NCBI GenBank assembly: GCA_951394045.1
Contig: OX595991.1
Location: 1,984,001-2,048,000, forward strand
Source: Nitzschia sp. DOCU1
Taxonomy: Eukaryota > Bacillariophyta > Bacillariophyceae > Bacillariales > Bacillariaceae
Length of the DNA: 64,000 nt
Direction: 5' to 3'
Positions 1 to 64,000 of the stretch are shown here, one piece after another. How positions within the stretch are numbered: the first letter of the stretch is position 1; each line of letters opens with the position of its first letter. The position numbers and the translations under genes were made by a program. A model generated the notes under the pieces. That model did no database searches. It was not told where the DNA came from and worked only from the letters and a program-made list of their open reading frames with translations.

Positions 1-1905
1 GACGACAAATTGAATTCCGGATCAAATGAGACCTTGTCAGATTCGCTATCTTCAATAGTCATGGAGAAATCGCCTGGAGTCTGAGGCCCTGTTGAGGTGC
101 TGCCTGTGTGGGGCCTTGACATGGGGGACGATATCTCGCCGTCCCGATCCCAAATTCTTTGTCAAATAGGTTCCAAAGACGACAAATTGAATTCCGGATC
201 AAATGAGACCTTGTCAGATTCGCTATCTTCAATAGCTGTGGAGAAATCGCCTGGAGTCTGAGGCCCTGTTGAGGTGCTGCCTGTGTGGGGCTTGACATGG
301 GGGATGATATCTCGCCGTCCCGATCCCAAATCCTTTGTCAAATAGGTTCCAAAGATGCCAAATGGAATTTCGGATCAAATGAGACCTTGTCAGATTCGCT
401 ATCTTCAATAGCCGTGGAGAAATCGCCTGGAGTCTGAGGCCCTGTTGAGGTGCTGCCTGTGTGGGGCCTTGACATGGGGGACGATATCTCGCCGTCCCGA
501 TCCCAAATTCTTTGTCAAATAGGTTCCAAAGACGACAAATTGAATTCCGGATCAAATGAGACCTTGTCAGATTCGCTATCTTCAATAGTCATGGAGAAAT
601 CGCCTGGAGTCTGAGGCCCTGTTGAGGTGCTGCCTGTGTGGGGCCTTGACATGGGGGACGATATCTCGCCGTCCCGATCCCAAATTCTTTGTCAAATAGG
701 TTCCAAAGACGACAAATTGAATTCCGGATCAAATAAGACCTTGTCAGATTCGCTATCTTCAATAGTCATGGAGAAATCGCCTGGAGTCTGAGGCCCTGTT
801 GAGGTGCTGCCTGTGTGGGGCCTTGACATGGGGGACGATATCTCGCCGTCCCGATCCCAAATTCTTTGTCAAATAGGTTCCAAAGACGACAAATTGAATT
901 CCGGATCAAATGAGACCTTGTCAGATTCGCTATCTTCAATAGCTGTGGAGAAATCGCCTGGAGTCTGAGGCCCTGTTGAGGTGCTGCCTGTGTGGGGCTT
1001 GACATGGGGGATGATATCTCGCCATCCCGATCCCAAATCCTTTGTCAAATAGGTTCCAAAGATGCCAAATGGAATTTCGGATCGAAGGGTGCTTTGCTAC
1101 ATTACTTGGGGGCAATATCCGTGGAGAAATCGCCTGGAGTCTAAGGCCCTCTTGAGGCCCTTCACGCTTTGATGCTTGACGTGGCGGACGATTTCTTGTC
1201 AACCAAAACGGCTATCGAATGCAAACTAGTTTCCATAGATGCCTAATTTAATTCTACATTGAATGAGACTCTATCAGACTCGCTATCATCAATAGTCAAG
1301 TCGCTATCACCTGAATACTGGAGTCATCTCAAGCTCCTGCATTCCTGCCAATGCCTTACATGGTGGGCAATATCTTGCCAGCCGAAGGGGCTATCGAATG
1401 TGGACCAGTTTCAAATACTCTAAAATTGAATTCTGCATCGAATGAGATCTTGTAAGATTCGCTATCTTTAATATTCGACATGCTATGGCCTGAATTCTGG
1501 TGTCATATTGCGCTTCAGCACTTGCTGATGCTCCACATGGCGGATGATTAATAGCTCATCAACGGAAGCTGTTATCGAACGTGGACCAGTTTCAAAAGAA
1601 TGCAAAATTCAATTCCGCTTCGACTGATACCCTATGGGATTTGCTAGCATCAATAGTCGAGAAGATATTACCTGAATTCTGGGTCAGCTGCATCAGCAGC
1701 AGCAGGCGCTGATGCCTGACATGGGGACGATAGCTCATCAACCGAAGCCACTATCGAGTGTGGACTAGTTTCATAAGACGCCAAATTAAATTCCTCGTTG
1801 AATGAGACCTTGCCAGTTTTGCCAGCATTAATAGTCGAGGAGATATCATCCAAATACTTTGGTCATCTTCACCTCAAGCCTCCTCACTTCGTATGTGGGG
1901 TTTGG
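1..1905. repeat. ~177-bp tandem satellite array, left edge outside window
   Basis: Copies of one unit begin at 1, 178, 354, 531, 708, 885 and 1061 (periods 176-177 bp) and are nearly identical, with two subtypes (GACGACAAATTG versus GATGCCAAATGG at the unit start). Further copies near 1234, 1412, 1592 and 1772 are recognisable by TTGAATTC- and GAATGAGAC-like blocks but heavily diverged. The long open frames across the array, mostly on the minus strand, repeat with the unit and are by-products. The unit length is close to a nucleosome repeat, as in many satellites; a centromeric or heterochromatic role is inference only. The array enters the window already running. Confidence 0.9.
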
Positions 1906-2595
1906 AGGCCCTAGAAGATGAATTTTTCATTTTTAACTATGTATTAGGATACACTATTGCTAAACTTAGTTAGATTTGGCCCTGAAGAGACGGAATGTGT
2001 ATGGTTTCTTCAATTATCTATCTAGAAATAGCAGAAACTCGTTGAGATGCCGCCTGCAAAAGCCTTTCAAAAGTATCCCTAAGAGTCATCATTCAAAATT
2101 AAGCTCTCTGGCTTCCGTCACTTTGACCTTTTTTGACATGAGCTTTCTTAAGTCGTTCCTGGGCTCTCTGCAAAAAAGGTCAAAGTGACGAAGCTTGGTT
2201 GACAAATGGTTGACAATGAAAGTATGGGGAATTTGTTGTTGTTGTTGATGTTGCGGTGGGGGTGCTGAATGCCTATGGGGAGACGATGTTTGTTGCCGGA
2301 GTCCGGCGGCGCCATGCAGCAGGATTCCATTTTTGAGGAGATTAATTAGTCCTAATAGTTGTACAGGGATTTTGGTACAATTTTCTACATACAGGGGCCT
2401 CTACGATGCGCGGGAGTAATTTCGGCATGTGAAAACGCGGACGACACGAGTCAAACGAGCAACAATGATGGTTTCGCAATTTCTACAACATCACAGGATC
2501 ACAATCCACTTTAGCGTTAGAATGCACTACTGCCGATACTAGGAGACCACAAGGCATAGGACATCTAAGACCTACCAACATCAAAGTCTGAATGA
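1906..2595. other. intergenic stretch between satellite and first kinase gene
   Basis: No supported gene. A 70-codon open frame at 1976-2188 has no recognisable features and overlaps the inverted repeat described separately. The last ~200 bases should contain the promoter of the kinase-like gene starting at 2596, but no core element is obvious. Confidence 0.5.
2111..2194. repeat. 19-bp perfect inverted repeat with 37-nt loop
   Basis: CGTCACTTTGACCTTTTTT at 2116-2134 is the exact reverse complement of AAAAAAGGTCAAAGTGACG at 2172-2190. The match extends outward through GCTTC / GAAGC with one base offset. It could be a hairpin, a very small MITE or a solo palindrome. Confidence 0.8.
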
Positions 2596-4539
2596 ATGAT
2601 GAGACTTGCCAATCCAAGGCTACCCTCTCGCACTTCGAGATGGACAGTCAAACAACGTAGTATTCGCGGCCGCGACGATAGCGAGCATTACATTCGTCTC
2701 CCGACACTACGAGAATCCGATGATTCTTTTTCATCAAACGACGAGCGCAAACCACGGAAGTTGCCATGGTATCAGATAAACTGGCAGTCCTACACTCGAA
2801 GCGGGAACCCGGCAATCTTGTTCTGGGTGAGCGTGACGGTTTTGTGTATTCTCTTCTTTGCGGACGGACTGGGACCTTCACTGGATGGCGGAAGTGCGAG
2901 AATCTTGAACATGGACTCGTCAAAAAAGCAAATGGTTGTGCCAGCACAGGAGAAGGTGGTGGAGCTGGTAACCACCCCGATCGAAGAAAACGTGAAAATT
3001 ACATTTGATGTTCCTGCAAAAATCATCAACAAGATGGGAAGTCCCAAAACTAAATCACGTGGGAACGTTGCTCTGCCGCCACTCGAGAAGGAGAAGGAAT
3101 CTCCGGTTATTAGGGACTTTGGTGGTCTAGAGTTCACACCTCGAGCGAATTTCAAGGATCCAATACCAATCGACGACGAAGCTTCGGAACGTCAGCGAGA
3201 AGATTTCCTGGAGTACATCGACGACAGCGACGATGAAGATTACCACCCGACTTCCAGCTACGAGGATGAGTATGAAAAATGCAGATCCGCGACTTGGGCT
3301 GCCTATACTTTCCCAACTTGCAATCAAATCCACGAGAAAACGATTGGAAGGTTCCACGACAATGGATACGAAGTGTCTTATCTCAAGTACGTGACAAGTA
3401 GCTCTGAGCCATGTACACGTGGTTTTTCTCACTTGTTCTCTCCTCCTTTGGCAGCTCGGGCACGTATCGAGACGCATTCCGGTTTCGTCGCGAGAGGCAC
3501 CCTGCAGACCATTTCGTCATGAAACGCTTGTTGTTCAGACGATCGGTAGGATCCAAGGAGATATATAAAATCCACAAAGAAGCCATCATACTAGAAAGGC
3601 TTTCGCCTTCTCCACGTGTTTTGGATATTTATGGGCATTGTGGTACATCCGTGTTGCTGGAGCCCATGGCGTCCGACTTGCACACAAAGATTGTGATCAA
3701 CGACTATGGTCTCGCGTCGCAAACGGAACTTGACAAACTCGACAATGTGTATCCACTCAACAATTTGACTGCCAGCGAGAAACTTGAGATATCTTTGGAG
3801 ATGGCAAGATCATTGGCAGACCTTCATGGATTTGAGGGGGGTCCTATTGTTCATTCTGATACTCATATCGAACAGTGGCTGATTGCACCGGACGGAAGCG
3901 TCAAACTGAACGATTTTAACAACGCACACGAGTCAACATGGAACGAAAAGACACAGAGTTATTGCACCCGTCACGGGAGTTACGGCGGGACATATAGGTC
4001 ACCTGAAGAATTCGCTGGGACTGAACAAGACGAATCCGTCGACACGTATGCCCTAGGAAGTAATATCTATACGATGGTGAGTCACTTGCCGTGCCCACAA
4101 GCGAGATGGTTTGATGACGAGGATGCCAAAACTATGTCGAGCGAATCTCCCTGATCTCTAACCCATTGTACTCAGATTACTGGTCTGTGGCCTTTCTACG
4201 ACGAGGAATACCGAGAAATCAGCAGCGAGAAGATACGTGTGAGTCTGTAAAGTTGTGTTTCGCTTCATATTGACGATGGCAGATCTAACGCGCTCCGGCT
4301 TCCCCTGTCAGGAGCAAATCATCAATGGCAAACGTGCTTTTATTGACCCCCGCTATCGGACCCGCAGCTTTATTGAAGGCAGGCTTATAAAAGTCATGGA
4401 ACAATGCTGGACCTTCAATAGACGAGAACGTCCCTCGATTTTCGAAGTGGTATCCTCCCTTGAAAAGATCAAGGAGGAGGCAATACAGAGGGGTGAGCTA
4501 CACAAATCTCCGCTCATCAAGATTCCGATGCCGCAGTAG
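2596..4539 (+). CDS. membrane-anchored protein kinase-like protein 1 of 3 (four exons)
   Basis: Exons inferred from GT-AG borders and comparison with the two downstream paralogues: 2596-3386, 3455-4076, 4176-4238, 4312-4539, giving 567 aa. The N-terminal ~260 residues hold one hydrophobic segment (near residues 73-92) and a conserved CR...YTFPTCN...HE block with two cysteines. The rest is a kinase fold: Lys in DHFVMKR, a C-helix Glu candidate, catalytic loop HSDTHIEQW in place of HRDLKxxN, DFN in place of DFG, and RSPEE in place of APE. The base Asp is kept, but the loop Asn is Gln and the DFG Gly is Asn. By position it should be a type II or receptor-like membrane protein. Atypical kinase or pseudokinase; substrate unknown. 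It heads a tandem array of three same-strand paralogues. Confidence 0.82.
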
Positions 4540-5265
4540 TGATCGTACACTTTTTAATGGTTTCACCAAGGTGGGACCGAGACTTTCAACTGCTGGCAAG
4601 TCGACAGGAAACTGCGACGAGTGGGAGACGATTCAACGTCGACGGATCGGCCAAAAAAATGACAAGTGGGTGCTCGCTTGCCTAATGCACCTCTCAAAAG
4701 TCACAAGGCAATGGGGATGGACTAGAATGGCTGCATGATGATTGTCGATACAATTAAGCTTTCAGGCATCGAGAACGCTCTATCCTTCCAGAAGCTGCAC
4801 CCATGGATTTATTCGTAGAAAAAAGACTCCTCTGGCTCATTGCCATTCCTTCCTCCTGTAACATGCCATCTTTTCACCCTACGTAAAGACTTCCTGTACT
4901 ATTTAGTAGTAGTATCACAAAAGTATTCAGGGAATAGTAGCTTACGTCGCTCACCACGTTCCTATATTATGCTTGTACCTATGATATTAGGTCACTTCTT
5001 TGATTGATTCGATTCGTCCGTCGCCTGCATGGCTTCGCTCGCGACGAGAGCACGAGCACGTGCAGGCCAATAAGCGCGAGGTGCACGCTCTTTGCGTTGA
5101 ACGCAAATAAATTGTGTGCAAAAAAAAAAAAATGTCTTGGGTTTTCATCGTGCGACTGGAAAAAGTATCAGTGCTGGCGCACTTCGAACTTGGGGGAACG
5201 AACGGGGCACAATGACACCAGCTAATAGTAGCATTAAAAAGTGGCAGTAGCGAATTTTCCCATTT
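4540..5265. other. intergenic between kinase-like genes 1 and 2
   Basis: No gene supported. Contains a poly-A run near 5120-5131. Short open frames at 4460-4738 and 5004-5225 have no features and no splice logic. Confidence 0.5.
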
Positions 5266-7102
5266 GTGTTGATACTGCTGCCTGTCATGAGATTAGCAGG
5301 TCTCTCGAATCGGAAAACCTCCGTGATCGAGCGACGCTTCGATGCAGTTTCTGAACTGTCAAAAACAAAAAGAAGTTGGGCCGAACGAAAACGACGGAGG
5401 TTTGTCTCTAGCGTTAAAACCCAATGGACATCGACTGCCACATCGACCTCTGTGTCCTTCTTTTCTTTTGTGAGTCTCGTGTTATCCGTCCGGCTCTTAT
5501 TTACCACTGGTGATGTCTTCATGGGTGCAAACATAAGAGGACTGGAATCGACCTGGAGTGAGTTTCTAGTAGCAGGATGGCGATACGACATTATTTTCCA
5601 AGTTCCCATTTTCGGACGGCCCTACGGCACAAACCCAAATTTTATTCTGGTTAGCCTAGATCCGGGGGGAAGGGGTGATGTGGATTACGGAGGCTTGGAT
5701 TTTGACCAACGCAAGTCGTTTCACTTCCCAAGAGCCATTGGCAACAGGGACTATGAAGATGACGAACGCGATCGAGAAATCCTTCTCGCGGAGGTAGATC
5801 AAGGGTCAGGAGAAGATTGGGCGCAGCCGGATTCGAGTAAGGAAGATGAAAACCCGCAGTGTCGGAAAGCGAGCTGGGCTTCCTACACTTTTCCTACCTG
5901 CAACGAAATGCATGAACAGCCAATTGAACGGTTCCAGTACGACGGGTTTGAAGTTTCCTACCTCAAGTAAGTGCATTGTGTGAAGGCATGACGATGATCC
6001 TCAACACCAAAGAATATTCCATTCTCATATTATTCTACTACTAGCTCGGGATCGTACCGAGATGCATTTCGCTTTCAGCGGCAATTTCCTGCAAACCACT
6101 TCGTCATGAAACGAATGAAGGCCAAGCGCAGCATTGGAGCACCAGATATTCACAAAACCCGGAAGGAGGCAATGTTTTTCGAACGATTATCGGCTTCTCG
6201 GCGCATTTTAGATATTTACTCATACTGTGGTACATCTGTTTTGGTGGAGCCCATGGCCGGTGATGTGAACCGAAAAATCGTGCGTGACGACGCCTTTTAT
6301 GAATCACAAGAGACGTTGGATGCTGAGGACGATGTCTATCCACGCAACAATTTGACTACCAGTGAGAAGCTTCACATTGCATTAGAAATGGCAAGATCGT
6401 TGGCGGAACTTCACGGTTTCGAAGGAGGCCCCATTGTGCACGCAGACACTCATATCGATCAGTGGTTGATATCACTGGATGGTTACATCAAATTGAATGA
6501 CTTTGGCGATGCCGTAGAGCCAAAATGGAACGACCAAACCCAAACGTTATGCCCCAAGATGATACATTTCAGTGGTCTTGGAAGATCTCCTGAAGAGTTG
6601 GATGGAGCGCCCCAAAGCGAGTCCGTTGATACATTTTCCTTTGGGAGCACAAACATCTACACTCTGGTAAGTGACGTGCACACGATCAATCAAACGAGAT
6701 CTGAACGTAGCAGCAAAACTAACTTGCGTCATATTTGATGGTAGATCACTGGCTTATGGCCATTCTACGACGAGCAATTTCGTGGAGAAGCACGGAGTAA
6801 GATAAGGGTACGTGACTGATGCCCTATGCGGTGGAATGAATAGTGGCAGGGTGCATCTGACCATTTTGCCGTCCTTGTAGCGTGAAATAATCGCGGGCAA
6901 GCGGCCGTTTGTCGACCCTCGCTATAGAATACGGAGTTTCATTGAAGGCAAGCTCGTCGAGGTCATGGAACGATGTTGGACACAGTCACCAGCAGATCGC
7001 CCTGAAATGTTTGAGGTGGTGTCATGGTTAGAGAAGATCGAAGAGGAAGCAATCAAGAAAGGCGAACTACACGCATCGTCCCTGATAAATATTCCGATAT
7101 GA
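5266..7102 (+). CDS. membrane-anchored protein kinase-like protein 2 of 3 (four exons)
   Basis: Exons inferred as 5266-5966, 6045-6666, 6745-6807, 6881-7102, giving 535 aa; an alternative start is the ATG at 5287. Exon 2 (622 nt) and exon 3 (63 nt) have exactly the lengths of gene 1, and intron phases agree, so these are tandem duplicates. A hydrophobic segment lies near residues 62-83, followed by an acidic stretch and the conserved CR...SYTFPTCN...HE block. Kinase motifs: Lys in NHFVMKR, HADTHIDQW at the catalytic loop, and a DFG motif (NDFGD), unlike its two neighbours. It is therefore the most likely of the three to bind Mg-ATP normally, though the loop Asn is again Gln. The first exon is more diverged from the other two, lacking the F-x-PRA-x-F-x-DPIPI block. 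Confidence 0.8.
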
Positions 7103-8068
7103 ACCGCTGTATTCCCAATGCAGTAGATATAAATCTTGAAGCGAATGGGGAAAACGGCACATTGGTTCACGAGAAGGTTTCCGTATGTAATGATTTGCCC
7201 GCGCTCCCCATTCTCGTACCACGGATGATCTTTTGTTCTCGACTAAAAATCAGAAGGGAAAACCCAAAGTGCCTCCATTTGACTGCTCCTCGGAAGTTTT
7301 GCGAATCGCCCAAGGCGCGGACGAACAAGGGGTGTAATGTGTTACCTTGATCGCCTTGAGTGGCGGCGCATCAGGATTTTACTAAAACCTGACGATTTCA
7401 GTCCATCTTATCTTTGCTGCAGTAGTGTCTACTACTAGCTAGTAAATTATGGCGAGTCCATTACAACTTGACAAACGTACGTATCGTCGCGCCCTAGTAT
7501 GATTGGAGCCGAATGAATGATTCCGAACAGCCTAGAATAGACTTATATACCACTGTCGGCTTTTAGCCGAACAGAGATCGACCCTAGCCCCTAGAGACAT
7601 GAAGCATACAATACTACCCATCCCACGTTGTTCCTTTTCGTAGTACTCAGTAGAGTAGAATGTTAGACCACCGTAGCGCTACGGAGTTGTCAGTTTTTAG
7701 TCGACCATCCGACCCCACAAATTCGACCAGTTCGACCAAGTCGAATATGACCGCCTGTCCGTTTTCGGTTGTGTTGAGGTTTCCCGCCCTTTTCCCCGCC
7801 TTCCGCCGCTTTTTCCATCCATCGGACATCGGCATCAAAACGCACCAATGCGGAAAAGTCTAAAATGCCCTGCCCCTCATCGCAAAACCCCAGGAGCAGT
7901 CCTTCGCAAGTGAAGTACCATTGAAAGGGGTTTCACTGTCTCGAGAGTCTGTGAAAGTCGTCCCGACTCGTTCTCGCTTGGGTTTCAATGATTTTTGTGC
8001 TGGCGTGACAACCGTGGATTGATTCTTCCTGTTTGATTCTTTAGCCTTCTTCACATTTCACTTCAAGC
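7103..8068. other. intergenic between kinase-like genes 2 and 3
   Basis: No gene supported. The open frames 7660-7863 (+) and 7647-7838 and 7860-8054 (-) have no conserved features. The sequence just upstream of 8069 is the presumed promoter of kinase-like gene 3. Confidence 0.5.
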
Positions 8069-9870
8069 ATGGCCTCCGAAAGGAACGTCAAGCACAGAAT
8101 CAGACCACATAATGGTTCAGGTGTAGCTTCCACCAGACTTCGTTATCGACACACAGTGGAGAAATCAAAGTATCTCCCCTGTTGGAAGAGGATCCCATGG
8201 CAGATCTGTGCACGCCGTCGCGCTCGTGCCCTGTTTTTGTGCGTCGGCTTCAATTGGGTTCTGGTGCTTTTGTTCTACGGAAAGGACGGAAGAAGTTTGT
8301 TTATTGAGTCAATGAACCATATTGTAGTGGAGCATTCTTATAAAGCAGCGGAGGATTCGCATATTCTTCTTCCTCGCCATGCAGGGAAAGGCCTCGTTTT
8401 GCCCGTCGCGCCACTTTCCAATGCCCGCGGGCATCGCGATTTTGGAGATTTATTGTTCAGGCCGCGAGCGAAATTTGAGGATCCAATCCCAATAGTTCCG
8501 GATGAATATGTTTACGCTGAAAGAGCACGACAGCAGTTTCTGGACGAGCTCGATGAAGAGAGCACCGACGACAAGTATCAGCCCGAGTCGAGTAGGGAGG
8601 ATGCGAATCCTGTATGCCGCAAAGTCAGCTGGGGCAAGTTCGTCTTTCCGAATTGTAACGTAATTCACGAAAAATTGATCGAACGAGTTGGTGACGAAGG
8701 ATATGACGTCGATTATATCAGGTACGTCCTGTCAAAACTGTTTCTGCGTTAGACGACTATTCATTTATTGGTGTTCTCTCAACCAATGACTCTATGCAAA
8801 GGTCTGGAGCATTTCGAGATGCTTTCAGATTTCAACGGCAGAATCCACCTGATCATTTCGTCGAGAAACGCATTCAATACGGCCACATCGAAATGTCTGA
8901 CATTGACAGCATACGCAAGGAGGCCTTGATTCTGGAACGCCTCACCCACTCCCCGCGCGTTCTCGATATCTACGGCTACTGCAGCACGACCGTTCTTCTT
9001 GAGCCCATGGCAAGTGACTTGCACTTCAAAATTGTGATAGATGATTATGGCCTCGCATCTCAGGCGGAACTGGACAAGCTTGATGACGTTTACCCGCTCA
9101 ACAACCTCACCATCAGCGAGAAGCTCGAAATCAGCTTGCAAATGGCCGAGTCCTTGGCAGACTTGCATGGGTTTGAGGGAGGCACTATAATTCAGGCCGA
9201 TACTCACATTGAGCAATGGTTGCTTGCATTCGATGGTAGCGTCAAACTCAATGACTTCAACAATGCTCGTGAACCTACATGGAATGAAAGAACGGGGGAA
9301 TACTGCAAAAGGAGAAGCGTGTATGGGGGGATTTGGCGGTCCCCTGAGGAATACAATTCGAAAGTGGGACAGGATGAAGCCATTGATACCTTTGCTTTTG
9401 GCCAAAGCGTCTATACTCTGGTATGTACTACTAGATGTATTTCTGTGTTGCCCAATCGTTGCCCGTTTGTTGTCACTCACGGTATGGATATCACTTGCAG
9501 CTTACGGGCTTGTGGCCCTGGTATGACGAAGATTATCGGGGAGTAAGCCACAGTACGATCAAAGTAAGTCTCGAGACTATCTTGGAGGCGAATTTCATGA
9601 GAACAGCTTACCAAGTACTCGGAATCCAATGTTCTCTTGCAGCAAATGATCAAAGAAGGAAAGAAACCGTTCGTGGACCCTAGATACCGCATTCGCAGCC
9701 TGATCGAGAAAAGGTTGGTCGAGATTATGGAGAAATGCTGGGCTAAAAATGCGAAGGATCGTCCTACCATGTTTGAGGTTGTAAAGTTTCTACGAAATGT
9801 CAAGAAGGAAGTTTACGACGCAGGCGAACTCAAACCATCCAACTTGATTCGAATACCCATGCCACCTTAA
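8069..9870 (+). CDS. membrane-anchored protein kinase-like protein 3 of 3 (four exons)
   Basis: Exons inferred as 8069-8721, 8802-9420, 9501-9563, 9643-9870, giving 520 aa. It is close to gene 1: both carry a PRAxFxDPIPI block and a CRK...NCN...HE block before the kinase region. A hydrophobic segment (residues ~52-68) predicts one membrane span. Kinase motifs: VEKR for the ATP lysine, QADTHIEQW where HRD is expected (His replaced by Gln), DFN for DFG, RSPEE for APE, and a C-terminal RPTMFEV block typical of the end of a kinase domain (Arg of the RPT motif). With three catalytic-motif substitutions this member is the best pseudokinase candidate. The 63-nt exon 3 encodes the GLWPWYDE segment present in all three. 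Confidence 0.82.
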
Positions 9871-10597
9871 CAGTGATTGTGGCTACGTACCGCGGTATGA
9901 TGAATCATTTAGTTCGGGGTGGGGTGGAAACTCCTACTAGGACCGTTGGGTGGTCAACAACGCGACGACCAGGGAGTAGTTCCCTCCTTTTCTGTATCCA
10001 GCTCGAAGGATATCGTTATAAATCTGGATTGTTGTTGACCCAATCACTTCCCCACCTTCGCGGAGGAATTGTATGCATGCTTTGAATTGCGATAGAGACT
10101 GCCATGGCTACCCAGCAGAGTTGAAGACCTACTATTGGCCGTCAATGGTGGCGAATTGCGACCCGGCAAGCGCAGAGATCGATCTTCTTTGGTAGTCAAG
10201 GTAGTTGCTGACTGGAAAGTGCATATTATACGCTTCTTTAACTATTATAGTTTACTCAAATTTCATAGCTGGTCTTGTGAGTTTGCAAGGAGCTAACGTC
10301 GCCGAAACGCTCGAACTGGTCATTTTGACAAGCCCGATTCACGATCACCGAAGGCACGGTACGAGGGATGTAAATTATTCAGGCAGAAGTTCTAGCCAAT
10401 CATTTTGTATTAACGCTGTCTTAATAGTGTCCTCGCGCCATATTGGAAGATGTTCAAATATCAACACGACACAATTAAATTCATACATAGATTCAAAGTC
10501 GAGCAAGGCATGCTTTTCCCTCCACAAAAGGGTGCCGACGATGAAAACAAACGCACCCATTTCCCATTAATACTGTCACTTCGATTGAGATTCCATA
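9871..10597. other. intergenic, nothing recognised
   Basis: Separates the kinase array from the transposase-like ORF. Open frames at 10205-10570 and 10450-10731 have no features. No terminal inverted repeat for the downstream element could be identified by eye. Confidence 0.45.
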
Positions 10598-13588
10598 ATG
10601 AACGAGATGATGACAGCGGCTACTACTTCAACAAGATGCATCATCAACCCTTACCTGAGGCCACCACGGCTTCTTCTTTCAGGAAATGGTGTTACTACTG
10701 CTACTGCTGTCAACAACACAGTAGTAACTGAGGCAGCAACGATGGGCATTCAATCGCAGAACCGAATCGGTGCAAATGCCAAGGCGAGAAAAAAAGCATC
10801 GCGGTTCAAAGCAAAACACAGGCGGCAATACGCAATTGATGGTGGATTGGCGTTTGATCCGGTGCTGCACTGTGTGATTTGCAAGACGAAGGCTTTCAAT
10901 GTGCGCCCTGATTCAAAGCAAAAACTTCGCATTCCAAAACGGCCACACCACAGGCTCTGCTCGAAGAATCGCAGGACGAAGGGACTTTTGGAGCAGACAG
11001 TATTTGTGGAGCGAGAAGCAGCTTGCAATTTGCTGCTGAATCGCACCCCATTGGTAGCTCCTCCTTCTACAGTCCCTGCAGTCGCAAATTTCTTTGCAAG
11101 GCGAGAAACTAGCCGAAAGATGATTGGGTCGTCCAGTTCGGAATTGTTGCGTCCGGCGAGAAAAAGTCTTGCCAATGCCACCAACCTTCATCAGGAAGTT
11201 GATCTCAGAATTAGTAAATTCAAGAGTGGTGTGGACTATAGTTGGATTTCAAACAAGAAGTACCCTGAAGCTGTAGGCCTAGTCGTCGACTACATTTGCT
11301 CGCTTGTCGAGCACAAGAAGCCAGCCGACACTAGTGCCGAAATCCCTGAGACTCTCAAGACACTAGAGGCTGTGGCTAACTACCGCCAGTTCTTCCAGCC
11401 AGGTTCCTTGGAATTTAAATTTCCAAAGGAAGTGGAGACGACCGAACCACCAAGCCCTTACTACCATGCACTAGAGGGCACGTCAATTCTACTTGTTGAC
11501 TGGAAGATAGCGTACCCTAAGGCGAAATTGCCATGCTATCACTGCAAGTTAACTAGTGGTATTGATGTCAGTCTATGCCATGATAGGACAAACTTTTCCA
11601 AGAACCGGCTACTCTACCCAGTATTTACTACTGGACGCCCTATGTGGTGCATCATTATGATGTATCAATGCCCCACATGCCAGACGCGCTACCCTGGAAA
11701 TGATGGTCGTCTGCTCGCCATGCTAGACCCTGATGTAGCTTCAAGCTACCCAGTGAGTCCAATTTATGCATCAAGTAGCCATTCATTCCAGTTCAATGAC
11801 GATTTGACCGACCACTTGGAAGCCCTCATGAAGACTTACGCAAATGGGAAAATGGTGAGTGAAACCCTGTACACTAATATGGGGAAGCATTTCACCAGAT
11901 CGGCACATACCTATTTGTGTAGGTCGCCAAAAGCCCCTTTCCTCACATTTGAGGACTTTCATGGCTTGGTGCTGCCGCCAAGTGGGAGTTCTATTCGGCA
12001 GTATTACGAAGATGCCCAACGAAGTCCTTTGACGCCATACGGCTATTCACACTACAATCGCTACAAGAGGGAACTACAGAGCGTTATTTTAGAGAAAGGC
12101 GAAACTATAGCCTTTGACCACACTTTTGCCACTGTGAAGAATTTCAACCTGCCTGGTGCGAAGGCACTGTTCACAGCGTGCAAAGGATCCACTAAGGAGA
12201 TCGTGTTTCTTGCTATCGTGCCCTCCACTGGAGTGGACCAGATCTCGCACCTTGTGCTTGAAAGCTGTCAGAAACGCTCAGCTTTCTCGCCAAGCGAAAT
12301 CTATACGGACACGTGCCCGCACAATGACACGTTCTGGCGCCGGATATTTGGCAACATCGCATTCAAACTTGGTCTCTATCACTTTCTGCACCGGATTGTC
12401 GACACCCTTGATTCCAAGAGTGGAGTCTATTGGAAGTGCCTCGTGGCACTGAAGGATGCTATCTATTCCTACGAACATGCGGATGAATTGGCCTTGCGTC
12501 ATTCGCTCAAGAAAGGTACTTTTGCCAAGGATGGTAAGAAGTACACTGACGATGAAGTGCGAGAGCTACGCCATTCGAAGCGATGGAAGGAGCGATGCTC
12601 TCAATATCTGCGCAAAAACATACTCCCTGGGGGTATCATCAGTGACCGCCTAGCTCGGTGGATTGTTGAGTATCGTGATTCTTGTGATGACTTGGATCGA
12701 CCAGTCTTCACAAGAAACACAGTCAAGGTTGCAACTGAGCAACTAACAAACAAGGCCCAGTTCGTTGGGGACACCCCGGGTGTGTCCTACTACCAGGAGA
12801 TCCCACCTGGACCTCGTAGTACACACCAACTCTCCAAGTGGCGTTCGGTACGGCCAGAAGCAGGTCTTGAAAACTTTCATGAGCAGTGTGCCCACTACGC
12901 CAATACGGGCATGAATCATGGCCTAGCCGATGTTCTAACGATGGCTGGAACATGTGACAACAATGTCAAGCAGCGATGGAAACACCAGCTCAACCAGCAG
13001 CAACTCCAAGGCAATCCCCCAAAGGGACCTGCTCAATTTGCAGATCTTCCTCGCTATCTTGATCACAGCATGCTCCACCACTTGAACAACCTTGCCCAAA
13101 CCTGCATGTTTGTTGATTGCCGGGTGCCCCAAGAAGATAATGGGGAGGTCTTCTTGTCGGAATATTTCGAAGCACAAGTCAAGCGAAATGCAAAAGTTGG
13201 TCAGGATCGTGTGACCAAGTGCTGCAAGTGCTTGACTTGCACTTCCTTCCTTGCCTCTCGCTTGACCCCACAGGAAAAAGAATCACAAGCCGCACAAAAA
13301 GCACTGCCACAGCCCCCTCCACCCCAGCAAATTCAGCCCGCTCCCCCCCAGCAGCAAATTCCACTGGCACAAGCAGTAGTAGTGCCACGTCCATCGTGGT
13401 TCGTTCATTTCCCACCGATGGGCATGATGACACATTGGCGACCGAGGCCCGACAATTGTTGTTACAAAGTTGGCCCTCGGTATTTTTGTTCCGCATATTC
13501 TGTGTATCTGCAACGAAAGCAAGATGGGGCAGTTGTTCGCGGCAAGCCACCGCATGACAACAACTGTCCTGTCCGATGCAAAATTTGA
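10598..13588 (+). CDS. intact transposase-like protein with Cys-rich zinc modules
   Basis: Uninterrupted 996 codons; ATG at 10742 is an alternative start. Order of parts: N-terminal C-x2-C...H...C segment (residues ~90-125); a C-x2-C ... C-x2-C block (CYHC ... CPTC, residues ~315-370) of the kind preceding DDE domains in several eukaryotic transposon-like proteins; then FDHTFA (Asp ~507) and YTDTCPHND (Asp ~571), spaced and placed like the first two acidic residues of an RNase-H-fold transposase, followed by an Ile-Phe-Gly and a YHFLHRI helix; a Pro/Gln-rich linker (~880-920); and a Cys-rich C-terminus ending in CPVRC. The third acidic residue is not assigned. I infer a DNA-transposon-derived protein; the superfamily is uncertain and no inverted repeats were identified. 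Open frame integrity suggests recent activity or domestication. Confidence 0.65.
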   Translation: MNEMMTAATTSTRCIINPYLRPPRLLLSGNGVTTATAVNNTVVTEAATMGIQSQNRIGANAKARKKASRFKAKHRRQYAIDGGLAFDPVLHCVICKTKAFNVRPDSKQKLRIPKRPHHRLCSKNRRTKGLLEQTVFVEREAACNLLLNRTPLVAPPSTVPAVANFFARRETSRKMIGSSSSELLRPARKSLANATNLHQEVDLRISKFKSGVDYSWISNKKYPEAVGLVVDYICSLVEHKKPADTSAEIPETLKTLEAVANYRQFFQPGSLEFKFPKEVETTEPPSPYYHALEGTSILLVDWKIAYPKAKLPCYHCKLTSGIDVSLCHDRTNFSKNRLLYPVFTTGRPMWCIIMMYQCPTCQTRYPGNDGRLLAMLDPDVASSYPVSPIYASSSHSFQFNDDLTDHLEALMKTYANGKMVSETLYTNMGKHFTRSAHTYLCRSPKAPFLTFEDFHGLVLPPSGSSIRQYYEDAQRSPLTPYGYSHYNRYKRELQSVILEKGETIAFDHTFATVKNFNLPGAKALFTACKGSTKEIVFLAIVPSTGVDQISHLVLESCQKRSAFSPSEIYTDTCPHNDTFWRRIFGNIAFKLGLYHFLHRIVDTLDSKSGVYWKCLVALKDAIYSYEHADELALRHSLKKGTFAKDGKKYTDDEVRELRHSKRWKERCSQYLRKNILPGGIISDRLARWIVEYRDSCDDLDRPVFTRNTVKVATEQLTNKAQFVGDTPGVSYYQEIPPGPRSTHQLSKWRSVRPEAGLENFHEQCAHYANTGMNHGLADVLTMAGTCDNNVKQRWKHQLNQQQLQGNPPKGPAQFADLPRYLDHSMLHHLNNLAQTCMFVDCRVPQEDNGEVFLSEYFEAQVKRNAKVGQDRVTKCCKCLTCTSFLASRLTPQEKESQAAQKALPQPPPPQQIQPAPPQQQIPLAQAVVVPRPSWFVHFPPMGMMTHWRPRPDNCCYKVGPRYFCSAYSVYLQRKQDGAVVRGKPPHDNNCPVRCKI

Positions 13589-14485
13589 TAGTCCATATTA
13601 ATAGCTGAAATAATGCATTACCTTTTAGTAAGACTCGCTTGCCGATCGCAAGACTCATCGTCGTTTGCCAATTCTGCATTTTGTCGGCGGAGGTGCGCCG
13701 ACATGTGATGTTTTCAAAATCCTGCGCGCCCTTTTTCGTTGCCGCCAGGCGTCGCCATAAAGACAGTCTTATTGAAAGAAATAATTATTGATGTTCTAAT
13801 TTGCTTAGAAGTTGTCCCCTGTCGTGCCCCCATCCTACATTAAAGTCTATATATATGAGAATGTCGTAGGCCGGGTCCATACGGAGTGTGCATGCCATGA
13901 CCACGTGTTCTTCGCAGGGAATCCGGTGTGGGGAATCCTTACGTCTCCCTTCTTTTTTTTCCTTTTCCCTTTCTTTTTTTCCCCTCCTCTTCCGCCCTTT
14001 CCCCCCCCATTACCGTAACGGGGAGGCAAGGAATGGACTCTCAACCTGTAATAACTGAATGAGGTTTATTCGTGGTGGATATGTTCATTGAGGTTCCCAA
14101 CTTGTAAGAGCCGAAACCCAACCTGTAAGGCCTGTCCCCCTGTGCGTTTGGAACAACGAAGAACCAACTCCGCCAATGCCCAGAGTCATTTCTGCCTTAT
14201 AAATATGCCCCATTAAGATAGCGATTCACTAAAAATGAATAACACATATGCCCATTAATAAGCCCACATAAAAATGTATCACGAAATTGATCAAAGACTA
14301 TCTTCATCACTAAATATCATACTGTCTAGGATACATGTGCCATCTTTATATTGTGTATTGATTTATGGATGTAACATTTATTTTTCACTAAACATTTTCA
14401 GCGACCTGATTTTCACATTTTCATCGCCTCTCATCTGAAAAAGCGATCTTCATCACCACTTCATCACCAAATCGTTGATTGCTGA
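13589..14485. other. intergenic with a polypyrimidine tract
   Basis: No gene supported. A strongly skewed CT-rich tract covers about 13948-14011, followed by AT-rich sequence to 14440. Just before the next ORF there is a (CT)n microsatellite at about 14498-14512. Confidence 0.5.
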
Positions 14486-16183
14486 TTGACTGTTAACTCT
14501 CTCTCTCTCTCTACCATGTTCCAACTTCGAAAGCCTCGCCCCAAAGTGATCATGCATGATTCTAGTCCCAAAAATTCCCCGCTTGATGTTATCGATTTGA
14601 CTGGTAGGAACGGCTCTGCTTGTGGCCTCGATAGCAATCATTTTGGTGGTGGTGGCGGTGGCAGCGGTGGGGTCAGCGACGGCGGCGGCAACAAGGTAGC
14701 CGGATCATTCCTCCAATCCCCTACCACTCCTGCCTCTCTTCCTGTTCCTGTTGGTTGTGCTGTTGGTGGCGCCGGCGGTGGCAATCATTTCGGTTTTGGT
14801 GGTGGTGGCGGTGGCAGCGGCGGGGTCAGCGACGGCGGCGGCAACAAGGTAGCCGGATCATTCCTCCAATCCCCTACCACTCCTGCCTCTCTTCCTGTTC
14901 CTGTTGGTTGTGGTGTTGGTGGCGCCGGCGGTGGCAATCATTTCGGTGGTGCTTGTGGCCACGATAGCAATCATTTTGGTGGTGGTGGCGGTGGCAGCGG
15001 CGGGGTCAGCGACGGCGGCGGCAACAAGGTAGCCGGATCATTCCTCCAATCCCCTACCACTCCTGCCTCTCTTACTGTTCCTGTTGGTTGTGGTGTTGGT
15101 GGCGCCGGCGGTGGCAATCATTTCGGTTTTGGTGGTGGTGGCGGTGGCAGCGGCGGGGTCAGCGATGGCGGCGGCAACAAGGTAGCCGGATCATTCCTCC
15201 AATCCCCTACCACTCCTGCCTCTCTTCCTGTTCCTGTTGGTTGTGGTGTTGGTGGCGCCGGCGGTGGCAATCATTTCGGTGGTGCTTGTGGCCACGATAG
15301 CAATCATTTTGGTGGTGGTGGCGGTGGCAGCGGTGGGGTCAGCGACGGCGGCGGCAACAAGGTAGCCGGATCATTCCTCCAATCCCCTACCACTCCTGCC
15401 TCTCTTCCTGTTCCTGTTGGTTGTGGTGTTGGTGGCGCCGGTGGTGGCAATCATTTCGGTGGTGCTTGCGGCCTCGATAGCAATCATTTTGGTGGTGGTG
15501 GGGGCGGCACTGGCGGGGTAGCCAGATCATTCCTCCAATCCCCTTCCACTCATTCATCTCTTCCGGTTCCTGGTGGCAATCATTTTTGTGGTGGCGGTCT
15601 TGGCCCTGTTGTGGTTGATGCATTGTCCCCATCGACATCTTCTTCACTGGCTTCAAGCCGCCTTCCCAGCCAGGACTATGACGAGCTCATGCTTTTGCTG
15701 AAAGGCATCAGCTCACGCCTGGTGCAGTTGGAGGCCAGGCTTGACTTTGAGGATTTGAGCAAAGCTGGCCGGCATTTCGGCAGACAAAGGAATAAAGATG
15801 ACTCTCCTCCAACCAGTCAAGAAAGGAACATGGAGTCACTGCCTGTTAGCTGCTCCCCACAACATACAGGCCAAACTACTTTGACAGAACTGAAGCGAAT
15901 GATGGACAGCAATCCTACACTACATCATCCTGTCATTGAAAACCTGGGATTCTTGTTTGAAGAATCCAAGGCATACTTTGATGTTAAGGATGGGTCCCAC
16001 CAGCTGACCAATGCAGGTCCTTTTCACTTGGCCCGGCTGAAAGAAATGAAAGCAATCCACCTACTCCTCCCATCCAAGTTCCAGTCCTATCATGTGAAGA
16101 GTGCAGTGGACCCTCATGGGCAAGTCCTCTTTGTTGAGTTTGTTGAGGGGTTGCTCTCTCTCCCCCCGAACATCTTCCCATGA
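14486..16183 (+). CDS. glycine-rich tandem-repeat protein, function unknown
   Basis: 565 codons; the ATG at 14516 is an alternative start just after a (CT)n tract. Residues ~50-380 are about five copies of a 51-59 residue repeat containing a Gly run, SGGVSDGGGNKVAGSF, LQSPTTPASL, PVPVGCGVGGAGGGNHFG. The last ~180 residues are non-repetitive, with LMLLLKGISSRLVQLEARL suggesting a short coiled coil. The stop TGA (16181-16183) overlaps the ATG of the following ORF as ATGA. No known domain recognised. Either a host gene with an expanded low-complexity region or the first ORF of a mobile element; the neighbouring DNA is full of transposon genes. Confidence 0.5.
   Translation: MTVNSLSLSTMFQLRKPRPKVIMHDSSPKNSPLDVIDLTGRNGSACGLDSNHFGGGGGGSGGVSDGGGNKVAGSFLQSPTTPASLPVPVGCAVGGAGGGNHFGFGGGGGGSGGVSDGGGNKVAGSFLQSPTTPASLPVPVGCGVGGAGGGNHFGGACGHDSNHFGGGGGGSGGVSDGGGNKVAGSFLQSPTTPASLTVPVGCGVGGAGGGNHFGFGGGGGGSGGVSDGGGNKVAGSFLQSPTTPASLPVPVGCGVGGAGGGNHFGGACGHDSNHFGGGGGGSGGVSDGGGNKVAGSFLQSPTTPASLPVPVGCGVGGAGGGNHFGGACGLDSNHFGGGGGGTGGVARSFLQSPSTHSSLPVPGGNHFCGGGLGPVVVDALSPSTSSSLASSRLPSQDYDELMLLLKGISSRLVQLEARLDFEDLSKAGRHFGRQRNKDDSPPTSQERNMESLPVSCSPQHTGQTTLTELKRMMDSNPTLHHPVIENLGFLFEESKAYFDVKDGSHQLTNAGPFHLARLKEMKAIHLLLPSKFQSYHVKSAVDPHGQVLFVEFVEGLLSLPPNIFP
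14641..15500 (+). repeat. coding minisatellite, alternating ~153-bp and ~177-bp units
   Basis: Near-identical units begin around 14644, 14801, 14978, 15131 and 15308. The two lengths differ by an 8-residue insert (ACGHDSNH type) and alternate, so a higher-order ~330-bp unit has probably been duplicated. The frame is kept through all copies. Confidence 0.85.
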
Positions 16184-17913
16184 TATTCCTATATGAAGGG
16201 AATAAGGACTACAAGAATGACTTCATTGTTGTCAGGAATGACTGCACCATTGCTCACTCTGTGGACTGGGACTTTGTCCACAGAGCAGTTCCCAACTCTG
16301 CATCAAGGGATCCAGGAGTACAGCGACAAGCCAGCTTCGTTGACTTTGGTCGCTGTACCTGGCTGTCATCAAGCAGAGTTGGAGGAAGAGCAGAGCCCAA
16401 CTTGAAACCGGGCAGCAACCAGCCAGAGGTGGTGTCTTTAACAGAAACTTTGAGTGACTTGCTGTGCAAGTCTTCACCTCCATGGCGCCAAGGCCATGTT
16501 CAGCTCCCACCATTGAACTCTATAAGGCTTTCAAGAACAAGTCCTGCTCACCGGTGCAAACTCCACAGGGACAATCGATCGAATTCAACCAGAGTGCCTG
16601 ATGTTGTTTGTGTCTCTAGCTTGTGGCATGGAGTTCGATTGGCAGTCAATGGCCAAATGAAGAAGTCAATGGAGCAGCTACAGGAGAGGGAAGAGGAGAC
16701 TAAAGATCTCCTAGGGGATCTGCTTATGCACTACCAGAATCTCCCCGAAGAAAGAAGACTGATTGGACCTGCCCTCCTCCATGGCCCCATTCAGAATGTT
16801 TGTGGCTTTCCTTGCATAAGGAACCTCTGCAATCTGGATGCTACTGCCTACTCCCAACCACTCTTCTACAGTGTGGCCCGAATGGCAGAGCATTTCAACT
16901 TGAACATTTGTGAGTTGCACTCAGTGCACCTGGCCTCTGTCTTTGTGCCAGAAGCCAAAATCTTTTTTTCCATTGCAGCTGAGATCCTAATGGATTTCAC
17001 ACAAAGTTCCATTCATGCAGCTGATCGTGGAGTCCTTCTTGGCCGCCAATTGGCTCTAATGGCAATGCAAGCACAGAAAGCCTACAGCCAAGAAGCCAAC
17101 CATCAAGATGTTCGGCGTTTCCCAAAGCGTACCTCTCCCACCCTGCCCTCAAGAGAAGAATGGAAAAAAGTGGTGCACTTCCACACTGTCTTCTGTTTGC
17201 ACATCTTCAAAGTTTTTAACAACACAACAGCAAGCCTCCGTGATTCTACTTATGGAGATGTCTTGAAACGCATCTCCAATAGTGTCAAAGGAATGGGAGT
17301 TGTGAGTGGCAACCATTTCCTGGGTGAGAAAAGTTGCTTGGGCCTGCTACCAGCTTGGATCAGGGAACATGCAGAGATCAGGGATGACAGCCGGGCTGTC
17401 ACATACTTTCAACATAAGTATGGACGAATCAAGCAGCTACGGGGAGAAGGCCTACGTCGCTTTTCAAAAGATGTCAGAGCCACAATTGCTGATCGCTTTG
17501 GTGTTCCAGTGTCTGTTCGAAAGGTTGAGAACATCTTCTGTAAAGTGTACCGGTTGATGAATGGCAAGGACAACATGTGGCATGACATGTTGTTTTCTGC
17601 CCAGCCTTTATTTCGCTTTCCAACAGAGAAGATTTGTGAGGTGGTAACAGCTGATGGAAATGTTGTTGTGCTGGATGGACCGAATATCATCAACCTATTT
17701 CCAATGGGAGATGGGTTGGAAACCATGGTTGGAATTGTGGAACGGTTACAACTACTTGACTGTATCCCAGACAATGCAACATTGTCTGGATTCAGTCTTC
17801 CTAACTCTATCTGCTATCCAACTGTAAAAATGCAGAACGAGTTTGAACTTGGTCCCATTTGCAGGACCACCCAGTCAGTTGCAAGAGCAATTCGACATAG
17901 AGTCGGTTACTAA
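16180..17913 (+). CDS. second long ORF overlapping the glycine-rich ORF, function unknown
   Basis: 577 codons in frame +1 relative to the preceding ORF. The part from about 16650 onward (from the MKKSMEQLQEREEET region) reads like a genuine globular protein with helical segments. The first ~150 residues are less convincing, because protein-like stretches appear to jump between frames in 16190-16650. This fits either an unrecognised intron or frameshift decay, in which case the two ORFs were once one gene. No family recognised. Contains C and H residues but no clear zinc motif. Confidence 0.45.
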   Translation: MIFLYEGNKDYKNDFIVVRNDCTIAHSVDWDFVHRAVPNSASRDPGVQRQASFVDFGRCTWLSSSRVGGRAEPNLKPGSNQPEVVSLTETLSDLLCKSSPPWRQGHVQLPPLNSIRLSRTSPAHRCKLHRDNRSNSTRVPDVVCVSSLWHGVRLAVNGQMKKSMEQLQEREEETKDLLGDLLMHYQNLPEERRLIGPALLHGPIQNVCGFPCIRNLCNLDATAYSQPLFYSVARMAEHFNLNICELHSVHLASVFVPEAKIFFSIAAEILMDFTQSSIHAADRGVLLGRQLALMAMQAQKAYSQEANHQDVRRFPKRTSPTLPSREEWKKVVHFHTVFCLHIFKVFNNTTASLRDSTYGDVLKRISNSVKGMGVVSGNHFLGEKSCLGLLPAWIREHAEIRDDSRAVTYFQHKYGRIKQLRGEGLRRFSKDVRATIADRFGVPVSVRKVENIFCKVYRLMNGKDNMWHDMLFSAQPLFRFPTEKICEVVTADGNVVVLDGPNIINLFPMGDGLETMVGIVERLQLLDCIPDNATLSGFSLPNSICYPTVKMQNEFELGPICRTTQSVARAIRHRVGY

Positions 17914-17935
17914 ATGGATACTATCAACTCTTAAG

Positions 17936-18250
17936 TACTTATGAAACTTTGATTTGGCTTTGCATTCTTGGTGGTGGTGGCATTCATGGTTTGGCTTGCT
18001 TTCTTGGTGACGGCAGCATGCGGTGTTCTGGGTTCAACTTTGCATACTTGGCGTTCCTGGTGGCGGGGGCATGGGGCCTTTGGCGGCGTCGTGTCACGTT
18101 CTTGCATACTTGGCCTTCCTGGTGGCGGGGGCATGGGGCCTTTGGCATGGCGTGGCGGCGTCGTGTCATGTTCTTCATGGGGTGCGTTCTTGGTGCCTGC
18201 ATTGCGGCGGTGTTCTTGGTATGGTTTGGCGTGGGGTTTGCGGTGGTCAT
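17936..18250. repeat. G-rich degenerate short tandem repeat
   Basis: Two copies of a ~63-bp unit containing CATACTTGG...TTCCTGGTGG and GCATGGGGCCTTTGGC (about 18040-18100 and 18103-18175), with weaker copies on both sides. Long open frames on both strands here reflect the composition and are not called as genes. It lies against the 3' end of the Mutator-like transposase. Confidence 0.65.
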
Positions 18251-21075
18251 GGTTTGGCTTGGGTATGTCGGACAGAAAGGTTGGGAGCCGAGCCATGGTT
18301 CATGAAGCATGCGTGACAGCAGGCCGTTGTGCTGTAAAAATCATGACAGCTGCAGTACCATATCTCATCATCACTGCTTCCTTGCAAACGACCTTTCTTC
18401 ACGAGAACCAATGCGGTTCCAGCATCATAGAACTCCTTTCGAGTTGAGTGCTCACTATCTAGAGTGCCTTGGCAGGCCTTGAGCCACTTGGAAAAGCGAT
18501 CCTCATTGATTGGAGTTCCAATGAACTCCACGGAGTTGGCAAGGTACGTTTGCTCTTCCATTGATCCCTCTTTGTGGAAGAAATCATGCGGTGTCAGACG
18601 ACTCACCTGTTTCATCAACTTTGTGTCCAAACTTAAGGCTGTCACATCCCGGATTCGAAGATGATATTCCAAGAAGCCTGCTCTGGATGACAACAGATTT
18701 ACCATTCGGGGGAATTCCTGGGTGATCATGCTTTGGAGCGACAACCCAAATGAGCATAGGCCAGCTGTTTCCTTGCTGCCTTTCATCGTCAGATGCTTTC
18801 GTTCAAGAGAGTTTGTGGAGGGTGTATCACCTGGAAGACAAAACTCATTGTAGCGGAAATGCGAATGCTCAATGGAGTCCACGTAACTCTTTCTGAAGAC
18901 TTCTGCAAGTCTTGTTTCCCCATGCACGTTCCAAGCTTCCAGGGCAAGCGCAGTGTACTTGTCCTTCATGGGGCCGGTTGCACATCGATGCATTCGATTG
19001 ACATCGGTAGCAGCAATGGCAAGGAAACGGCGATCACGAACCCACTTGATGTAACCAGGAGTTCCTCTTTTGCGCCTTCCGGTCTGATCTTTCACTTTGA
19101 GGGCAACATGTGCAAAACATTGGCCCCGATTCCTATTGGGGAATACTCGACCGTATGCATTGACAAAGGCCCGAGCATGGTCCGAAATAAGTCCACCTTG
19201 GACATCGAAGTGCAGGCCAAAAAGGCGGCGCACATAGTGTTTCAATGTTGCAAGGAGCAGGACTGCAACAAGCTCATTTTCTTCAAGTATGCGTGCGAAA
19301 GTTCGTCGATAATCACTACCTCGGCCATGCTTTTTGGTGGCAACAACACCGAAGCTCATGAGTTTTCCACCACCTGAATCGGCACCATGCGTGGAATCAT
19401 GACTTGCCATTTATACCGATGACCAGCTAGAAAGGCTTGGTACAACAGGTGAATGGTCGAAAAGCAAATCATATGCTTCTCGGACCAGCCCACATTGTTT
19501 TCAAAACAATCATTTGCACGAACATATGCCAAGTTTGCCAACATATGGGTCGTTAGCAGGGGGGAAAGCCAAGATCAACATTTGGTGTTCGACACAATGC
19601 TTATGGCCATCTTCAACGTGTGGGTTCTGTAGCGGCACACATGAACTGTTGTTCAACAGGTTGTTTGCAAATGAACGTAACCGATCTTGAACCCCCAAAG
19701 ATCCAAGGTGTTGTGGAAGTGGTGGATTGTAGGCACTGGGAATGGTCAGCCCATAACGACAGCGGAATGTCTCCAACTGTGGTAAGTACCTGAGCTCAAG
19801 ATCCCCCACGGTTGCATACTTCTCTAACAATTTCTTCCTTTTGTCTCGCCAATACTCTGTGATCTGTTTTGTCACAATGTCCAAACAACCATCTGGGAAT
19901 AAGTTTGTGCAATCATCGCCCAGCTTTTCCAGAAGCAAGTTAACCATTTCGTCAGCTTTGGGGAGGCGAAAGGCTGGAACTTTCTTGTTGCTGTGAACCA
20001 TTGTGTTTATAGCATGCTTCAAGATAGGATGAAGCCCCTTTTTTCCACGGTTGTTGGCCAGCAGATGATCCTTCCATGTCACTACTTGGCCACAAGAGTG
20101 ACGTTTGAGTAGTTGTACAGCAACTGGACCTACGTACACATCATCCTCTTGTTCCTCTTTCTCTTCATTGTCCAGATCGTCTTCATCATCCTCGTTGTCA
20201 TCATTGACAGCTGACGCAGCTATTGGGTAAAAGAGACGACAGCGGAAAGTGCACTTACAACCCTGGAAGCGACAGTGGAAGTGGATGGCTGCAAAACCAT
20301 TGCTACTGTGGTGGGATGGCTTGGTCTTATTGACTAAAGCATTAGGACCCAGTCCACCAACGTTGCACAGGGCTTGGGCAATGCTGGAATACTCCTGCAC
20401 GGGCACATGGTCATATTCCGATTCTTTCATTCGTTTCTTTCCATATTGTGGCTTCTCGCCACCAAAGATTTGTCCTGGGATGTGGTTGTGAGGTACTGCT
20501 AGGAGAGAAGTTGGCTGGCGACATTGGCTAGGGGCAAAAAGTGTCTTTGGTGCTGATGACTGGGAGGTGGAGGAGTGGGAGGTGAATGAGCTGTCAAGGT
20601 ACCGTCGGGTTATCTGGAAAAGTACTGCTTGGCGGTCCACGATTGATTTAGTACCCACTGCCCCCAGCTCAGAGGCTGCGGAATGGAAAAGTCGGGTTTG
20701 GGGTGTTGGAACGGTGTTTGTTTGGTCGTAGTGGGAAATGGAGTTGTCCACAAAGTTTTGGATTGCCACTGCCTGCATGGACTCCCTGATGGGCGTTGCA
20801 TAGTTGACGTTCTCATACAGACTCAGTTTCTCCTGGAGAGTCAGTCGGGATGGAGGGCTTTCACTGCACCCTTTTGCTTTCTTCTTTGGATTAGTGGACA
20901 TTGTTGAGAACTGTGGAAGGAGTTGGTGGGGGGTCTTCCATGAACATAAAGGTGAAGCATCTTTGGCAGATCCTTTGCCAAAATGTGGCGGGAACGGCCA
21001 GGTGGCAGCAAGTTTGGATTGGGAATCTGAAATTTTGGTGAGTATACAAGAACGTGCATTTCTTCTAAGTGCCAT
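18247..21075 (-). pseudogene. Mutator-like (MULE) transposase with frameshifts
   Basis: Read from 21075 downward. The first block (21075-19510) has an acidic region and a Cys/His cluster (HFHC...CKC...C...HSCG) like a FLYWCH/WRKY-type DNA-binding finger. A middle block in another frame (19544-~19400) continues it, and the last block (~19410-18247) holds the catalytic core: HDSTHG (first Asp), LISDHARAFVNAYGRVFPN (second Asp), STNSLERKH (the Glu), and a CSC...CCH SWIM-type zinc motif near the C-terminus. Two frame changes are therefore needed, near 19510-19545 and near 19400-19410. Unless these are assembly errors or an unusual intron, the gene is inactive. All three MULE catalytic residues are still visible. 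Confidence 0.75.
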
Positions 21076-21445
21076 ACTTGAATATTGGTCAGATTCAGCC
21101 GTTGAGGTGGCAAGAGATAGTATTTTGTATGTTGGAATGGACGTTGAAAGATTGAATAACTAGGGTCAACAAAATTTGGCTAGATTCGATTGGGATCGGG
21201 TCTTCGTGGATGGATAGGAGCAGGTATTTCGGGGGTCCAAATGTCAATGAACCAATGAACCAAGGGTCTAATCTTCATGGATGGATAGTAGGGAGCATTC
21301 AAACTTGCAGATGAAGTTTGAACGTCAACCTCCAAACCAATGATTTGTGAAAAAGTAGGTGGTAACATGTGCGGCGGAGGCTCCACAGATTCATTGTTTT
21401 TGGTGATTCATCATTCATTGTCATCTAACGAGCAAAACTTGCACC
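21076..21445. other. divergent intergenic region between MULE transposase and spliced gene
   Basis: 370 bases between two genes transcribed away from each other. A direct repeat containing TGGATGGATAG occurs near 21208 and 21276. No terminal inverted repeat could be assigned. Confidence 0.45.
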
Positions 21446-22216
21446 ATGAAGGAATATTACCCTTATTGGCATGAAGCAACCATTGCTCAGCTCCTTGTAC
21501 GGGGGGCCATGGAAAAGGATGCAGATGAAGAAGGGGATTTCTATCGCCTGACAGCTAATGCTTGGGCTGAAAGCAAGAGAGCCATTGAAAATGTGTACCG
21601 ATGTAAGTATATCGTGAGAATTATTCATTGTTGAATCTTCTTGTTGCTCATATATGTGTGTTTCTTTACAGCTGGATACAAGATTGTTGGGGATGAGCAT
21701 GAGTTTATCCTTCGCCGCTCTACCCGAGAGCTTAAAGAGCGCAGATTCTTCAGGTGTGAATTGCATGGTTGTCCAGCCTCGCAGTGGTTTGACAACCCAA
21801 CCACCCCTTTTGAAGAACGCTTGAAGGTGCCCAACAACATTAATCTTGAGGTTTGGGATACTGTGGCTATTCCAGGCTTGGACAAGAACTCCAAGATTTG
21901 TGGTCTTGACGAGAAGGTGCGAATCATGATTGCACGTCCTTCACCGCCATCTGAAGACAGTCATGATATTGTCTTTCATCCTCGATTGGGCGTTTGGTAC
22001 AATGCTCACCAAGTTGGTTATGCCTTGGTGGTGGCAAATGGAAGTGAAGGTCCTGATGGTGCGCCCGTAATGGGAGATGAAGTTGAAGGTGTGAAAGAGG
22101 AAAACGAGGACGATGACGATAAGACTGCACAAATTACTACTACCTGTGATGATGGCCATGAGGTAGGCACGAAGGAAGAAAATGCTCCTTTCATGGAGTG
22201 GGAAATGAGGGTGTGA
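21446..22216 (+). CDS. two-exon gene divergent from the MULE transposase, function unknown
   Basis: Exon 1 21446-21602 and exon 2 21672-22216, joined at GTAAGT...TTTACAG, encode 233 aa; the junction completes a Ser codon. The N-terminal part is Tyr/Trp-rich, then FFRCELHGCPASQWF gives a Cys pair, and the C-terminal ~50 residues are very acidic (EENEDDDD). No recognised family. Its position, transcribed divergently from the transposase with a short shared promoter region, fits an accessory gene of the same element, but this is inference. Confidence 0.55.
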
Positions 22217-22730
22217 TGGGTAATGCTGGGAAAGGCGTGGCATAAAAAGGTGTGAAAAATGCAAGTTTGGAGGTGATTTGGGTAGGCAGGAGAGGCGAAT
22301 CGATGCTGAAAAATTGATGGGTGGTTGGGTCGTATTTGAGTCATGCCAGTTGGTAACGGCACGCGTTCGAATCACGGACAGTGTCTTTTTTTGTTTGTGT
22401 CTTGTCGGTGTCTTAGTGACTAGAGAATACGTTAAATAGCTTACAGGTTGGATGACCGTCTTTTTAGAGTTGGATATCCTAGGGGTGCGAGGGGGAGACG
22501 GCGCGCGCGCCCGCGCACCCGAGGAGTTGACGAGGGGATGCGCTACAAGAGAGACGAGAGTGAGAAACCTGCTGCCAACCGAGCTAAAAGCGTCGTCGCC
22601 ATCCATCAAATACAGCGTATTGGTTCAGAGCTACCAATTTGATCCTCCCTACTTTGTTGTCCCAAAACAACACTTTTCGGAATAGACAGAAGTTCAGCAT
22701 CAGACAGCGCGTGGATTATATGGGCAAAAA
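22217..22730. other. intergenic upstream of eIF2B gamma
   Basis: No gene supported. Contains an alternating GC tract (GCGCGCGCGCCCGCGC) near 22500. The open frames on both strands have no features. Confidence 0.5.
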
Positions 22731-24281
22731 ATGACTACAGGCACTCCGTCGTTCTTCAAGACCCACCCCCGCGTTGCCGCGCTTGTGCTGGCAGGAAGTA
22801 AAGGAAGCCGGCTGTTCCCCATGACATCGTCGGAAATGCCAAAGCACCTACTGCCAATTGCGGGGATTCCTGGTATTCTGCGTCTGTTGGAGGGTCTTGC
22901 CTACGTTCCACAAGTCGTTGTTGCTGTGTCGGCGGAGGATTCCCAGACGGTGCCTTTGCTCCAAGGAGCGCTCGACGCCGACCCATCAAAGAACGACGAG
23001 ACCTCCATGTCCGACAGCATTTTGGCGACAATACCAGTACGGGGTCGATCTCAAACAATAACTATTGTCAAGTTGAGCCCGGAATGTTTCGGTCCAGTTG
23101 ATGCAATTCGAGAGGTCGAAGAGACGAAAATTGTCCATCCTTCCACTCGATTGGTTGTTGTTCCCGGGGATTTAGTCTTTTTGCAAAAGGATGTCAGTCT
23201 TGACGCCTTGCTGCGACCACCATCAGAATCTGACTGCACCATTTTGCTTGTGGACGTTGGAGAAGTTGATGAACACGGCGCTCCTTTGAAGGAATCTGCC
23301 AAGGTACGTGGAAGAGAAACTAGGCCGAACGACCGCTTCGAATGAACATATTAGTAGCTCACAATCGAATCATCCTGGCAGGCCAAGAAAGGAGCACTAT
23401 CTAGGGACGAAGAAGAAATTGAGTATATTGGCCTTTCGTATCCGTTGTCATCGACCACATTAAGTGACGCGTCACCACAGCCATCTTCTCTGCCTCGAGT
23501 CGTGTTGAAGCAATCGAAATTAGATGTCGAGGCCGATGAGGACATGACGGGATCGACGGCGAAACTACAGGTCCCGAAGGCTCGCCTGCGTCACGGGAAA
23601 TTCGTCGTCAAAACATCGTGGAACGACGTTCATGTCTACTCGTTGCCACCTTGGATCAGGGAATTGTTACTCTCAAGGAAGGGGCTTGCGTCCCTCCAAG
23701 AAGATTTGTTACCTTTGCTGATCTCGAGGCAATTTCTGGGAAAGAAGGCGACTTTTGGAACTAGTGTCGATCAGAAGGAGAAAGGCGAGGAGAAAGAAAA
23801 CGTCAATCAAAGCTTTGCTAACGACGAAGAACCATACTCTGTATCTGCCCAGGTGCTGCCATCTGGAACAGTATTGAGAGCCAACACCATAGCTTCGTTT
23901 CATTACGCTTGTCGGGAGACCGTTGCCAACGGTGCAACGCTCACCATGCCGAACGATGCCAAATGGAATGGGCATTTTCAGACCGTGGTTCTCAAGGATT
24001 CGACGCTTGGCGCCAAGATTAACATGAAGTCTAGCGTGGTTGGCCAGGGGTGCCAACTTGGGGCGAAATGTCGATTGAACAACGTTGTCATCATGGACAA
24101 CGTTACCATCGGTGAGAACTGCGCCCTGCAAAATACGTTGATTGGGCCAGGAGCCACACTGGGCAACAACTGCAGCCTGAACGACTGTCAGGTTGGACCG
24201 GGAAAAGAAATTCCATCTGGGACCAAGGAGAAGGGCGAGTCCTTCGTGGTAGGAGATGCCATGGCCGAAAACTTGTTATAG
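22731..24281 (+). CDS. EIF2B3: translation initiation factor eIF2B, gamma subunit
   Basis: Exon 1 22731-23303, intron GTACGT...CCTGGCAG, exon 2 23382-24281; 490 aa, close to the usual length. eIF2B is the guanine-nucleotide exchange factor for eIF2; gamma is one of the catalytic-subcomplex scaffolds. N-terminal nucleotidyltransferase-like domain: AALVLAGSKGSRLFPMTS and MPKHLLPIAGIPGI (degenerate pyrophosphorylase signature), then VVVPGDL. C-terminal left-handed beta-helix (residues ~375-470) with hexapeptide-type repeats such as SSVVGQGCQLGAK, NNVVIMDNVTIGENC, NTLIGPGATLG. Gamma is preferred over epsilon because there is no C-terminal W2 domain and the protein stops soon after the beta-helix. 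An acidic/KE-rich insertion lies between the domains. Confidence 0.87.
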
Positions 24282-24661
24282 GGCCGCTGCCAGGTACAGT
24301 CGATATGGGGCTGGTGCCCGACATAACCTATGGTCCTTTTCTGCTAGTGAGCTTTTAGTTTTGCCAGCATAATTTCAAACACTTTGACACCAAGTAATCC
24401 AAAGTCAACCAACAAAGGTACGATCATCTCGAAGAAACCCTAAAACGATTCACTTAGATTTCCAACAGCAGTTGTTTGTTCCGAACTCTATACAAGTAGT
24501 GGCCATAGCACTGGGTCGATCGAAGGCATGCTACAGTCTTCGAGGGAGCCGACCTGGCAAGCAGGACCTTTGTCCAATCCACCCCAAGGGATGAATGCGA
24601 TTGCTTTCTTATGTTACATGTGTGGCTCTAGAGATTATTAAAAATAATACATCAGCTTAGC
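24282..24661. other. convergent intergenic region
   Basis: Shared 3' region between eIF2B gamma (+) and petC (-). AT-rich near 24620-24660; no gene. Confidence 0.5.
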
Positions 24662-25398
24662 TTAGTTCCACCATCCCTTGCTGCCAGTGCGGAAGTCATC
24701 CTCGGTCCATGGGGAGAAAAGGATCTTGCCATCTTCCGCAACATCGACGTGGGCGAGAGCAAGTGGAAGAGGGGCAGGTCCACGAACGACGTGGCCATCA
24801 GGGGCGTATTGAGATCCGTGGCATGGGCACATGAACTTGTTGTTGGCAGCAGACCATGGGACGACGCATCCCAAGTGGGTGCACACTAGGAGTAACAAGA
24901 AGTGCAAACCAACGCTTGTGTGAGTTCACTCATAGAGGCAATCAGTCACTAACAAAAACAGACAAATTTTCCATAAAACTACTCACCAGCATTCAAACCG
25001 TACGATTCAAGAGTCTTGTCGCCCTTGATGATCAAGTAGGTGGCATCTCCCTTCAAACCCTGGGCCAAAGAGTGGTCACCTGCTCCCTTGGACTCGATGT
25101 AAGCTTGAGCGAAGATGTCGTTACCGAGGGCATCCTTAGCGGGAATACCACCGGAACCACCTCCGGAACCCGGGGGGACGAAGAATGCAATGTACGGGAT
25201 ACCGATGGCTCCAACAGTAACAGCACCGGATCCAACCAAGATCAAGTTCATCAAGAATCGACGTTCCTCATCGATGTAATATTCTCCCTCAGCAGCCATG
25301 TTCGTGGAGACGAGAGAGCGAGACGCAACCTTGGCAGGAGCGAAAGCGGTGGCCGAACCGGCCGCAACAAGGGCAGTGACGAGCGACAAGAGCTTCAT
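24662..25398 (-). CDS. petC: plastid cytochrome b6f Rieske iron-sulfur protein
   Basis: Exon 1 25398-24987 and exon 2 24885-24662 (minus strand), intron GTGAGT...TCCTAG; 211 aa. It carries electrons from plastoquinol to cytochrome f. Residues 1-20 are a signal peptide ([19 protein letters not shown]) with the AFAP-type motif that directs diatom proteins through the four-membrane plastid envelope; a short transit peptide follows. One membrane anchor lies at ~50-72 ([20 protein letters not shown]), then a Gly-rich hinge (GSGGGSGG). The two iron-sulfur motifs are CTHLGC and CPCHGS, with Cys and His ligands intact. The intron falls directly before the first cluster motif, so exon 2 alone encodes the cluster. 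Confidence 0.96.
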
Positions 25399-26360
25399 GA
25401 TTGTACGTTTTTATGAAAGCGACGCAAAGTGAGCGAAACGTAGAGGATATCCCATTGCGAGAAGCTAAAAAGCGATAGGAGGCCTCGGACGACGGCCATT
25501 GCACCACGTACGTAATTGCGGTTCCTTTCATTCGTCACCGTGGCCTTTCTTCCATGCGTTGAAATCTACGGTTTTTGGTAAGGAAGTTGAACTCGCTCCG
25601 CCGATCCATCTGTGACGTGGGTGGCTGCGAGGGGACATAGGGCCGAACCAGCGACAAACTCGCGAAAGCGTTCGAGGGTTCGCACGATATCCTCCACTCT
25701 GACAGATGCTTATGTATCATGATATCTTAGTTAAGTGATGAGCAGCGTATGTAGTCTATTATCCTGATGTGGATATGTCTTGTGCGATCTGGCGAAAGCA
25801 CATGATAAAGCACATGTAAGACATAGTTACATAAGTCAATATATTTTTCAAGAACGTATAGATTCATGTAAATTCCCTCTTATTTACAAGAAAGCCATTT
25901 GAACGGAAGCTTCCCCACATGAAATAAATTCCATATCGCGCGCGCGTGTTCTTTGGAACTCGTAGAAATCTAGGTGAAATATGTACAGACGGAGCTCAGC
26001 GTGCGCATAAGAAAGATATGTTATACAAGCTTAATGCGATCATAGATTTCAAATTCTGAGTTGCTTAGTGATTTCAAATAGCCGTTGCAAGCCCTTCGGA
26101 ATCCAGACGTCCTAAATACCATAATCGAAGGGTAGCAACAAGGCCCTTATCACGGAAAACGGATGAAAGATTATATTGATCCATGAATACATAGATTAGA
26201 TGATTACTATGGCGGCCTTGATTTAGGTTTCCCCATAGTGTTCAATGCGATTTCGTAAGCAACGGCCACTCTCGCAGAAGAGCTCGGGTGCTGGTGGTGG
26301 ACCGCAAATAAGTTAGTAATTCTTATTGCATTTCAATCGATCTCATCAAGTAGTTCCACG
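25399..26360. other. intergenic between petC and the His/Pro-rich gene
   Basis: About 960 bases with divergent genes on either side (petC leftward, next gene rightward), so promoters for both should lie here. A CGCGCGCG tract is at ~25937. No gene seen. Confidence 0.5.
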
Positions 26361-28424
26361 ATGCCGCAGCCTTGGTATGGTCAACATGGACCGGCGGCAA
26401 CTCCCGGTCATCACCCTCAAGCACAAGGATCAGGGATGCACCATCATCGCTATCATCATGGTGGGCCAGGGCAACCTGGACCGTCTGGGGCTAGTTATGT
26501 CGCCCATCGCAGTTCCCCGACTATAAGTCGCCCTCCTTCTTCCGCCTCGACCTCGTCCAATGGGTCCTATCCTGTTGTATCGGGTCCTGTTCCTCCATCT
26601 CAAGGACATAACTCCGCTCCCATCCATCATTCTCAGGGTCATCCGATGTTCATGGCGGGTGGTCCTCACCAGCCTCAGGGGGGTCATCAGGGACACGACC
26701 ATCATTCCGGAATGCACCATCACATGCCAGCTGCAAGATACCCTATGCCGCCTAGAAATGGAGGACACATTGCTCCTGGTAATCATATGCCTATGAGATC
26801 GCACCATGCTGCCCCGCCTCCCACTCACAGTCAGCCACTTCGTCAGCTCTCTGGTGACAACGCAAACGCCCCACCGATGCGGGAACAGCACTACGGAGAG
26901 CCCCCAAATGTTCACTCTCAATACGGTGGCCCTGTCAAGCCCCCTGGGCCGGGCTCAATGTCTAGCTCTGCTGGAAATACTCAAATGCATCATCCAGTGC
27001 CCTATCGACACCATTCGAACAGAATGCATGGGGTTTCTGGACCAGCACATGGGGAACATTACCAGCAACATCATTACCACCATCAGGGTTACCAGCACCA
27101 CAATCCAGGCCACCGAAATAGCTATCCTCCTGCGCCGTATTACCAGGGAATGGATTCCCAGCAGTATCACGAAGCCAAGTATAAGCATTATCAAAGACCG
27201 ATGTATGAGTCTCCTGAAACTGTGCTTGATCACTCTTCCATGAGCCGGTCGCCATCGCCCCCACCTGCGCCACCGTCATCTCAAACCAAGCTGTCTGGTC
27301 TTGATGATTCAGCAAGGAATGCCATTGCATCTCCTCCCGTTGGACTGGCAGAACGACGTGCATCAGGTGTTGGTGCAAGGGCCGATTCTGCTCAAGAAAC
27401 CGCAGGAAATGCACAGCAGTCGGGGCCCACCGCCAAGGAAAACTCCAAGCCAAGCCCCTCAGGCCCAAAGAAGAACGAAGACGATGATGCTGCATCGATA
27501 CTGTTACAACTAAGTGGCGTTCCTTCTCAACCTGACCAAGAAGGCGACGACGCAACCAACGAAGGTCGTCCCATGAGCGCTGTGCACACAGTGAATCGTG
27601 GCCCTATGGCTTCGCAATCCACGGCTGGACTGCTCAAGCCGATTGAGGCCTCCTCTTCGATGGACGACGATGCTACTATTGCAACCGTAGAAGGAACAGA
27701 CTATGCCCCTGACTTGACCAGTGAGCCGTCTGCCGACAGCACCGACCACGCTGAATCTGACTTCCCCGCGCCCATTCCAGAGAACTACCCGACACGGCTG
27801 GCTCTCAAGTATGACGACACAAAGCTTAACTCATTACACTGCTTCCTACGTTCTGAGCTGCTGGAGATCTTTGTGGTCCAGAAGTCATCCCACAAGTCTC
27901 CCACGCATTCTCCCGGGTCCTCGGTGGGACGTGTGGGGTTGCGCTGTGTGCACTGCGCAATTAACAAGAAGAAGGAAAACAGGGATGAAGCTCCTATGGC
28001 TGTTTTCTATCCTAAATCCATTGCAGAGATCTACCGCCTCGTCACTTCGTGGCAACGATGCCACCTGCGAAAGTGCCGAAACTTGCCACCTGCTGTTCGG
28101 GCAAAGTGGCAAAGTTTGCGAGACAGTGACAAGTCGAGGGGAAAGACACACTATTGGATTACATCTGCCAAGGAAATCGGCCTGTTAGATTGTCGGTCTA
28201 GAGCCGGGGGGATCCGGTTCGGGCCCAACACCAAGGGGAACGAGGGTGCCAAGGATTCTACCCCAGCGCCTTCTGATCCGGTCCCAGCCGAGGAAGTTTC
28301 ATCCGAAAGAGAAGAAGAAGAAAAGGTGGAAGCAACCACCAGCAGCATGCCATCTGAGGAGCCAGCTGCAGAGATCATGGATGTACATACCGCTATGAAG
28401 GAGTCAGGGGATGTCGGGGCTTAA
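26361..28424 (+). CDS. His/Pro/Gln-rich protein with diatom-type C-terminal zinc domain
   Basis: Single exon, 687 aa. Residues 1-300 are low complexity, rich in His, Pro, Gly, Gln and Ser. Residues ~300-475 are acidic/Ser-rich linker. The conserved part is ~475-625: PTRLALKYDD...LHCFLRSELLEIFV, GRVGLRCVHC, MAVFYPKSIAEIYRLVTSWQRCHLRKC, and KTHYWITSAKEIGLLD. The CVHC pair and HLRKC could bind zinc. From memory this domain is very common in diatom genomes and uncharacterised; a nuclear or DNA-binding role would be a guess. A nearly neutral C-terminal tail follows. No introns. Confidence 0.75.
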   Translation: MPQPWYGQHGPAATPGHHPQAQGSGMHHHRYHHGGPGQPGPSGASYVAHRSSPTISRPPSSASTSSNGSYPVVSGPVPPSQGHNSAPIHHSQGHPMFMAGGPHQPQGGHQGHDHHSGMHHHMPAARYPMPPRNGGHIAPGNHMPMRSHHAAPPPTHSQPLRQLSGDNANAPPMREQHYGEPPNVHSQYGGPVKPPGPGSMSSSAGNTQMHHPVPYRHHSNRMHGVSGPAHGEHYQQHHYHHQGYQHHNPGHRNSYPPAPYYQGMDSQQYHEAKYKHYQRPMYESPETVLDHSSMSRSPSPPPAPPSSQTKLSGLDDSARNAIASPPVGLAERRASGVGARADSAQETAGNAQQSGPTAKENSKPSPSGPKKNEDDDAASILLQLSGVPSQPDQEGDDATNEGRPMSAVHTVNRGPMASQSTAGLLKPIEASSSMDDDATIATVEGTDYAPDLTSEPSADSTDHAESDFPAPIPENYPTRLALKYDDTKLNSLHCFLRSELLEIFVVQKSSHKSPTHSPGSSVGRVGLRCVHCAINKKKENRDEAPMAVFYPKSIAEIYRLVTSWQRCHLRKCRNLPPAVRAKWQSLRDSDKSRGKTHYWITSAKEIGLLDCRSRAGGIRFGPNTKGNEGAKDSTPAPSDPVPAEEVSSEREEEEKVEATTSSMPSEEPAAEIMDVHTAMKESGDVGA

Positions 28425-28747
28425 ATCAAATCAATTTTGTGTTTAAAATTGACGAGTAAAGTCTCAAGACTATCACAAGCTCTTAGAAACATCATTTGTT
28501 ATCTTTCATATGAGACGAAGGCGAGCTGTACGCCGGGGTTCATGTCCATCGGACGCTGCCAGATCTATTAAAATAGTCGGGGGGGGGGGGGGGTCCGTAT
28601 CGGTAGGATGTGGTCGTCCATCTGAGCAGGTGGATCCAAGGCATGAATCCCTTTCCGACTACTGTAATGCCGGCATAGTGCATTTCATCATATCATACTT
28701 GGTAGACGAAACATACAGACAGTCGCATTTCGAGAAAAAGTTGCTAT
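28425..28747. other. convergent intergenic region with a poly-G run
   Basis: Holds an uninterrupted G run at about 28579-28594, a likely slippage or sequencing-error spot. No gene. Confidence 0.6.
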
Positions 28748-29943
28748 CTAAGAATCTTCTTGTTCTTTAGTCAACTCCATCAAAGCCGCACACTTGCCTT
28801 GCAGCACCCGAAGAGCTTCCGCCACTAGAACCCCGGGTTTCTGCATGCCGACGCTTTCTACCGAAAAGATGAAGTGATTGGGAATTCTTGTCATCTTGAC
28901 TGCCTTGGCCAGTGTTGGGCTGCGCATGTAGTTTCTCGACATGGTGCAAGCATATGGGTTGCAAACTTTCGCTTCAACGCGTTTCCCCGGGACCTCTGAC
29001 GGCACAAGTTCAAAAACACCAGGCTCATACAAGTGGACTAACTCTTCAGCATCTTCATCAAAGACCGGCTCGAGCAGTTCCACTTCGGTATGCAGTCGAT
29101 AGCAAGCCGTTGCGACTGGCGAAAATTTTGCATGGTCGCGCCCGATGCCCACTCGTCCGTGTGCCTCCAACTCGATTTCTTGACCAGGCCGTAACTTTGC
29201 GAGGAGAATATTGTCATGTACTGGCCGGATTCCCTCTGGAAACATCTGCTCTTGATCGCCTTGGGGCACCCATACCAAATCTCTCGAATATACATGCTTG
29301 GTGTAGGGCCTTCCAGGAGTCTCAATTGCTTCTTTCTGCGCTGCCGCTAGGGCTGCTCTATCCAAGTCAGAGCTTTCTAACACACCGGGATCGATTTCCA
29401 TCACATTGTCACCTAAATCATTGCTAGATCCTTTCGCAGGACCCTTGTCGCAAGTAACTTTCATTTGAAAGACGACCGTATTTCGATCCGTCGCCTCCTC
29501 TCCTTCCTCCATTGGCTCAAATAGACGCGCATCCACATTCAGTGGCACCAACCCCAAACGGTGCGCTAGCACCTCATCATGAATCAAGGATGTGTTGTTC
29601 CACATGTACACATATTCCAAAGCGACCGTCGAGACCTCGGCCAACAGAATTCTCCGCAGAGCGTTTGCAAAAGATGTATCGCATCCGATCAACTCAAACA
29701 CTAATTCATCTCCCTCATTTTGCAAAATTTTCAAATCAAAGCCATCACTACAGTACAAGGCGCAGCACACTTATCAGATTACTTGTCGATGAATCACCCA
29801 TCCTTTCTCACGCCTACTTACCGGAATCGCTTCAGAAATTCTTCGCCATCTTTTGGTGTCGGAAGTTCTGCTTTTAGATGCTGGTACTCAAGCCCACTTT
29901 CTTTTACATTGTAGACGCCACTTCGTTCTTTTGTGGCAGTCAT
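28748..29943 (-). CDS. POLR1C: DNA-directed RNA polymerases I and III subunit RPAC1 (AC40)
   Basis: Exon 1 29943-29822, intron GTAAGT...GTACTGTAG, exon 2 29747-28748; 373 aa. The first exon (starting MTATKERSGVYN, ending EEFLKRF-R) is short. RPAC1 is the alpha-like subunit shared by RNA polymerases I and III and pairs with AC19. Recognised by the alpha-family core FELIGCDTSFANALRRILLAEVSTVALEYVYMWNN, then HDEVLAHRLGLVPL, DHAKFSPVATACYR, and the dimerisation region near the C-terminus (NHFIFSVESVG). An acidic insertion (~95-150) is slightly longer than in animals. The residue order and lack of a four-Cys zinc site favour RPAC1 over RPB3. Confidence 0.92.
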
Positions 29944-30444
29944 GGTAACTGAACGTGATTTCCTTCACAAGTCTTTGAGTCTGAAGGAAAAGACAAGACG
30001 GGTTGCAAGCGATCTGAATGTGATGGTCTTGGTAGCTTTCGAAATCCTATGGCGGCAAATTCCCCATTCGCGGATGACGGCCAGACCGAACTACAGCTCG
30101 ACATAGTCGGAGTCACGAGTTGGAGTCACTATGATATTATGAGACTCCGAGACCAAAAAATGCGATCCGAAACGCGCCCATTTCTCTTCGATTTCCCGCC
30201 AAAACGTTTCACTTGCCGATAGGCTTCGCAGCTGTCAAAAAGAGAAAGCTACTATCAATATCAATATTATTTCTTTTTATCGTGGTTGTCTACAAGAGAA
30301 AGCTACTACTAGAGCGAGGGTATCGGTGCCACATTTTCGAAATTCTGTCAATCGGAACAAATGCGTCCATCACTGGTTCTGTCATGACAATCACAATCAA
30401 AAGGATTCTAAAAAACACAGATTCTCTAGATTGATTCATTTTTT
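29944..30444. other. divergent intergenic region
   Basis: Between RPAC1 (-) and the kelch gene (+). A direct repeat AGAGAAAGCTACTA occurs at 30241 and 30296. No gene. Confidence 0.5.
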
Positions 30445-31524
30445 ATGTTGCCCCGCTTCCCAAGCACAATGGCAAGCATAACCATTTCTGTCTTCCTCAC
30501 CAGCATGGTGGTTCCTTCCAAGAAATCATCGTTAGGTGTTGCGGCTGGCTGGTCGTGGTCGAAACTTCCTATGGCGAAGGCACCGAAAGTCTCTGGCCCG
30601 TCGGTGGGAACTCTAAGCAACCAAAAGATTGTATTGTTTGGTGGTCTGACTGGACCCGCCGGATCACCATGCACCGACGAGACGTGGAGGTACCATCCAG
30701 AAAAGGGATGGACGAAGGTGGAAGCCTTGGTGAAACCCCGTGTGCGAATGTATGGAGCAAGTGCAGTACTTGCTGACAAGCTCTATCTGTTTGGTGGGTG
30801 GGATCCTGGAGCGCCAGGAAGTGGTGGCGAATTTCTCGACGACGTCTGGAAACTGGACACTTCCACCAACAAGTGGCGCCAGTTAAATGTCAAGCTGCCC
30901 TTTCCCGTCTCTCGCCACACCGCTTTTACTGTCTCGAAAAAGATGGGAGATGCCATTGTACTTCACACTTTCAAGGGAATAATCGTGTTTCAAGTCGACC
31001 AGGAAGGCTCGCCGAAACTAACTGAACAAGATACGACGGGAAATGATAAAGACAGCCCCAAGGGGTTGAGCATGTGCGCTGTGTCGGCGTTGGGCTAAAC
31101 GAAAATGCTTCTTTTCGGTGGTTCCACACGGACCCAACAAATGTCCCAAGATGCATATGTTTTGGACTGCACGGATTGGCATTGGACAAAGCTATCCAAT
31201 ACAGGTAAAGCTGTGCCTCCGATACTTGCCATTGCTTGCGCCGCGCCATTGGGCGAGGAACAATTCCTCGTCTTTGGCGGGGCTAGCATTGGTCCCACTG
31301 GATACGAAGGAGGGATGGGGCTAATTCCCAAAGATGACACTTGGCATCTGACAGTCAAAGGCAGTGAAGCCGTTTGGGACCTGGTATGTTACAACGAAAA
31401 ACCTGCCGGCCGTGTGGCGGCGTCTCTGTGTCCGACTGGGCCATCGTCTTTCCTGTTGCAAGGCGGATATGACCCCTTGGGAAAGGAGACTTATGAGGAA
31501 CCATGGATTCTAACAAAGGCGTAG
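30445..31524 (+). pseudogene. kelch-repeat protein interrupted by one in-frame stop
   Basis: Two open stretches, 30445-31098 and 31099-31524, are in the same frame and separated only by TAA at 31096-31098. Together they cover ~359 codons of kelch/galactose-oxidase-type beta-propeller: KIVLFGGLTGP, LYLFGGWDPG, DDVWKLDTSTNKW, then after the stop KMLLFGGSTR, DAYVLDCTDWHW, FLVFGGASIG and DDTWHL. The stop falls between blades, at the usual position before a LLFGG strand. No splice signals that would remove it were found. It is a young pseudogene, a readthrough case or a sequence error. An alternative start is the ATG at 30469. Function unknown; kelch propellers usually mediate protein binding. Confidence 0.8.
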
Positions 31525-31597
31525 AAGGCGCATTGTAGATATATTCAAAGCCTATATACGAGCATTCCTTTAAAAGTTGTCTTTGCATTCTCAATTA

Positions 31598-34487
31598 CTA
31601 CATGAAACTCGTGGCGGATGTGTTAGTCGGATCCGCGGGCAATTTCAATGGAAGGTACCTCTGCCTGTCGCAGTGCCCTCGTTCGAAGTCATTGACATCT
31701 CCGGCCCGTGCTGGTTCGTAGCCTGGGTACTCCTTTGCCCATGCATCCTCAAGTGAGAGCCTTAAAGTATGCCAAACGCGATGCAACCTCATGCAAAGAG
31801 GTTCAGGTGCAGATTGGCACCAGAAGGGCTTCCCACAAACAGTGAAGTGCGCGGTAAATATTTCCTCCAAATTAACTTTTCGGCAGTCTTGGCAAGTTTC
31901 CTCAAGCGTTCTGCACCTCTCCACACCACTGTCTCGTTGCGTGATATCTGGTCCCATTGGGTTATCCACCATGGCATCGTAGTAGCACCGATTGAGCTCC
32001 ACAGACCTATTCTTTTCAAAATGCCCATAGTAATAGCTAGCCAGCCCTTGGATCGTACCAGCACCATAATATCCACCAAAGCTTAGTTCTTCGCCACCCC
32101 ATCCTGCATGAAGGTCATAGTTGCCTCCAGTAAGGATTATGTCGACGTATCGCTTGAAGTCTGTCGCATTTGGGCGAACAACCAGAAATCCTCCTTGGAC
32201 ACCAATCTGGTGAGGCTGGCGGTACGGGGGGCTTCAATCGACGAGCAAAAGCACATAATTCGAAGTTGAGATTTAAATTCAAGTCGAAAGCTATTTCACC
32301 AGCGGCCTGCTCACTTACTCGACCATGTTGTAATCGCGGGTAAAAAGAAAGTCAACGCGCTCTGGAAATTCTTCTGGCTTCAGCCACATGACGTCAAGTT
32401 TCGATCGATTGAATGATGGCTTTAGCATCAAGTCAAAAACGTCATCCATCGGTTTCAACACAATCGTATCCAAGTCCAAGTGAACCACTACAGGGTAGTC
32501 GAGTTGCAGGTACGAATACAACTTCAAGTACTCCTTTTCACCACAGCATGAATTCCCTTGGGCAAGGATGAGGTCCGGATTCCGTATCGCACTGATATTG
32601 AAAGGGGTATCGCGAACTTGAATTTCGTATCCCAAATGGGAAAGGTATGGTGTGCACGCTGCCGCATCGGGGTGTACAAATGCAATCATGTGATAGCCGT
32701 ACGATGAGTTAGCTGAAGCGAGACGAATCGACTGGTGGACTACTGCAGCACCGTCCAGTAAAGTTGGATTGCTCGTAAGGTTGCAGCCTGTTACGGATAC
32801 AGCGTAGGCAATCTTAGTTTTCTTGGCAATAGGCACGGTGTGTGGCTCGTGAATCTGCACGGGCCCACTGGCTTTTCCGTTGTCTAATAGGGAAGTAGCA
32901 TTCGATGGTTGAGTACCATCAGCTTGCGCGTCTTGAGACGACTTATCCGTCACATTATCTTTCAGGCCGCCAGCCTCATGCAACAAAGGAATCTGTCCCT
33001 TGGGCAACACAGATCCACCTCCTGAATTCCAAGCTGGGTACTTCATGGGAATATAACGTCTGTTACCCCCACAGTGACCCTGAGAAATGCTCTGACGATA
33101 TCCCTTTGTTGAATTCGGCCATGGTGGAGGAGGGGCATAAACGGGACTGTAGTCTGGATACTTGCTTTTCCACTCATTTTCCAGTGACAGCCGAACCAAA
33201 TGCCATTCACGAAACAATTCCATGCACAATCGATCCTGTTCGTTAGCCCACAATTTGACAGGACCGGCGCACCAAAACGGTTTGCCACAATTCGTGAAAT
33301 GTGTCAGGTAGATATCTGTGACTTGGGTCTTCCGGCAATCCTGGCATTGACTCTGCAAAGTGCGGCACTGATCACCTTTAAAGTATGGATCATCCACCAT
33401 GTTATCGTAGTAGCATCGATTCAACTCCAGTGACCTATTTTGAGCAAATTCACCGTAGTAATAGCTGGCGAGCCCTTGGATGGTTCCCGCACCATAGTAC
33501 CCACCGTATTTCTTCGCTTTGCCGCCCCAGCCAGCGCTAATGGCAAAGTCGCCTCCCGACAGAATTATTTCCACATTGCGATCAAAGTCTGTTTGATTGG
33601 GTTTCACAACCAAGAATCCACCTTGCACACCGATCTGATGCGGTTGACGTCTAGGAGGCTGTGTCCAAATATACCAGAGTGAGGGATTTTGGATCGACAA
33701 ACAAGTACAACCCACCACTCTGAAAGATTGAACTTACATCCACCATCCCATAGTCTCTGGTAAACACAAAATCGATACTCTCGGGAAACTGATCAGGAGT
33801 GAGCCACATGGCGGGAATCCGGCTTTTATCCAAGGCGGGGTCGTCGAGCATCAAATCAAAAATGTCATCCAACGGCCTTAGGACAAGACAATCCAAATCC
33901 AAATGGACGACGACAGGATACTGGAACTGAACATACGAGTAGAGCTTTAGATATTCCTTCGATCCACAACAAGAATTCGATTGGGCCTTGAGAAGCTGTT
34001 CGTTCCGAATCTCACTCTCATTGAAGGGCGTGTCCCGAATCTGAATTTCGTAGCCCAGAGGCTCCAATAACCTCCCACACGATTCCGCTTCTGGATGGAC
34101 GAATGCCATAATGTGATAATCATAGTTGGACTTGAGCGAGGCGAGCCGTATCGACTGATGTACCACAGCGGCACTATCTAGCATATTCGCCTTTTCGCTC
34201 TTGGGGCAGCCTGTTATGGAGACGGCATAGCCAATGGTGATCTTGGAGGGAGGAGATGTGCTGATCCACGAACTTGTTGTTGGAGCTACAATGGCATCCA
34301 GTAGCATCGTCCAGTTTCCGACGGGCATATATTCGCTCCATTCATCTACAGGAATGTATTTGGAAACGCCAGACAAATTTCGTATTGAGAAAATGAAGGC
34401 CGCCAACGCCACCAGCAAAAGCCACCAACGACGAGAGGACGGTTTGTTGTTTTTTTTGGTTTGTTCGGTTTGTAAAAAGACTGCCAT
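31598..34487 (-). CDS. tandem double-domain glycosyltransferase (GT8-like), type II membrane
   Basis: Read leftwards: exon 1 34487-33738, exon 2 33658-32319, exon 3 32231-31598; total 907 aa. A membrane anchor at ~20-40 (WWLLLVALAAFIFSI) predicts a Golgi type II protein. Two homologous catalytic units follow. Each has the order KI-x-YAVS-x-TGC, AAVVHQSIRLAS, GYEIQ-x-RDTPFN, NSCCG-x-KEYLKLYSY, VVHLDLD (metal-binding DxD), FTRDY, then QPHQIGVQGGFLVV, GGYYGAGTIQGLASYYYG, LELNRCYYD, CQDCRK and CGKPFWC. Each intron falls at the same place in its unit, after the FTRDY-x-MV block, showing duplication of a whole gene. A Pro/Ser linker joins the units. Donor sugar unknown; the fold resembles glycogenin/GT8 enzymes. 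If exon 2 instead hid a gene boundary these would be two genes, but the open frame crosses it. Confidence 0.82.
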
Positions 34488-35203
34488 GATGATGATTTGA
34501 TGATGGCTCTACTTCGTCGGACGTTTCCCGCTTGATTTTATGCTTGGCGACGTCAAAGTCAAGTTCATCTCAATAGACAACAACAACTTCGACGAGAATT
34601 GATAGGATCCATCGGGAAGAAGATGTTTGGGCGCATCAATGACCTCGCTCATCATCCATCTCAGGCGAAAAGCGCGGCGGGAGAGGCCCGGCTTGCGTGC
34701 CAGGCACCATACTACGTATGAGTACAGACGGCGGACTGTTGACGTCTTCGAACACTGTGATGACTGAAAGGACTCACTCGACCAAACCAACTTTGGCACT
34801 ATGACTGACTCGACCTACAACAACAACGAAAAACAAATTTTGCTCTATCATTGTGCCGACAGAGCTTTAGGCTACTGCTATTAATGCAGAGAAGAGTGCA
34901 CGCTATCCGGTTAGCAGCTACCTTGACGATCGCAAGGAACGAGTCACGCCGAGCGATAACGTCTACCTAGGACAGGATCCAACCGAGCCATGGGCGACGA
35001 GCATCAAAAGTCACACTAGTAGCTCTAAACAAGTAATGTAACCTGCGTTTAGTTGCGTACAAAATCATACATATTAGTAATAAAACATACAGCAACCCCA
35101 TCACCAAGGGGCGAAATCTGGCGAAACATGCATCACCAAAATGGTTTGTGTAGTAACAACATACTACGTTCTCATTTCCCTCCTCCTACTACCGGTAGCA
35201 CTA
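34488..35203. other. intergenic, nothing recognised
   Basis: Upstream of the glycosyltransferase and downstream of the urea transporter (both minus strand). Open frames such as 34509-34799 have no features. Confidence 0.5.
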
Positions 35204-37531
35204 TTAGGCATCAAGCACACCATCCTCCATGGAACTATCTTTGTTCGTCAGGTGGAGTGCCACACTACTACGACCGCAATGGAAGGCTTGCGCAAGTGTC
35301 TGGACCTTGTGGACCGTGACGACGTTCAGCAGGTCAATCACATTGATCCCATCATCTTCAGTCCCTGTCAATGCCAAGAGGCGATCACTTTCCAGTTCCG
35401 TCAGGGTCGGCTGGCCAAGATACTGGAGAGCAGCGTTGATTTCGTCAAAATCAACCTCTCCATTGCCATCCACGTCTACGAATGCAAAGAACTTGAGAAG
35501 TTTCTTTCGAATCGTGTCAATGTTGGTTCCCACCACAGCAAAGGCAACAAACTCTTTTTCGTCAATCGTTGACGAATCGTCAACATCCATAAGGGTGAGA
35601 ATTAAACGGGCAAAATGTAAACCTTCTTTGTCGATCAAGCCGGCCTCACGAAGGGCTTGCACAAGATCCTCAATGTGGATTGAACCATACTTCTTGTGGT
35701 CAAGCTTCTTGAACAACGCCAAGGCCATGAGTTTGATTCCTGCATCAGGGTCCCTCTTGAGCCCACAACACGCCCTTTTCTTTGTCAGCGTTTTAGCAAT
35801 CTCTTCGTCGTCGCCGATTTCTGTCATAACGCTGTTGAGACGACTCAAGGACCTCGACATCTTCTTACTCCTAGTCCTCCCTTGCCCCGATTCGGGTTCC
35901 AAACACTCTTTTAGAAAGACAAAGCCATCCTCGAGCATTTTCACGATACGGAAGTGATCTTCAGGGATTGTCATGGAAGACAATGGCACTGCGATGACGA
36001 ACGTCGTTGTACCTTGAATGATGATAAACGGCAGGCCGATGAAGCAAAACGGCAAGGTCATAAACGGCAGGCCCAGCGGCTCCAACATGGTCGCAAGAGC
36101 CTGCTGTGCGAGGACTGTGGTGATACCAGCCATGGTAGCAAGTACCCCCGCACCAAACGATGGTGTATAGAACATAAACAAGGCCGTCACTGTTAGTGAC
36201 GAATTGAATCCAAACATACCCATCTCGATGGACGACCCTGGGACACCAATCGCTAGCGCCGTAGCAGCACCGAGAGCGGAGCCCAGTAAGGCAGCAATAG
36301 CAGAAATCCTGGAACAGACTGCCAAGCCCACAAGAACCAACACACCGGATGCCAGGTTGTCAGCCAAGAAAACTTGACCGACGCCTCGAACAACCCCAGC
36401 AAAGAAGGCCTTTGCTGTAATCCCATCAAACGGCGGAGACTCATAGTCTGGGAGGGCAGGGGTGCGAACTGGGTCGAACTCGACGCGGCCCATATTGGCG
36501 GCGGCCGCCAGGAACATAATCGTCACCAAGTTGAATGGAAACGTCAGAGGCGGCGACTTGTAGGGAACCAAGAGCTTCCCAAGCATGACAAAAATCACAG
36601 ACGAGAAGCAAGAAAATACAATCGTGGAAATCATGATTGCCGCACTGTAGTCGGAATGCTGTTGGGAGCTCTGGAACGTTGCAACCGCAAGCCCAACAAG
36701 AAACGAATTGTATCCGAACAATCCAGATCTCACGAGGCCCACGTCAAAACCAAGAAGCAGCGCAGTAGATGTGCCACATACAAGGGCTATAACTCCATGA
36801 ACTGCAATGCGGCTGGACTGAATGAACATCCCAATGAGTACGAGCAATCCGCTGACGGGGTTATTCATGAAGTAGACCTGTCCGACACCTCGCAGGCAAG
36901 TCCCTACGAATCTGAGAAAGTCGGAGTTCAAACTGTCGTATTGCCAAGGCATGGTTGCATTGACGGAGTCGAAAAGGGGCTTGAGGCCGTACTTCGTTTT
37001 AGGCTTCTCAGGGTGAATAGGATCCTCAAAGAAGATCGGAAAAGCGGCCCGAATTGTTGCCAAGGTTTCATCTTCCAAGTCGCCCAAATCAGTTTCACGG
37101 CCCTCGAATGACTTCGAGCCCAGCACCTGCTGCTTCTCAAAGACAAGGCTCTCAAAGAATCCCGGCTCTGTAACAAGGGCTGGCGATTCCGGGTCTAGCG
37201 TAGTGGATTCTTTAGGAGGAGTCTTCGCCCCATGACGAGATGTTGTTATCCCATGGCGTGAAACGGACATCCCAATAAGTGGGGACCCAATACTGTGGCG
37301 TGACATGTTCAACGCATTTTTATGCGAGTCGTAAATCGACTGTCGTTTGCCTTCAACTGCACTATGCTCGGATACCCCAATCGAGCTTCGACTCTGCCTT
37401 CGGTTACGAAGCTCTTGTGGGAACGTCGGCTTGATCGTTTGCCTACTGTCTCTGGCTCCATGGTTAAGAGCTCGAGCTTCCTTAGCCGTCTGGCCATAAG
37501 ATGCCCATGCATTCACTTGTTCAACGGGCAT
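35204..37531 (-). CDS. urea transporter with C-terminal EF-hand calcium-binding domain
   Basis: Single exon, 775 aa. N-terminal ~180 residues are polar, with repeated SRHGI/SRHGA motifs. The transporter part (~200-540) has two homologous halves typical of the UT/SLC14 channel family: LRGVGQVYFMNNPVSGLLVLIG...GLFGYNSFLVGLA and VRGVGQVFLADNLASGVLVLVG...GMFGFNSSLT, each followed by the family signature (first half SPPLTFPF, second half LPFMTLPF, matching LPxxTxPF). C-terminal ~600-730 contains two canonical EF-hand loops, DVDDSSTIDEKE (649-660) and DVDGNGEVDFDE (686-697), plus degenerate ones near 613 and 723. It should carry urea across a membrane with Ca-dependent control; the coupling is inference. 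Fused UT-EF-hand proteins are unlike animal or bacterial UTs. Confidence 0.9.
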   Translation of the reverse strand: MPVEQVNAWASYGQTAKEARALNHGARDSRQTIKPTFPQELRNRRQSRSSIGVSEHSAVEGKRQSIYDSHKNALNMSRHSIGSPLIGMSVSRHGITTSRHGAKTPPKESTTLDPESPALVTEPGFFESLVFEKQQVLGSKSFEGRETDLGDLEDETLATIRAAFPIFFEDPIHPEKPKTKYGLKPLFDSVNATMPWQYDSLNSDFLRFVGTCLRGVGQVYFMNNPVSGLLVLIGMFIQSSRIAVHGVIALVCGTSTALLLGFDVGLVRSGLFGYNSFLVGLAVATFQSSQQHSDYSAAIMISTIVFSCFSSVIFVMLGKLLVPYKSPPLTFPFNLVTIMFLAAAANMGRVEFDPVRTPALPDYESPPFDGITAKAFFAGVVRGVGQVFLADNLASGVLVLVGLAVCSRISAIAALLGSALGAATALAIGVPGSSIEMGMFGFNSSLTVTALFMFYTPSFGAGVLATMAGITTVLAQQALATMLEPLGLPFMTLPFCFIGLPFIIIQGTTTFVIAVPLSSMTIPEDHFRIVKMLEDGFVFLKECLEPESGQGRTRSKKMSRSLSRLNSVMTEIGDDEEIAKTLTKKRACCGLKRDPDAGIKLMALALFKKLDHKKYGSIHIEDLVQALREAGLIDKEGLHFARLILTLMDVDDSSTIDEKEFVAFAVVGTNIDTIRKKLLKFFAFVDVDGNGEVDFDEINAALQYLGQPTLTELESDRLLALTGTEDDGINVIDLLNVVTVHKVQTLAQAFHCGRSSVALHLTNKDSSMEDGVLDA

Positions 37532-38116
37532 GATTGTTGTACTTTGACCACAGAGTTAACTCCTTCCTCTACGAGATCAAGATGCGGAAGGTGGATCTGG
37601 ATTCAGGATGATTTCTATTTTAGAACAGTTGTCAGGGTGTTCTTCGGCTCCAAGGAGGGAGGTGAATGAAAAGCCCCTTTCTCTCTGCGGGATATCTTGA
37701 AAAAATTGCCCAGCCATCGTGCCGCCTGTGCAGCTTTGCATCAATGACGGTTACCAGGTATAAACTCACTGTCATATTGTGAATATATTATAGCCCTGAT
37801 TGAATCTATGCGTCCATCGAACTGATATTTATTTATCGGCCAGTTTTCATTAATCGGATTTCACCTAAGATTGAGGCTTAAGCTTCTACTAATCTTCCGG
37901 AACTTTTTGAAACCATGGCTCTAAAGATTGCGATGATAGAACGGTTGTATATACAATTCTTTTTAAGTACCAAACTTTTAAGCGAATATTTGGCGACCGA
38001 AGCCCCTACCCACCACTCCATCTAGTCCTCGATTGCCACTCACCCTTCGGTCATCCTCAGGGGGTGTGTCACGTCCCCACATTCCTACCCCAACCAAGCA
38101 ACGTCACCTTTGAGCA
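37532..38116. other. divergent intergenic region; left border of the putative large element
   Basis: Between the urea transporter (-) and the tyrosine recombinase (+). The left end of the proposed mobile element must lie here, but no terminal repeat or target duplication could be identified. Promoters for both genes are expected. Confidence 0.45.
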
Positions 38117-40678
38117 ATGGATGGTCAGATTGCCTTTTCTGACTCCTCGTTAGCCAACCCTCCACAATTTTCCAAGAGTTCCAACATGCCACCTTCCAAC
38201 CTACCCAATCCAGCTCCAGACCCGGCACTATGGCAGGATACTTCATTTCACTTCTCACTAGATGCCCGCTGCATGGATAGGTTCATCAACAGATACCTAG
38301 GACAAAAGGTGATTGATGGGCTAGTCGCCGCCGCCGAAAGATTAAGAATCCAGATCCCTGATTGCAATATCCTCTGGCTCACCAACCATGCTGGCAGGTA
38401 CCAGCAATATGCTGATCCAGATGACCGAAAAACACAGGAACAACTTCAACAAGCATGTTTTGCAGGGTTGTCGACAGAGGAACGGGATACACAGTTCCTG
38501 TCCAAATACCACAAGGAGGTGGCTTCTTCCCCTCGCTTTCGTGGTTCCAGTCTCAAGCCCACAACCACCAATTCCTACGAGGATAAGCTAGGCAAGCTTT
38601 GGATGTTCCTAGCAATGTTGGGCGATTACGAGAGTATGTTGATTCTTCTTGCAACACCCCCCATTGCATTTATTCCATCCATAAATGCAGACCACCTTAA
38701 GGCATATTGCGACCATCGATTTCTGCTAAAGAAGTCCCCACTGTTCTGCCCCAATACAAGCGATCAACCACTCTGTGATGTTCATGATGTACCAATTCTT
38801 GCAGAAGGTGGAACCTTCAACCACCACCGGTTTCAAAGTTTATTTGCGGCTGTCACCTTTCTATGCACCAAGCACAAGAATGGTGGGAACTACACCCCTC
38901 GCTGCGAAAACTGCTTCAACCATTTTATCAACCGTCAACTGACCCCCTGCCAATATCACCCAATCCAGAACTTCTGTAACACAGGCAATCCAATTTGCTC
39001 TGATGTAGCTAAAATGCTAAGAAAGTGGCTTATGGCCGAGAACAACCGGCGAAACTACTGTGTCCGAAAACGTGACGTACTTCTTCCCTCCGATCTTGTG
39101 GACATTCACCACCATGTTACCCAGGCTGACTTCCACATCACCCAGTTCCAATTTTATGTGATGTTACTCAATGCCCTTGATGGGGCCCTCCGATTTGATG
39201 GTCTGCACGACGTATCTTTTCAGGATTTTGAGAAAGACGAACATCGGCAACTTTGGCAAGTCAATAGTCACTGTGGAATTAAGTACCTGGTTCAAGGTGT
39301 AAAGGAGAAAAACGACAACCAGGTTCACCTTTACAAAATTTCCTTTAAAGATGACTTTCCCGAGCAATGCTATCTCCGCCATCTCCTTATTTTCATTCAC
39401 TGTGCAACTCATGACTCAGGTCACGTTTTCCGACGTCACGTTTTTGCACATCCAGGCAACCCGGCACCGGGCAACGTTGACAATGAACCACCCATAGGGG
39501 ACGACCACCCTGTGCCTCATCAATCATTCCACAACTGGATCTGCTCACGTCTCCGCCTAAACTGCCGCCACACTCTCAAACCTGGCCTGCTGAAGTGGGG
39601 CACTCATTCCCTAAGGCGTACCTTTTATTTCTTCTGGGCACTGGGTGGTGGCGAGTTCGAAGCTGCCAAGAGAAACGCTCGCCACAAGGACACTGCTACT
39701 GCCCTTGGCTACCAGGCGGACTCTGCAGTCCTAGTTCGGGAAATCCATTCCAACCCCAAAGCAGCCATTATACAACGAATTTGGCCAGCACAAGAGCGCC
39801 TCTTGTGCCAAGGCGGACACTCCCTTATGCGAATTCACCAATTTTCTGCAGACATCCCAATCGAGCTAGGTGGACTTTCAGAAGCGGCAAGTTATTTTGT
39901 TACCAAAATGCTGGGTGTGCCTAGCAACAGCCCCATCTATCGCAATGCGGGGCAGTTGTGCCAACTTTCTTATACCAGAAAATTTACAGACAACAGGGCT
40001 AAAGCCTCATACCTGGAGTGGGTCGAGGAAAGTTTAAACCCAGATCAACGCCAAAAAGCTCTATCCCTTGTTCACAATGCGGTGGAAGAGGAGGTATCTT
40101 TACAATTGCAAGGCAGTTCCCCTGAATCTACTGCTCCAAGTCCTGCAGCTGCACGAGGTACCATCCAACCATCCCCGACAGATGAACACAAGCCAGCAGC
40201 CAGCAATGCCTCCCAAGCAACCACTCCCTCAACACCACCTCCCACGCTACCAGGTTTCCACTTTACAGGTGTCACTGACCACGGATCAATTATTCCTCTG
40301 GAAATACTAGTCAAGGCAGGTACAACCACAACAGGTAGAGTTCAATACAAAGTCAAGCCTGACATCCTTCCAAGGCTTTCAGGGCACCATGGTGAATTGG
40401 TGATCAGGGTTCTGTATAGACTCATGCATGAGGTTGCCAGCATCGCTTTTGACGGTCAGCAGCCACCTGTACCCTTCGACCTACTCTACGAACAAGGGCG
40501 CAAAAAATGTCGACCATCCAGACACATTTTCAAGAAGTACCTCAACGCACTGCACCTTTGTATCCGAGTTTGTCATTCCAACAATATCAACAGCTTCATT
40601 GATGCTAACCCATCTTGGTGTATCAGCAATCCCCCTGTTTGCATCAAATGCTACCCACAAGTCCTACCCTCTAGTTAA
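38117..40678 (+). CDS. Crypton-like tyrosine recombinase
   Basis: Intact 853 aa. The catalytic set of the tyrosine recombinase/integrase family is visible: Arg359 in GALRFDGLHD, a beta-strand Lys candidate in QGVKEKND, His497-x-x-Arg500 in THSLRRTF, His523 in ARHKDT, and the nucleophile Tyr532 in ALGYQAD, all in the right order and spacing. The first ~330 residues include possible zinc-binding clusters (CENCFNHF, and C/H residues around 220-300) and likely a core-binding domain. The last ~300 residues include a Pro/Thr/Ser linker (~665-720) and a Cys/His-containing C-terminus ending in CIKCYP. Eukaryotic Cryptons and fungal Starship captains use this enzyme type to excise and insert a circular DNA intermediate without terminal inverted repeats. 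Start at 38117 is the first ATG; the ATG at 38186 is possible. Confidence 0.86.
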   Translation: MDGQIAFSDSSLANPPQFSKSSNMPPSNLPNPAPDPALWQDTSFHFSLDARCMDRFINRYLGQKVIDGLVAAAERLRIQIPDCNILWLTNHAGRYQQYADPDDRKTQEQLQQACFAGLSTEERDTQFLSKYHKEVASSPRFRGSSLKPTTTNSYEDKLGKLWMFLAMLGDYESMLILLATPPIAFIPSINADHLKAYCDHRFLLKKSPLFCPNTSDQPLCDVHDVPILAEGGTFNHHRFQSLFAAVTFLCTKHKNGGNYTPRCENCFNHFINRQLTPCQYHPIQNFCNTGNPICSDVAKMLRKWLMAENNRRNYCVRKRDVLLPSDLVDIHHHVTQADFHITQFQFYVMLLNALDGALRFDGLHDVSFQDFEKDEHRQLWQVNSHCGIKYLVQGVKEKNDNQVHLYKISFKDDFPEQCYLRHLLIFIHCATHDSGHVFRRHVFAHPGNPAPGNVDNEPPIGDDHPVPHQSFHNWICSRLRLNCRHTLKPGLLKWGTHSLRRTFYFFWALGGGEFEAAKRNARHKDTATALGYQADSAVLVREIHSNPKAAIIQRIWPAQERLLCQGGHSLMRIHQFSADIPIELGGLSEAASYFVTKMLGVPSNSPIYRNAGQLCQLSYTRKFTDNRAKASYLEWVEESLNPDQRQKALSLVHNAVEEEVSLQLQGSSPESTAPSPAAARGTIQPSPTDEHKPAASNASQATTPSTPPPTLPGFHFTGVTDHGSIIPLEILVKAGTTTTGRVQYKVKPDILPRLSGHHGELVIRVLYRLMHEVASIAFDGQQPPVPFDLLYEQGRKKCRPSRHIFKKYLNALHLCIRVCHSNNINSFIDANPSWCISNPPVCIKCYPQVLPSS

Positions 40679-40789
40679 TTCCAGGACCTTGACCTTCCAC
40701 CCTGTTCCGAGTTTGAACCCCCCCCAACAATTCAACGGAGTACATCATTTAATGAACCAAACACACTATAGCAACACAGCAGTCCAATC

Positions 40790-41815
40790 CAATAACAAGT
40801 AATGTACCAACCTTAGTATACCATTTCCACAGGTTGCTATCCACTTTTTAGCAATCTATTAGTAGAATTCACTAAGCTAGCTACCAAATAGCACGTTTTT
40901 GCTCGTTTATACGAGCTTTCCCGCCTATCCACACATTTTTGACAACTACCTGACACCCAAGGGTCAAATCCAATAACGAGTAATGGTCTAACCTTAGTAT
41001 ACCATTTCAACAGGTTGCTATCCACTTTTTAGCAATCTATTAGTAGAATTCACTAAGCTAGCTACCAAATAGCACGTTTTTGCCCGTTTCTACGAGCTTT
41101 TCCGCCTATCCACACATTTTTGACAACTACCTGACACCCAAGGGTCAAATCCAATAACGAGTAATGGTCTAACCTTAGTATACCATTTCAACAGGTTGCT
41201 ATCCACTTTTTAGCAATCTATTAGTAGAATTCACTAAGCTAGCTACCAAATAGCACGTTTTTGCCCGTTTCTACGAGCTTTCCCGCCTATCCACACATTT
41301 TTGACAACTACCTGACACCCAAGGGTCAAATCCAATAACGAGTAATGGTCCAACCTTAGTATACCATTTCCACAGGTTGCTATCCACTTTTTAGCAATCT
41401 ATTAGTAGAATTCACTAAGCTAGCTACCAAATAGCACGTTTTTGCTCGTTTCTACGAGCTCTTCCGCCTATCCACACATTTTTGACAACTACCTGACACC
41501 CAAGGGTCAAATCCAATAACGAGTAATGGTCTAACCTTAGTATACCATTTCAACAGGTTGCTATCCACTTTTTAGCAATCTATTAGTAGAATTCACTAAG
41601 CTAGCTACCAAATAGCACGTTTTTGCCCGTTTCTACGAGCTTTCCCGCCTATCCACACATTTTTGACAACTACCTGACACCCAAGGGTCAAATCCAATAA
41701 CGAGTAATGGTCCAACCTTAGTATACCATTTCCACAGGTTGCTATCCACTTTTTAGCAATCTATTAGTAGAATTCACTAAGCTAGCTACCAAATAGCACG
41801 TTTTTGCCCGTTTCT
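40790..41815. repeat. 181-bp tandem repeat array (about 5.7 copies)
   Basis: The mark CAATAACGAG (first copy CAATAACAAG) recurs at 40790, 40971, 41152, 41333, 41514 and 41695: five exact 181-bp steps, the last copy cut at ~41815. Copies differ at only a few positions (for example GGTCTAACC/GGTCCAACC, TTCAACAGG/TTCCACAGG). The array starts ~110 bases after the recombinase stop and runs into the palindrome-family array. Low divergence implies recent expansion or gene conversion. Confidence 0.93.
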
Positions 41816-42170
41816 GAGTTGACCAAATGGATTAGTCTTAACGCAGGCTACCCCGTTGGTCAAAGGCCACCTACCAGTTCGACTGCTAGGATCGCAATTT
41901 CTGATTGGACCAAATGGATTCGTCTTAACGCAAGCTACCCCGTTGGTCAAAGGCCACCTACCAGTTCGACTGCTAGGATCACCATCCATTGGATTAGTCT
42001 TAACGCAAGCTACCCCGTTGGTCAAAGGCCATCTACCAGTTCGACTGCTAGGATCGCAATTTCTGATTGGACCAAATGGATTTGTCTTAACCCACGCTAC
42101 CCCGTTGGTCAAAGGCCACCTACCAGTTCGACTGCTAGGATCACCATCCATTGTAAATCCAAACAACTAC
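41816..42170. repeat. four tandem units carrying GGCCACCTACCAGTT half-sites
   Basis: Units of about 75-87 bp contain TTAACGCAAGCTACCCC, then GGCCACCTACCAGTT at 41865, 41952, 42027 (one change) and 42114, then CGACTGCTAGGATC. This motif is the exact reverse complement of AACTGGTAGGTGGCC found as the right palindrome arm at 46.5-46.9 kb. Two alternating spacers (GCAATTTCTGATTGG and ACCATCCATTG) show a higher-order duplication. Confidence 0.92.
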
Positions 42171-42240
42171 ATGGCTAGTAGGATTAACTAAATGCCTAGT
42201 AGGACTAACACATATACTAAAACCATTACTGTTTGGAATC

Positions 42241-45200
42241 CTATACCGGCACAGGCTCCCACTCGGTTGATCCAAAATACTTTACCATGGGTGCACCCTT
42301 GTTGGAAAGTCTGAACAATGACTGTCCTATGAAATACCGGTCAAACTTCTGGCAAAGACGACCATCCCTTGACTCGCAAAGGATATTCTCGACCTCATCC
42401 AGGTGAATGGGCCTAGTACCCACCGAAAGGGATGTTCTTATGTCCTCTAGGACCTGTGTCATATCCTCTTTCCCTATACCCGCCATCAGAAGGTGGTCGT
42501 GCCCCCCGCTCCCCTCCAGTGGGACGAAGACACTGCGCAATTGTTTCCGCGCCTTCACGCCAAGTCCCAAGTGAGCATCAGCTTGCACACACAGCATCAG
42601 ACGGAAACCGCCCAGTTGACACAATATTCTCGCCTTTATATTTTTGTTGGTGTGCAGCAATGTTGTTGTGACATTTTCCATATTCGGTTCCACGATTTGG
42701 TTCATGTTTGACGCAAGTAAACGCAGCTCCTCCACCACAAAGTCCACCAGTTCCTTTTTGGGATTAACGTCTGTCCCAAAAGTTACCGCAAAATCAATAG
42801 CCGCCGGTCCGAATCGTGGGGTCGACCCACCAATCATCCGTGCACAGGGTTTCTTGTCCTCGAACAATATGTTTGCCACGCGGTAGTACTCAAAAATAGG
42901 GTAGTTAACGTCGAAGCCAGGGTTTCTCAACATTTGTTGGCAGACCTGGTGAAAATTCACAAAGCTGTTCTGCCACACCAGGACTAACACCAGCTGGTAG
43001 AGACCTGAGACTGGCACTCTCAACTTCGTTTTGAGTTCCAAAATGTCCGACAAAGCTAGGGACATCCAGAATCCACGACCGATTCCTGTCAGCAGGGTGA
43101 AGCTTCCGTCGGTGTCCCATGGAGTCATAGCCGACAACGAGAAATCGTCCACACAGTACCACCGTGGGATGTTTTTTCCTTGGTACCCGCCTTGGTGTGC
43201 CTCCACCCAACGCACGTAAGCCTGGTCCAGACTGTTGAGGTAAGTGCTAGCGGCCAGCATGACCTTGTTCACAGCCGATGCCTTGGCTCCGTAGTAATCG
43301 CCAATGTTGCGGCGATAGCCCGTGATCAACTTCACAGACCAAAGCGAGCCGGTCGCATCCACCAGATTGATCACTTTGACGACAACCCGGTCGTACGAGG
43401 GCCTGTGATCGTTGAATTGATCACGGTGTTCCTCACCCCCCTCTCCAGCAGATAAATTCAACAACTGTAAGGTGACGAACTCCACGTCGGACTTGCCAGA
43501 ATAAAAATAGTCGGCGAGATGCGACGCATAATCCTGATAGCGGCGGTGGTTGATTGTAACCGGTAGCTTGAGACAGTCCGACATTTCTCTCCCCATTGGA
43601 CACAGTCCATCCAACAGTTGCCCGATGACTTTTCTCACCAAGTGGTCTTCAGGTTCAGTGTCGGAGAATACCTCGGTGCCGCAAAGCGTCCTTGGCCGAA
43701 AGCTCCCATCCGGTAGGGCGTCGTACGCCTGTCCTCCATTCATTACGTCGATGCGCCGGCCTCCAGATCTTTTCTCCTGTCTACCACCCTTTTTTTTCAG
43801 GAAATTGAAAAGACAATCAAGCCCCTTGTACTGGCTGCCCTCTTCCGGGAAGTGTCGTTTAAAAATACTACTTTCCGGGCGTGCCACGTAAAATTCATTG
43901 CCCACCATTGCACGGGGGCATTGGTCGCCAACAACAATAAGAGGCGCGTCCGAACGTTCGAAGTGTTCGGGAGGACAGTCACCCATGTTTTGATATTGGT
44001 GGTTGTATTCGCCCAGTTTGCGTGCAAAATACACCTCCACCGGAGCGTGGTACAGCATAATAATGTCTTCGGTCCGCCTTACCACCAGGCGGTGATGAAG
44101 TTTCCTGGTTTCCTCCAATGTTGCAACGCGAAGGGGTTTACTGTCTTCAAGTGACGGGTCCCCTTGGCAGCTCGGACTTGCAGTCGGGCTCTGGGTGACG
44201 GCCCTGGCAGTGGGTCGGTGAGCCACTGACACTGCCTTGGTGAGGGCACGGCGGTCCTTATCAAAAAGTGATGGGGCTGCTTGGAGGCTTGCAAGAACAG
44301 CGGTGGGCACGGGCAGTTGCCGTCGACTACGCTCTCCAATCTTGATTTCCACCTCGGTGCTTTGCTTGCGGTAGGACGTAAGACGATTGATAGTCATGGA
44401 TGACTCTCTCCTCTTATCTAGCTCCATTGTCACGGCAAGCCTGACCAACGTTCTCTGAGCTGGCCATTGACGTTCGTCCATTTTGGAGCATGCACGAAGG
44501 AAATGTGTCTTCAACTGAACATTCAAGTCTTGCTTGTATTCGAAGAAAGATTGCGATTTAGACCGCGCAGAGACCTTTTGGCGGATTGTCGCGGGGTCGT
44601 CGAGGAGCTCCCTCATCATGGTCTTATTCTCGATGATTACATCGTGGGTCGGACACATCATCAGGAGGTCTTGACAGGACTCAAGGACCATACGCTTGGT
44701 GGAACAATCCAAAAAAATCAGGGTAAATAGCTTCTTCATCACATCCTCGTCCTCAAATATCTCAGTACGAAGAACTGGCTCAAAACAACACTGCATCGTC
44801 CTCCAGGCTAGCTGGAGAATTTTTTGACGTTCAACCAGATTCCTCCAAGAAGACAGCTCTGTGAAAAGTTTTGAAACAAGGCGGTCCTTCTCCGAATGTC
44901 TGTTGGGACCGGTAATTTTTTTTTTTTTGGGCAAAGGACCAAGCGTACTGCTATCGGTCACGTCGTCGGTGGCCATGCTGTAGGTTCCTCCTTCGCCTTG
45001 GCTCCAGCTGGTGTCGTCGAAATCCTCCTCCTCGTAGTCGCCCTTTGAGTCTTCGTCGTCGTAGTCGTCTGTGGATTCTTCCTCATCGTCTTCGGATTCC
45101 GAATCATTCGCCTCATTCTGGATGGTTGTAGTATTACCAGGCCCACCTGCCAATCTAGATACGTGCGAGTTAGCAGGTTTGCCGCCGGCCGTAGCATCCT

Positions 45201-46056
45201 TGGCACCGATACCCATTTGGTCCGGCACGGTTGTAGTGTAAACAGATAATGTTGCGGCGGCCCCGCCTCCTTTGCTGTGTAACACGGATTTGGTCTCTCC
45301 CAAATCGGTGGAGGGCGGCGGGAAAAGTTCATCACTTTGGAGCACTTTGTAGAGCGACTCCATCATGGTCGCCGCTCGATAATACATCTGCGCCTTGTCG
45401 CCGCCAATCAACTTCAGGCAGTTGTGGATGCGGACGTAGGACACATGTACGTGACCTTGCGCCACCTTAGCCTGCCAGCCACGTAAACGCAGGAAGGTGG
45501 CTAACGACATTTTGAGTTCGTTAGAAAATACCGTGCAGGCGTAAATGCTATCACGGAAAAAAGATTTCTTGCGCTTCTTCGAAAATAGAATAAGACCGAG
45601 AGCAACCATGCCCTGTGAGGGCAAATAAGGACTTTGTGTCCGATTCATCTCCTTTCGCTTTTTTGTCTCGACGACCTTGGAAACGGCCTGGGTGAGGTTG
45701 ACATCGTTGACATCACCGCCGTTGGAGAATGCAACAACATCGTTTCCCAGCGCTGCGGTGAGTAGGTCCATTTCCTCATCCAAAAATAAATTCCTGATCG
45801 TCTGACCAGCGACGGTGGGTTGCGTCGGCCCCGTGGTAAAATCGGGGTCAGGGCGCACAACGGCGTCAAAATTAACCAAGTCGCTTGTCGGCCAATCGAT
45901 GGTGCCTACCGCCCTACCGAGAACTGTATCTGCCGTCAAACTATCATCATCTATCAGGGAGACTGATTTGTATTGTTCTTTGAGACGTCGTCTGAGTGTA
46001 ACTACCATCGTATTCGCCTGTACCTGAAAACGGTGTGTGCGGAAATTATCGCGCAA
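42241..46056 (-). CDS. large orphan protein of the putative element, 1271 aa
   Basis: Unbroken 1271 codons read from 46056. Visible parts: basic N-terminal region (~1-60); a domain around 150-240 with YLPSQGMVALGLILF and RLRGWQAKV; a strongly acidic, Ser-rich segment (~315-375); a basic patch PLPKKKKITGP (nuclear localisation candidate); an all-helical-looking middle (~395-560); and a conserved-looking C-terminal half (~640-1271). One segment, GEEHRDQFND (His877, Asp879), resembles the HxD iron-binding motif of 2-oxoglutarate dioxygenases, but the fold is not established. No transposase family recognised. Divergently transcribed from the protease gene across a palindrome-bearing spacer. Confidence 0.7.
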   Translation of the reverse strand: MRDNFRTHRFQVQANTMVVTLRRRLKEQYKSVSLIDDDSLTADTVLGRAVGTIDWPTSDLVNFDAVVRPDPDFTTGPTQPTVAGQTIRNLFLDEEMDLLTAALGNDVVAFSNGGDVNDVNLTQAVSKVVETKKRKEMNRTQSPYLPSQGMVALGLILFSKKRKKSFFRDSIYACTVFSNELKMSLATFLRLRGWQAKVAQGHVHVSYVRIHNCLKLIGGDKAQMYYRAATMMESLYKVLQSDELFPPPSTDLGETKSVLHSKGGGAAATLSVYTTTVPDQMGIGAKDATAGGKPANSHVSRLAGGPGNTTTIQNEANDSESEDDEEESTDDYDDEDSKGDYEEEDFDDTSWSQGEGGTYSMATDDVTDSSTLGPLPKKKKITGPNRHSEKDRLVSKLFTELSSWRNLVERQKILQLAWRTMQCCFEPVLRTEIFEDEDVMKKLFTLIFLDCSTKRMVLESCQDLLMMCPTHDVIIENKTMMRELLDDPATIRQKVSARSKSQSFFEYKQDLNVQLKTHFLRACSKMDERQWPAQRTLVRLAVTMELDKRRESSMTINRLTSYRKQSTEVEIKIGERSRRQLPVPTAVLASLQAAPSLFDKDRRALTKAVSVAHRPTARAVTQSPTASPSCQGDPSLEDSKPLRVATLEETRKLHHRLVVRRTEDIIMLYHAPVEVYFARKLGEYNHQYQNMGDCPPEHFERSDAPLIVVGDQCPRAMVGNEFYVARPESSIFKRHFPEEGSQYKGLDCLFNFLKKKGGRQEKRSGGRRIDVMNGGQAYDALPDGSFRPRTLCGTEVFSDTEPEDHLVRKVIGQLLDGLCPMGREMSDCLKLPVTINHRRYQDYASHLADYFYSGKSDVEFVTLQLLNLSAGEGGEEHRDQFNDHRPSYDRVVVKVINLVDATGSLWSVKLITGYRRNIGDYYGAKASAVNKVMLAASTYLNSLDQAYVRWVEAHQGGYQGKNIPRWYCVDDFSLSAMTPWDTDGSFTLLTGIGRGFWMSLALSDILELKTKLRVPVSGLYQLVLVLVWQNSFVNFHQVCQQMLRNPGFDVNYPIFEYYRVANILFEDKKPCARMIGGSTPRFGPAAIDFAVTFGTDVNPKKELVDFVVEELRLLASNMNQIVEPNMENVTTTLLHTNKNIKARILCQLGGFRLMLCVQADAHLGLGVKARKQLRSVFVPLEGSGGHDHLLMAGIGKEDMTQVLEDIRTSLSVGTRPIHLDEVENILCESRDGRLCQKFDRYFIGQSLFRLSNKGAPMVKYFGSTEWEPVPV

Positions 46057-46994
46057 ATGCGAGACGTAGTGAAAAACAAAAATCTGGGATTTCGGTTTTT
46101 CACCATTATTCGCCCTACGCTAAGTTACGCGTAGAGATTTGTACCAAGTTCAATTGACTGAATCTGAGAATTATGACAGGCAAGTGGACACCGCCGTGCT
46201 CTTGCGCGCGTCCGCCCGTGGGGTGGTTTGCTAAGTAGCCGGTGCTGTTTGGCAGTTGCATGACGAATAAGACTCACCTGGCCATCGAAATATTGTGCAC
46301 TATCCAGTTTATATTCTAAATTTGTCGAAGGTGCTCTTATGTACATAAGGAAGTTAGTATTTTGAACGTTGGGAGAATGTGTGCACTCCCCCTGTGGAAA
46401 GGTTATATGCCCTTGTTTCTATGTATCGGTACGAGCACGTGCCGACCCAATTTATGTTTAATAAGCCCTTATGTCTGTCGGAATTCCGGTCTCGAGATTC
46501 AACCCGGTCTGTCGGTCCTAGGGCCAGCAACCAGTTTGAAAATGTAACTGGTAGGTGGCCCTGGAGTGGGTGGGCAAACGGTCATTCAGTCATCCGTCAC
46601 GGTTCGACTGGTACCTGGCCCTGCCTCTTGTTGGCCATCCGTACTCCCGTCATACGGTCGCACGGATAACCACGGTCCTATTAGGGCCAGCAACCAGTTT
46701 GAAATTGTAACTGGTAGGTGGCCCTAGATTGGGTTGACAAACCGTCATTCAGTCATCCGTCACCGTTCAACTGGTACCTGGCCCTGCCTCTTGTTGGCCG
46801 TCCGTACTCCCGTCACACGGTCCACGGATAATCACGTCCTAGTAGGGCCAGCAACCAGTCTGATTTTGGAACTGGTAGGTGGCCCTGAATTGGGAAGCCA
46901 CGTGTGCTGCTGATGTCCTTGGTGGTTTGACAAGGCCATCTTCCAGTTGTCTGCTTAGGTCAATTGACATTAGAGCCCACAAATAACATCGAGG
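46057..46994. promoter_or_regulatory. bidirectional spacer carrying three complete palindromes
   Basis: 938 bases between two divergent long genes, so both promoters must be here. The left half (46057-46500) shows no repeat. The right half holds the palindromes at 46520-46886 described separately. Their position directly upstream of the protease gene would also suit a regulatory operator. Confidence 0.5.
46520..46886. repeat. three palindromes: 17-bp arms around 9-bp spacers, plus half-sites
   Basis: Left arm AGGGCCAGCAACCAGTT at 46520-46536, 46683-46699 and 46844-46860 (last base changed); right arm AACTGGTAGGTGGCCCT at 46546-46562, 46709-46725 and 46870-46886. Spacers of 9 bp: TGAAAATGT, TGAAATTGT, TGATTTTGG. 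Arms pair at 15 of 17 positions, with the same two off-centre mismatches each time. Further half-sites (CTGGTACCTGGCCCT) lie between the palindromes near 46610 and 46770. Period ~162 bp. Confidence 0.93.
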
Positions 46995-49900
46995 ATGCAA
47001 GAAGCCAGTCACTGGATAAACAAATATGAGTTGGTAGAACCACTCAAAAGAAAAGATTTGCCCAAACGGCAGCCCAATGATTGGGTAAGGCCCGGGGATG
47101 TTGATTGGTCGCGTGTTCTATTGTCGTTTGAGCGAAGGGACAGTTGGCTTGTTGAATCCGTCATTGTAACCATACTCGAGGGGATGCTGCCCAAGGGAAC
47201 GTTGCTGCTACCTCATTATATAGCCGAGCTGTTTCTAGGGCAAGAGAGGAATCTTGGTCCTGAGAATGGACGTTGGCAGCGATTCTTGGCCAATACCAGA
47301 GAAAAATTCCAATCGCAGCAACCCAATTTTGAACGGAGACAAATGGTGCGAGTTGTTGCCGCAGTCAACCTGCGAGAAAATCACTGGATTGGGTGCGAGA
47401 TGGACCCATTCAAAAGGAGGATTTGGGTTTATGATTCTATGATCCCCACTGGTTTGGCAGGTAGAGTATATCTATTTGATCCCATGCAGAAAACCCACGA
47501 AAAATTGCCTGTCACGTACAAAAAGTTTCATGTGATGTCGCAGTTTGTGGACTGCTTGTACAACCACCGCTCTGCCCCTTGGCAAATGGTATTTCCAAAG
47601 AAAGAGGAGGTGCCCCAACAAGTGAACTCCTGGGATTGTGGCGTTTATGCCATCATGATTCTGTTGGAAGTTGCAAGGTCACAACCCATTGGCTGGATTA
47701 CACCGACCGACGTGGGGAATGCGCGTCAGTACTTTTTGAAACTGATCATTGCATTGGGTAAGAAAAAACATTGTCAGTTCGATGAAGAAAAGTTGGACAT
47801 TGACGAGCGGGCTATGTTGGACGTCTACAAGGTCCATTTTGTGCAGCGTGCGGGTGCTGGAATTGGTGAGGGGGAGACAAAAAAAGGAGCTGCAGGGCGT
47901 AGGTCGAGCTATCCACTACGAATCAGGAAGGAAACAATCGCGAAGGACAGTACGAAAGAGGAGGTAATATTGATAGCAGAAACTCCACCAGATACTCCGC
48001 CAAAGAAGCAAAGAAGGAATGCCCTCACTGGTGATGAAGAGAGGGAGGACGATTCAAAAAAACCACCAGCAAAGCGACGGTCCGACTACCGACTACGCAG
48101 CAAGGAGGCAAGCACCATGGTGTCCACACGGAGTGGGGACAAAGCGACTAAGGTCTCCACCAAGGTACCAAAGAAGGGCCCCACCAAGACGGCAAAGCAG
48201 AGGGGCAGGCTGACCAAGAAATCAAAGGCCGCCGCAAAGGAAAACAACGGCGGCAAAGCCCTGGGACGGGACAACGTTCAAGAAATCGAAGCAGAGCTGG
48301 AGGATCCATATTTCGACTCCCCGTCCTTTTCATTGGACTCCTCCATATGCTCATCAGTTCGCGGATCTTTGAATGCAGACACCGACGACCAGGAATGGAA
48401 CAAAAAGTGCGCAAGGGCGATGCAACCGTTTGGTGAATTCGGGTTCCAGATTGAGTTGAAGTCACTGCATTTCCCCCCACTGTTAAAACCAGGAGAAAAC
48501 TGGGACGAGGCACTGCTCAACACTGGCCTTGGGCTGCTCGCCGCAGTATGCCAGCAAAAAGAGGAAGGCTTTTATATTTACCCCACAGTTCTATCTGGCG
48601 CTTACTCCTTCAAAGAGGGTTATGCTGCCAAGCCAACGGACCTGGGCGGCGCTAAAGTGGTTTTCATCCCTCTCCAGGTAGACGAACCTACCGAGCACTT
48701 TTTCCTCCTCAGAGTGGAAAAAGGGCCCTCCGAATCTGCGTCGGCACAGATGAATGTGACGTTATTCGAGGCCGTCGTTCGGGAAGACGGGGGTGCACCC
48801 AAAACCCTGGAGGAACTCGAGGCGGATGACCCAGACTTCTTTGTAACTGCTCAAGAGCTAGCAAAGACAGCCACGCGGTGGATTGGTTTGGAAGGAGAAG
48901 CCCGGCTGACTGGGTACGAGAACATCGCTTCCGCCCCGACTGATAGTAACAGTTGCGGTCCGGCCATCTTGCTGAAGCTGAACCAGGAGGTTGGTTGTCC
49001 TAATTGGGAGGACTGGCCCTCTGGAGGTGACGCTAGGTGGACCACAAAGGCAAAAGCGCTTCGGCTTGTCAGCAATGCCCTCCTTCATTTCTGGGACAAG
49101 CTAGTGCCAAACGGTGGTGAGGACAGCAACAATTGGGCAGTCTGCAAAGAGATCAGTCTGCGCCTCCATAGGTTGACCCCCCGATCCTTCATCGGGCTCA
49201 TCAGCCGACTCAAATGTTCCCCCTGCGTCTGCGTGGAGAAAGTACAATCCCAGTTTGTCTCGCTAGGTTGCTGCTTCCGCAGAATGCACTCCCAATGCTT
49301 TCTTGCGGAATGGACGCAAAGGGGGCAGGAGAGGGCTGGAACTCGGCCATTGTGCAGTAGCTGCAACGGGCAAATCGAAGAGATCCAGCTCATCAACGAG
49401 AATCTTGAGAATGAAATGTCAAAATGGTACCCACCGCCACGGGGCCCTTATGAAGAGGATTTCAAGGAGTGGCTGGAGGATTTGCAGAAGAAGCCGATGG
49501 TGGAGGACCCAATTCTCCCCATCGAAGAATTGCCCCAGGTCGCCCCTCAACTCACTGCCTCCCCTACGAGCAGCAATATTCTGACCTCGCCAGTGGTCAC
49601 TTCGAAGACGCCAATAGGGTTAAAAGGGAGCACAGTGCCGGTCCAACAAGAACAGTTGAGTGTCCATGCCGGTGTGGAGGACGGAGAAGAAGATTCAAAA
49701 AAACAATCAGCAGCCAAGGATCAGGGTGAAGAAGATTCAAAAAAACAATCAGCAGCCAAGGAAGGTGGAGACTGCGAAATGGACGTTGACGTGGCCGAGC
49801 CAGGGGAAAATCAGCAAGGCAAGCCTTACCGGGGCAGAACCATGCAAACACTAGATGTTGGGAGGAAAGACGGGGAAAAATACCTGGTGTGTTGTTTTTG

Positions 49901-50591
49901 CCGCAATTTCTTTGGAAAGATCAATGCCGAATTGTCAAAGAACTACAGAAGTGACAATGACGCAAGGATCATTTCCTATGTTTCTAATGAGATTGCCTGT
50001 TCCCAGCTGAGAAAAAAGAGCGGGTATAAAAGCATGGTCCAACACTTGTGGACATGTGGCCTTGCGAGGGGTAAAACAAGGGATGATTGGCCAGATTTCT
50101 TTGGTCCCTGCTATGGTGGTAAAAAAAGGAAGGGGAAACTGACAGATGCGGAGAAAAGGAGAACAGAGCCAAACAAAGCCAACAAAGGTCACGAGGGTAG
50201 GTGCAAGACCATAGCAGATGTGAACCTGACTGACCTGGTCCTTTGGTGCCCACACTGCGAGAGGGTTAAAGATGTGAAAAGAAATGTTGTGGAAGCCTTG
50301 TGCCCACACTGCCGACTGGATAAGAATGGTAAGAGAAAAGCCAAGGAAGCATTTTACCCAAATTGCCCCAAGAATGCATTCAAGAAGGTCGGAGAACATT
50401 GGTTGGTTGCTGACCTAGAAATGGAAGCCCATCATTGCATTAGGAAGACTCATGCTTGGAAGAGGATGAGGGAGCATGTTCGGGATGATCATGTTATGAT
50501 GGGAAGGCATGGATTGGAAAAGCATAGTCTGGAGGTGGAAAACTCACTACCACTGTTCTACCGTCACAAAGACACACCTAGCTTACCATAA
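46995..50591 (+). CDS. Ulp1/C48-type cysteine protease with RING-like and zinc modules
   Basis: Unbroken 1198 aa. N-terminal Ulp1-like domain: NHWIG with His130, WVYDSM with Asp147, QQVNSWDCGVYA with Gln209 and Cys215, the complete catalytic set of SUMO/NEDD8-type deconjugases. Residues ~290-440 are Lys/Arg-rich and low complexity. A second domain (~480-700) includes TDSNSCGPAILL (Cys654), a further cysteine-protease-like site. Then a RING-like finger (CSPCVC...GCCF...HSQCF...CSSC, ~740-800), a duplicated EEDSKKQSAAK linker (~895-925), a BED-like CCFC...HLWTC segment (~960-1010), and C-terminal CPHC...CPHC zinc ribbon. Ulp1-like proteases are frequent passengers in eukaryotic DNA transposons; here protease and RING sit in one chain, suggesting editing of SUMO/ubiquitin marks. 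Role inferred. Confidence 0.78.
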   Translation: MQEASHWINKYELVEPLKRKDLPKRQPNDWVRPGDVDWSRVLLSFERRDSWLVESVIVTILEGMLPKGTLLLPHYIAELFLGQERNLGPENGRWQRFLANTREKFQSQQPNFERRQMVRVVAAVNLRENHWIGCEMDPFKRRIWVYDSMIPTGLAGRVYLFDPMQKTHEKLPVTYKKFHVMSQFVDCLYNHRSAPWQMVFPKKEEVPQQVNSWDCGVYAIMILLEVARSQPIGWITPTDVGNARQYFLKLIIALGKKKHCQFDEEKLDIDERAMLDVYKVHFVQRAGAGIGEGETKKGAAGRRSSYPLRIRKETIAKDSTKEEVILIAETPPDTPPKKQRRNALTGDEEREDDSKKPPAKRRSDYRLRSKEASTMVSTRSGDKATKVSTKVPKKGPTKTAKQRGRLTKKSKAAAKENNGGKALGRDNVQEIEAELEDPYFDSPSFSLDSSICSSVRGSLNADTDDQEWNKKCARAMQPFGEFGFQIELKSLHFPPLLKPGENWDEALLNTGLGLLAAVCQQKEEGFYIYPTVLSGAYSFKEGYAAKPTDLGGAKVVFIPLQVDEPTEHFFLLRVEKGPSESASAQMNVTLFEAVVREDGGAPKTLEELEADDPDFFVTAQELAKTATRWIGLEGEARLTGYENIASAPTDSNSCGPAILLKLNQEVGCPNWEDWPSGGDARWTTKAKALRLVSNALLHFWDKLVPNGGEDSNNWAVCKEISLRLHRLTPRSFIGLISRLKCSPCVCVEKVQSQFVSLGCCFRRMHSQCFLAEWTQRGQERAGTRPLCSSCNGQIEEIQLINENLENEMSKWYPPPRGPYEEDFKEWLEDLQKKPMVEDPILPIEELPQVAPQLTASPTSSNILTSPVVTSKTPIGLKGSTVPVQQEQLSVHAGVEDGEEDSKKQSAAKDQGEEDSKKQSAAKEGGDCEMDVDVAEPGENQQGKPYRGRTMQTLDVGRKDGEKYLVCCFCRNFFGKINAELSKNYRSDNDARIISYVSNEIACSQLRKKSGYKSMVQHLWTCGLARGKTRDDWPDFFGPCYGGKKRKGKLTDAEKRRTEPNKANKGHEGRCKTIADVNLTDLVLWCPHCERVKDVKRNVVEALCPHCRLDKNGKRKAKEAFYPNCPKNAFKKVGEHWLVADLEMEAHHCIRKTHAWKRMREHVRDDHVMMGRHGLEKHSLEVENSLPLFYRHKDTPSLP

Positions 50592-51504
50592 TACATTAAT
50601 AGAGGTCCAAGATTTAGGTAAACATTGACTTAGTTGTCAAGATTCATGAAGGTGCTTATGTGCCTAACTACCACATCTGAATTGGAATTTAGTGCTCATA
50701 CAAGTCATATTGGTAGGTGGACTTGAATATTCTGTAATGGGAAGGAAGGGACAAAACTGCTCGGTCAAAATCGACTTAAAGTCGAATTGGTCCAATTGGT
50801 AGGTGGCCTTAGCCTGGGGTTGGGGCGAAGAAATTTGATTGGTTGCCTTCCAGTCAAATGAGTCCGATTGCCTTAAAGTCGAATTGGTCCAATTGGTAGG
50901 TGGCCTTAGCCTGAGGTCGGAGCGAAGAAATCCAATTGGTTGCCTTATAGTCAAATGAGTCGGATTGACTTAAAGTCGAATTGGTCCAATTGGTAGGTGG
51001 ACTTAGTCTGAGGTCGGAGAGAAGAAATCCAATTGGTTGCCTTCCAGTCAAATGAGTCCGATTGACTTAAAGTCGAATTGGTCCAATTGGTAGGTGGCCT
51101 TAGCCTGGGGTCGGAGCGAAGTCGAAATGGTCCAATTGGTAGGTGACGTTTGCCCGGGGTCGGAGGGAAAAAATCCAATTGGTTGCCTTACAGTCAAATG
51201 AGTCCAATTGGTAGGAGGCCCTCGTTGGGGATGAAAGAGAAGACATTCAACTGGTCGTACCAGTCTAATTAATTTGGTGAAATTGATCCAATCAGTCAAA
51301 ATTGGTTTGTGGTCACGTGGGTCGCTTTGGTAGTTTGGGTGGACCTAAGTAGGGATGATCAAGGGTTTAAAAAAAATGATGGGCAGGTGGGCGTGTGCCC
51401 CAACAATGACAAAAACTGGGAGGGCCAAAACGAGTTGGGGAAACGGTGTTACATCAGTCTAAAGAAGAGTTTGGTTTAAAAGAGAAGAAGATTGAAATAA
51501 GAAA
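50592..51504. repeat. array of seven AATTGGTAGGTGGCC-type motifs
   Basis: Motif copies near 50709, 50794, 50891, 50989, 51084, 51134 and 51205, mostly preceded by GTCGAATTGGTCC, so that CCAATTGG forms a perfect small palindrome at many sites. Units of ~97 bp (50794 to 51084) also carry TCCAATTGGTTGCCTT and CAGTCAAATGAGTC. These are sequence relatives of the 46.5-kb palindromes with AATT instead of ACTT cores. The remainder (51300-51504) is G-rich leader sequence of the next gene. Confidence 0.88.
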
Positions 51505-52443
51505 ATGTTGGAACCTGGGGAGTTGGTTATGTTGGAAGAAGTCATGGAAGAAACTGTCAAAAATGATTCCAATGATACGGATGGGCATGCTAAACAGAAG
51601 GTAAATGCCCCGTCAGCTGTCCGTTTGGAACCAATAATGGAGGAGCTTTATGCAGACATAGACGCATTGGAGATGATTGACCCGCACAGGTCCAGGGCAG
51701 TTGAACAACAATTCATTGAAGAGATTAAGGCAATTATTGCTCAGGCTCGTGATGAATTACGAAAAGGTGAAGAGACTAAAATTCCAGTGGAAACCACTGT
51801 CGTTGTGGTGGATGGTAAACAAGGGAGTGGTGAAATGCGCCAGGAGGTTAGCAAAGAAACGCAAACAAGAGATGACAGTGTTAGCGTAAAAATGGATAAA
51901 GTGGAAGAAAGTGAGTGTGCTCATGTTGAGAAAAAAAGGAAGATGAATTACGAGGAGTGGGAAGCACCGCCGGTGGAAAATGGGGAGTGGTTGGAGGCAG
52001 AAGGGTTTGGAGCATTACGTAGGTCCCTGGAGGTGGGAGTCCCGGAGGATGTCGAGGAGGCTGCATTTGTAGAGTGGGATGAAGAGGAAGAGGCCAGGAG
52101 GTTGGAGTTTAAACGTAGGGGTAACAGGCTGTGCGAGCAGTGTGGTTCTGACCCATGTTGCCTTGACAATTACTCGCGTGGCAAAGATGGGAAGGAAAGA
52201 AGGCTTGGACATGACATGATAAGTTTGGGGGAAGGAATGAAGGATAGAGATGGAATGAGTAATTTGGAAGTACGCCATAAATTGGAAATTTTTGCGAAGA
52301 GCTTCATGAAAAATCTGGTGGACGACAGGTTTAAAGACAAACTTCCAAAGTGCGTTGAGGAAGAAATAAAGAAAAGTTACCCGGAGAGGGGGGTGAATGT
52401 GAAGAATACCTTCAAACAAGGGTATATGTATTTCTTGGATTAG
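51505..52443 (+). CDS. acidic 312-aa protein with C-x2-C-G-x3-C-C motif
   Basis: Intact 312 aa. Residues 1-200 are acidic and helical in composition. The C-terminal ~105 residues have LCEQCGSDPCCL (four cysteines), a helical segment with RHKLEIFAKSFMKNL, and LPKCVEEEIKKSYP. From memory, similar CxxCGxxPC + LPxCV-x-x-I modules are common in uncharacterised diatom proteins; its function is unknown. Same strand as the protease gene, separated by a motif array. Tail-to-tail with the 180-aa gene, only 11 bases apart. Confidence 0.65.
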   Translation: MLEPGELVMLEEVMEETVKNDSNDTDGHAKQKVNAPSAVRLEPIMEELYADIDALEMIDPHRSRAVEQQFIEEIKAIIAQARDELRKGEETKIPVETTVVVVDGKQGSGEMRQEVSKETQTRDDSVSVKMDKVEESECAHVEKKRKMNYEEWEAPPVENGEWLEAEGFGALRRSLEVGVPEDVEEAAFVEWDEEEEARRLEFKRRGNRLCEQCGSDPCCLDNYSRGKDGKERRLGHDMISLGEGMKDRDGMSNLEVRHKLEIFAKSFMKNLVDDRFKDKLPKCVEEEIKKSYPERGVNVKNTFKQGYMYFLD

Positions 52444-52454
52444 TTTAAAAAATC

Positions 52455-52997
52455 TTAATTTTGTGGTTCCCAGTTGAACTCATTCTCCTCGATGTCAGAA
52501 GTGCTAGCAGCAGATGCATGGGTGGTGGTGGAATTGGTAGCAGCAGTATGTCTGGTGGTAATTTTCCTGGCCTTAGTTCTCTTGCGAATGTGGGGTGTGG
52601 CTGATTTGGCTATGGAAAAAAATTGGTCGAGGGAGTGCTGCTTGCCTTTCTTTACTTCTTTCAATGCTTGACGTTTGACTTTTTTGGCTGCACGTTCTTC
52701 GAATTGGTAGGATTCGTATCGTTCCCTGGCCGTTTGCATGGGGGGGAGCTTGTTGAGGTAGAGGTGGCACTGGGGACAGTGACAGTCTTTGGATTGGTGT
52801 TCGATGACAACTCGAGGGTCATAGGTAGGGTCGATTAGCCGGCGGGAGAACTTCACTTGGGGTGGACTACTCTCTGGAGATGAGGTCATATTGGGGGATA
52901 AGGAGGATATGGTTGTAACGATGAGGATAGGGTAAACAGGCTCGATGAGGGTGGTTTTTTGGCATGCTCCACACAACATTGCAAAATCGAAAATCAA
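52455..52997 (-). CDS. 180-aa basic protein with a PIP-box
   Basis: Read from 52997; Met37 is a possible later start, since the region before it looks untidy. A Cys/His cluster (CHCPQCH, ~72-78) could bind zinc. A very basic helix (~101-118, with AAKKVKRQALKEVKKGK) leads directly into QHSLDQFF (120-127), which matches the PCNA-interacting consensus Q-x-x-[ILM]-x-x-[FY]-[FY] at every position; basic residues before a PIP-box typically raise affinity. The C-terminus is Thr/Ser/Ala-rich, with a second basic patch (RKRTKARKI). The likely role is recruitment of element proteins to replicating DNA; this is inference. Confidence 0.6.
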   Translation of the reverse strand: MIFDFAMLCGACQKTTLIEPVYPILIVTTISSLSPNMTSSPESSPPQVKFSRRLIDPTYDPRVVIEHQSKDCHCPQCHLYLNKLPPMQTARERYESYQFEERAAKKVKRQALKEVKKGKQHSLDQFFSIAKSATPHIRKRTKARKITTRHTAATNSTTTHASAASTSDIEENEFNWEPQN

Positions 52998-53148
52998 TGA
53001 GTGGGCGACTGGCCTTTTGTCATTGGTGGTTTGGTGCTAAGGCTATAGCTATTTAGCCTGATAAGGCCATTTATGAGAAGGAAATCGCTGGGGCAATCAC
53101 CTCCGTGGGGAAAACGAGGTTGGGGAAATCAGTTGTTATCGAGTAAGT

Positions 53149-53264
53149 AGGGCCAGGTACCAGTTGATGGATAGGAAATGGTAGCTGGCCCTTGTGTGTC
53201 CAGTAAAGACTATCGTAAGAAGGGCCAGATACCAATTGATACATCAAAATTGGTAGTTGGCCCT
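53149..53264. repeat. two complete palindromes, 17-bp arms and 10-bp spacers
   Basis: First: AGGGCCAGGTACCAGTT (53149-53165), spacer GATGGATAGG, AAATGGTAGCTGGCCCT (53176-53192). Second: AGGGCCAGATACCAATT (53221-53237), spacer GATACATCAA, AATTGGTAGTTGGCCCT (53248-53264). Each pair of arms matches at 15 of 17 positions. Both are followed by TGTGTGTC and GTAAAG, at a 72-bp period. They are the rightmost members of the family and may mark the right end of the element. Confidence 0.93.
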
Positions 53265-54724
53265 TGTGTGTCAGGTAAAGAGGATTCGATCGCCAAGGTT
53301 TGGTGATGGATCGCCTTTTGGAAATGAACACATGGTACTAATTCTACATACGTCGACTGATAGTAGACATAGTATCGATCGTACAATATTTGTTACGAGT
53401 TCAACACTGTCTGTGCTCAAGCATACTGTCTGTCTGTATACTGGTACATACGTTTTACAGCTACGAATTGCTACGGTAGTTGAAACTGAGAATTGATGAC
53501 TCACTACCGCACAACTGCCGAAAGGTGAAGCTGTATCGATCCTGGTACTACAAGCTTTGGGAATCATAGCCGCGGAGCAAGAATTAGAGGAATTGGGGAT
53601 TACGCACCCTGCCGCTTCTACTGGAGATGCATTTCTAGTACTACCGGTAGACGAGATGTGCTTGTTGAACATCAAAACACAGGACGGTACAGAAAAGTTG
53701 ATACTTTTTGTTATGGACTCTCGTATGAAAATGAAAAAGTGAGCCATTAGCTGGTGGACTAGGGCAGACAAACAATTATTGCCAGTGTTATACTAGCAAT
53801 ATCAATTTTATATCTTATTTACTACGTGGTGCGCTATAGAGTTCAGCCACTGGAGAGCATTTTGGGCTAGCACACTCCAACCCTGTTTGATTCTTGCATT
53901 CCCTACATCGATGTAGGGATTTACCCATTCTTAGTAAAAAACCTCTCCCAGGGGGAAGAGGAAAACCAAGAATGGCTAGAAGGACCCGTCGTCAAACTGG
54001 CGCAACGCAGGGAAGAGAGACAGCTGGCTCTCGTCCTAGTCTGCTTACCATCCTTCAACTTGAATCAAACTAGCTGTCTTCCCCCTTGATTTATTTTGAC
54101 ATGCTCGTAGAGGGCGGCATGCAGGGAGAAAAGCAGAAAGGTCTTGGTGCCCCAAGTAGTCGGGCCAGTAGCTCCTGGGCTAGAGTCACGTCGAAGGCAC
54201 TGACGCCTTTGCGCCGTGTCATGTGCCGCATGCACGAAAGAGCTTTGCTCCACCCTGGAAACATTCAGAGGGGTCGAATGCTTCCCTGCCAAGCTGCCGG
54301 GGACCATGGAGGGCCTGGTCGGTGAATTGCCCAGGACTCACTCCAACCTCTCAATGAACCATTTGTTCATCCAATACAAATGTGGTGTTTCAAATCTCTT
54401 TTGTGTTCTGCCTGGAGAAAAAACGGGACGCAACAGTGCCCACCATCCTCAGAATGACCACGACGTCTGTCCTAGTTGGACAATTTGCCTCCCCATGCAT
54501 CACCGCGCAAATTGTGCCAGTGTTATACTAGTTCGTGAAGGGTCGACACCCTCCCGAATAGTGGCAAATCCAACAAGTGAAACTGTAGATATAGTAAACC
54601 TTGAGGATGAGAAGGTCCAATGGAAACCAACGTATGCCCCCCAAACTCAAGTGTACAACTTGCTGACATTCCTTTGCAGAGACTCAAGACAGTATTGCCG
54701 CTGGAAGGTGGCATCAACCCACAA
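53265..54724. other. region right of the putative element, with an orphan exon-like frame
   Basis: Mostly non-coding. At 53485-53742 (+) an open frame without its own ATG reads like a conserved exon (PKGEAVSILVLQALG, then AEQELEELGITHP, DAFLVLPVDEM, ending RMKMKK-stop). It could be the last exon of a gene disrupted or displaced by the element on its left. The 16-bp string GCCAGTGTTATACTAG occurs twice (~53779 and ~54518). Confidence 0.4.
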
Positions 54725-55342
54725 TCACTTCAGAATTCTTGCTGCCATCCAACCAGGCGTACGGAACCCACCAATCCAAACCTTGTTGCCGTCTTCCTGG
54801 CAATCATTCATGTTGATCATGAGAGTGTAGAAGTATGGCAACTTGTTCTCCGAATCCAAGGCGGAAAACTTCCAGCCCACATGCTGAAACTGCTGGTTGG
54901 TGTCTTGGCACAACATAACGATGGGACTCCAATAATACCCAGGAAACCAGGAATCTTGGGCTTTTTCAACCTTGACAGTGATTGTTTGTATATTTTTCTG
55001 TCCAGTCACTGTCAGATCTTTGACAAGAACCATTTGGAATTCCAATTCTGCACTTGAAATACGAGTGGGCTGTTTCATGTGGTACACTGGTACGGGAACC
55101 GACATGACCTTTGCGTATGTGAGTTCCTGAAACGTGTCTGGCTGAGTCTTCAGAGGTGCTGTCAGCAGATGGTAGGGCTCCAGAAATACGTCCATATTGG
55201 TGAAGCATGCTGCATTGTTGTTGTGTAGGTCGTGAGGGTTCGGAATAACTTCGAAATCTTTTTCTTCTGGGGATTTTACCAAAAGGCCGTCAGAAATGGT
55301 GACAACTAACAGGATGAAAACTAAACAAATAATGTGATGCAT
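54725..55342 (-). CDS. small secreted or luminal protein, function unknown
   Basis: Single exon, 205 aa, read from 55342. Residues 1-20 (HHIICLVFILLVVTISDG) form a clear signal peptide without a plastid AFAP motif. The mature part has few cysteines and many aromatic residues (SWFPGYYW, FRTPGWM) and looks like a compact beta-rich domain, but no family is recognised. Intact start and stop. Confidence 0.6.
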   Translation of the reverse strand: MHHIICLVFILLVVTISDGLLVKSPEEKDFEVIPNPHDLHNNNAACFTNMDVFLEPYHLLTAPLKTQPDTFQELTYAKVMSVPVPVYHMKQPTRISSAELEFQMVLVKDLTVTGQKNIQTITVKVEKAQDSWFPGYYWSPIVMLCQDTNQQFQHVGWKFSALDSENKLPYFYTLMINMNDCQEDGNKVWIGGFRTPGWMAARILK

Positions 55343-56017
55343 TGTTCAAGTAAGCGGGTCACCCAATGAAGATGTTGATAATGCAACTCTGTGGCTACCA
55401 GTTTTCTGCAGAAGAATGATAATGCGACGAAGGCATTCAAAAAGCGGCGCTCCAAATGGTCGATGGCCGCTTTATTCGTGCGAGTCATTAACACGGCTCC
55501 CGCTTGCTCGCTTGCAAAAGGATGACATCAGCAGACCTTGCATCCTCGCATCTTCATGACACCTCTCTCTACGCCGCTGATCACGATAGCTTTTCCTCGA
55601 TCGAAGCGGCTATCTCGGACAGCGGAATTGAACCAGTCAACCTTCATAAACTCTCAAATCAGCCTCAGAGTCCGTCGTTGCTATGACTATTCAGCATCCC
55701 TACTGTCTGTCGGACACAATTCTGTCTCTGGCGATGATGCCGAAACCGGCATTGAAGCATGGTGCATGCGGTTTGTTCTCATTCCGTACAGGGGGGGGGG
55801 GAGGGGGTAAATTTAATCTCTTTATTTACCACGAGCTGTAGAACAAATGATTGGACTGCAGTCTCGTTGTCTTCCCGAGTTGCTCCGCTGTGATTACATC
55901 GATCGCCTCGAGTGAAAAAATGATGGATGGCGTTTGGTGATCTTTTTACTTTCTACGGTTTATGATTCTATGGACCCAAGTGCTTCCCCCCGCCCCAGTA
56001 TTACTGCCCCACTATTG
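55343..56017. other. intergenic with poly-G tract
   Basis: Contains a G run interrupted by one A at about 55791-55807. Short open frames at 55504-55686 and 55538-55810 have no features. Confidence 0.5.
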
Positions 56018-56326
56018 TCATTCGACAACCACATTGTCAAAGTAAACCTTGGCCTTGCCATCCACAACCGTGCGGATTCGCAGATTCACCTCTTTGACAC
56101 CACTGGGTAAATCCCAAGCAACAACGCCATGATGCCATTCTACACTGCCATGGGGCCAGTCGACACCACAAGTAAATCCTTGAACGGCAGTATATGCTTT
56201 ACCATCATAAGAAGCCTCCACAAAGAAGGTGTCGCCCAACTTTTGGCCCTTGGGCAAGTACCAAAAGTTGACTGCCAATTGACGATAAGAGGCAACACCC
56301 ATGGGGTTTCTGGTCCACGCTTGTTA
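56018..56326 (-). pseudogene. 3' fragment of a beta-sandwich (lectin/MAM-like) protein gene
   Basis: An open frame with the order W-T-R-N-P-M, LAVNFWYLPKGQKLGDTFFVE, SYDGKAYTAVQ, GVVAWDLPSGVKEVNLRIR, VYFDNVVVE-stop, which resembles the strands of extracellular beta-sandwich domains ending in a V-x-x-D-x-V-x-V strand. Just upstream is an in-frame TAA, but AAG precedes the coding start and may be a 3' splice site. Another protein-like stretch in a different frame (FTPTDYNQDDKLLVASHPSF) lies at about 56350-56470. Exons farther 5' would lie where the retrotransposon now sits. Confidence 0.45.
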
Positions 56327-56730
56327 TTTTGAAATGAGAGAGTTCAGGATGTATTTGATCCCGAGAAGGATGCTTTTGAAATTGTAAGGACAATCGAAAC
56401 TGGGGTGGGAGGCGACGAGAAGCTTGTCGTCCTGGTTGTAATCTGTTGGAGTGAAGTTTGCTCCATTGTTTGACAGTCGCAAGGACAATCTGCAAACCGC
56501 GCCGTCCTCAGCGCGCTACAAAAGGGGGAATCACCGAATTGGCTTGGTGGGCATTGTCTTCTCTTGTTGACAAACCTCTGTGGGTGGATTTTGGTAAGCT
56601 TTGATGGGCACTCTTGAAATCGCGTAGCGTTCTCTCTCTCTGACCTGGTCCCGCGGGGCAGTATTAGCCTAATCACAGAAAGTATTCGTTGCCGATGATT
56701 CATTCTTGGACCACGACAATCGATGAGCGG

Positions 56731-57285
56731 ACTCAGAGCGTAGAGTCTTTGTAGCTCTTACTCTGAAGAATCCGATGACGTACAGACGAGGTGTCCAGTC
56801 TCGTTGCACTTCGGTCAGATCCAGTAGAGTTTAACTACTAGAAAGCGATGAGCGATGACAAATTCCAGTAATGAAATATTATAAGCTTTTACATCTAGAA
56901 GTGAAATGGTTTCGAGGGTGAAGAGCAAACATCTTGGATCCAGGATATGCTTCAAGGATAGGATACTTCAAGATGCAATAAAGAGAGAGTAGTAGAGACA
57001 GCTGGGATGATCAATGACGAGCTGGGTTCGAGCCAAAATTGTTGGACAGGCAATGACGACTTGAATGATTGACAAAAATCTGGTGGACAGACAGACCATG
57101 TTGCATCCGTTGGATAGGCTCGCCCGCCTCGACTCTCCCTCTCATTCGAACGTTGCTCGGAGAGAATGCAAATATCTGTTGATGAATAATAAAGAATGAA
57201 AATGAGACGCTCACACATGAGGGCAAGTTCGAACGATGATCGTTCTACATCTTGACCGAGCGACAACAATAGTGACAATGGACAC
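56731..57285 (-). repeat. 3' LTR of the Copia element (left copy)
   Basis: Starts at 56731 with ACTCAGAGCG. Identical to 63834-64000 except at 56788 (G here, A at 63891) over the 167 bases that can be compared. The right edge is estimated from the polyprotein stop at 57288 and a possible TG at ~57283 (minus strand). The edge dinucleotides at 56731 are not a clear TG...CA. Confidence 0.8.
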
Positions 57286-57287
57286 CG

Positions 57288-58826
57288 TCACCATCCTTGA
57301 ACAAGGAGACGGTTGTTCTCAAACAATTCGCGGGGCAGAGGCTTGGTGAAGTAGTCAGCTTGTTGGTTCCTGCTGTCAATCTTCACGATCTGGAACTCGG
57401 ACGCGTGCTGCCAAAACCAGTGCCACTTGTTGAGGAAGTATCGGGTGCGGTTGGTGATTCGGTGGGTCAGGGCCAGGTGATAAGCTCCACTGTTGTCTTC
57501 GAAGACACGACAATTAATCAGGGAGGCGAACTCAGCGCGGAGGTTCATGTTGGCGATGGCTTCGATGAGCGTGCGTTTGATTGGGAGCAGTACTTTCAAA
57601 GTGTAGGAAAGGGCAGAGTATTCGGCTTCCAATGTGGAGTAGGCAATGGAGGTTTGCAGCTGGGATTTCCATGTCAGGGGGCAATTAGACAGAGTGATGA
57701 TGAAGCCGGTTCAGGAGCGGGCAGCGTCGGGCGAGGCATCGTTCTCAAACTTGTACAATCCGCAGAAGTCAGCATCGACATAGAGGTTCAGGTCAAGATT
57801 CTTGTTGGGGCGGAGGACCATGCCTTGGTTTTTTGTCTTTTGCAGGTAACGGATGATGGACTTTACCGCGCTTGCATGGGATTGCTTTGGGGCGTTGGAG
57901 AAACGGGCCACTTGGCTGACGGCAAAGGCGATGTCACAGCGGGTGTTGGTTGAGAGGTACAGTAACATTCCAATGATGGAGCGGTAGTTCCAGGGCTCAT
58001 TCATCGGAGGACCTTCGGTATCGGCGCCAAGTGGAGCATTCGCAGGCAGAAGATTGGGGTTGCAGTCGGTCATGCCAGATGCTTGTAGGATCTTGTCGAT
58101 GAGGCCTCGTTGGGTAAGTTCAATCAACCCGTCTTGCTTGTGCTCGAACTTGATGCCGAGGAACTCACTGAAGTCTCCTTCTTTCTGCAACTCAAAACCT
58201 AGCACGCAAAGCTGTTAGATGAGGCGGTTGATGTCATTGGGATCAGCGGCGCCGATGCCAGCGTCATCAACATACAACACAACAATCATCCCTTTCTTGA
58301 AGAGCAGGCACGGGTCGATCTCAGACTGGGAGAATCCGCATTTCTTGAACCCGGCGATGCACGTTGTTGCCCACAGTTTGGGTGCAACTGAGAGTCCGTA
58401 GAGGCTCTTCTTGAGTCGGAGGCAAGTTCCCGGTCCCTTTGGCGAAACAAAACCCCGAGGTATGTGAATCCACACTGGTTTGTTGAGTTTTGATTGGACG
58501 AACGCATTTGAGAAGTCGATTGACACTGTCTTCCATCCCACAATCGTGCACAGGACTAGGAACAATCGCACAGTCGACCATGCAACGGTGGGTGCAAATG
58601 TGTCTTCTCCATCGTCTTCTTCCAGGTCACCTCGGACGCAATAGCGGCCTTTGAACTTCTTGATCTCACCACTTGGATTCCTCTTGACTCGAAAGACCCA
58701 GGTACCAGGAATGATCTTTGCCTTGGCTTCCGACATTGGCACTTCCTCCCAGGTATGTTTTGCCTCGAGTTGCTCAATCTCTTTGCATGCTGCCGCTAAC
58801 CATTGCTCTCTTTCTGGCGAGTTCAT
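57288..58826 (-). pseudogene. Copia reverse transcriptase and RNase H, two in-frame stops
   Basis: Open blocks 58826-58215, 58205-57711 and 57632-57288 are in one frame. RT motifs: ACKEIEQLEAKHTW, VSIDFSNAFVQSKL, PRGFVSPKG, LKKSLYGLSVAPKLW and VLYVDDAGI (YVDD active site). RNase H motifs: LYVDADFCGLYK, MEAEYSALSYT, EDNSGAYHLALTHRITNRTRY. Stops: TAA at 58215-58217 and TGA at 57711-57713. The rest of the family's conserved blocks are intact. Confidence 0.9.
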
Positions 58827-59223
58827 GGTGTCATTGTAGGACAGCGTGTCGGGGTCCTTGACGGCGCGTGCTTTGAAGGCTTCGGGGGCAAGATAGGCGG
58901 CAAAGGCGGCAAAATAGCCATGCTGGCCCGAGCCATCATAGCCATAGCGGCTTGGGGCAACTCGGGTGCGGGTGGACCGGCGAGGAGGTGGCGAGGGCTG
59001 AGGAGTTGGCGATGGCGGCTCCCTCTGGATCGGCGATGCAGAGGCTCCCTCTGGATGGGCGACGGTGGAGATGGCGGTTCGGGCTCCCTCTGAGGCGGCG
59101 ATGGGAGTGGAAATGGCGAAAGAGGAGCTGGGGTTGGGGCAGGATCGGCGATAGCATCGGCAATGGCAGAGGCTCCTTCTGTCTCCCTCTGTTGAAGAGC
59201 TGATGGAGTTGGCGGCTCAACAA
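58827..59223 (-). pseudogene. Copia proline-rich linker with frame changes
   Basis: Pro/Ser/Glu-rich sequence between integrase and RT. The integrase frame stops at TGA 59224-59226; a second frame stays open (59353-58823), and the RT frame resumes before 58826, so at least one and probably two frame changes occur here. Confidence 0.7.
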
Positions 59224-60870
59224 TCAACGTGGGCTCAGAGGCAGGGGGTTCCTGTTGTGGTTCAGGACTGGGCAGTGCAGCAGGCAACAATCCACCGGTG
59301 GTGGTGGCAGTTGTGGGCGCAGTGGTAGTTGCTGGAGGTGGCATGGGAGGCATCTGTGCAGAGGCATCTGTGCAGGCGGAGTGACTTGGAGTGATTGTGG
59401 CGGTGCCATTTGGTCAAAGGCCTTGGCGACTCTCTCTTGGCGTTCAGGTGGCGCATCGTCGGATGTGAGGTCTACAACCTCATCATCAGGGTTGTCCACA
59501 ACATACTGGAGCTCACTCTGACCAAAGAGCTTGATCCATTGAGGCGACCCAAAATCAGGTAAGTTTTCCGTTGTGGAGGCGATTGTGGCAAAGGCGTCGT
59601 CAACGACCACATGGAATTGTGGAGTGATAGCGCCTGTCTCAAGATTCAAGCACAGTGGCACTGACATTGCGTGTTTTTCACTCATTCCCACATAGATTTG
59701 GCGATTGGATCGAGGCTTCCAGCGAGGAAGCTTCTTTCCATCGGCAATCGTCTTGTCCAAGATGTAGACTGGACATCCCCAGACGTGGAAGTCCTGGAAC
59801 TTGGACTGTGGCCAGCGGGTCTTGGAGAAGAGATTGTGTGGGGAGAGGCCAGTTCGAGGATTCGGCATCAGGTTGTGGAGTCAAACGGCGTGGAGCACAG
59901 CAAGGGGCCAGAGCGTAGCGTCCGAAACATCGGGCCAGTGGATCGCTGCATGAAGCATCATGGCCCGAGCGATGGACATGACAGTTTGGATGGAGCGTTC
60001 GGCGACTCCATTGTGGTGGTGGGCGCCAACTCCAGCATACTGAGAGATCTGAGCAAAGACCTCAAGGTGATCATGATAGGCCTTTGTGGAGAAAGCGGTG
60101 CCATTGTCACTGAGATACTCAGTGGCAACGACTCCGAAATTTTGGCAGTGGTTTTCAAAGGCTTCCTTGGAGCGAATGGTGTCGTGGGTAGTCAGGTGTA
60201 CCTGCGGGTTGATGTAGATGTACCTGGTGGCTTGGTCGACGACGATGGCTCCTCCAGTGAACTGCAGCTTCGAGTCTTCCTTTCTGTAAGTATGCAGGAG
60301 GCGGCCTCGTGTAGAACAAATGAAGTGGTCTACTGACACCTTTTGTCCTGGGAACAGATCGTCTTGTTTCAGTACTCCGTCACGGTCCCTCACAACTTGA
60401 GAGCGTTTGCCTGGAGCGGGTCTGTGGCGTTGCTTTCCATACTGGCAGGCTGCGCAGAGTGGACAGGTTGCAATCTTTGAAGCGGAGGCTTGTAGCGATC
60501 TGGTAGCGTCGCTGTGAGCCAGAACACCGGATCGCATCAGGTACTGGACCTTGCGATAGCTCAGGTGGCCAAGGCGAAAGTGCCAGCAGAGAAGTTCCTT
60601 TTCAGCGGGGGTCAAGTTCAAGTTGTGGGCCGATGTTGTGGTGATGATTGCGTTAAAAGCACTGTGAACTCTCCCAGATGTGGAGTAGTCATAGGCCATG
60701 GCAATAGGTAAGTTGGCTCTTGGGTCAATGAGGACTTGAACTGCATTCTGACCGGTCTCCTTGTTCCCACTTAGCACCAGGCGATTGGCATCTTGTTGAA
60801 GTGTCTCTTGTGGGTAGTGCTGGAGAAGGCTTGTAGTGCTCAGCAGCCGAGTGCGGGCGCTTGGTACCAA
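59224..60870 (-). pseudogene. Copia integrase with one in-frame TGA
   Basis: Blocks 60870-59881 and 59868-59224 are in the same frame, split by TGA at 59881-59883. Pre-integrase zinc region: WHFRLGHLS...CPLCAACQYGKQ. Core catalytic residues: VSVDHF (Asp), LSDNGTAF (Asp), and HHHNGVAERSIQT (Glu) in the DD(35)E arrangement. The C-terminal block FQDFHVWGCPVYILD...KPRSNRQIYVGMS is typical of Copia polyproteins. Confidence 0.9.
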
Positions 60871-60997
60871 GTATGCCTTGAGCTTGAGAGTTCGGAGAAT
60901 CCCACAACAATCAACAAAGGACCAGGCTACAAAGCCTACGCCTTCAATCCGAAGACCTTTGGCGATTCCTTGGAGGCGGGTACCTAGCGGGGCGGCA

Positions 60998-61300
60998 TCA
61001 ATTGGGCCAACAAAGTCGGATCAATTCGGCGATATCGATAGGCTGGCTCCAGAGTCCCAGATGACGGGGAATCGGTGCTGCTTGCCAAGCAGGTCGTTGG
61101 TTTCTTCCGGCGAGACAAGGGCAGCTCTCATAGCTTGGGCAGCATTGAGCAGGGGCTCCAGGATATCGGTGGCATTGCCAATGTAGGCATGGGCCACAGG
61201 CGTTGCTAACACTTCGAATTGGGCTTCGGTGAGGCCAGAACCAAGTGGACTTCGGTAAGTAGGGGGCGGCTTGGGGTTGGCCTTCCTTTTCTTTTGGCAA
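60998..61300 (-). pseudogene. Copia aspartic protease segment
   Basis: In the integrase frame, FPVIWDSGASLSISPN contains the DSGA active site of retropepsins. A TGA at 61021-61023 follows eleven codons after the active Asp, and the frame then continues towards the integrase. Confidence 0.85.
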
Positions 61301-63726
61301 TTCTCACGCTTGTTGCTCCAATTCTCTCCCTCTCAACAAACACGGTGAAAGGTAATGGCGTTGGTGAAGGCACGGATGGCGGCAATCAGATCTTGGACTT
61401 CGTTGGCGAGTCAGTGGTTGATGTTGGGGCGGGAGCTCGATCATTGGCGAAGATGGTAGTGGCGGCATTTCTTGGGAGCGCGGGGCGCAGGCGGCGGTTT
61501 CATCTTGCGGCAGATCTTCTTGGCACGACGGATTGCCTTGGCGTGCTGAGCGGGAGTCCATGGTTGGGGAGCAGGATCATGTGGAAGGCGGTCGCGGAGG
61601 CTCCAAGCAACGATGCTGTTGCCGAACGAGGCCAGCAACAAACACAACAACCAACCAACGGGTGCAATCATGTTAGTCCAGTGGGCGGTGAGGACCGACC
61701 AGACGTAGGGCCAGAAGTCGGGCGGTAGAGTGCCGAGCGAGTGACCGAGAAGGGCAGCAACAATCAGCCGGAAGGTGGCGCGGTGCAAAGTCAGGAGAAT
61801 GCGGCGTCCAAGCAGAATTGTGACGACAATCAGCTGGTGAACAGCGTGACGCAACAACTTCCAAATGATGTAGCCGAAGCACCAGACCAAGTCAAGGAAG
61901 TCCCATATACTTGGCTTGGGAAGGATGGGGACGTGCCAGGCGGATGGAGCCTCATACAAGGAGTTGGCTTGGGGTGCATCGGCGCGGTTGTTGGTACGGA
62001 CTGGTCCAGTGTGCTGTTCGGTTCCATGGGTAGTGGACCAGCGGCCACATTTGGCGCACCATCGCCAAGTCTTCCCTTCAACGGACTTGGTAGCGGGCTC
62101 ACCGGCTTTGGGAGCAGTCTTTTTCCAGTTTCCTTTTCCGTTGGCGATAGGGCGACCCTTTCCGTTGGGACGGCGATTGTTTGGGCAAGCGGCATTACCG
62201 TCCTTCTTCTTGTCGGGGCATTCTCGGGCCCAGTGGCCTTTCTTGTCACAGTGAAGACATTCATCGCCGGCCTTGGCGTTTCCAGTCGTGCCAGTTTGCT
62301 GCTGAATCAATGCGTAGATTTGGGCGATGACTTTGGGGCCGGTTCCAGCAACGGCGGCATTTCCAAAGGCCTTGGGAGGGGCTCGTGAGTCATGCCTGAC
62401 TCGTGCCGGTGGTCACTTTCTGTCGTCGAGTTGAGTTTGGTACAAGTCAGTCACCGTAGTGCAGATGTCCTTGTAACCTAGGTCCTGACTAGCCATGTAC
62501 TTTGTAGCTGCGTCAGGAGCCATGTAGCTGATCTCAAGCAGTGCCTTGTTGAGTCGTTCCTTGAGACCTCGCAAGGGGTAGCGAAAGTCCTCGTTTCCAT
62601 CACCACTGGCGTCAAGGAAGCCATCCAGGAGATGTAGAGTGCAGTTATGGTCATACTGCCCAGCAATCTCCAACTCACGACAATCAGCACGTTGATCAGC
62701 TGCCATCTTGGCCAGATCCTGTCCCGGATACTGCTGGGGCTTGCGAGTCTTGATCCTAGCTTTCAAGCATTCAAAGCCGTCGATCGAGGTCGAACGAATC
62801 ATTTTGATTAGGCGGAGCCAAACCACAGGGAACGGGTCATCCGAGTCGGCCACATCACGAAGATCCTTGGCAAGTTCCTTGTCCAAGCTGTCGATCACAA
62901 AGTCAGTAGCTTCCTGGTCGTTGGTTCAGTCATAGGTATCATACTTAGCCTTTTGAGCAGCAATCAACCGTTTGACTGAATCGACTGAAAAACGACCGTG
63001 TTCCTTCACAGTGTTGACCATCTTGGTGGGGTCGACTGGGTCGGGGACATACGCGATAGTTCCCATGCCAGTGTCAACAAAGTGCTTCCAAACCTCATGC
63101 TCGAAGGTAGGGAGGTTGTCAGTGCGCTTGAACTTCAGAACCAAGCCCTTTTGGTGATAGATATGTCCCTTCTGAGCGGCTGAGATGCTCACAGGGCGGT
63201 ACTGGTTGGCGGTAGTAGGGGCAGCCTTAGCGCTGGGGTCCAAGCCACTCCAATCAGCTAGAGGCTTGCTGCCGGTCCAGGCTGAGTACTCGGTAGCTCC
63301 CATTTGAACAACGCCTCCCATGATTGGCTTGACAGGCATCCAGGTAGTAGTCCAAGCGGGCTGGGCCCCGGCGGGGGCAATCGGAGGGATCACATTGCCC
63401 GGATGACGAGGGGGATGGGGACCACCACCAGGGGGTGGGGGAACAGGAGGGGGAACAACCGGGGGAGGGGAACCGCCAGGGGCGGGGGCGTGGCCAAGTC
63501 CGGGGGACGGGTTCGACTGAGTCGGGGCGCCACTAGGAGGGCTAGGGCCTGTAGGGTTGCCGTCGGGAGGATCAGCGACGTTGGGGTCGGTGCCGGAGGC
63601 GGGATCCTGAAACACATCTTCATCGAAGTCTCCAGCCATGGTATCGAATGGGTTGTCAACCACAGAGAAGGGGAAGTTTGGTCTCCAGTGGAGGTGGGTC
63701 GAGACGGTGTCTCCAAAATCTTGCAA
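61301..63726 (-). pseudogene. Copia gag with zinc knuckle, several in-frame TGA stops
   Basis: Start at 63726. A Pro-rich N-terminal region (~40-130) precedes the gag body (YDTYD...ATDFVIDSLDKEL...). The zinc knuckle CLHCDKKGHWAREC (C-x2-C-x4-H-x4-C) lies at about 62270-62230. TGA stops interrupt one continuous frame at 62926, 62413, 61441, 61411 and 61333. Reading through them gives a normal-looking gag-protease order. Confidence 0.85.
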
Positions 63727-63833
63727 GAGGGTTTGTTCGCTTCGGGAGCGCGATCAATCAAGTAGGCTTTGTCGGGGCGTCCCCCAGCAGAGGTAGCGTA
63801 TACTGGATTAGGTAGTTATTGGGCGTAGTAACC

Positions 63834-64000
63834 ACTCAGAGCGTAGAGTCTTTGTAGCTCTTACTCTGAAGAATCCGATGACGTACAGACAAGGTGTCCA
63901 GTCTCGTTGCACTTCGGTCAGATCCAGTAGAGTTTAACTACTAGAAAGCGATGAGCGATGACAAATTCCAGTAATGAAATATTATAAGCTTTTACATCTA
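63834..64000 (-). repeat. 5' LTR of the Copia element (right copy, cut by window end)
   Basis: First 167 bases of the right LTR, matching 56731-56897 with one difference at 63891 (A versus G; CpA versus CpG on the plus strand). The rest lies outside the window. Confidence 0.92.

Follow-up and report, generated by a model that had tools for sequence, protein, structure and literature searches.

A five-gene, 15.4-kb mobile element with a predicted tyrosine recombinase and a SUMO-protease-like gene in Nitzschia sp. DOCU1

The element, its ends, and its copies

The analysed stretch of 64,000 nucleotides (the window) contains a mobile element that is present in several copies in the genome and carries five genes, including those for a putative tyrosine recombinase and a SUMO-protease-like protein. 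We read it as a large DNA transposon that is moved by its own tyrosine recombinase and works in a Crypton-like manner (probability, about 80%), because it has exact ends, several copies, insertion before GTA(C), and no inverted repeats and because its genes are mostly under purifying selection and keep a single order in two diverged lineages. The features of the window copy are as follows:

37944..53371, + strand: whole element; ends common to copies, boundaries set by analogy, using the empty sites available for two other copies
37944..37963, + strand: left terminal sequence GTTGTATATAYAATTCTTTT, identical in seven copies except at one C/T position
38117..40678, + strand: putative tyrosine recombinase, 853 aa; open ORF with R359, K398, H497, R500, H523, and Y532
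40786..41815, unstranded: tandem array, 181-bp unit, 5.7 copies, between the recombinase gene and the first half-site array
41811..42153, unstranded: array of single half-sites (AAGGCCACCTACCAGTT type); no hairpin by the shuffle test
42241..46056, - strand: 1271-aa protein; open ORF, C-terminal ~830 aa forming a conserved family
46519..46894, unstranded: palindrome array with three hairpins, in the gap from which the 1271- and 1198-aa genes diverge
46995..50591, + strand: Ulp1/C48 (SUMO-protease-like) protein, 1198 aa; open ORF with Peptidase_C48
50704..51222, unstranded: half-site array, 97-bp period (CCAATTGGTAGGTGGCCTT type)
51505..52443, + strand: 312-aa protein; open ORF
52455..52997, - strand: 180-aa protein with the PIP-box motif QHSLDQFF; open ORF
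53143..53281, unstranded: two palindromes near the right end
53340..53371, + strand: right terminal sequence ending GACTGATAGTAGACRTM
53372..53374, + strand: target GTA at the right junction

The element thus measures 15,428 bp and adjoins the 3-bp target on its right. A preliminary description had located it correctly but too narrowly (38117 to 53264), as judged by the ends of aligned copies. In searches of the same genome, both ends were common to at least six long copies, the window copy counted; positions 37944 to 53374 were matched by five other long copies, and the match to copy C1b extended 16 bases beyond. The left end was found at at least seven loci, as was the right end, in one case as two partial matches. 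Because scoring in these searches was confined to the top candidates (for the 1271-aa protein, 37 of 67), the counts are lower bounds. Copies are 14 to 16 kb in size, and their ends sit in unrelated flanks on five contigs; a 1.8-kb copy at C5:596005 has an internal deletion and retains both ends. No Rfam family matched at the gathering score.

The recombinase, 1271-aa, Ulp1, and 180-aa genes are grouped at at least seven loci, at all of which the 312-aa gene is also present. Their order is preserved in a diverged copy on C5, in which three proteins are 57% (the recombinase), 51%, and 34% identical to those of the window copy and the left terminal sequence is kept (0/1,000 shuffles). All five ORFs of the window copy (853, 1271, 1198, 312, and 180 aa) are open. 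The results bear out the earlier view of the five genes as one mobile element that has the recombinase gene at its edge. With six copies having exact common ends and similarity between copies continuing through 40.7 to 42.2 kb, the region is neither a set of genes that never co-occur with the recombinase nor a pair of elements with an end in that interval.

Insertion sites

The insertion point lies directly 5' of GTA, as determined from uninterrupted paralogous sites of two insertions. For C1a, 30 of the 41 matches listed cross the junction of the joined flanks, and all 7 of the 30 that were read are uninterrupted. For C1b, a single match crosses the junction, and it was uninterrupted on reading, with a right-hand match of only ~27 bases. 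For the window copy (C7:2021944-2037374, target included), the expected empty site would read ...AGAACG-GTA-TCGATCG. The right junction reads GTAC in seven of eight insertions; the end of the diverged C5 copy was positioned by alignment only. Exactly shared by both junctions is only GT, within a loose 6-bp match between GTTGTA on the left and RTMGTA on the right, and the empty-site comparison revealed no real target duplication. Comparison of the left end with the reversed right end showed no terminal inverted repeats (377/1,000 shuffles scored as well); an inverted match between the ends seen by eye was likewise no better than shuffles and was rejected. Neither a circular form nor an excision product was observed.

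The encoded proteins

The 853-aa protein is predicted to be a tyrosine recombinase on the basis of its signature residues, its fold being without model or profile support. The R-K-HxxR-H-Y signature is unchanged across three diverged proteins, and its HxxR-H-Y part was produced in none of 20,000 column shuffles. The H-to-H and H-to-Y spacings (26 and 9) equal those of XerD, whereas the R-to-K and K-to-H spacings are unlike those of XerD. The R-H-R-Y tetrad (R359, H497, R500, and Y532) that characterizes Crypton recombinases in the broad sense is present. The protein had no match above the cut-off in Pfam, none in NCBIfam, PHROGs, or phage records, and no PDB chain at an E value of <=1; comparison with XerD, FimB, and FimE profiles gave a probability of 5.8%, mostly from the first-arginine box, and the AlphaFold model (pLDDT, 35.2) lent no support to the fold. 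One match was obtained among 4,446 candidates in the protein database.

Peptidase_C48 was identified in the 1198-aa protein (E value, 2.5e-10) and is the sole Pfam domain above the cut-off among the five proteins, in agreement with the Ulp1 assignment already proposed. SENP1 was the top PDB match for the pair alignment (E value, 1.1e-4), and residues H130, D147, Q209, and C215 are retained in the C5 copy. The PIP-box motif of the 180-aa protein, also noted previously, is kept in the diverged copy.

The 1271-aa protein has no Pfam family above the cut-off, and its C terminus gave four matches among 7,992 scored candidates in the protein database. Of 41 loci at which relatives of it were found in the same genome, 15 had none of the other genes searched for. 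The AlphaFold model of the C terminus was poor (pLDDT, 50.5), and a PDB fold search with it returned 222 matches at an E value of <=10 and none at <=0.001. A 2-oxoglutarate dioxygenase assignment, prompted by a conserved HxD, was dropped because of too few predicted strands, the lack of a Pfam family above the cut-off, and the lack of a PDB match. The C-terminal domain of the 312-aa protein belongs to a family dispersed in this genome; the protein had one match (99% identical) among 6,375 in the protein database.

The element genes are mostly under purifying selection, with recombinase dN/dS values of 0.14 to 0.29 in copy pairs with both counts above zero. Left out were the C4 recombinase (stop codon), the broken 1271-aa genes of C1a and C3, and the broken 180-aa gene of C4; for Ulp1, C8 (cut), C1b (deleted), C3 (stop codon), and C5 (not entered) were left out, and the Ulp1 value is therefore based on three copies.

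Tandem array, half-sites, and palindromes

The 181-bp unit is repeated 4.1 to 11.6 times in the five other near-identical copies, and the C5 element has a homologous tandem unit of 182 bp. A single palindrome family had been described as filling the gaps between the genes. Half-sites do occur in the gaps, but full palindromes were found in two of them only: gap 46057-46994 contains four hairpins (mean of 100 shuffles, 0.03), three of the family and one, at 46071, unrelated and A/T-rich, and gap 52998-53374 contains two (shuffled mean, 0.00). By the same test, no hairpins are present in gaps 41816-42240 and 50592-51504, which contain half-site arrays, and three hairpins lie in the 48.6 kb of the window outside the element. 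A half-site scan of the window found 8 forward sites, all within 41865-53223, and 11 reverse sites, of which 9 are in element gaps, 1 is at 4181, and 1 is at 50404, inside the 1198-aa gene.

In the C5 element, the place between the divergent genes is occupied by five hairpins, and the right end also has palindromes, both diverged in sequence. The palindromes thus hold their position while their sequence diverges between the two lineages, which makes them a natural test of coevolution between DNA sites and proteins. The half-sites of both lineages share, by eye, a loose TGGTnnnTGnnCC frame, so drift alone may account for the sequence change.

Relationship to known elements

Cryptons are usually small. 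The element described here resembles these transposons in kind but is larger and more elaborate, and it is intermediate between them and larger recombinase-driven elements. The combination had been thought undescribed; however, the pairing of recombinase and Ulp1 is not new, since the part of the Crypton survey drawn on here reports CryptonS elements of oomycetes and of a diatom, some of which also encode a C48 (Ulp1) protein, as well as C48 in CryptonF-2_PS (Kojima and Jurka 2011, PMC3212892). Compared by description, CryptonS/CryptonF and our element have in common a tyrosine recombinase, Ulp1/C48 (in some members; here, the 1198-aa protein), and the lack of terminal inverted repeats, and CryptonS likewise has stramenopile hosts. 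In contrast, the present element has 15.4 kb, five genes, the 1271-, 312-, and 180-aa proteins, and tandem and palindrome arrays. Its target is GTAC, and neither the 5- or 6-bp terminal direct repeats nor the mostly TATGG termini given for CryptonS in that part of the survey (PMC3212892) were found. The GCR1_C DNA-binding domain of CryptonF had no Pfam match in the five proteins. Within the literature searched, the five-gene size, the 1271-aa protein, the conserved ~181-bp array, and the diverging palindromes kept in position are apparently new.

Ulp1 genes are also carried by DDE transposons such as plant CACTA elements and MULEs, and these transposons use inverted repeats and target duplications. 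Another such DDE transposon is Ginger (PMC2836005, in part). The C48 gene is common to them and our element, but a DDE transposase, inverted repeats, and target duplication were not found here.

The preliminary description also likened the element to fungal Starships, and an unlikely alternative is a Starship-like cargo transposon, with a recombinase captain at one end and host-derived cargo making up the remainder. The layout does agree, the first gene of a 15-kb multigene element being a recombinase that reads inward, but the likeness ends there: the recombinase has no DUF3435 match in Pfam (a very distant relative is possible), and, judging from the part of the Starship literature drawn on, the element is far smaller than giant Starships. 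Moreover, the four partner genes, the arrays, and their order all recur in the lineage with the 57% identical recombinase and are therefore core and not cargo; an identical five-gene set, not variable cargo, was found in the two diverged lineages compared.

Somewhat less probable still is a degenerate integrated virus or a virophage/Polinton-like element with a tyrosine integrase, to which the size (14 to 16 kb), the several genes, and a V-shaped GC skew would be suited. However, neither the capsid and packaging ATPase of Polinton-like viruses and virophages nor a polymerase or other viral family was detected in the five proteins (Pfam; PHROGs, E value of <=0.01), and no relative was found in IMG/VR, which was scanned with two alignments (recombinase and 1271-aa). 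A retroelement of the DIRS/Ngaro type, which would explain the tyrosine recombinase and the absence of target duplication, is very improbable, as reverse transcriptase and RNase H domains are absent from the five proteins (Pfam) and inverted terminal repeats are lacking. A segmentally duplicated or satellite-rich stretch of host DNA in place of an autonomous element, suggested by the internal tandem arrays and a pair of C1 copies separated by 58 kb, can practically be dismissed in view of the shared ends in unrelated flanks and the uninterrupted paralogous sites.

Proposed mechanism and GC skew

For the Crypton-like transposon, tyrosine recombinase chemistry suggests that the recombinase would join the two ends and the element would leave as a circle, with a candidate junction of the right end, ...GTAGACRTM, and GTTGTATA...; the circle would then enter a GTAC site by strand exchange across a very short shared sequence. 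According to the part of the Crypton survey drawn on, there were no studies of Crypton transposition as of 2011 (PMC3212892). With its precise ends, empty sites, closely similar copies, and conserved five-gene core, the element lends itself to direct tests of its recombination junctions.

More speculatively, the circle might undergo nuclear replication, perhaps starting at a centrally located origin and with PCNA brought in by the PIP-box protein. The palindromes could be binding sites for a coevolved element-encoded protein, the 1271-aa protein being a first guess, and the Ulp1 protein could strip SUMO from host or element proteins, allowing escape from silencing or permitting replication. 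Taken together, these steps would make the transposon also an episome that leaves the chromosome in circular form, replicates from a central origin of its own by using the 1271-aa protein as initiator on lineage-specific palindromes, recruits PCNA through the PIP-box protein, manages SUMO through Ulp1, perhaps uses the ~181-bp array for chromatin or segregation, and reinserts at GTAC, a proposal that we regard as tentative and rather doubtful.

The skew V hints at a replicating circle without proving it: at fourfold sites, the 1271-aa gene was neutral and Ulp1 was mixed, and the V could therefore arise from the composition of single genes. The minimum lies inside the 1271-aa gene (~43.9 kb), away from the palindromes, in the window copy and at the 5' end of the 1282-aa gene in the C5 element, the last twelfth of which is not G-rich (-0.07). 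Both lineages show the V, with limbs of 550/661 and 626/612; in 10 overlapping controls taken from the DNA to the left of the element, the limbs did not exceed 228 and 419, and these two maxima came from different stretches.

Gene content and copies across the genome

All five ORFs of the preliminary description are present and open in the window, which is carried by contig C7 of the 52.08-Mb genome (63 contigs). Protein searches of this genome found the genes for the recombinase (853 aa), the 1271-aa protein, and the 1198-aa Ulp1 protein in one order in the window, on contigs C8, C4, and C3, and twice on C1 (copies C1a and C1b), and a diverged set in the same order on C5. These three proteins co-occur in order at seven loci of this genome, and the same seven also hold the 312- and 180-aa genes. 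Each of the five other near-identical copies carries one or more broken genes: (i) Ulp1 is cut in the C8 copy and internally deleted in C1b; (ii) the C4 copy has a stop in the recombinase and a broken 180-aa gene; and (iii) C1a and C3 each have a broken 1271-aa gene, and C3 has in addition a stop in Ulp1.

Search matches to the recombinase, the 1271-aa protein, Ulp1, and the 180-aa protein were pooled by place under a 10-kb rule. This gave at least 41 loci, of which at least 7 have all four; these counts are lower bounds because the scoring covers the best candidates only. Single-gene loci comprise at least 15 with a 1271-aa relative, at least 9 with a 180-aa relative, at least 6 with a recombinase, and at least 1 with Ulp1, and two-gene loci comprise at least 2 with the recombinase and a 1271-aa relative and at least 1 with 1271- and 180-aa relatives. 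Therefore, the gene combination is a unit, though some of its genes also live elsewhere.

Recombinase

Searches with the 853-aa protein found no Pfam family above the cut-off and no match in NCBIfam, PHROGs, or the PDB sequences. However, R359, K398, H497-x2-R500, H523, and Y532 are invariant in three diverged recombinase proteins, the other two being 57% and 31% identical to the window protein over the alignment. We take these positions to be the catalytic residues of the family, extending beyond the R-H-R-Y tetrad. In XerD (R148, K172, H244, R247, H270, and Y279), the HxxR-to-H spacing of 26 and the H-to-Y spacing of 9 equal those of the recombinase, whereas the spacings further up the signature differ. 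The HxxR-H-Y part was produced by none of 20,000 column shuffles, and Kojima and Jurka (2011, PMC3212892) name the R-H-R-Y tetrad for Crypton recombinases. Counting against this identity, hhalign gave only 5.8% and the AlphaFold model was useless. Judged by its signature, the protein is taken as a tyrosine recombinase.

A genome search also found a second recombinase lineage of 783 aa, with 35% identity to the window protein, at C10:2266765-2269113 and C4:2007785-2010130. These two are 97% alike, and within 10 kb of either there is no match to the 1271-aa protein, Ulp1, or the 180-aa protein; they may represent a smaller element.

Element ends and insertion site

Alignments with the five other long copies end at window positions 37944 and 53374, with the C1b match 16 bases longer, and the flanking sequences of the six copies look unrelated. 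Left-end and right-end queries each found seven loci, the seventh being a 1.8-kb derivative with an internal deletion (C5:596005-597810). A joined-flank search of the genome returned 41 rows, of which 30 span the C1a junction, which sits within repeated sequence, and 1 spans that of C1b; 7 of the 30 and the single C1b row were read. At C1b, the empty site, which is paralogous with a short right-hand match (~27 bases), is ATTATC-GTACTATCG, and the filled site is ATTATC/GTTGTATA on the left and GACGTC/GTACTATCG on the right (slashes mark junctions). At C1a, the empty site has 5 or 6 T and then GTACC, and the filled site has 5 T ahead of the left end and the right junction GACATC/GTACC. Thus, insertion is directly ahead of GTA, with exact sharing limited to GT. 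Past the right end, the target is GTAC in seven of eight insertions (the diverged C5 end being placed by alignment) and GTAT in the window copy.

No inverted repeats were found between the two ends (377 of 1,000 shuffles score equally well). At each end, the window and C5 elements retain conserved sequence (0 of 1,000 shuffles). In seven copies, the last three right-end bases ahead of GTA include an A/G and an A/C position in all four combinations; such variation, unusual for copies so alike, may stem from strand exchange at the crossover. End motifs with no recombinase match nearby occur at C8:1223105 (-) and C9:2417049 (+) for the left end and at C3:1030931 (+) and C8:2698669 (-) for the right, possibly as solo ends or short derivatives.

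Relationship to known elements

The pairing of a recombinase with Ulp1 has been described before: among the stramenopile Cryptons reported by Kojima and Jurka (2011, PMC3212892), some also carry a C48 protein. Among the literature matches listed, whose scope lay outside subscription papers, preprints, and Repbase, there was no 15-kb five-gene recombinase element from a diatom or other stramenopile. The element works like a Crypton but has neither the direct-repeat feature of CryptonS nor the GCR1_C feature of CryptonF.

Accessory proteins

Pfam assigns a C48 domain to the 1198-aa protein (E = 2.5e-10), and SENP1 is the nearest solved relative of the pair alignment (E = 1.1e-4). Its C5 counterpart, 475 residues shorter with the loss mostly mid-protein, keeps H130, D147, Q209, and C215, presumably the C48 catalytic residues. 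The 180-aa protein contains the motif QHSLDQFF, kept in C5, and is predicted to bind PCNA. The last 830 residues of the 1271-aa protein form a family with four relatives in the protein database (34% to 36% identity). Several of the lone 1271-aa relatives, which lack nearby recombinase, Ulp1, and 180-aa matches (at least 15 loci, e.g., C3:3957920, C8:1818023, and C11:1968907), have long open frames. The C-terminal ~105 residues of the 312-aa protein (about 204 to 308) have 50 dispersed relatives in the genome at 28% to 37% identity (59 matches minus the 7 at element loci and 2 that are fragments of a different part), so this domain is probably also a component of other repeat families.

Tandem arrays, palindromes, and GC skew

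In both lineages, the recombinase is directly followed by a tandem array whose unit is 181 or 182 bp; the two units are alignable (score 53 versus 42 for the best of 200 shuffles), and the copy number is 4.1 to 11.6 across the five other near-identical copies. The gap separating the divergent 1271-aa and Ulp1 genes holds four hairpins in the window (three of the family) and five in C5, against shuffled means of 0.03 and 0.04; the right end has two in the window and three, over a longer stretch, in C5. The palindrome is GCCAGCAACCAGTT in the window family versus CGATTCAGGAACCA in C5. The window half-site pattern has one match in the C5 region (2801009), within the C5 palindrome array, and the C5 half-site has one in the window (57364), off the element. 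By eye, half-sites of both lineages share a loose frame, TGGTnnnTGnnCC, and therefore look to have diverged from one common site rather than being unrelated.

Cumulative GC skew is V-shaped in both elements, with limbs of 550/661 and 626/612; in ten overlapping 15.4-kb control stretches, all taken from the window to the left of the element, the maxima were 228 (first limb) and 419 (second limb), never together. At fourfold sites on the element plus strand, the edges agree (-0.42 and -0.54 for the recombinase; +0.87 and +0.76 for the 180-aa gene), the 1271-aa gene is neutral, and Ulp1 is mixed (-0.05 and +0.25). Over the final twelfth of the C5 element, the skew is -0.07. The GC skew fits a central origin, short of proof.

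Selection and probable exchange between lineages

Among near-identical copies, dN/dS was mostly 0.14 to 0.51. With very few changes, the C3-C8 recombinase pair gave 0 and the C7-C8 1271-aa pair gave 0.69; 312-aa pairs with 0 or 1 synonymous changes were undefined or 0.72 to 1.92, and 180-aa pairs without synonymous changes were undefined. The closest recombinase pairs have dS values of 0.0035 to 0.0052. Between the window and C5, synonymous sites are saturated in the recombinase and 1271-aa genes, but dS is only 0.32 in the 312-aa gene and 0.52 in the 180-aa gene. The segment holding these two genes (window 51579-52852 versus C5:2804512-2805798) is 89% identical in DNA, whereas the elements are far more diverged elsewhere. 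On the simplest reading, the 312/180-aa end was likely exchanged between lineages.

Genomic neighborhood

Three features flank the element in the window:
32315-34487 (-), two adjoining, mutually alike ORFs of 467 and 278 aa, which by eye look like glycosyltransferases
35204-37531, a urea transporter (PF03253) fused to EF-hands, adjoining the element on the left
57711-58205, an ORF that by eye resembles a Copia-type retrotransposon remnant
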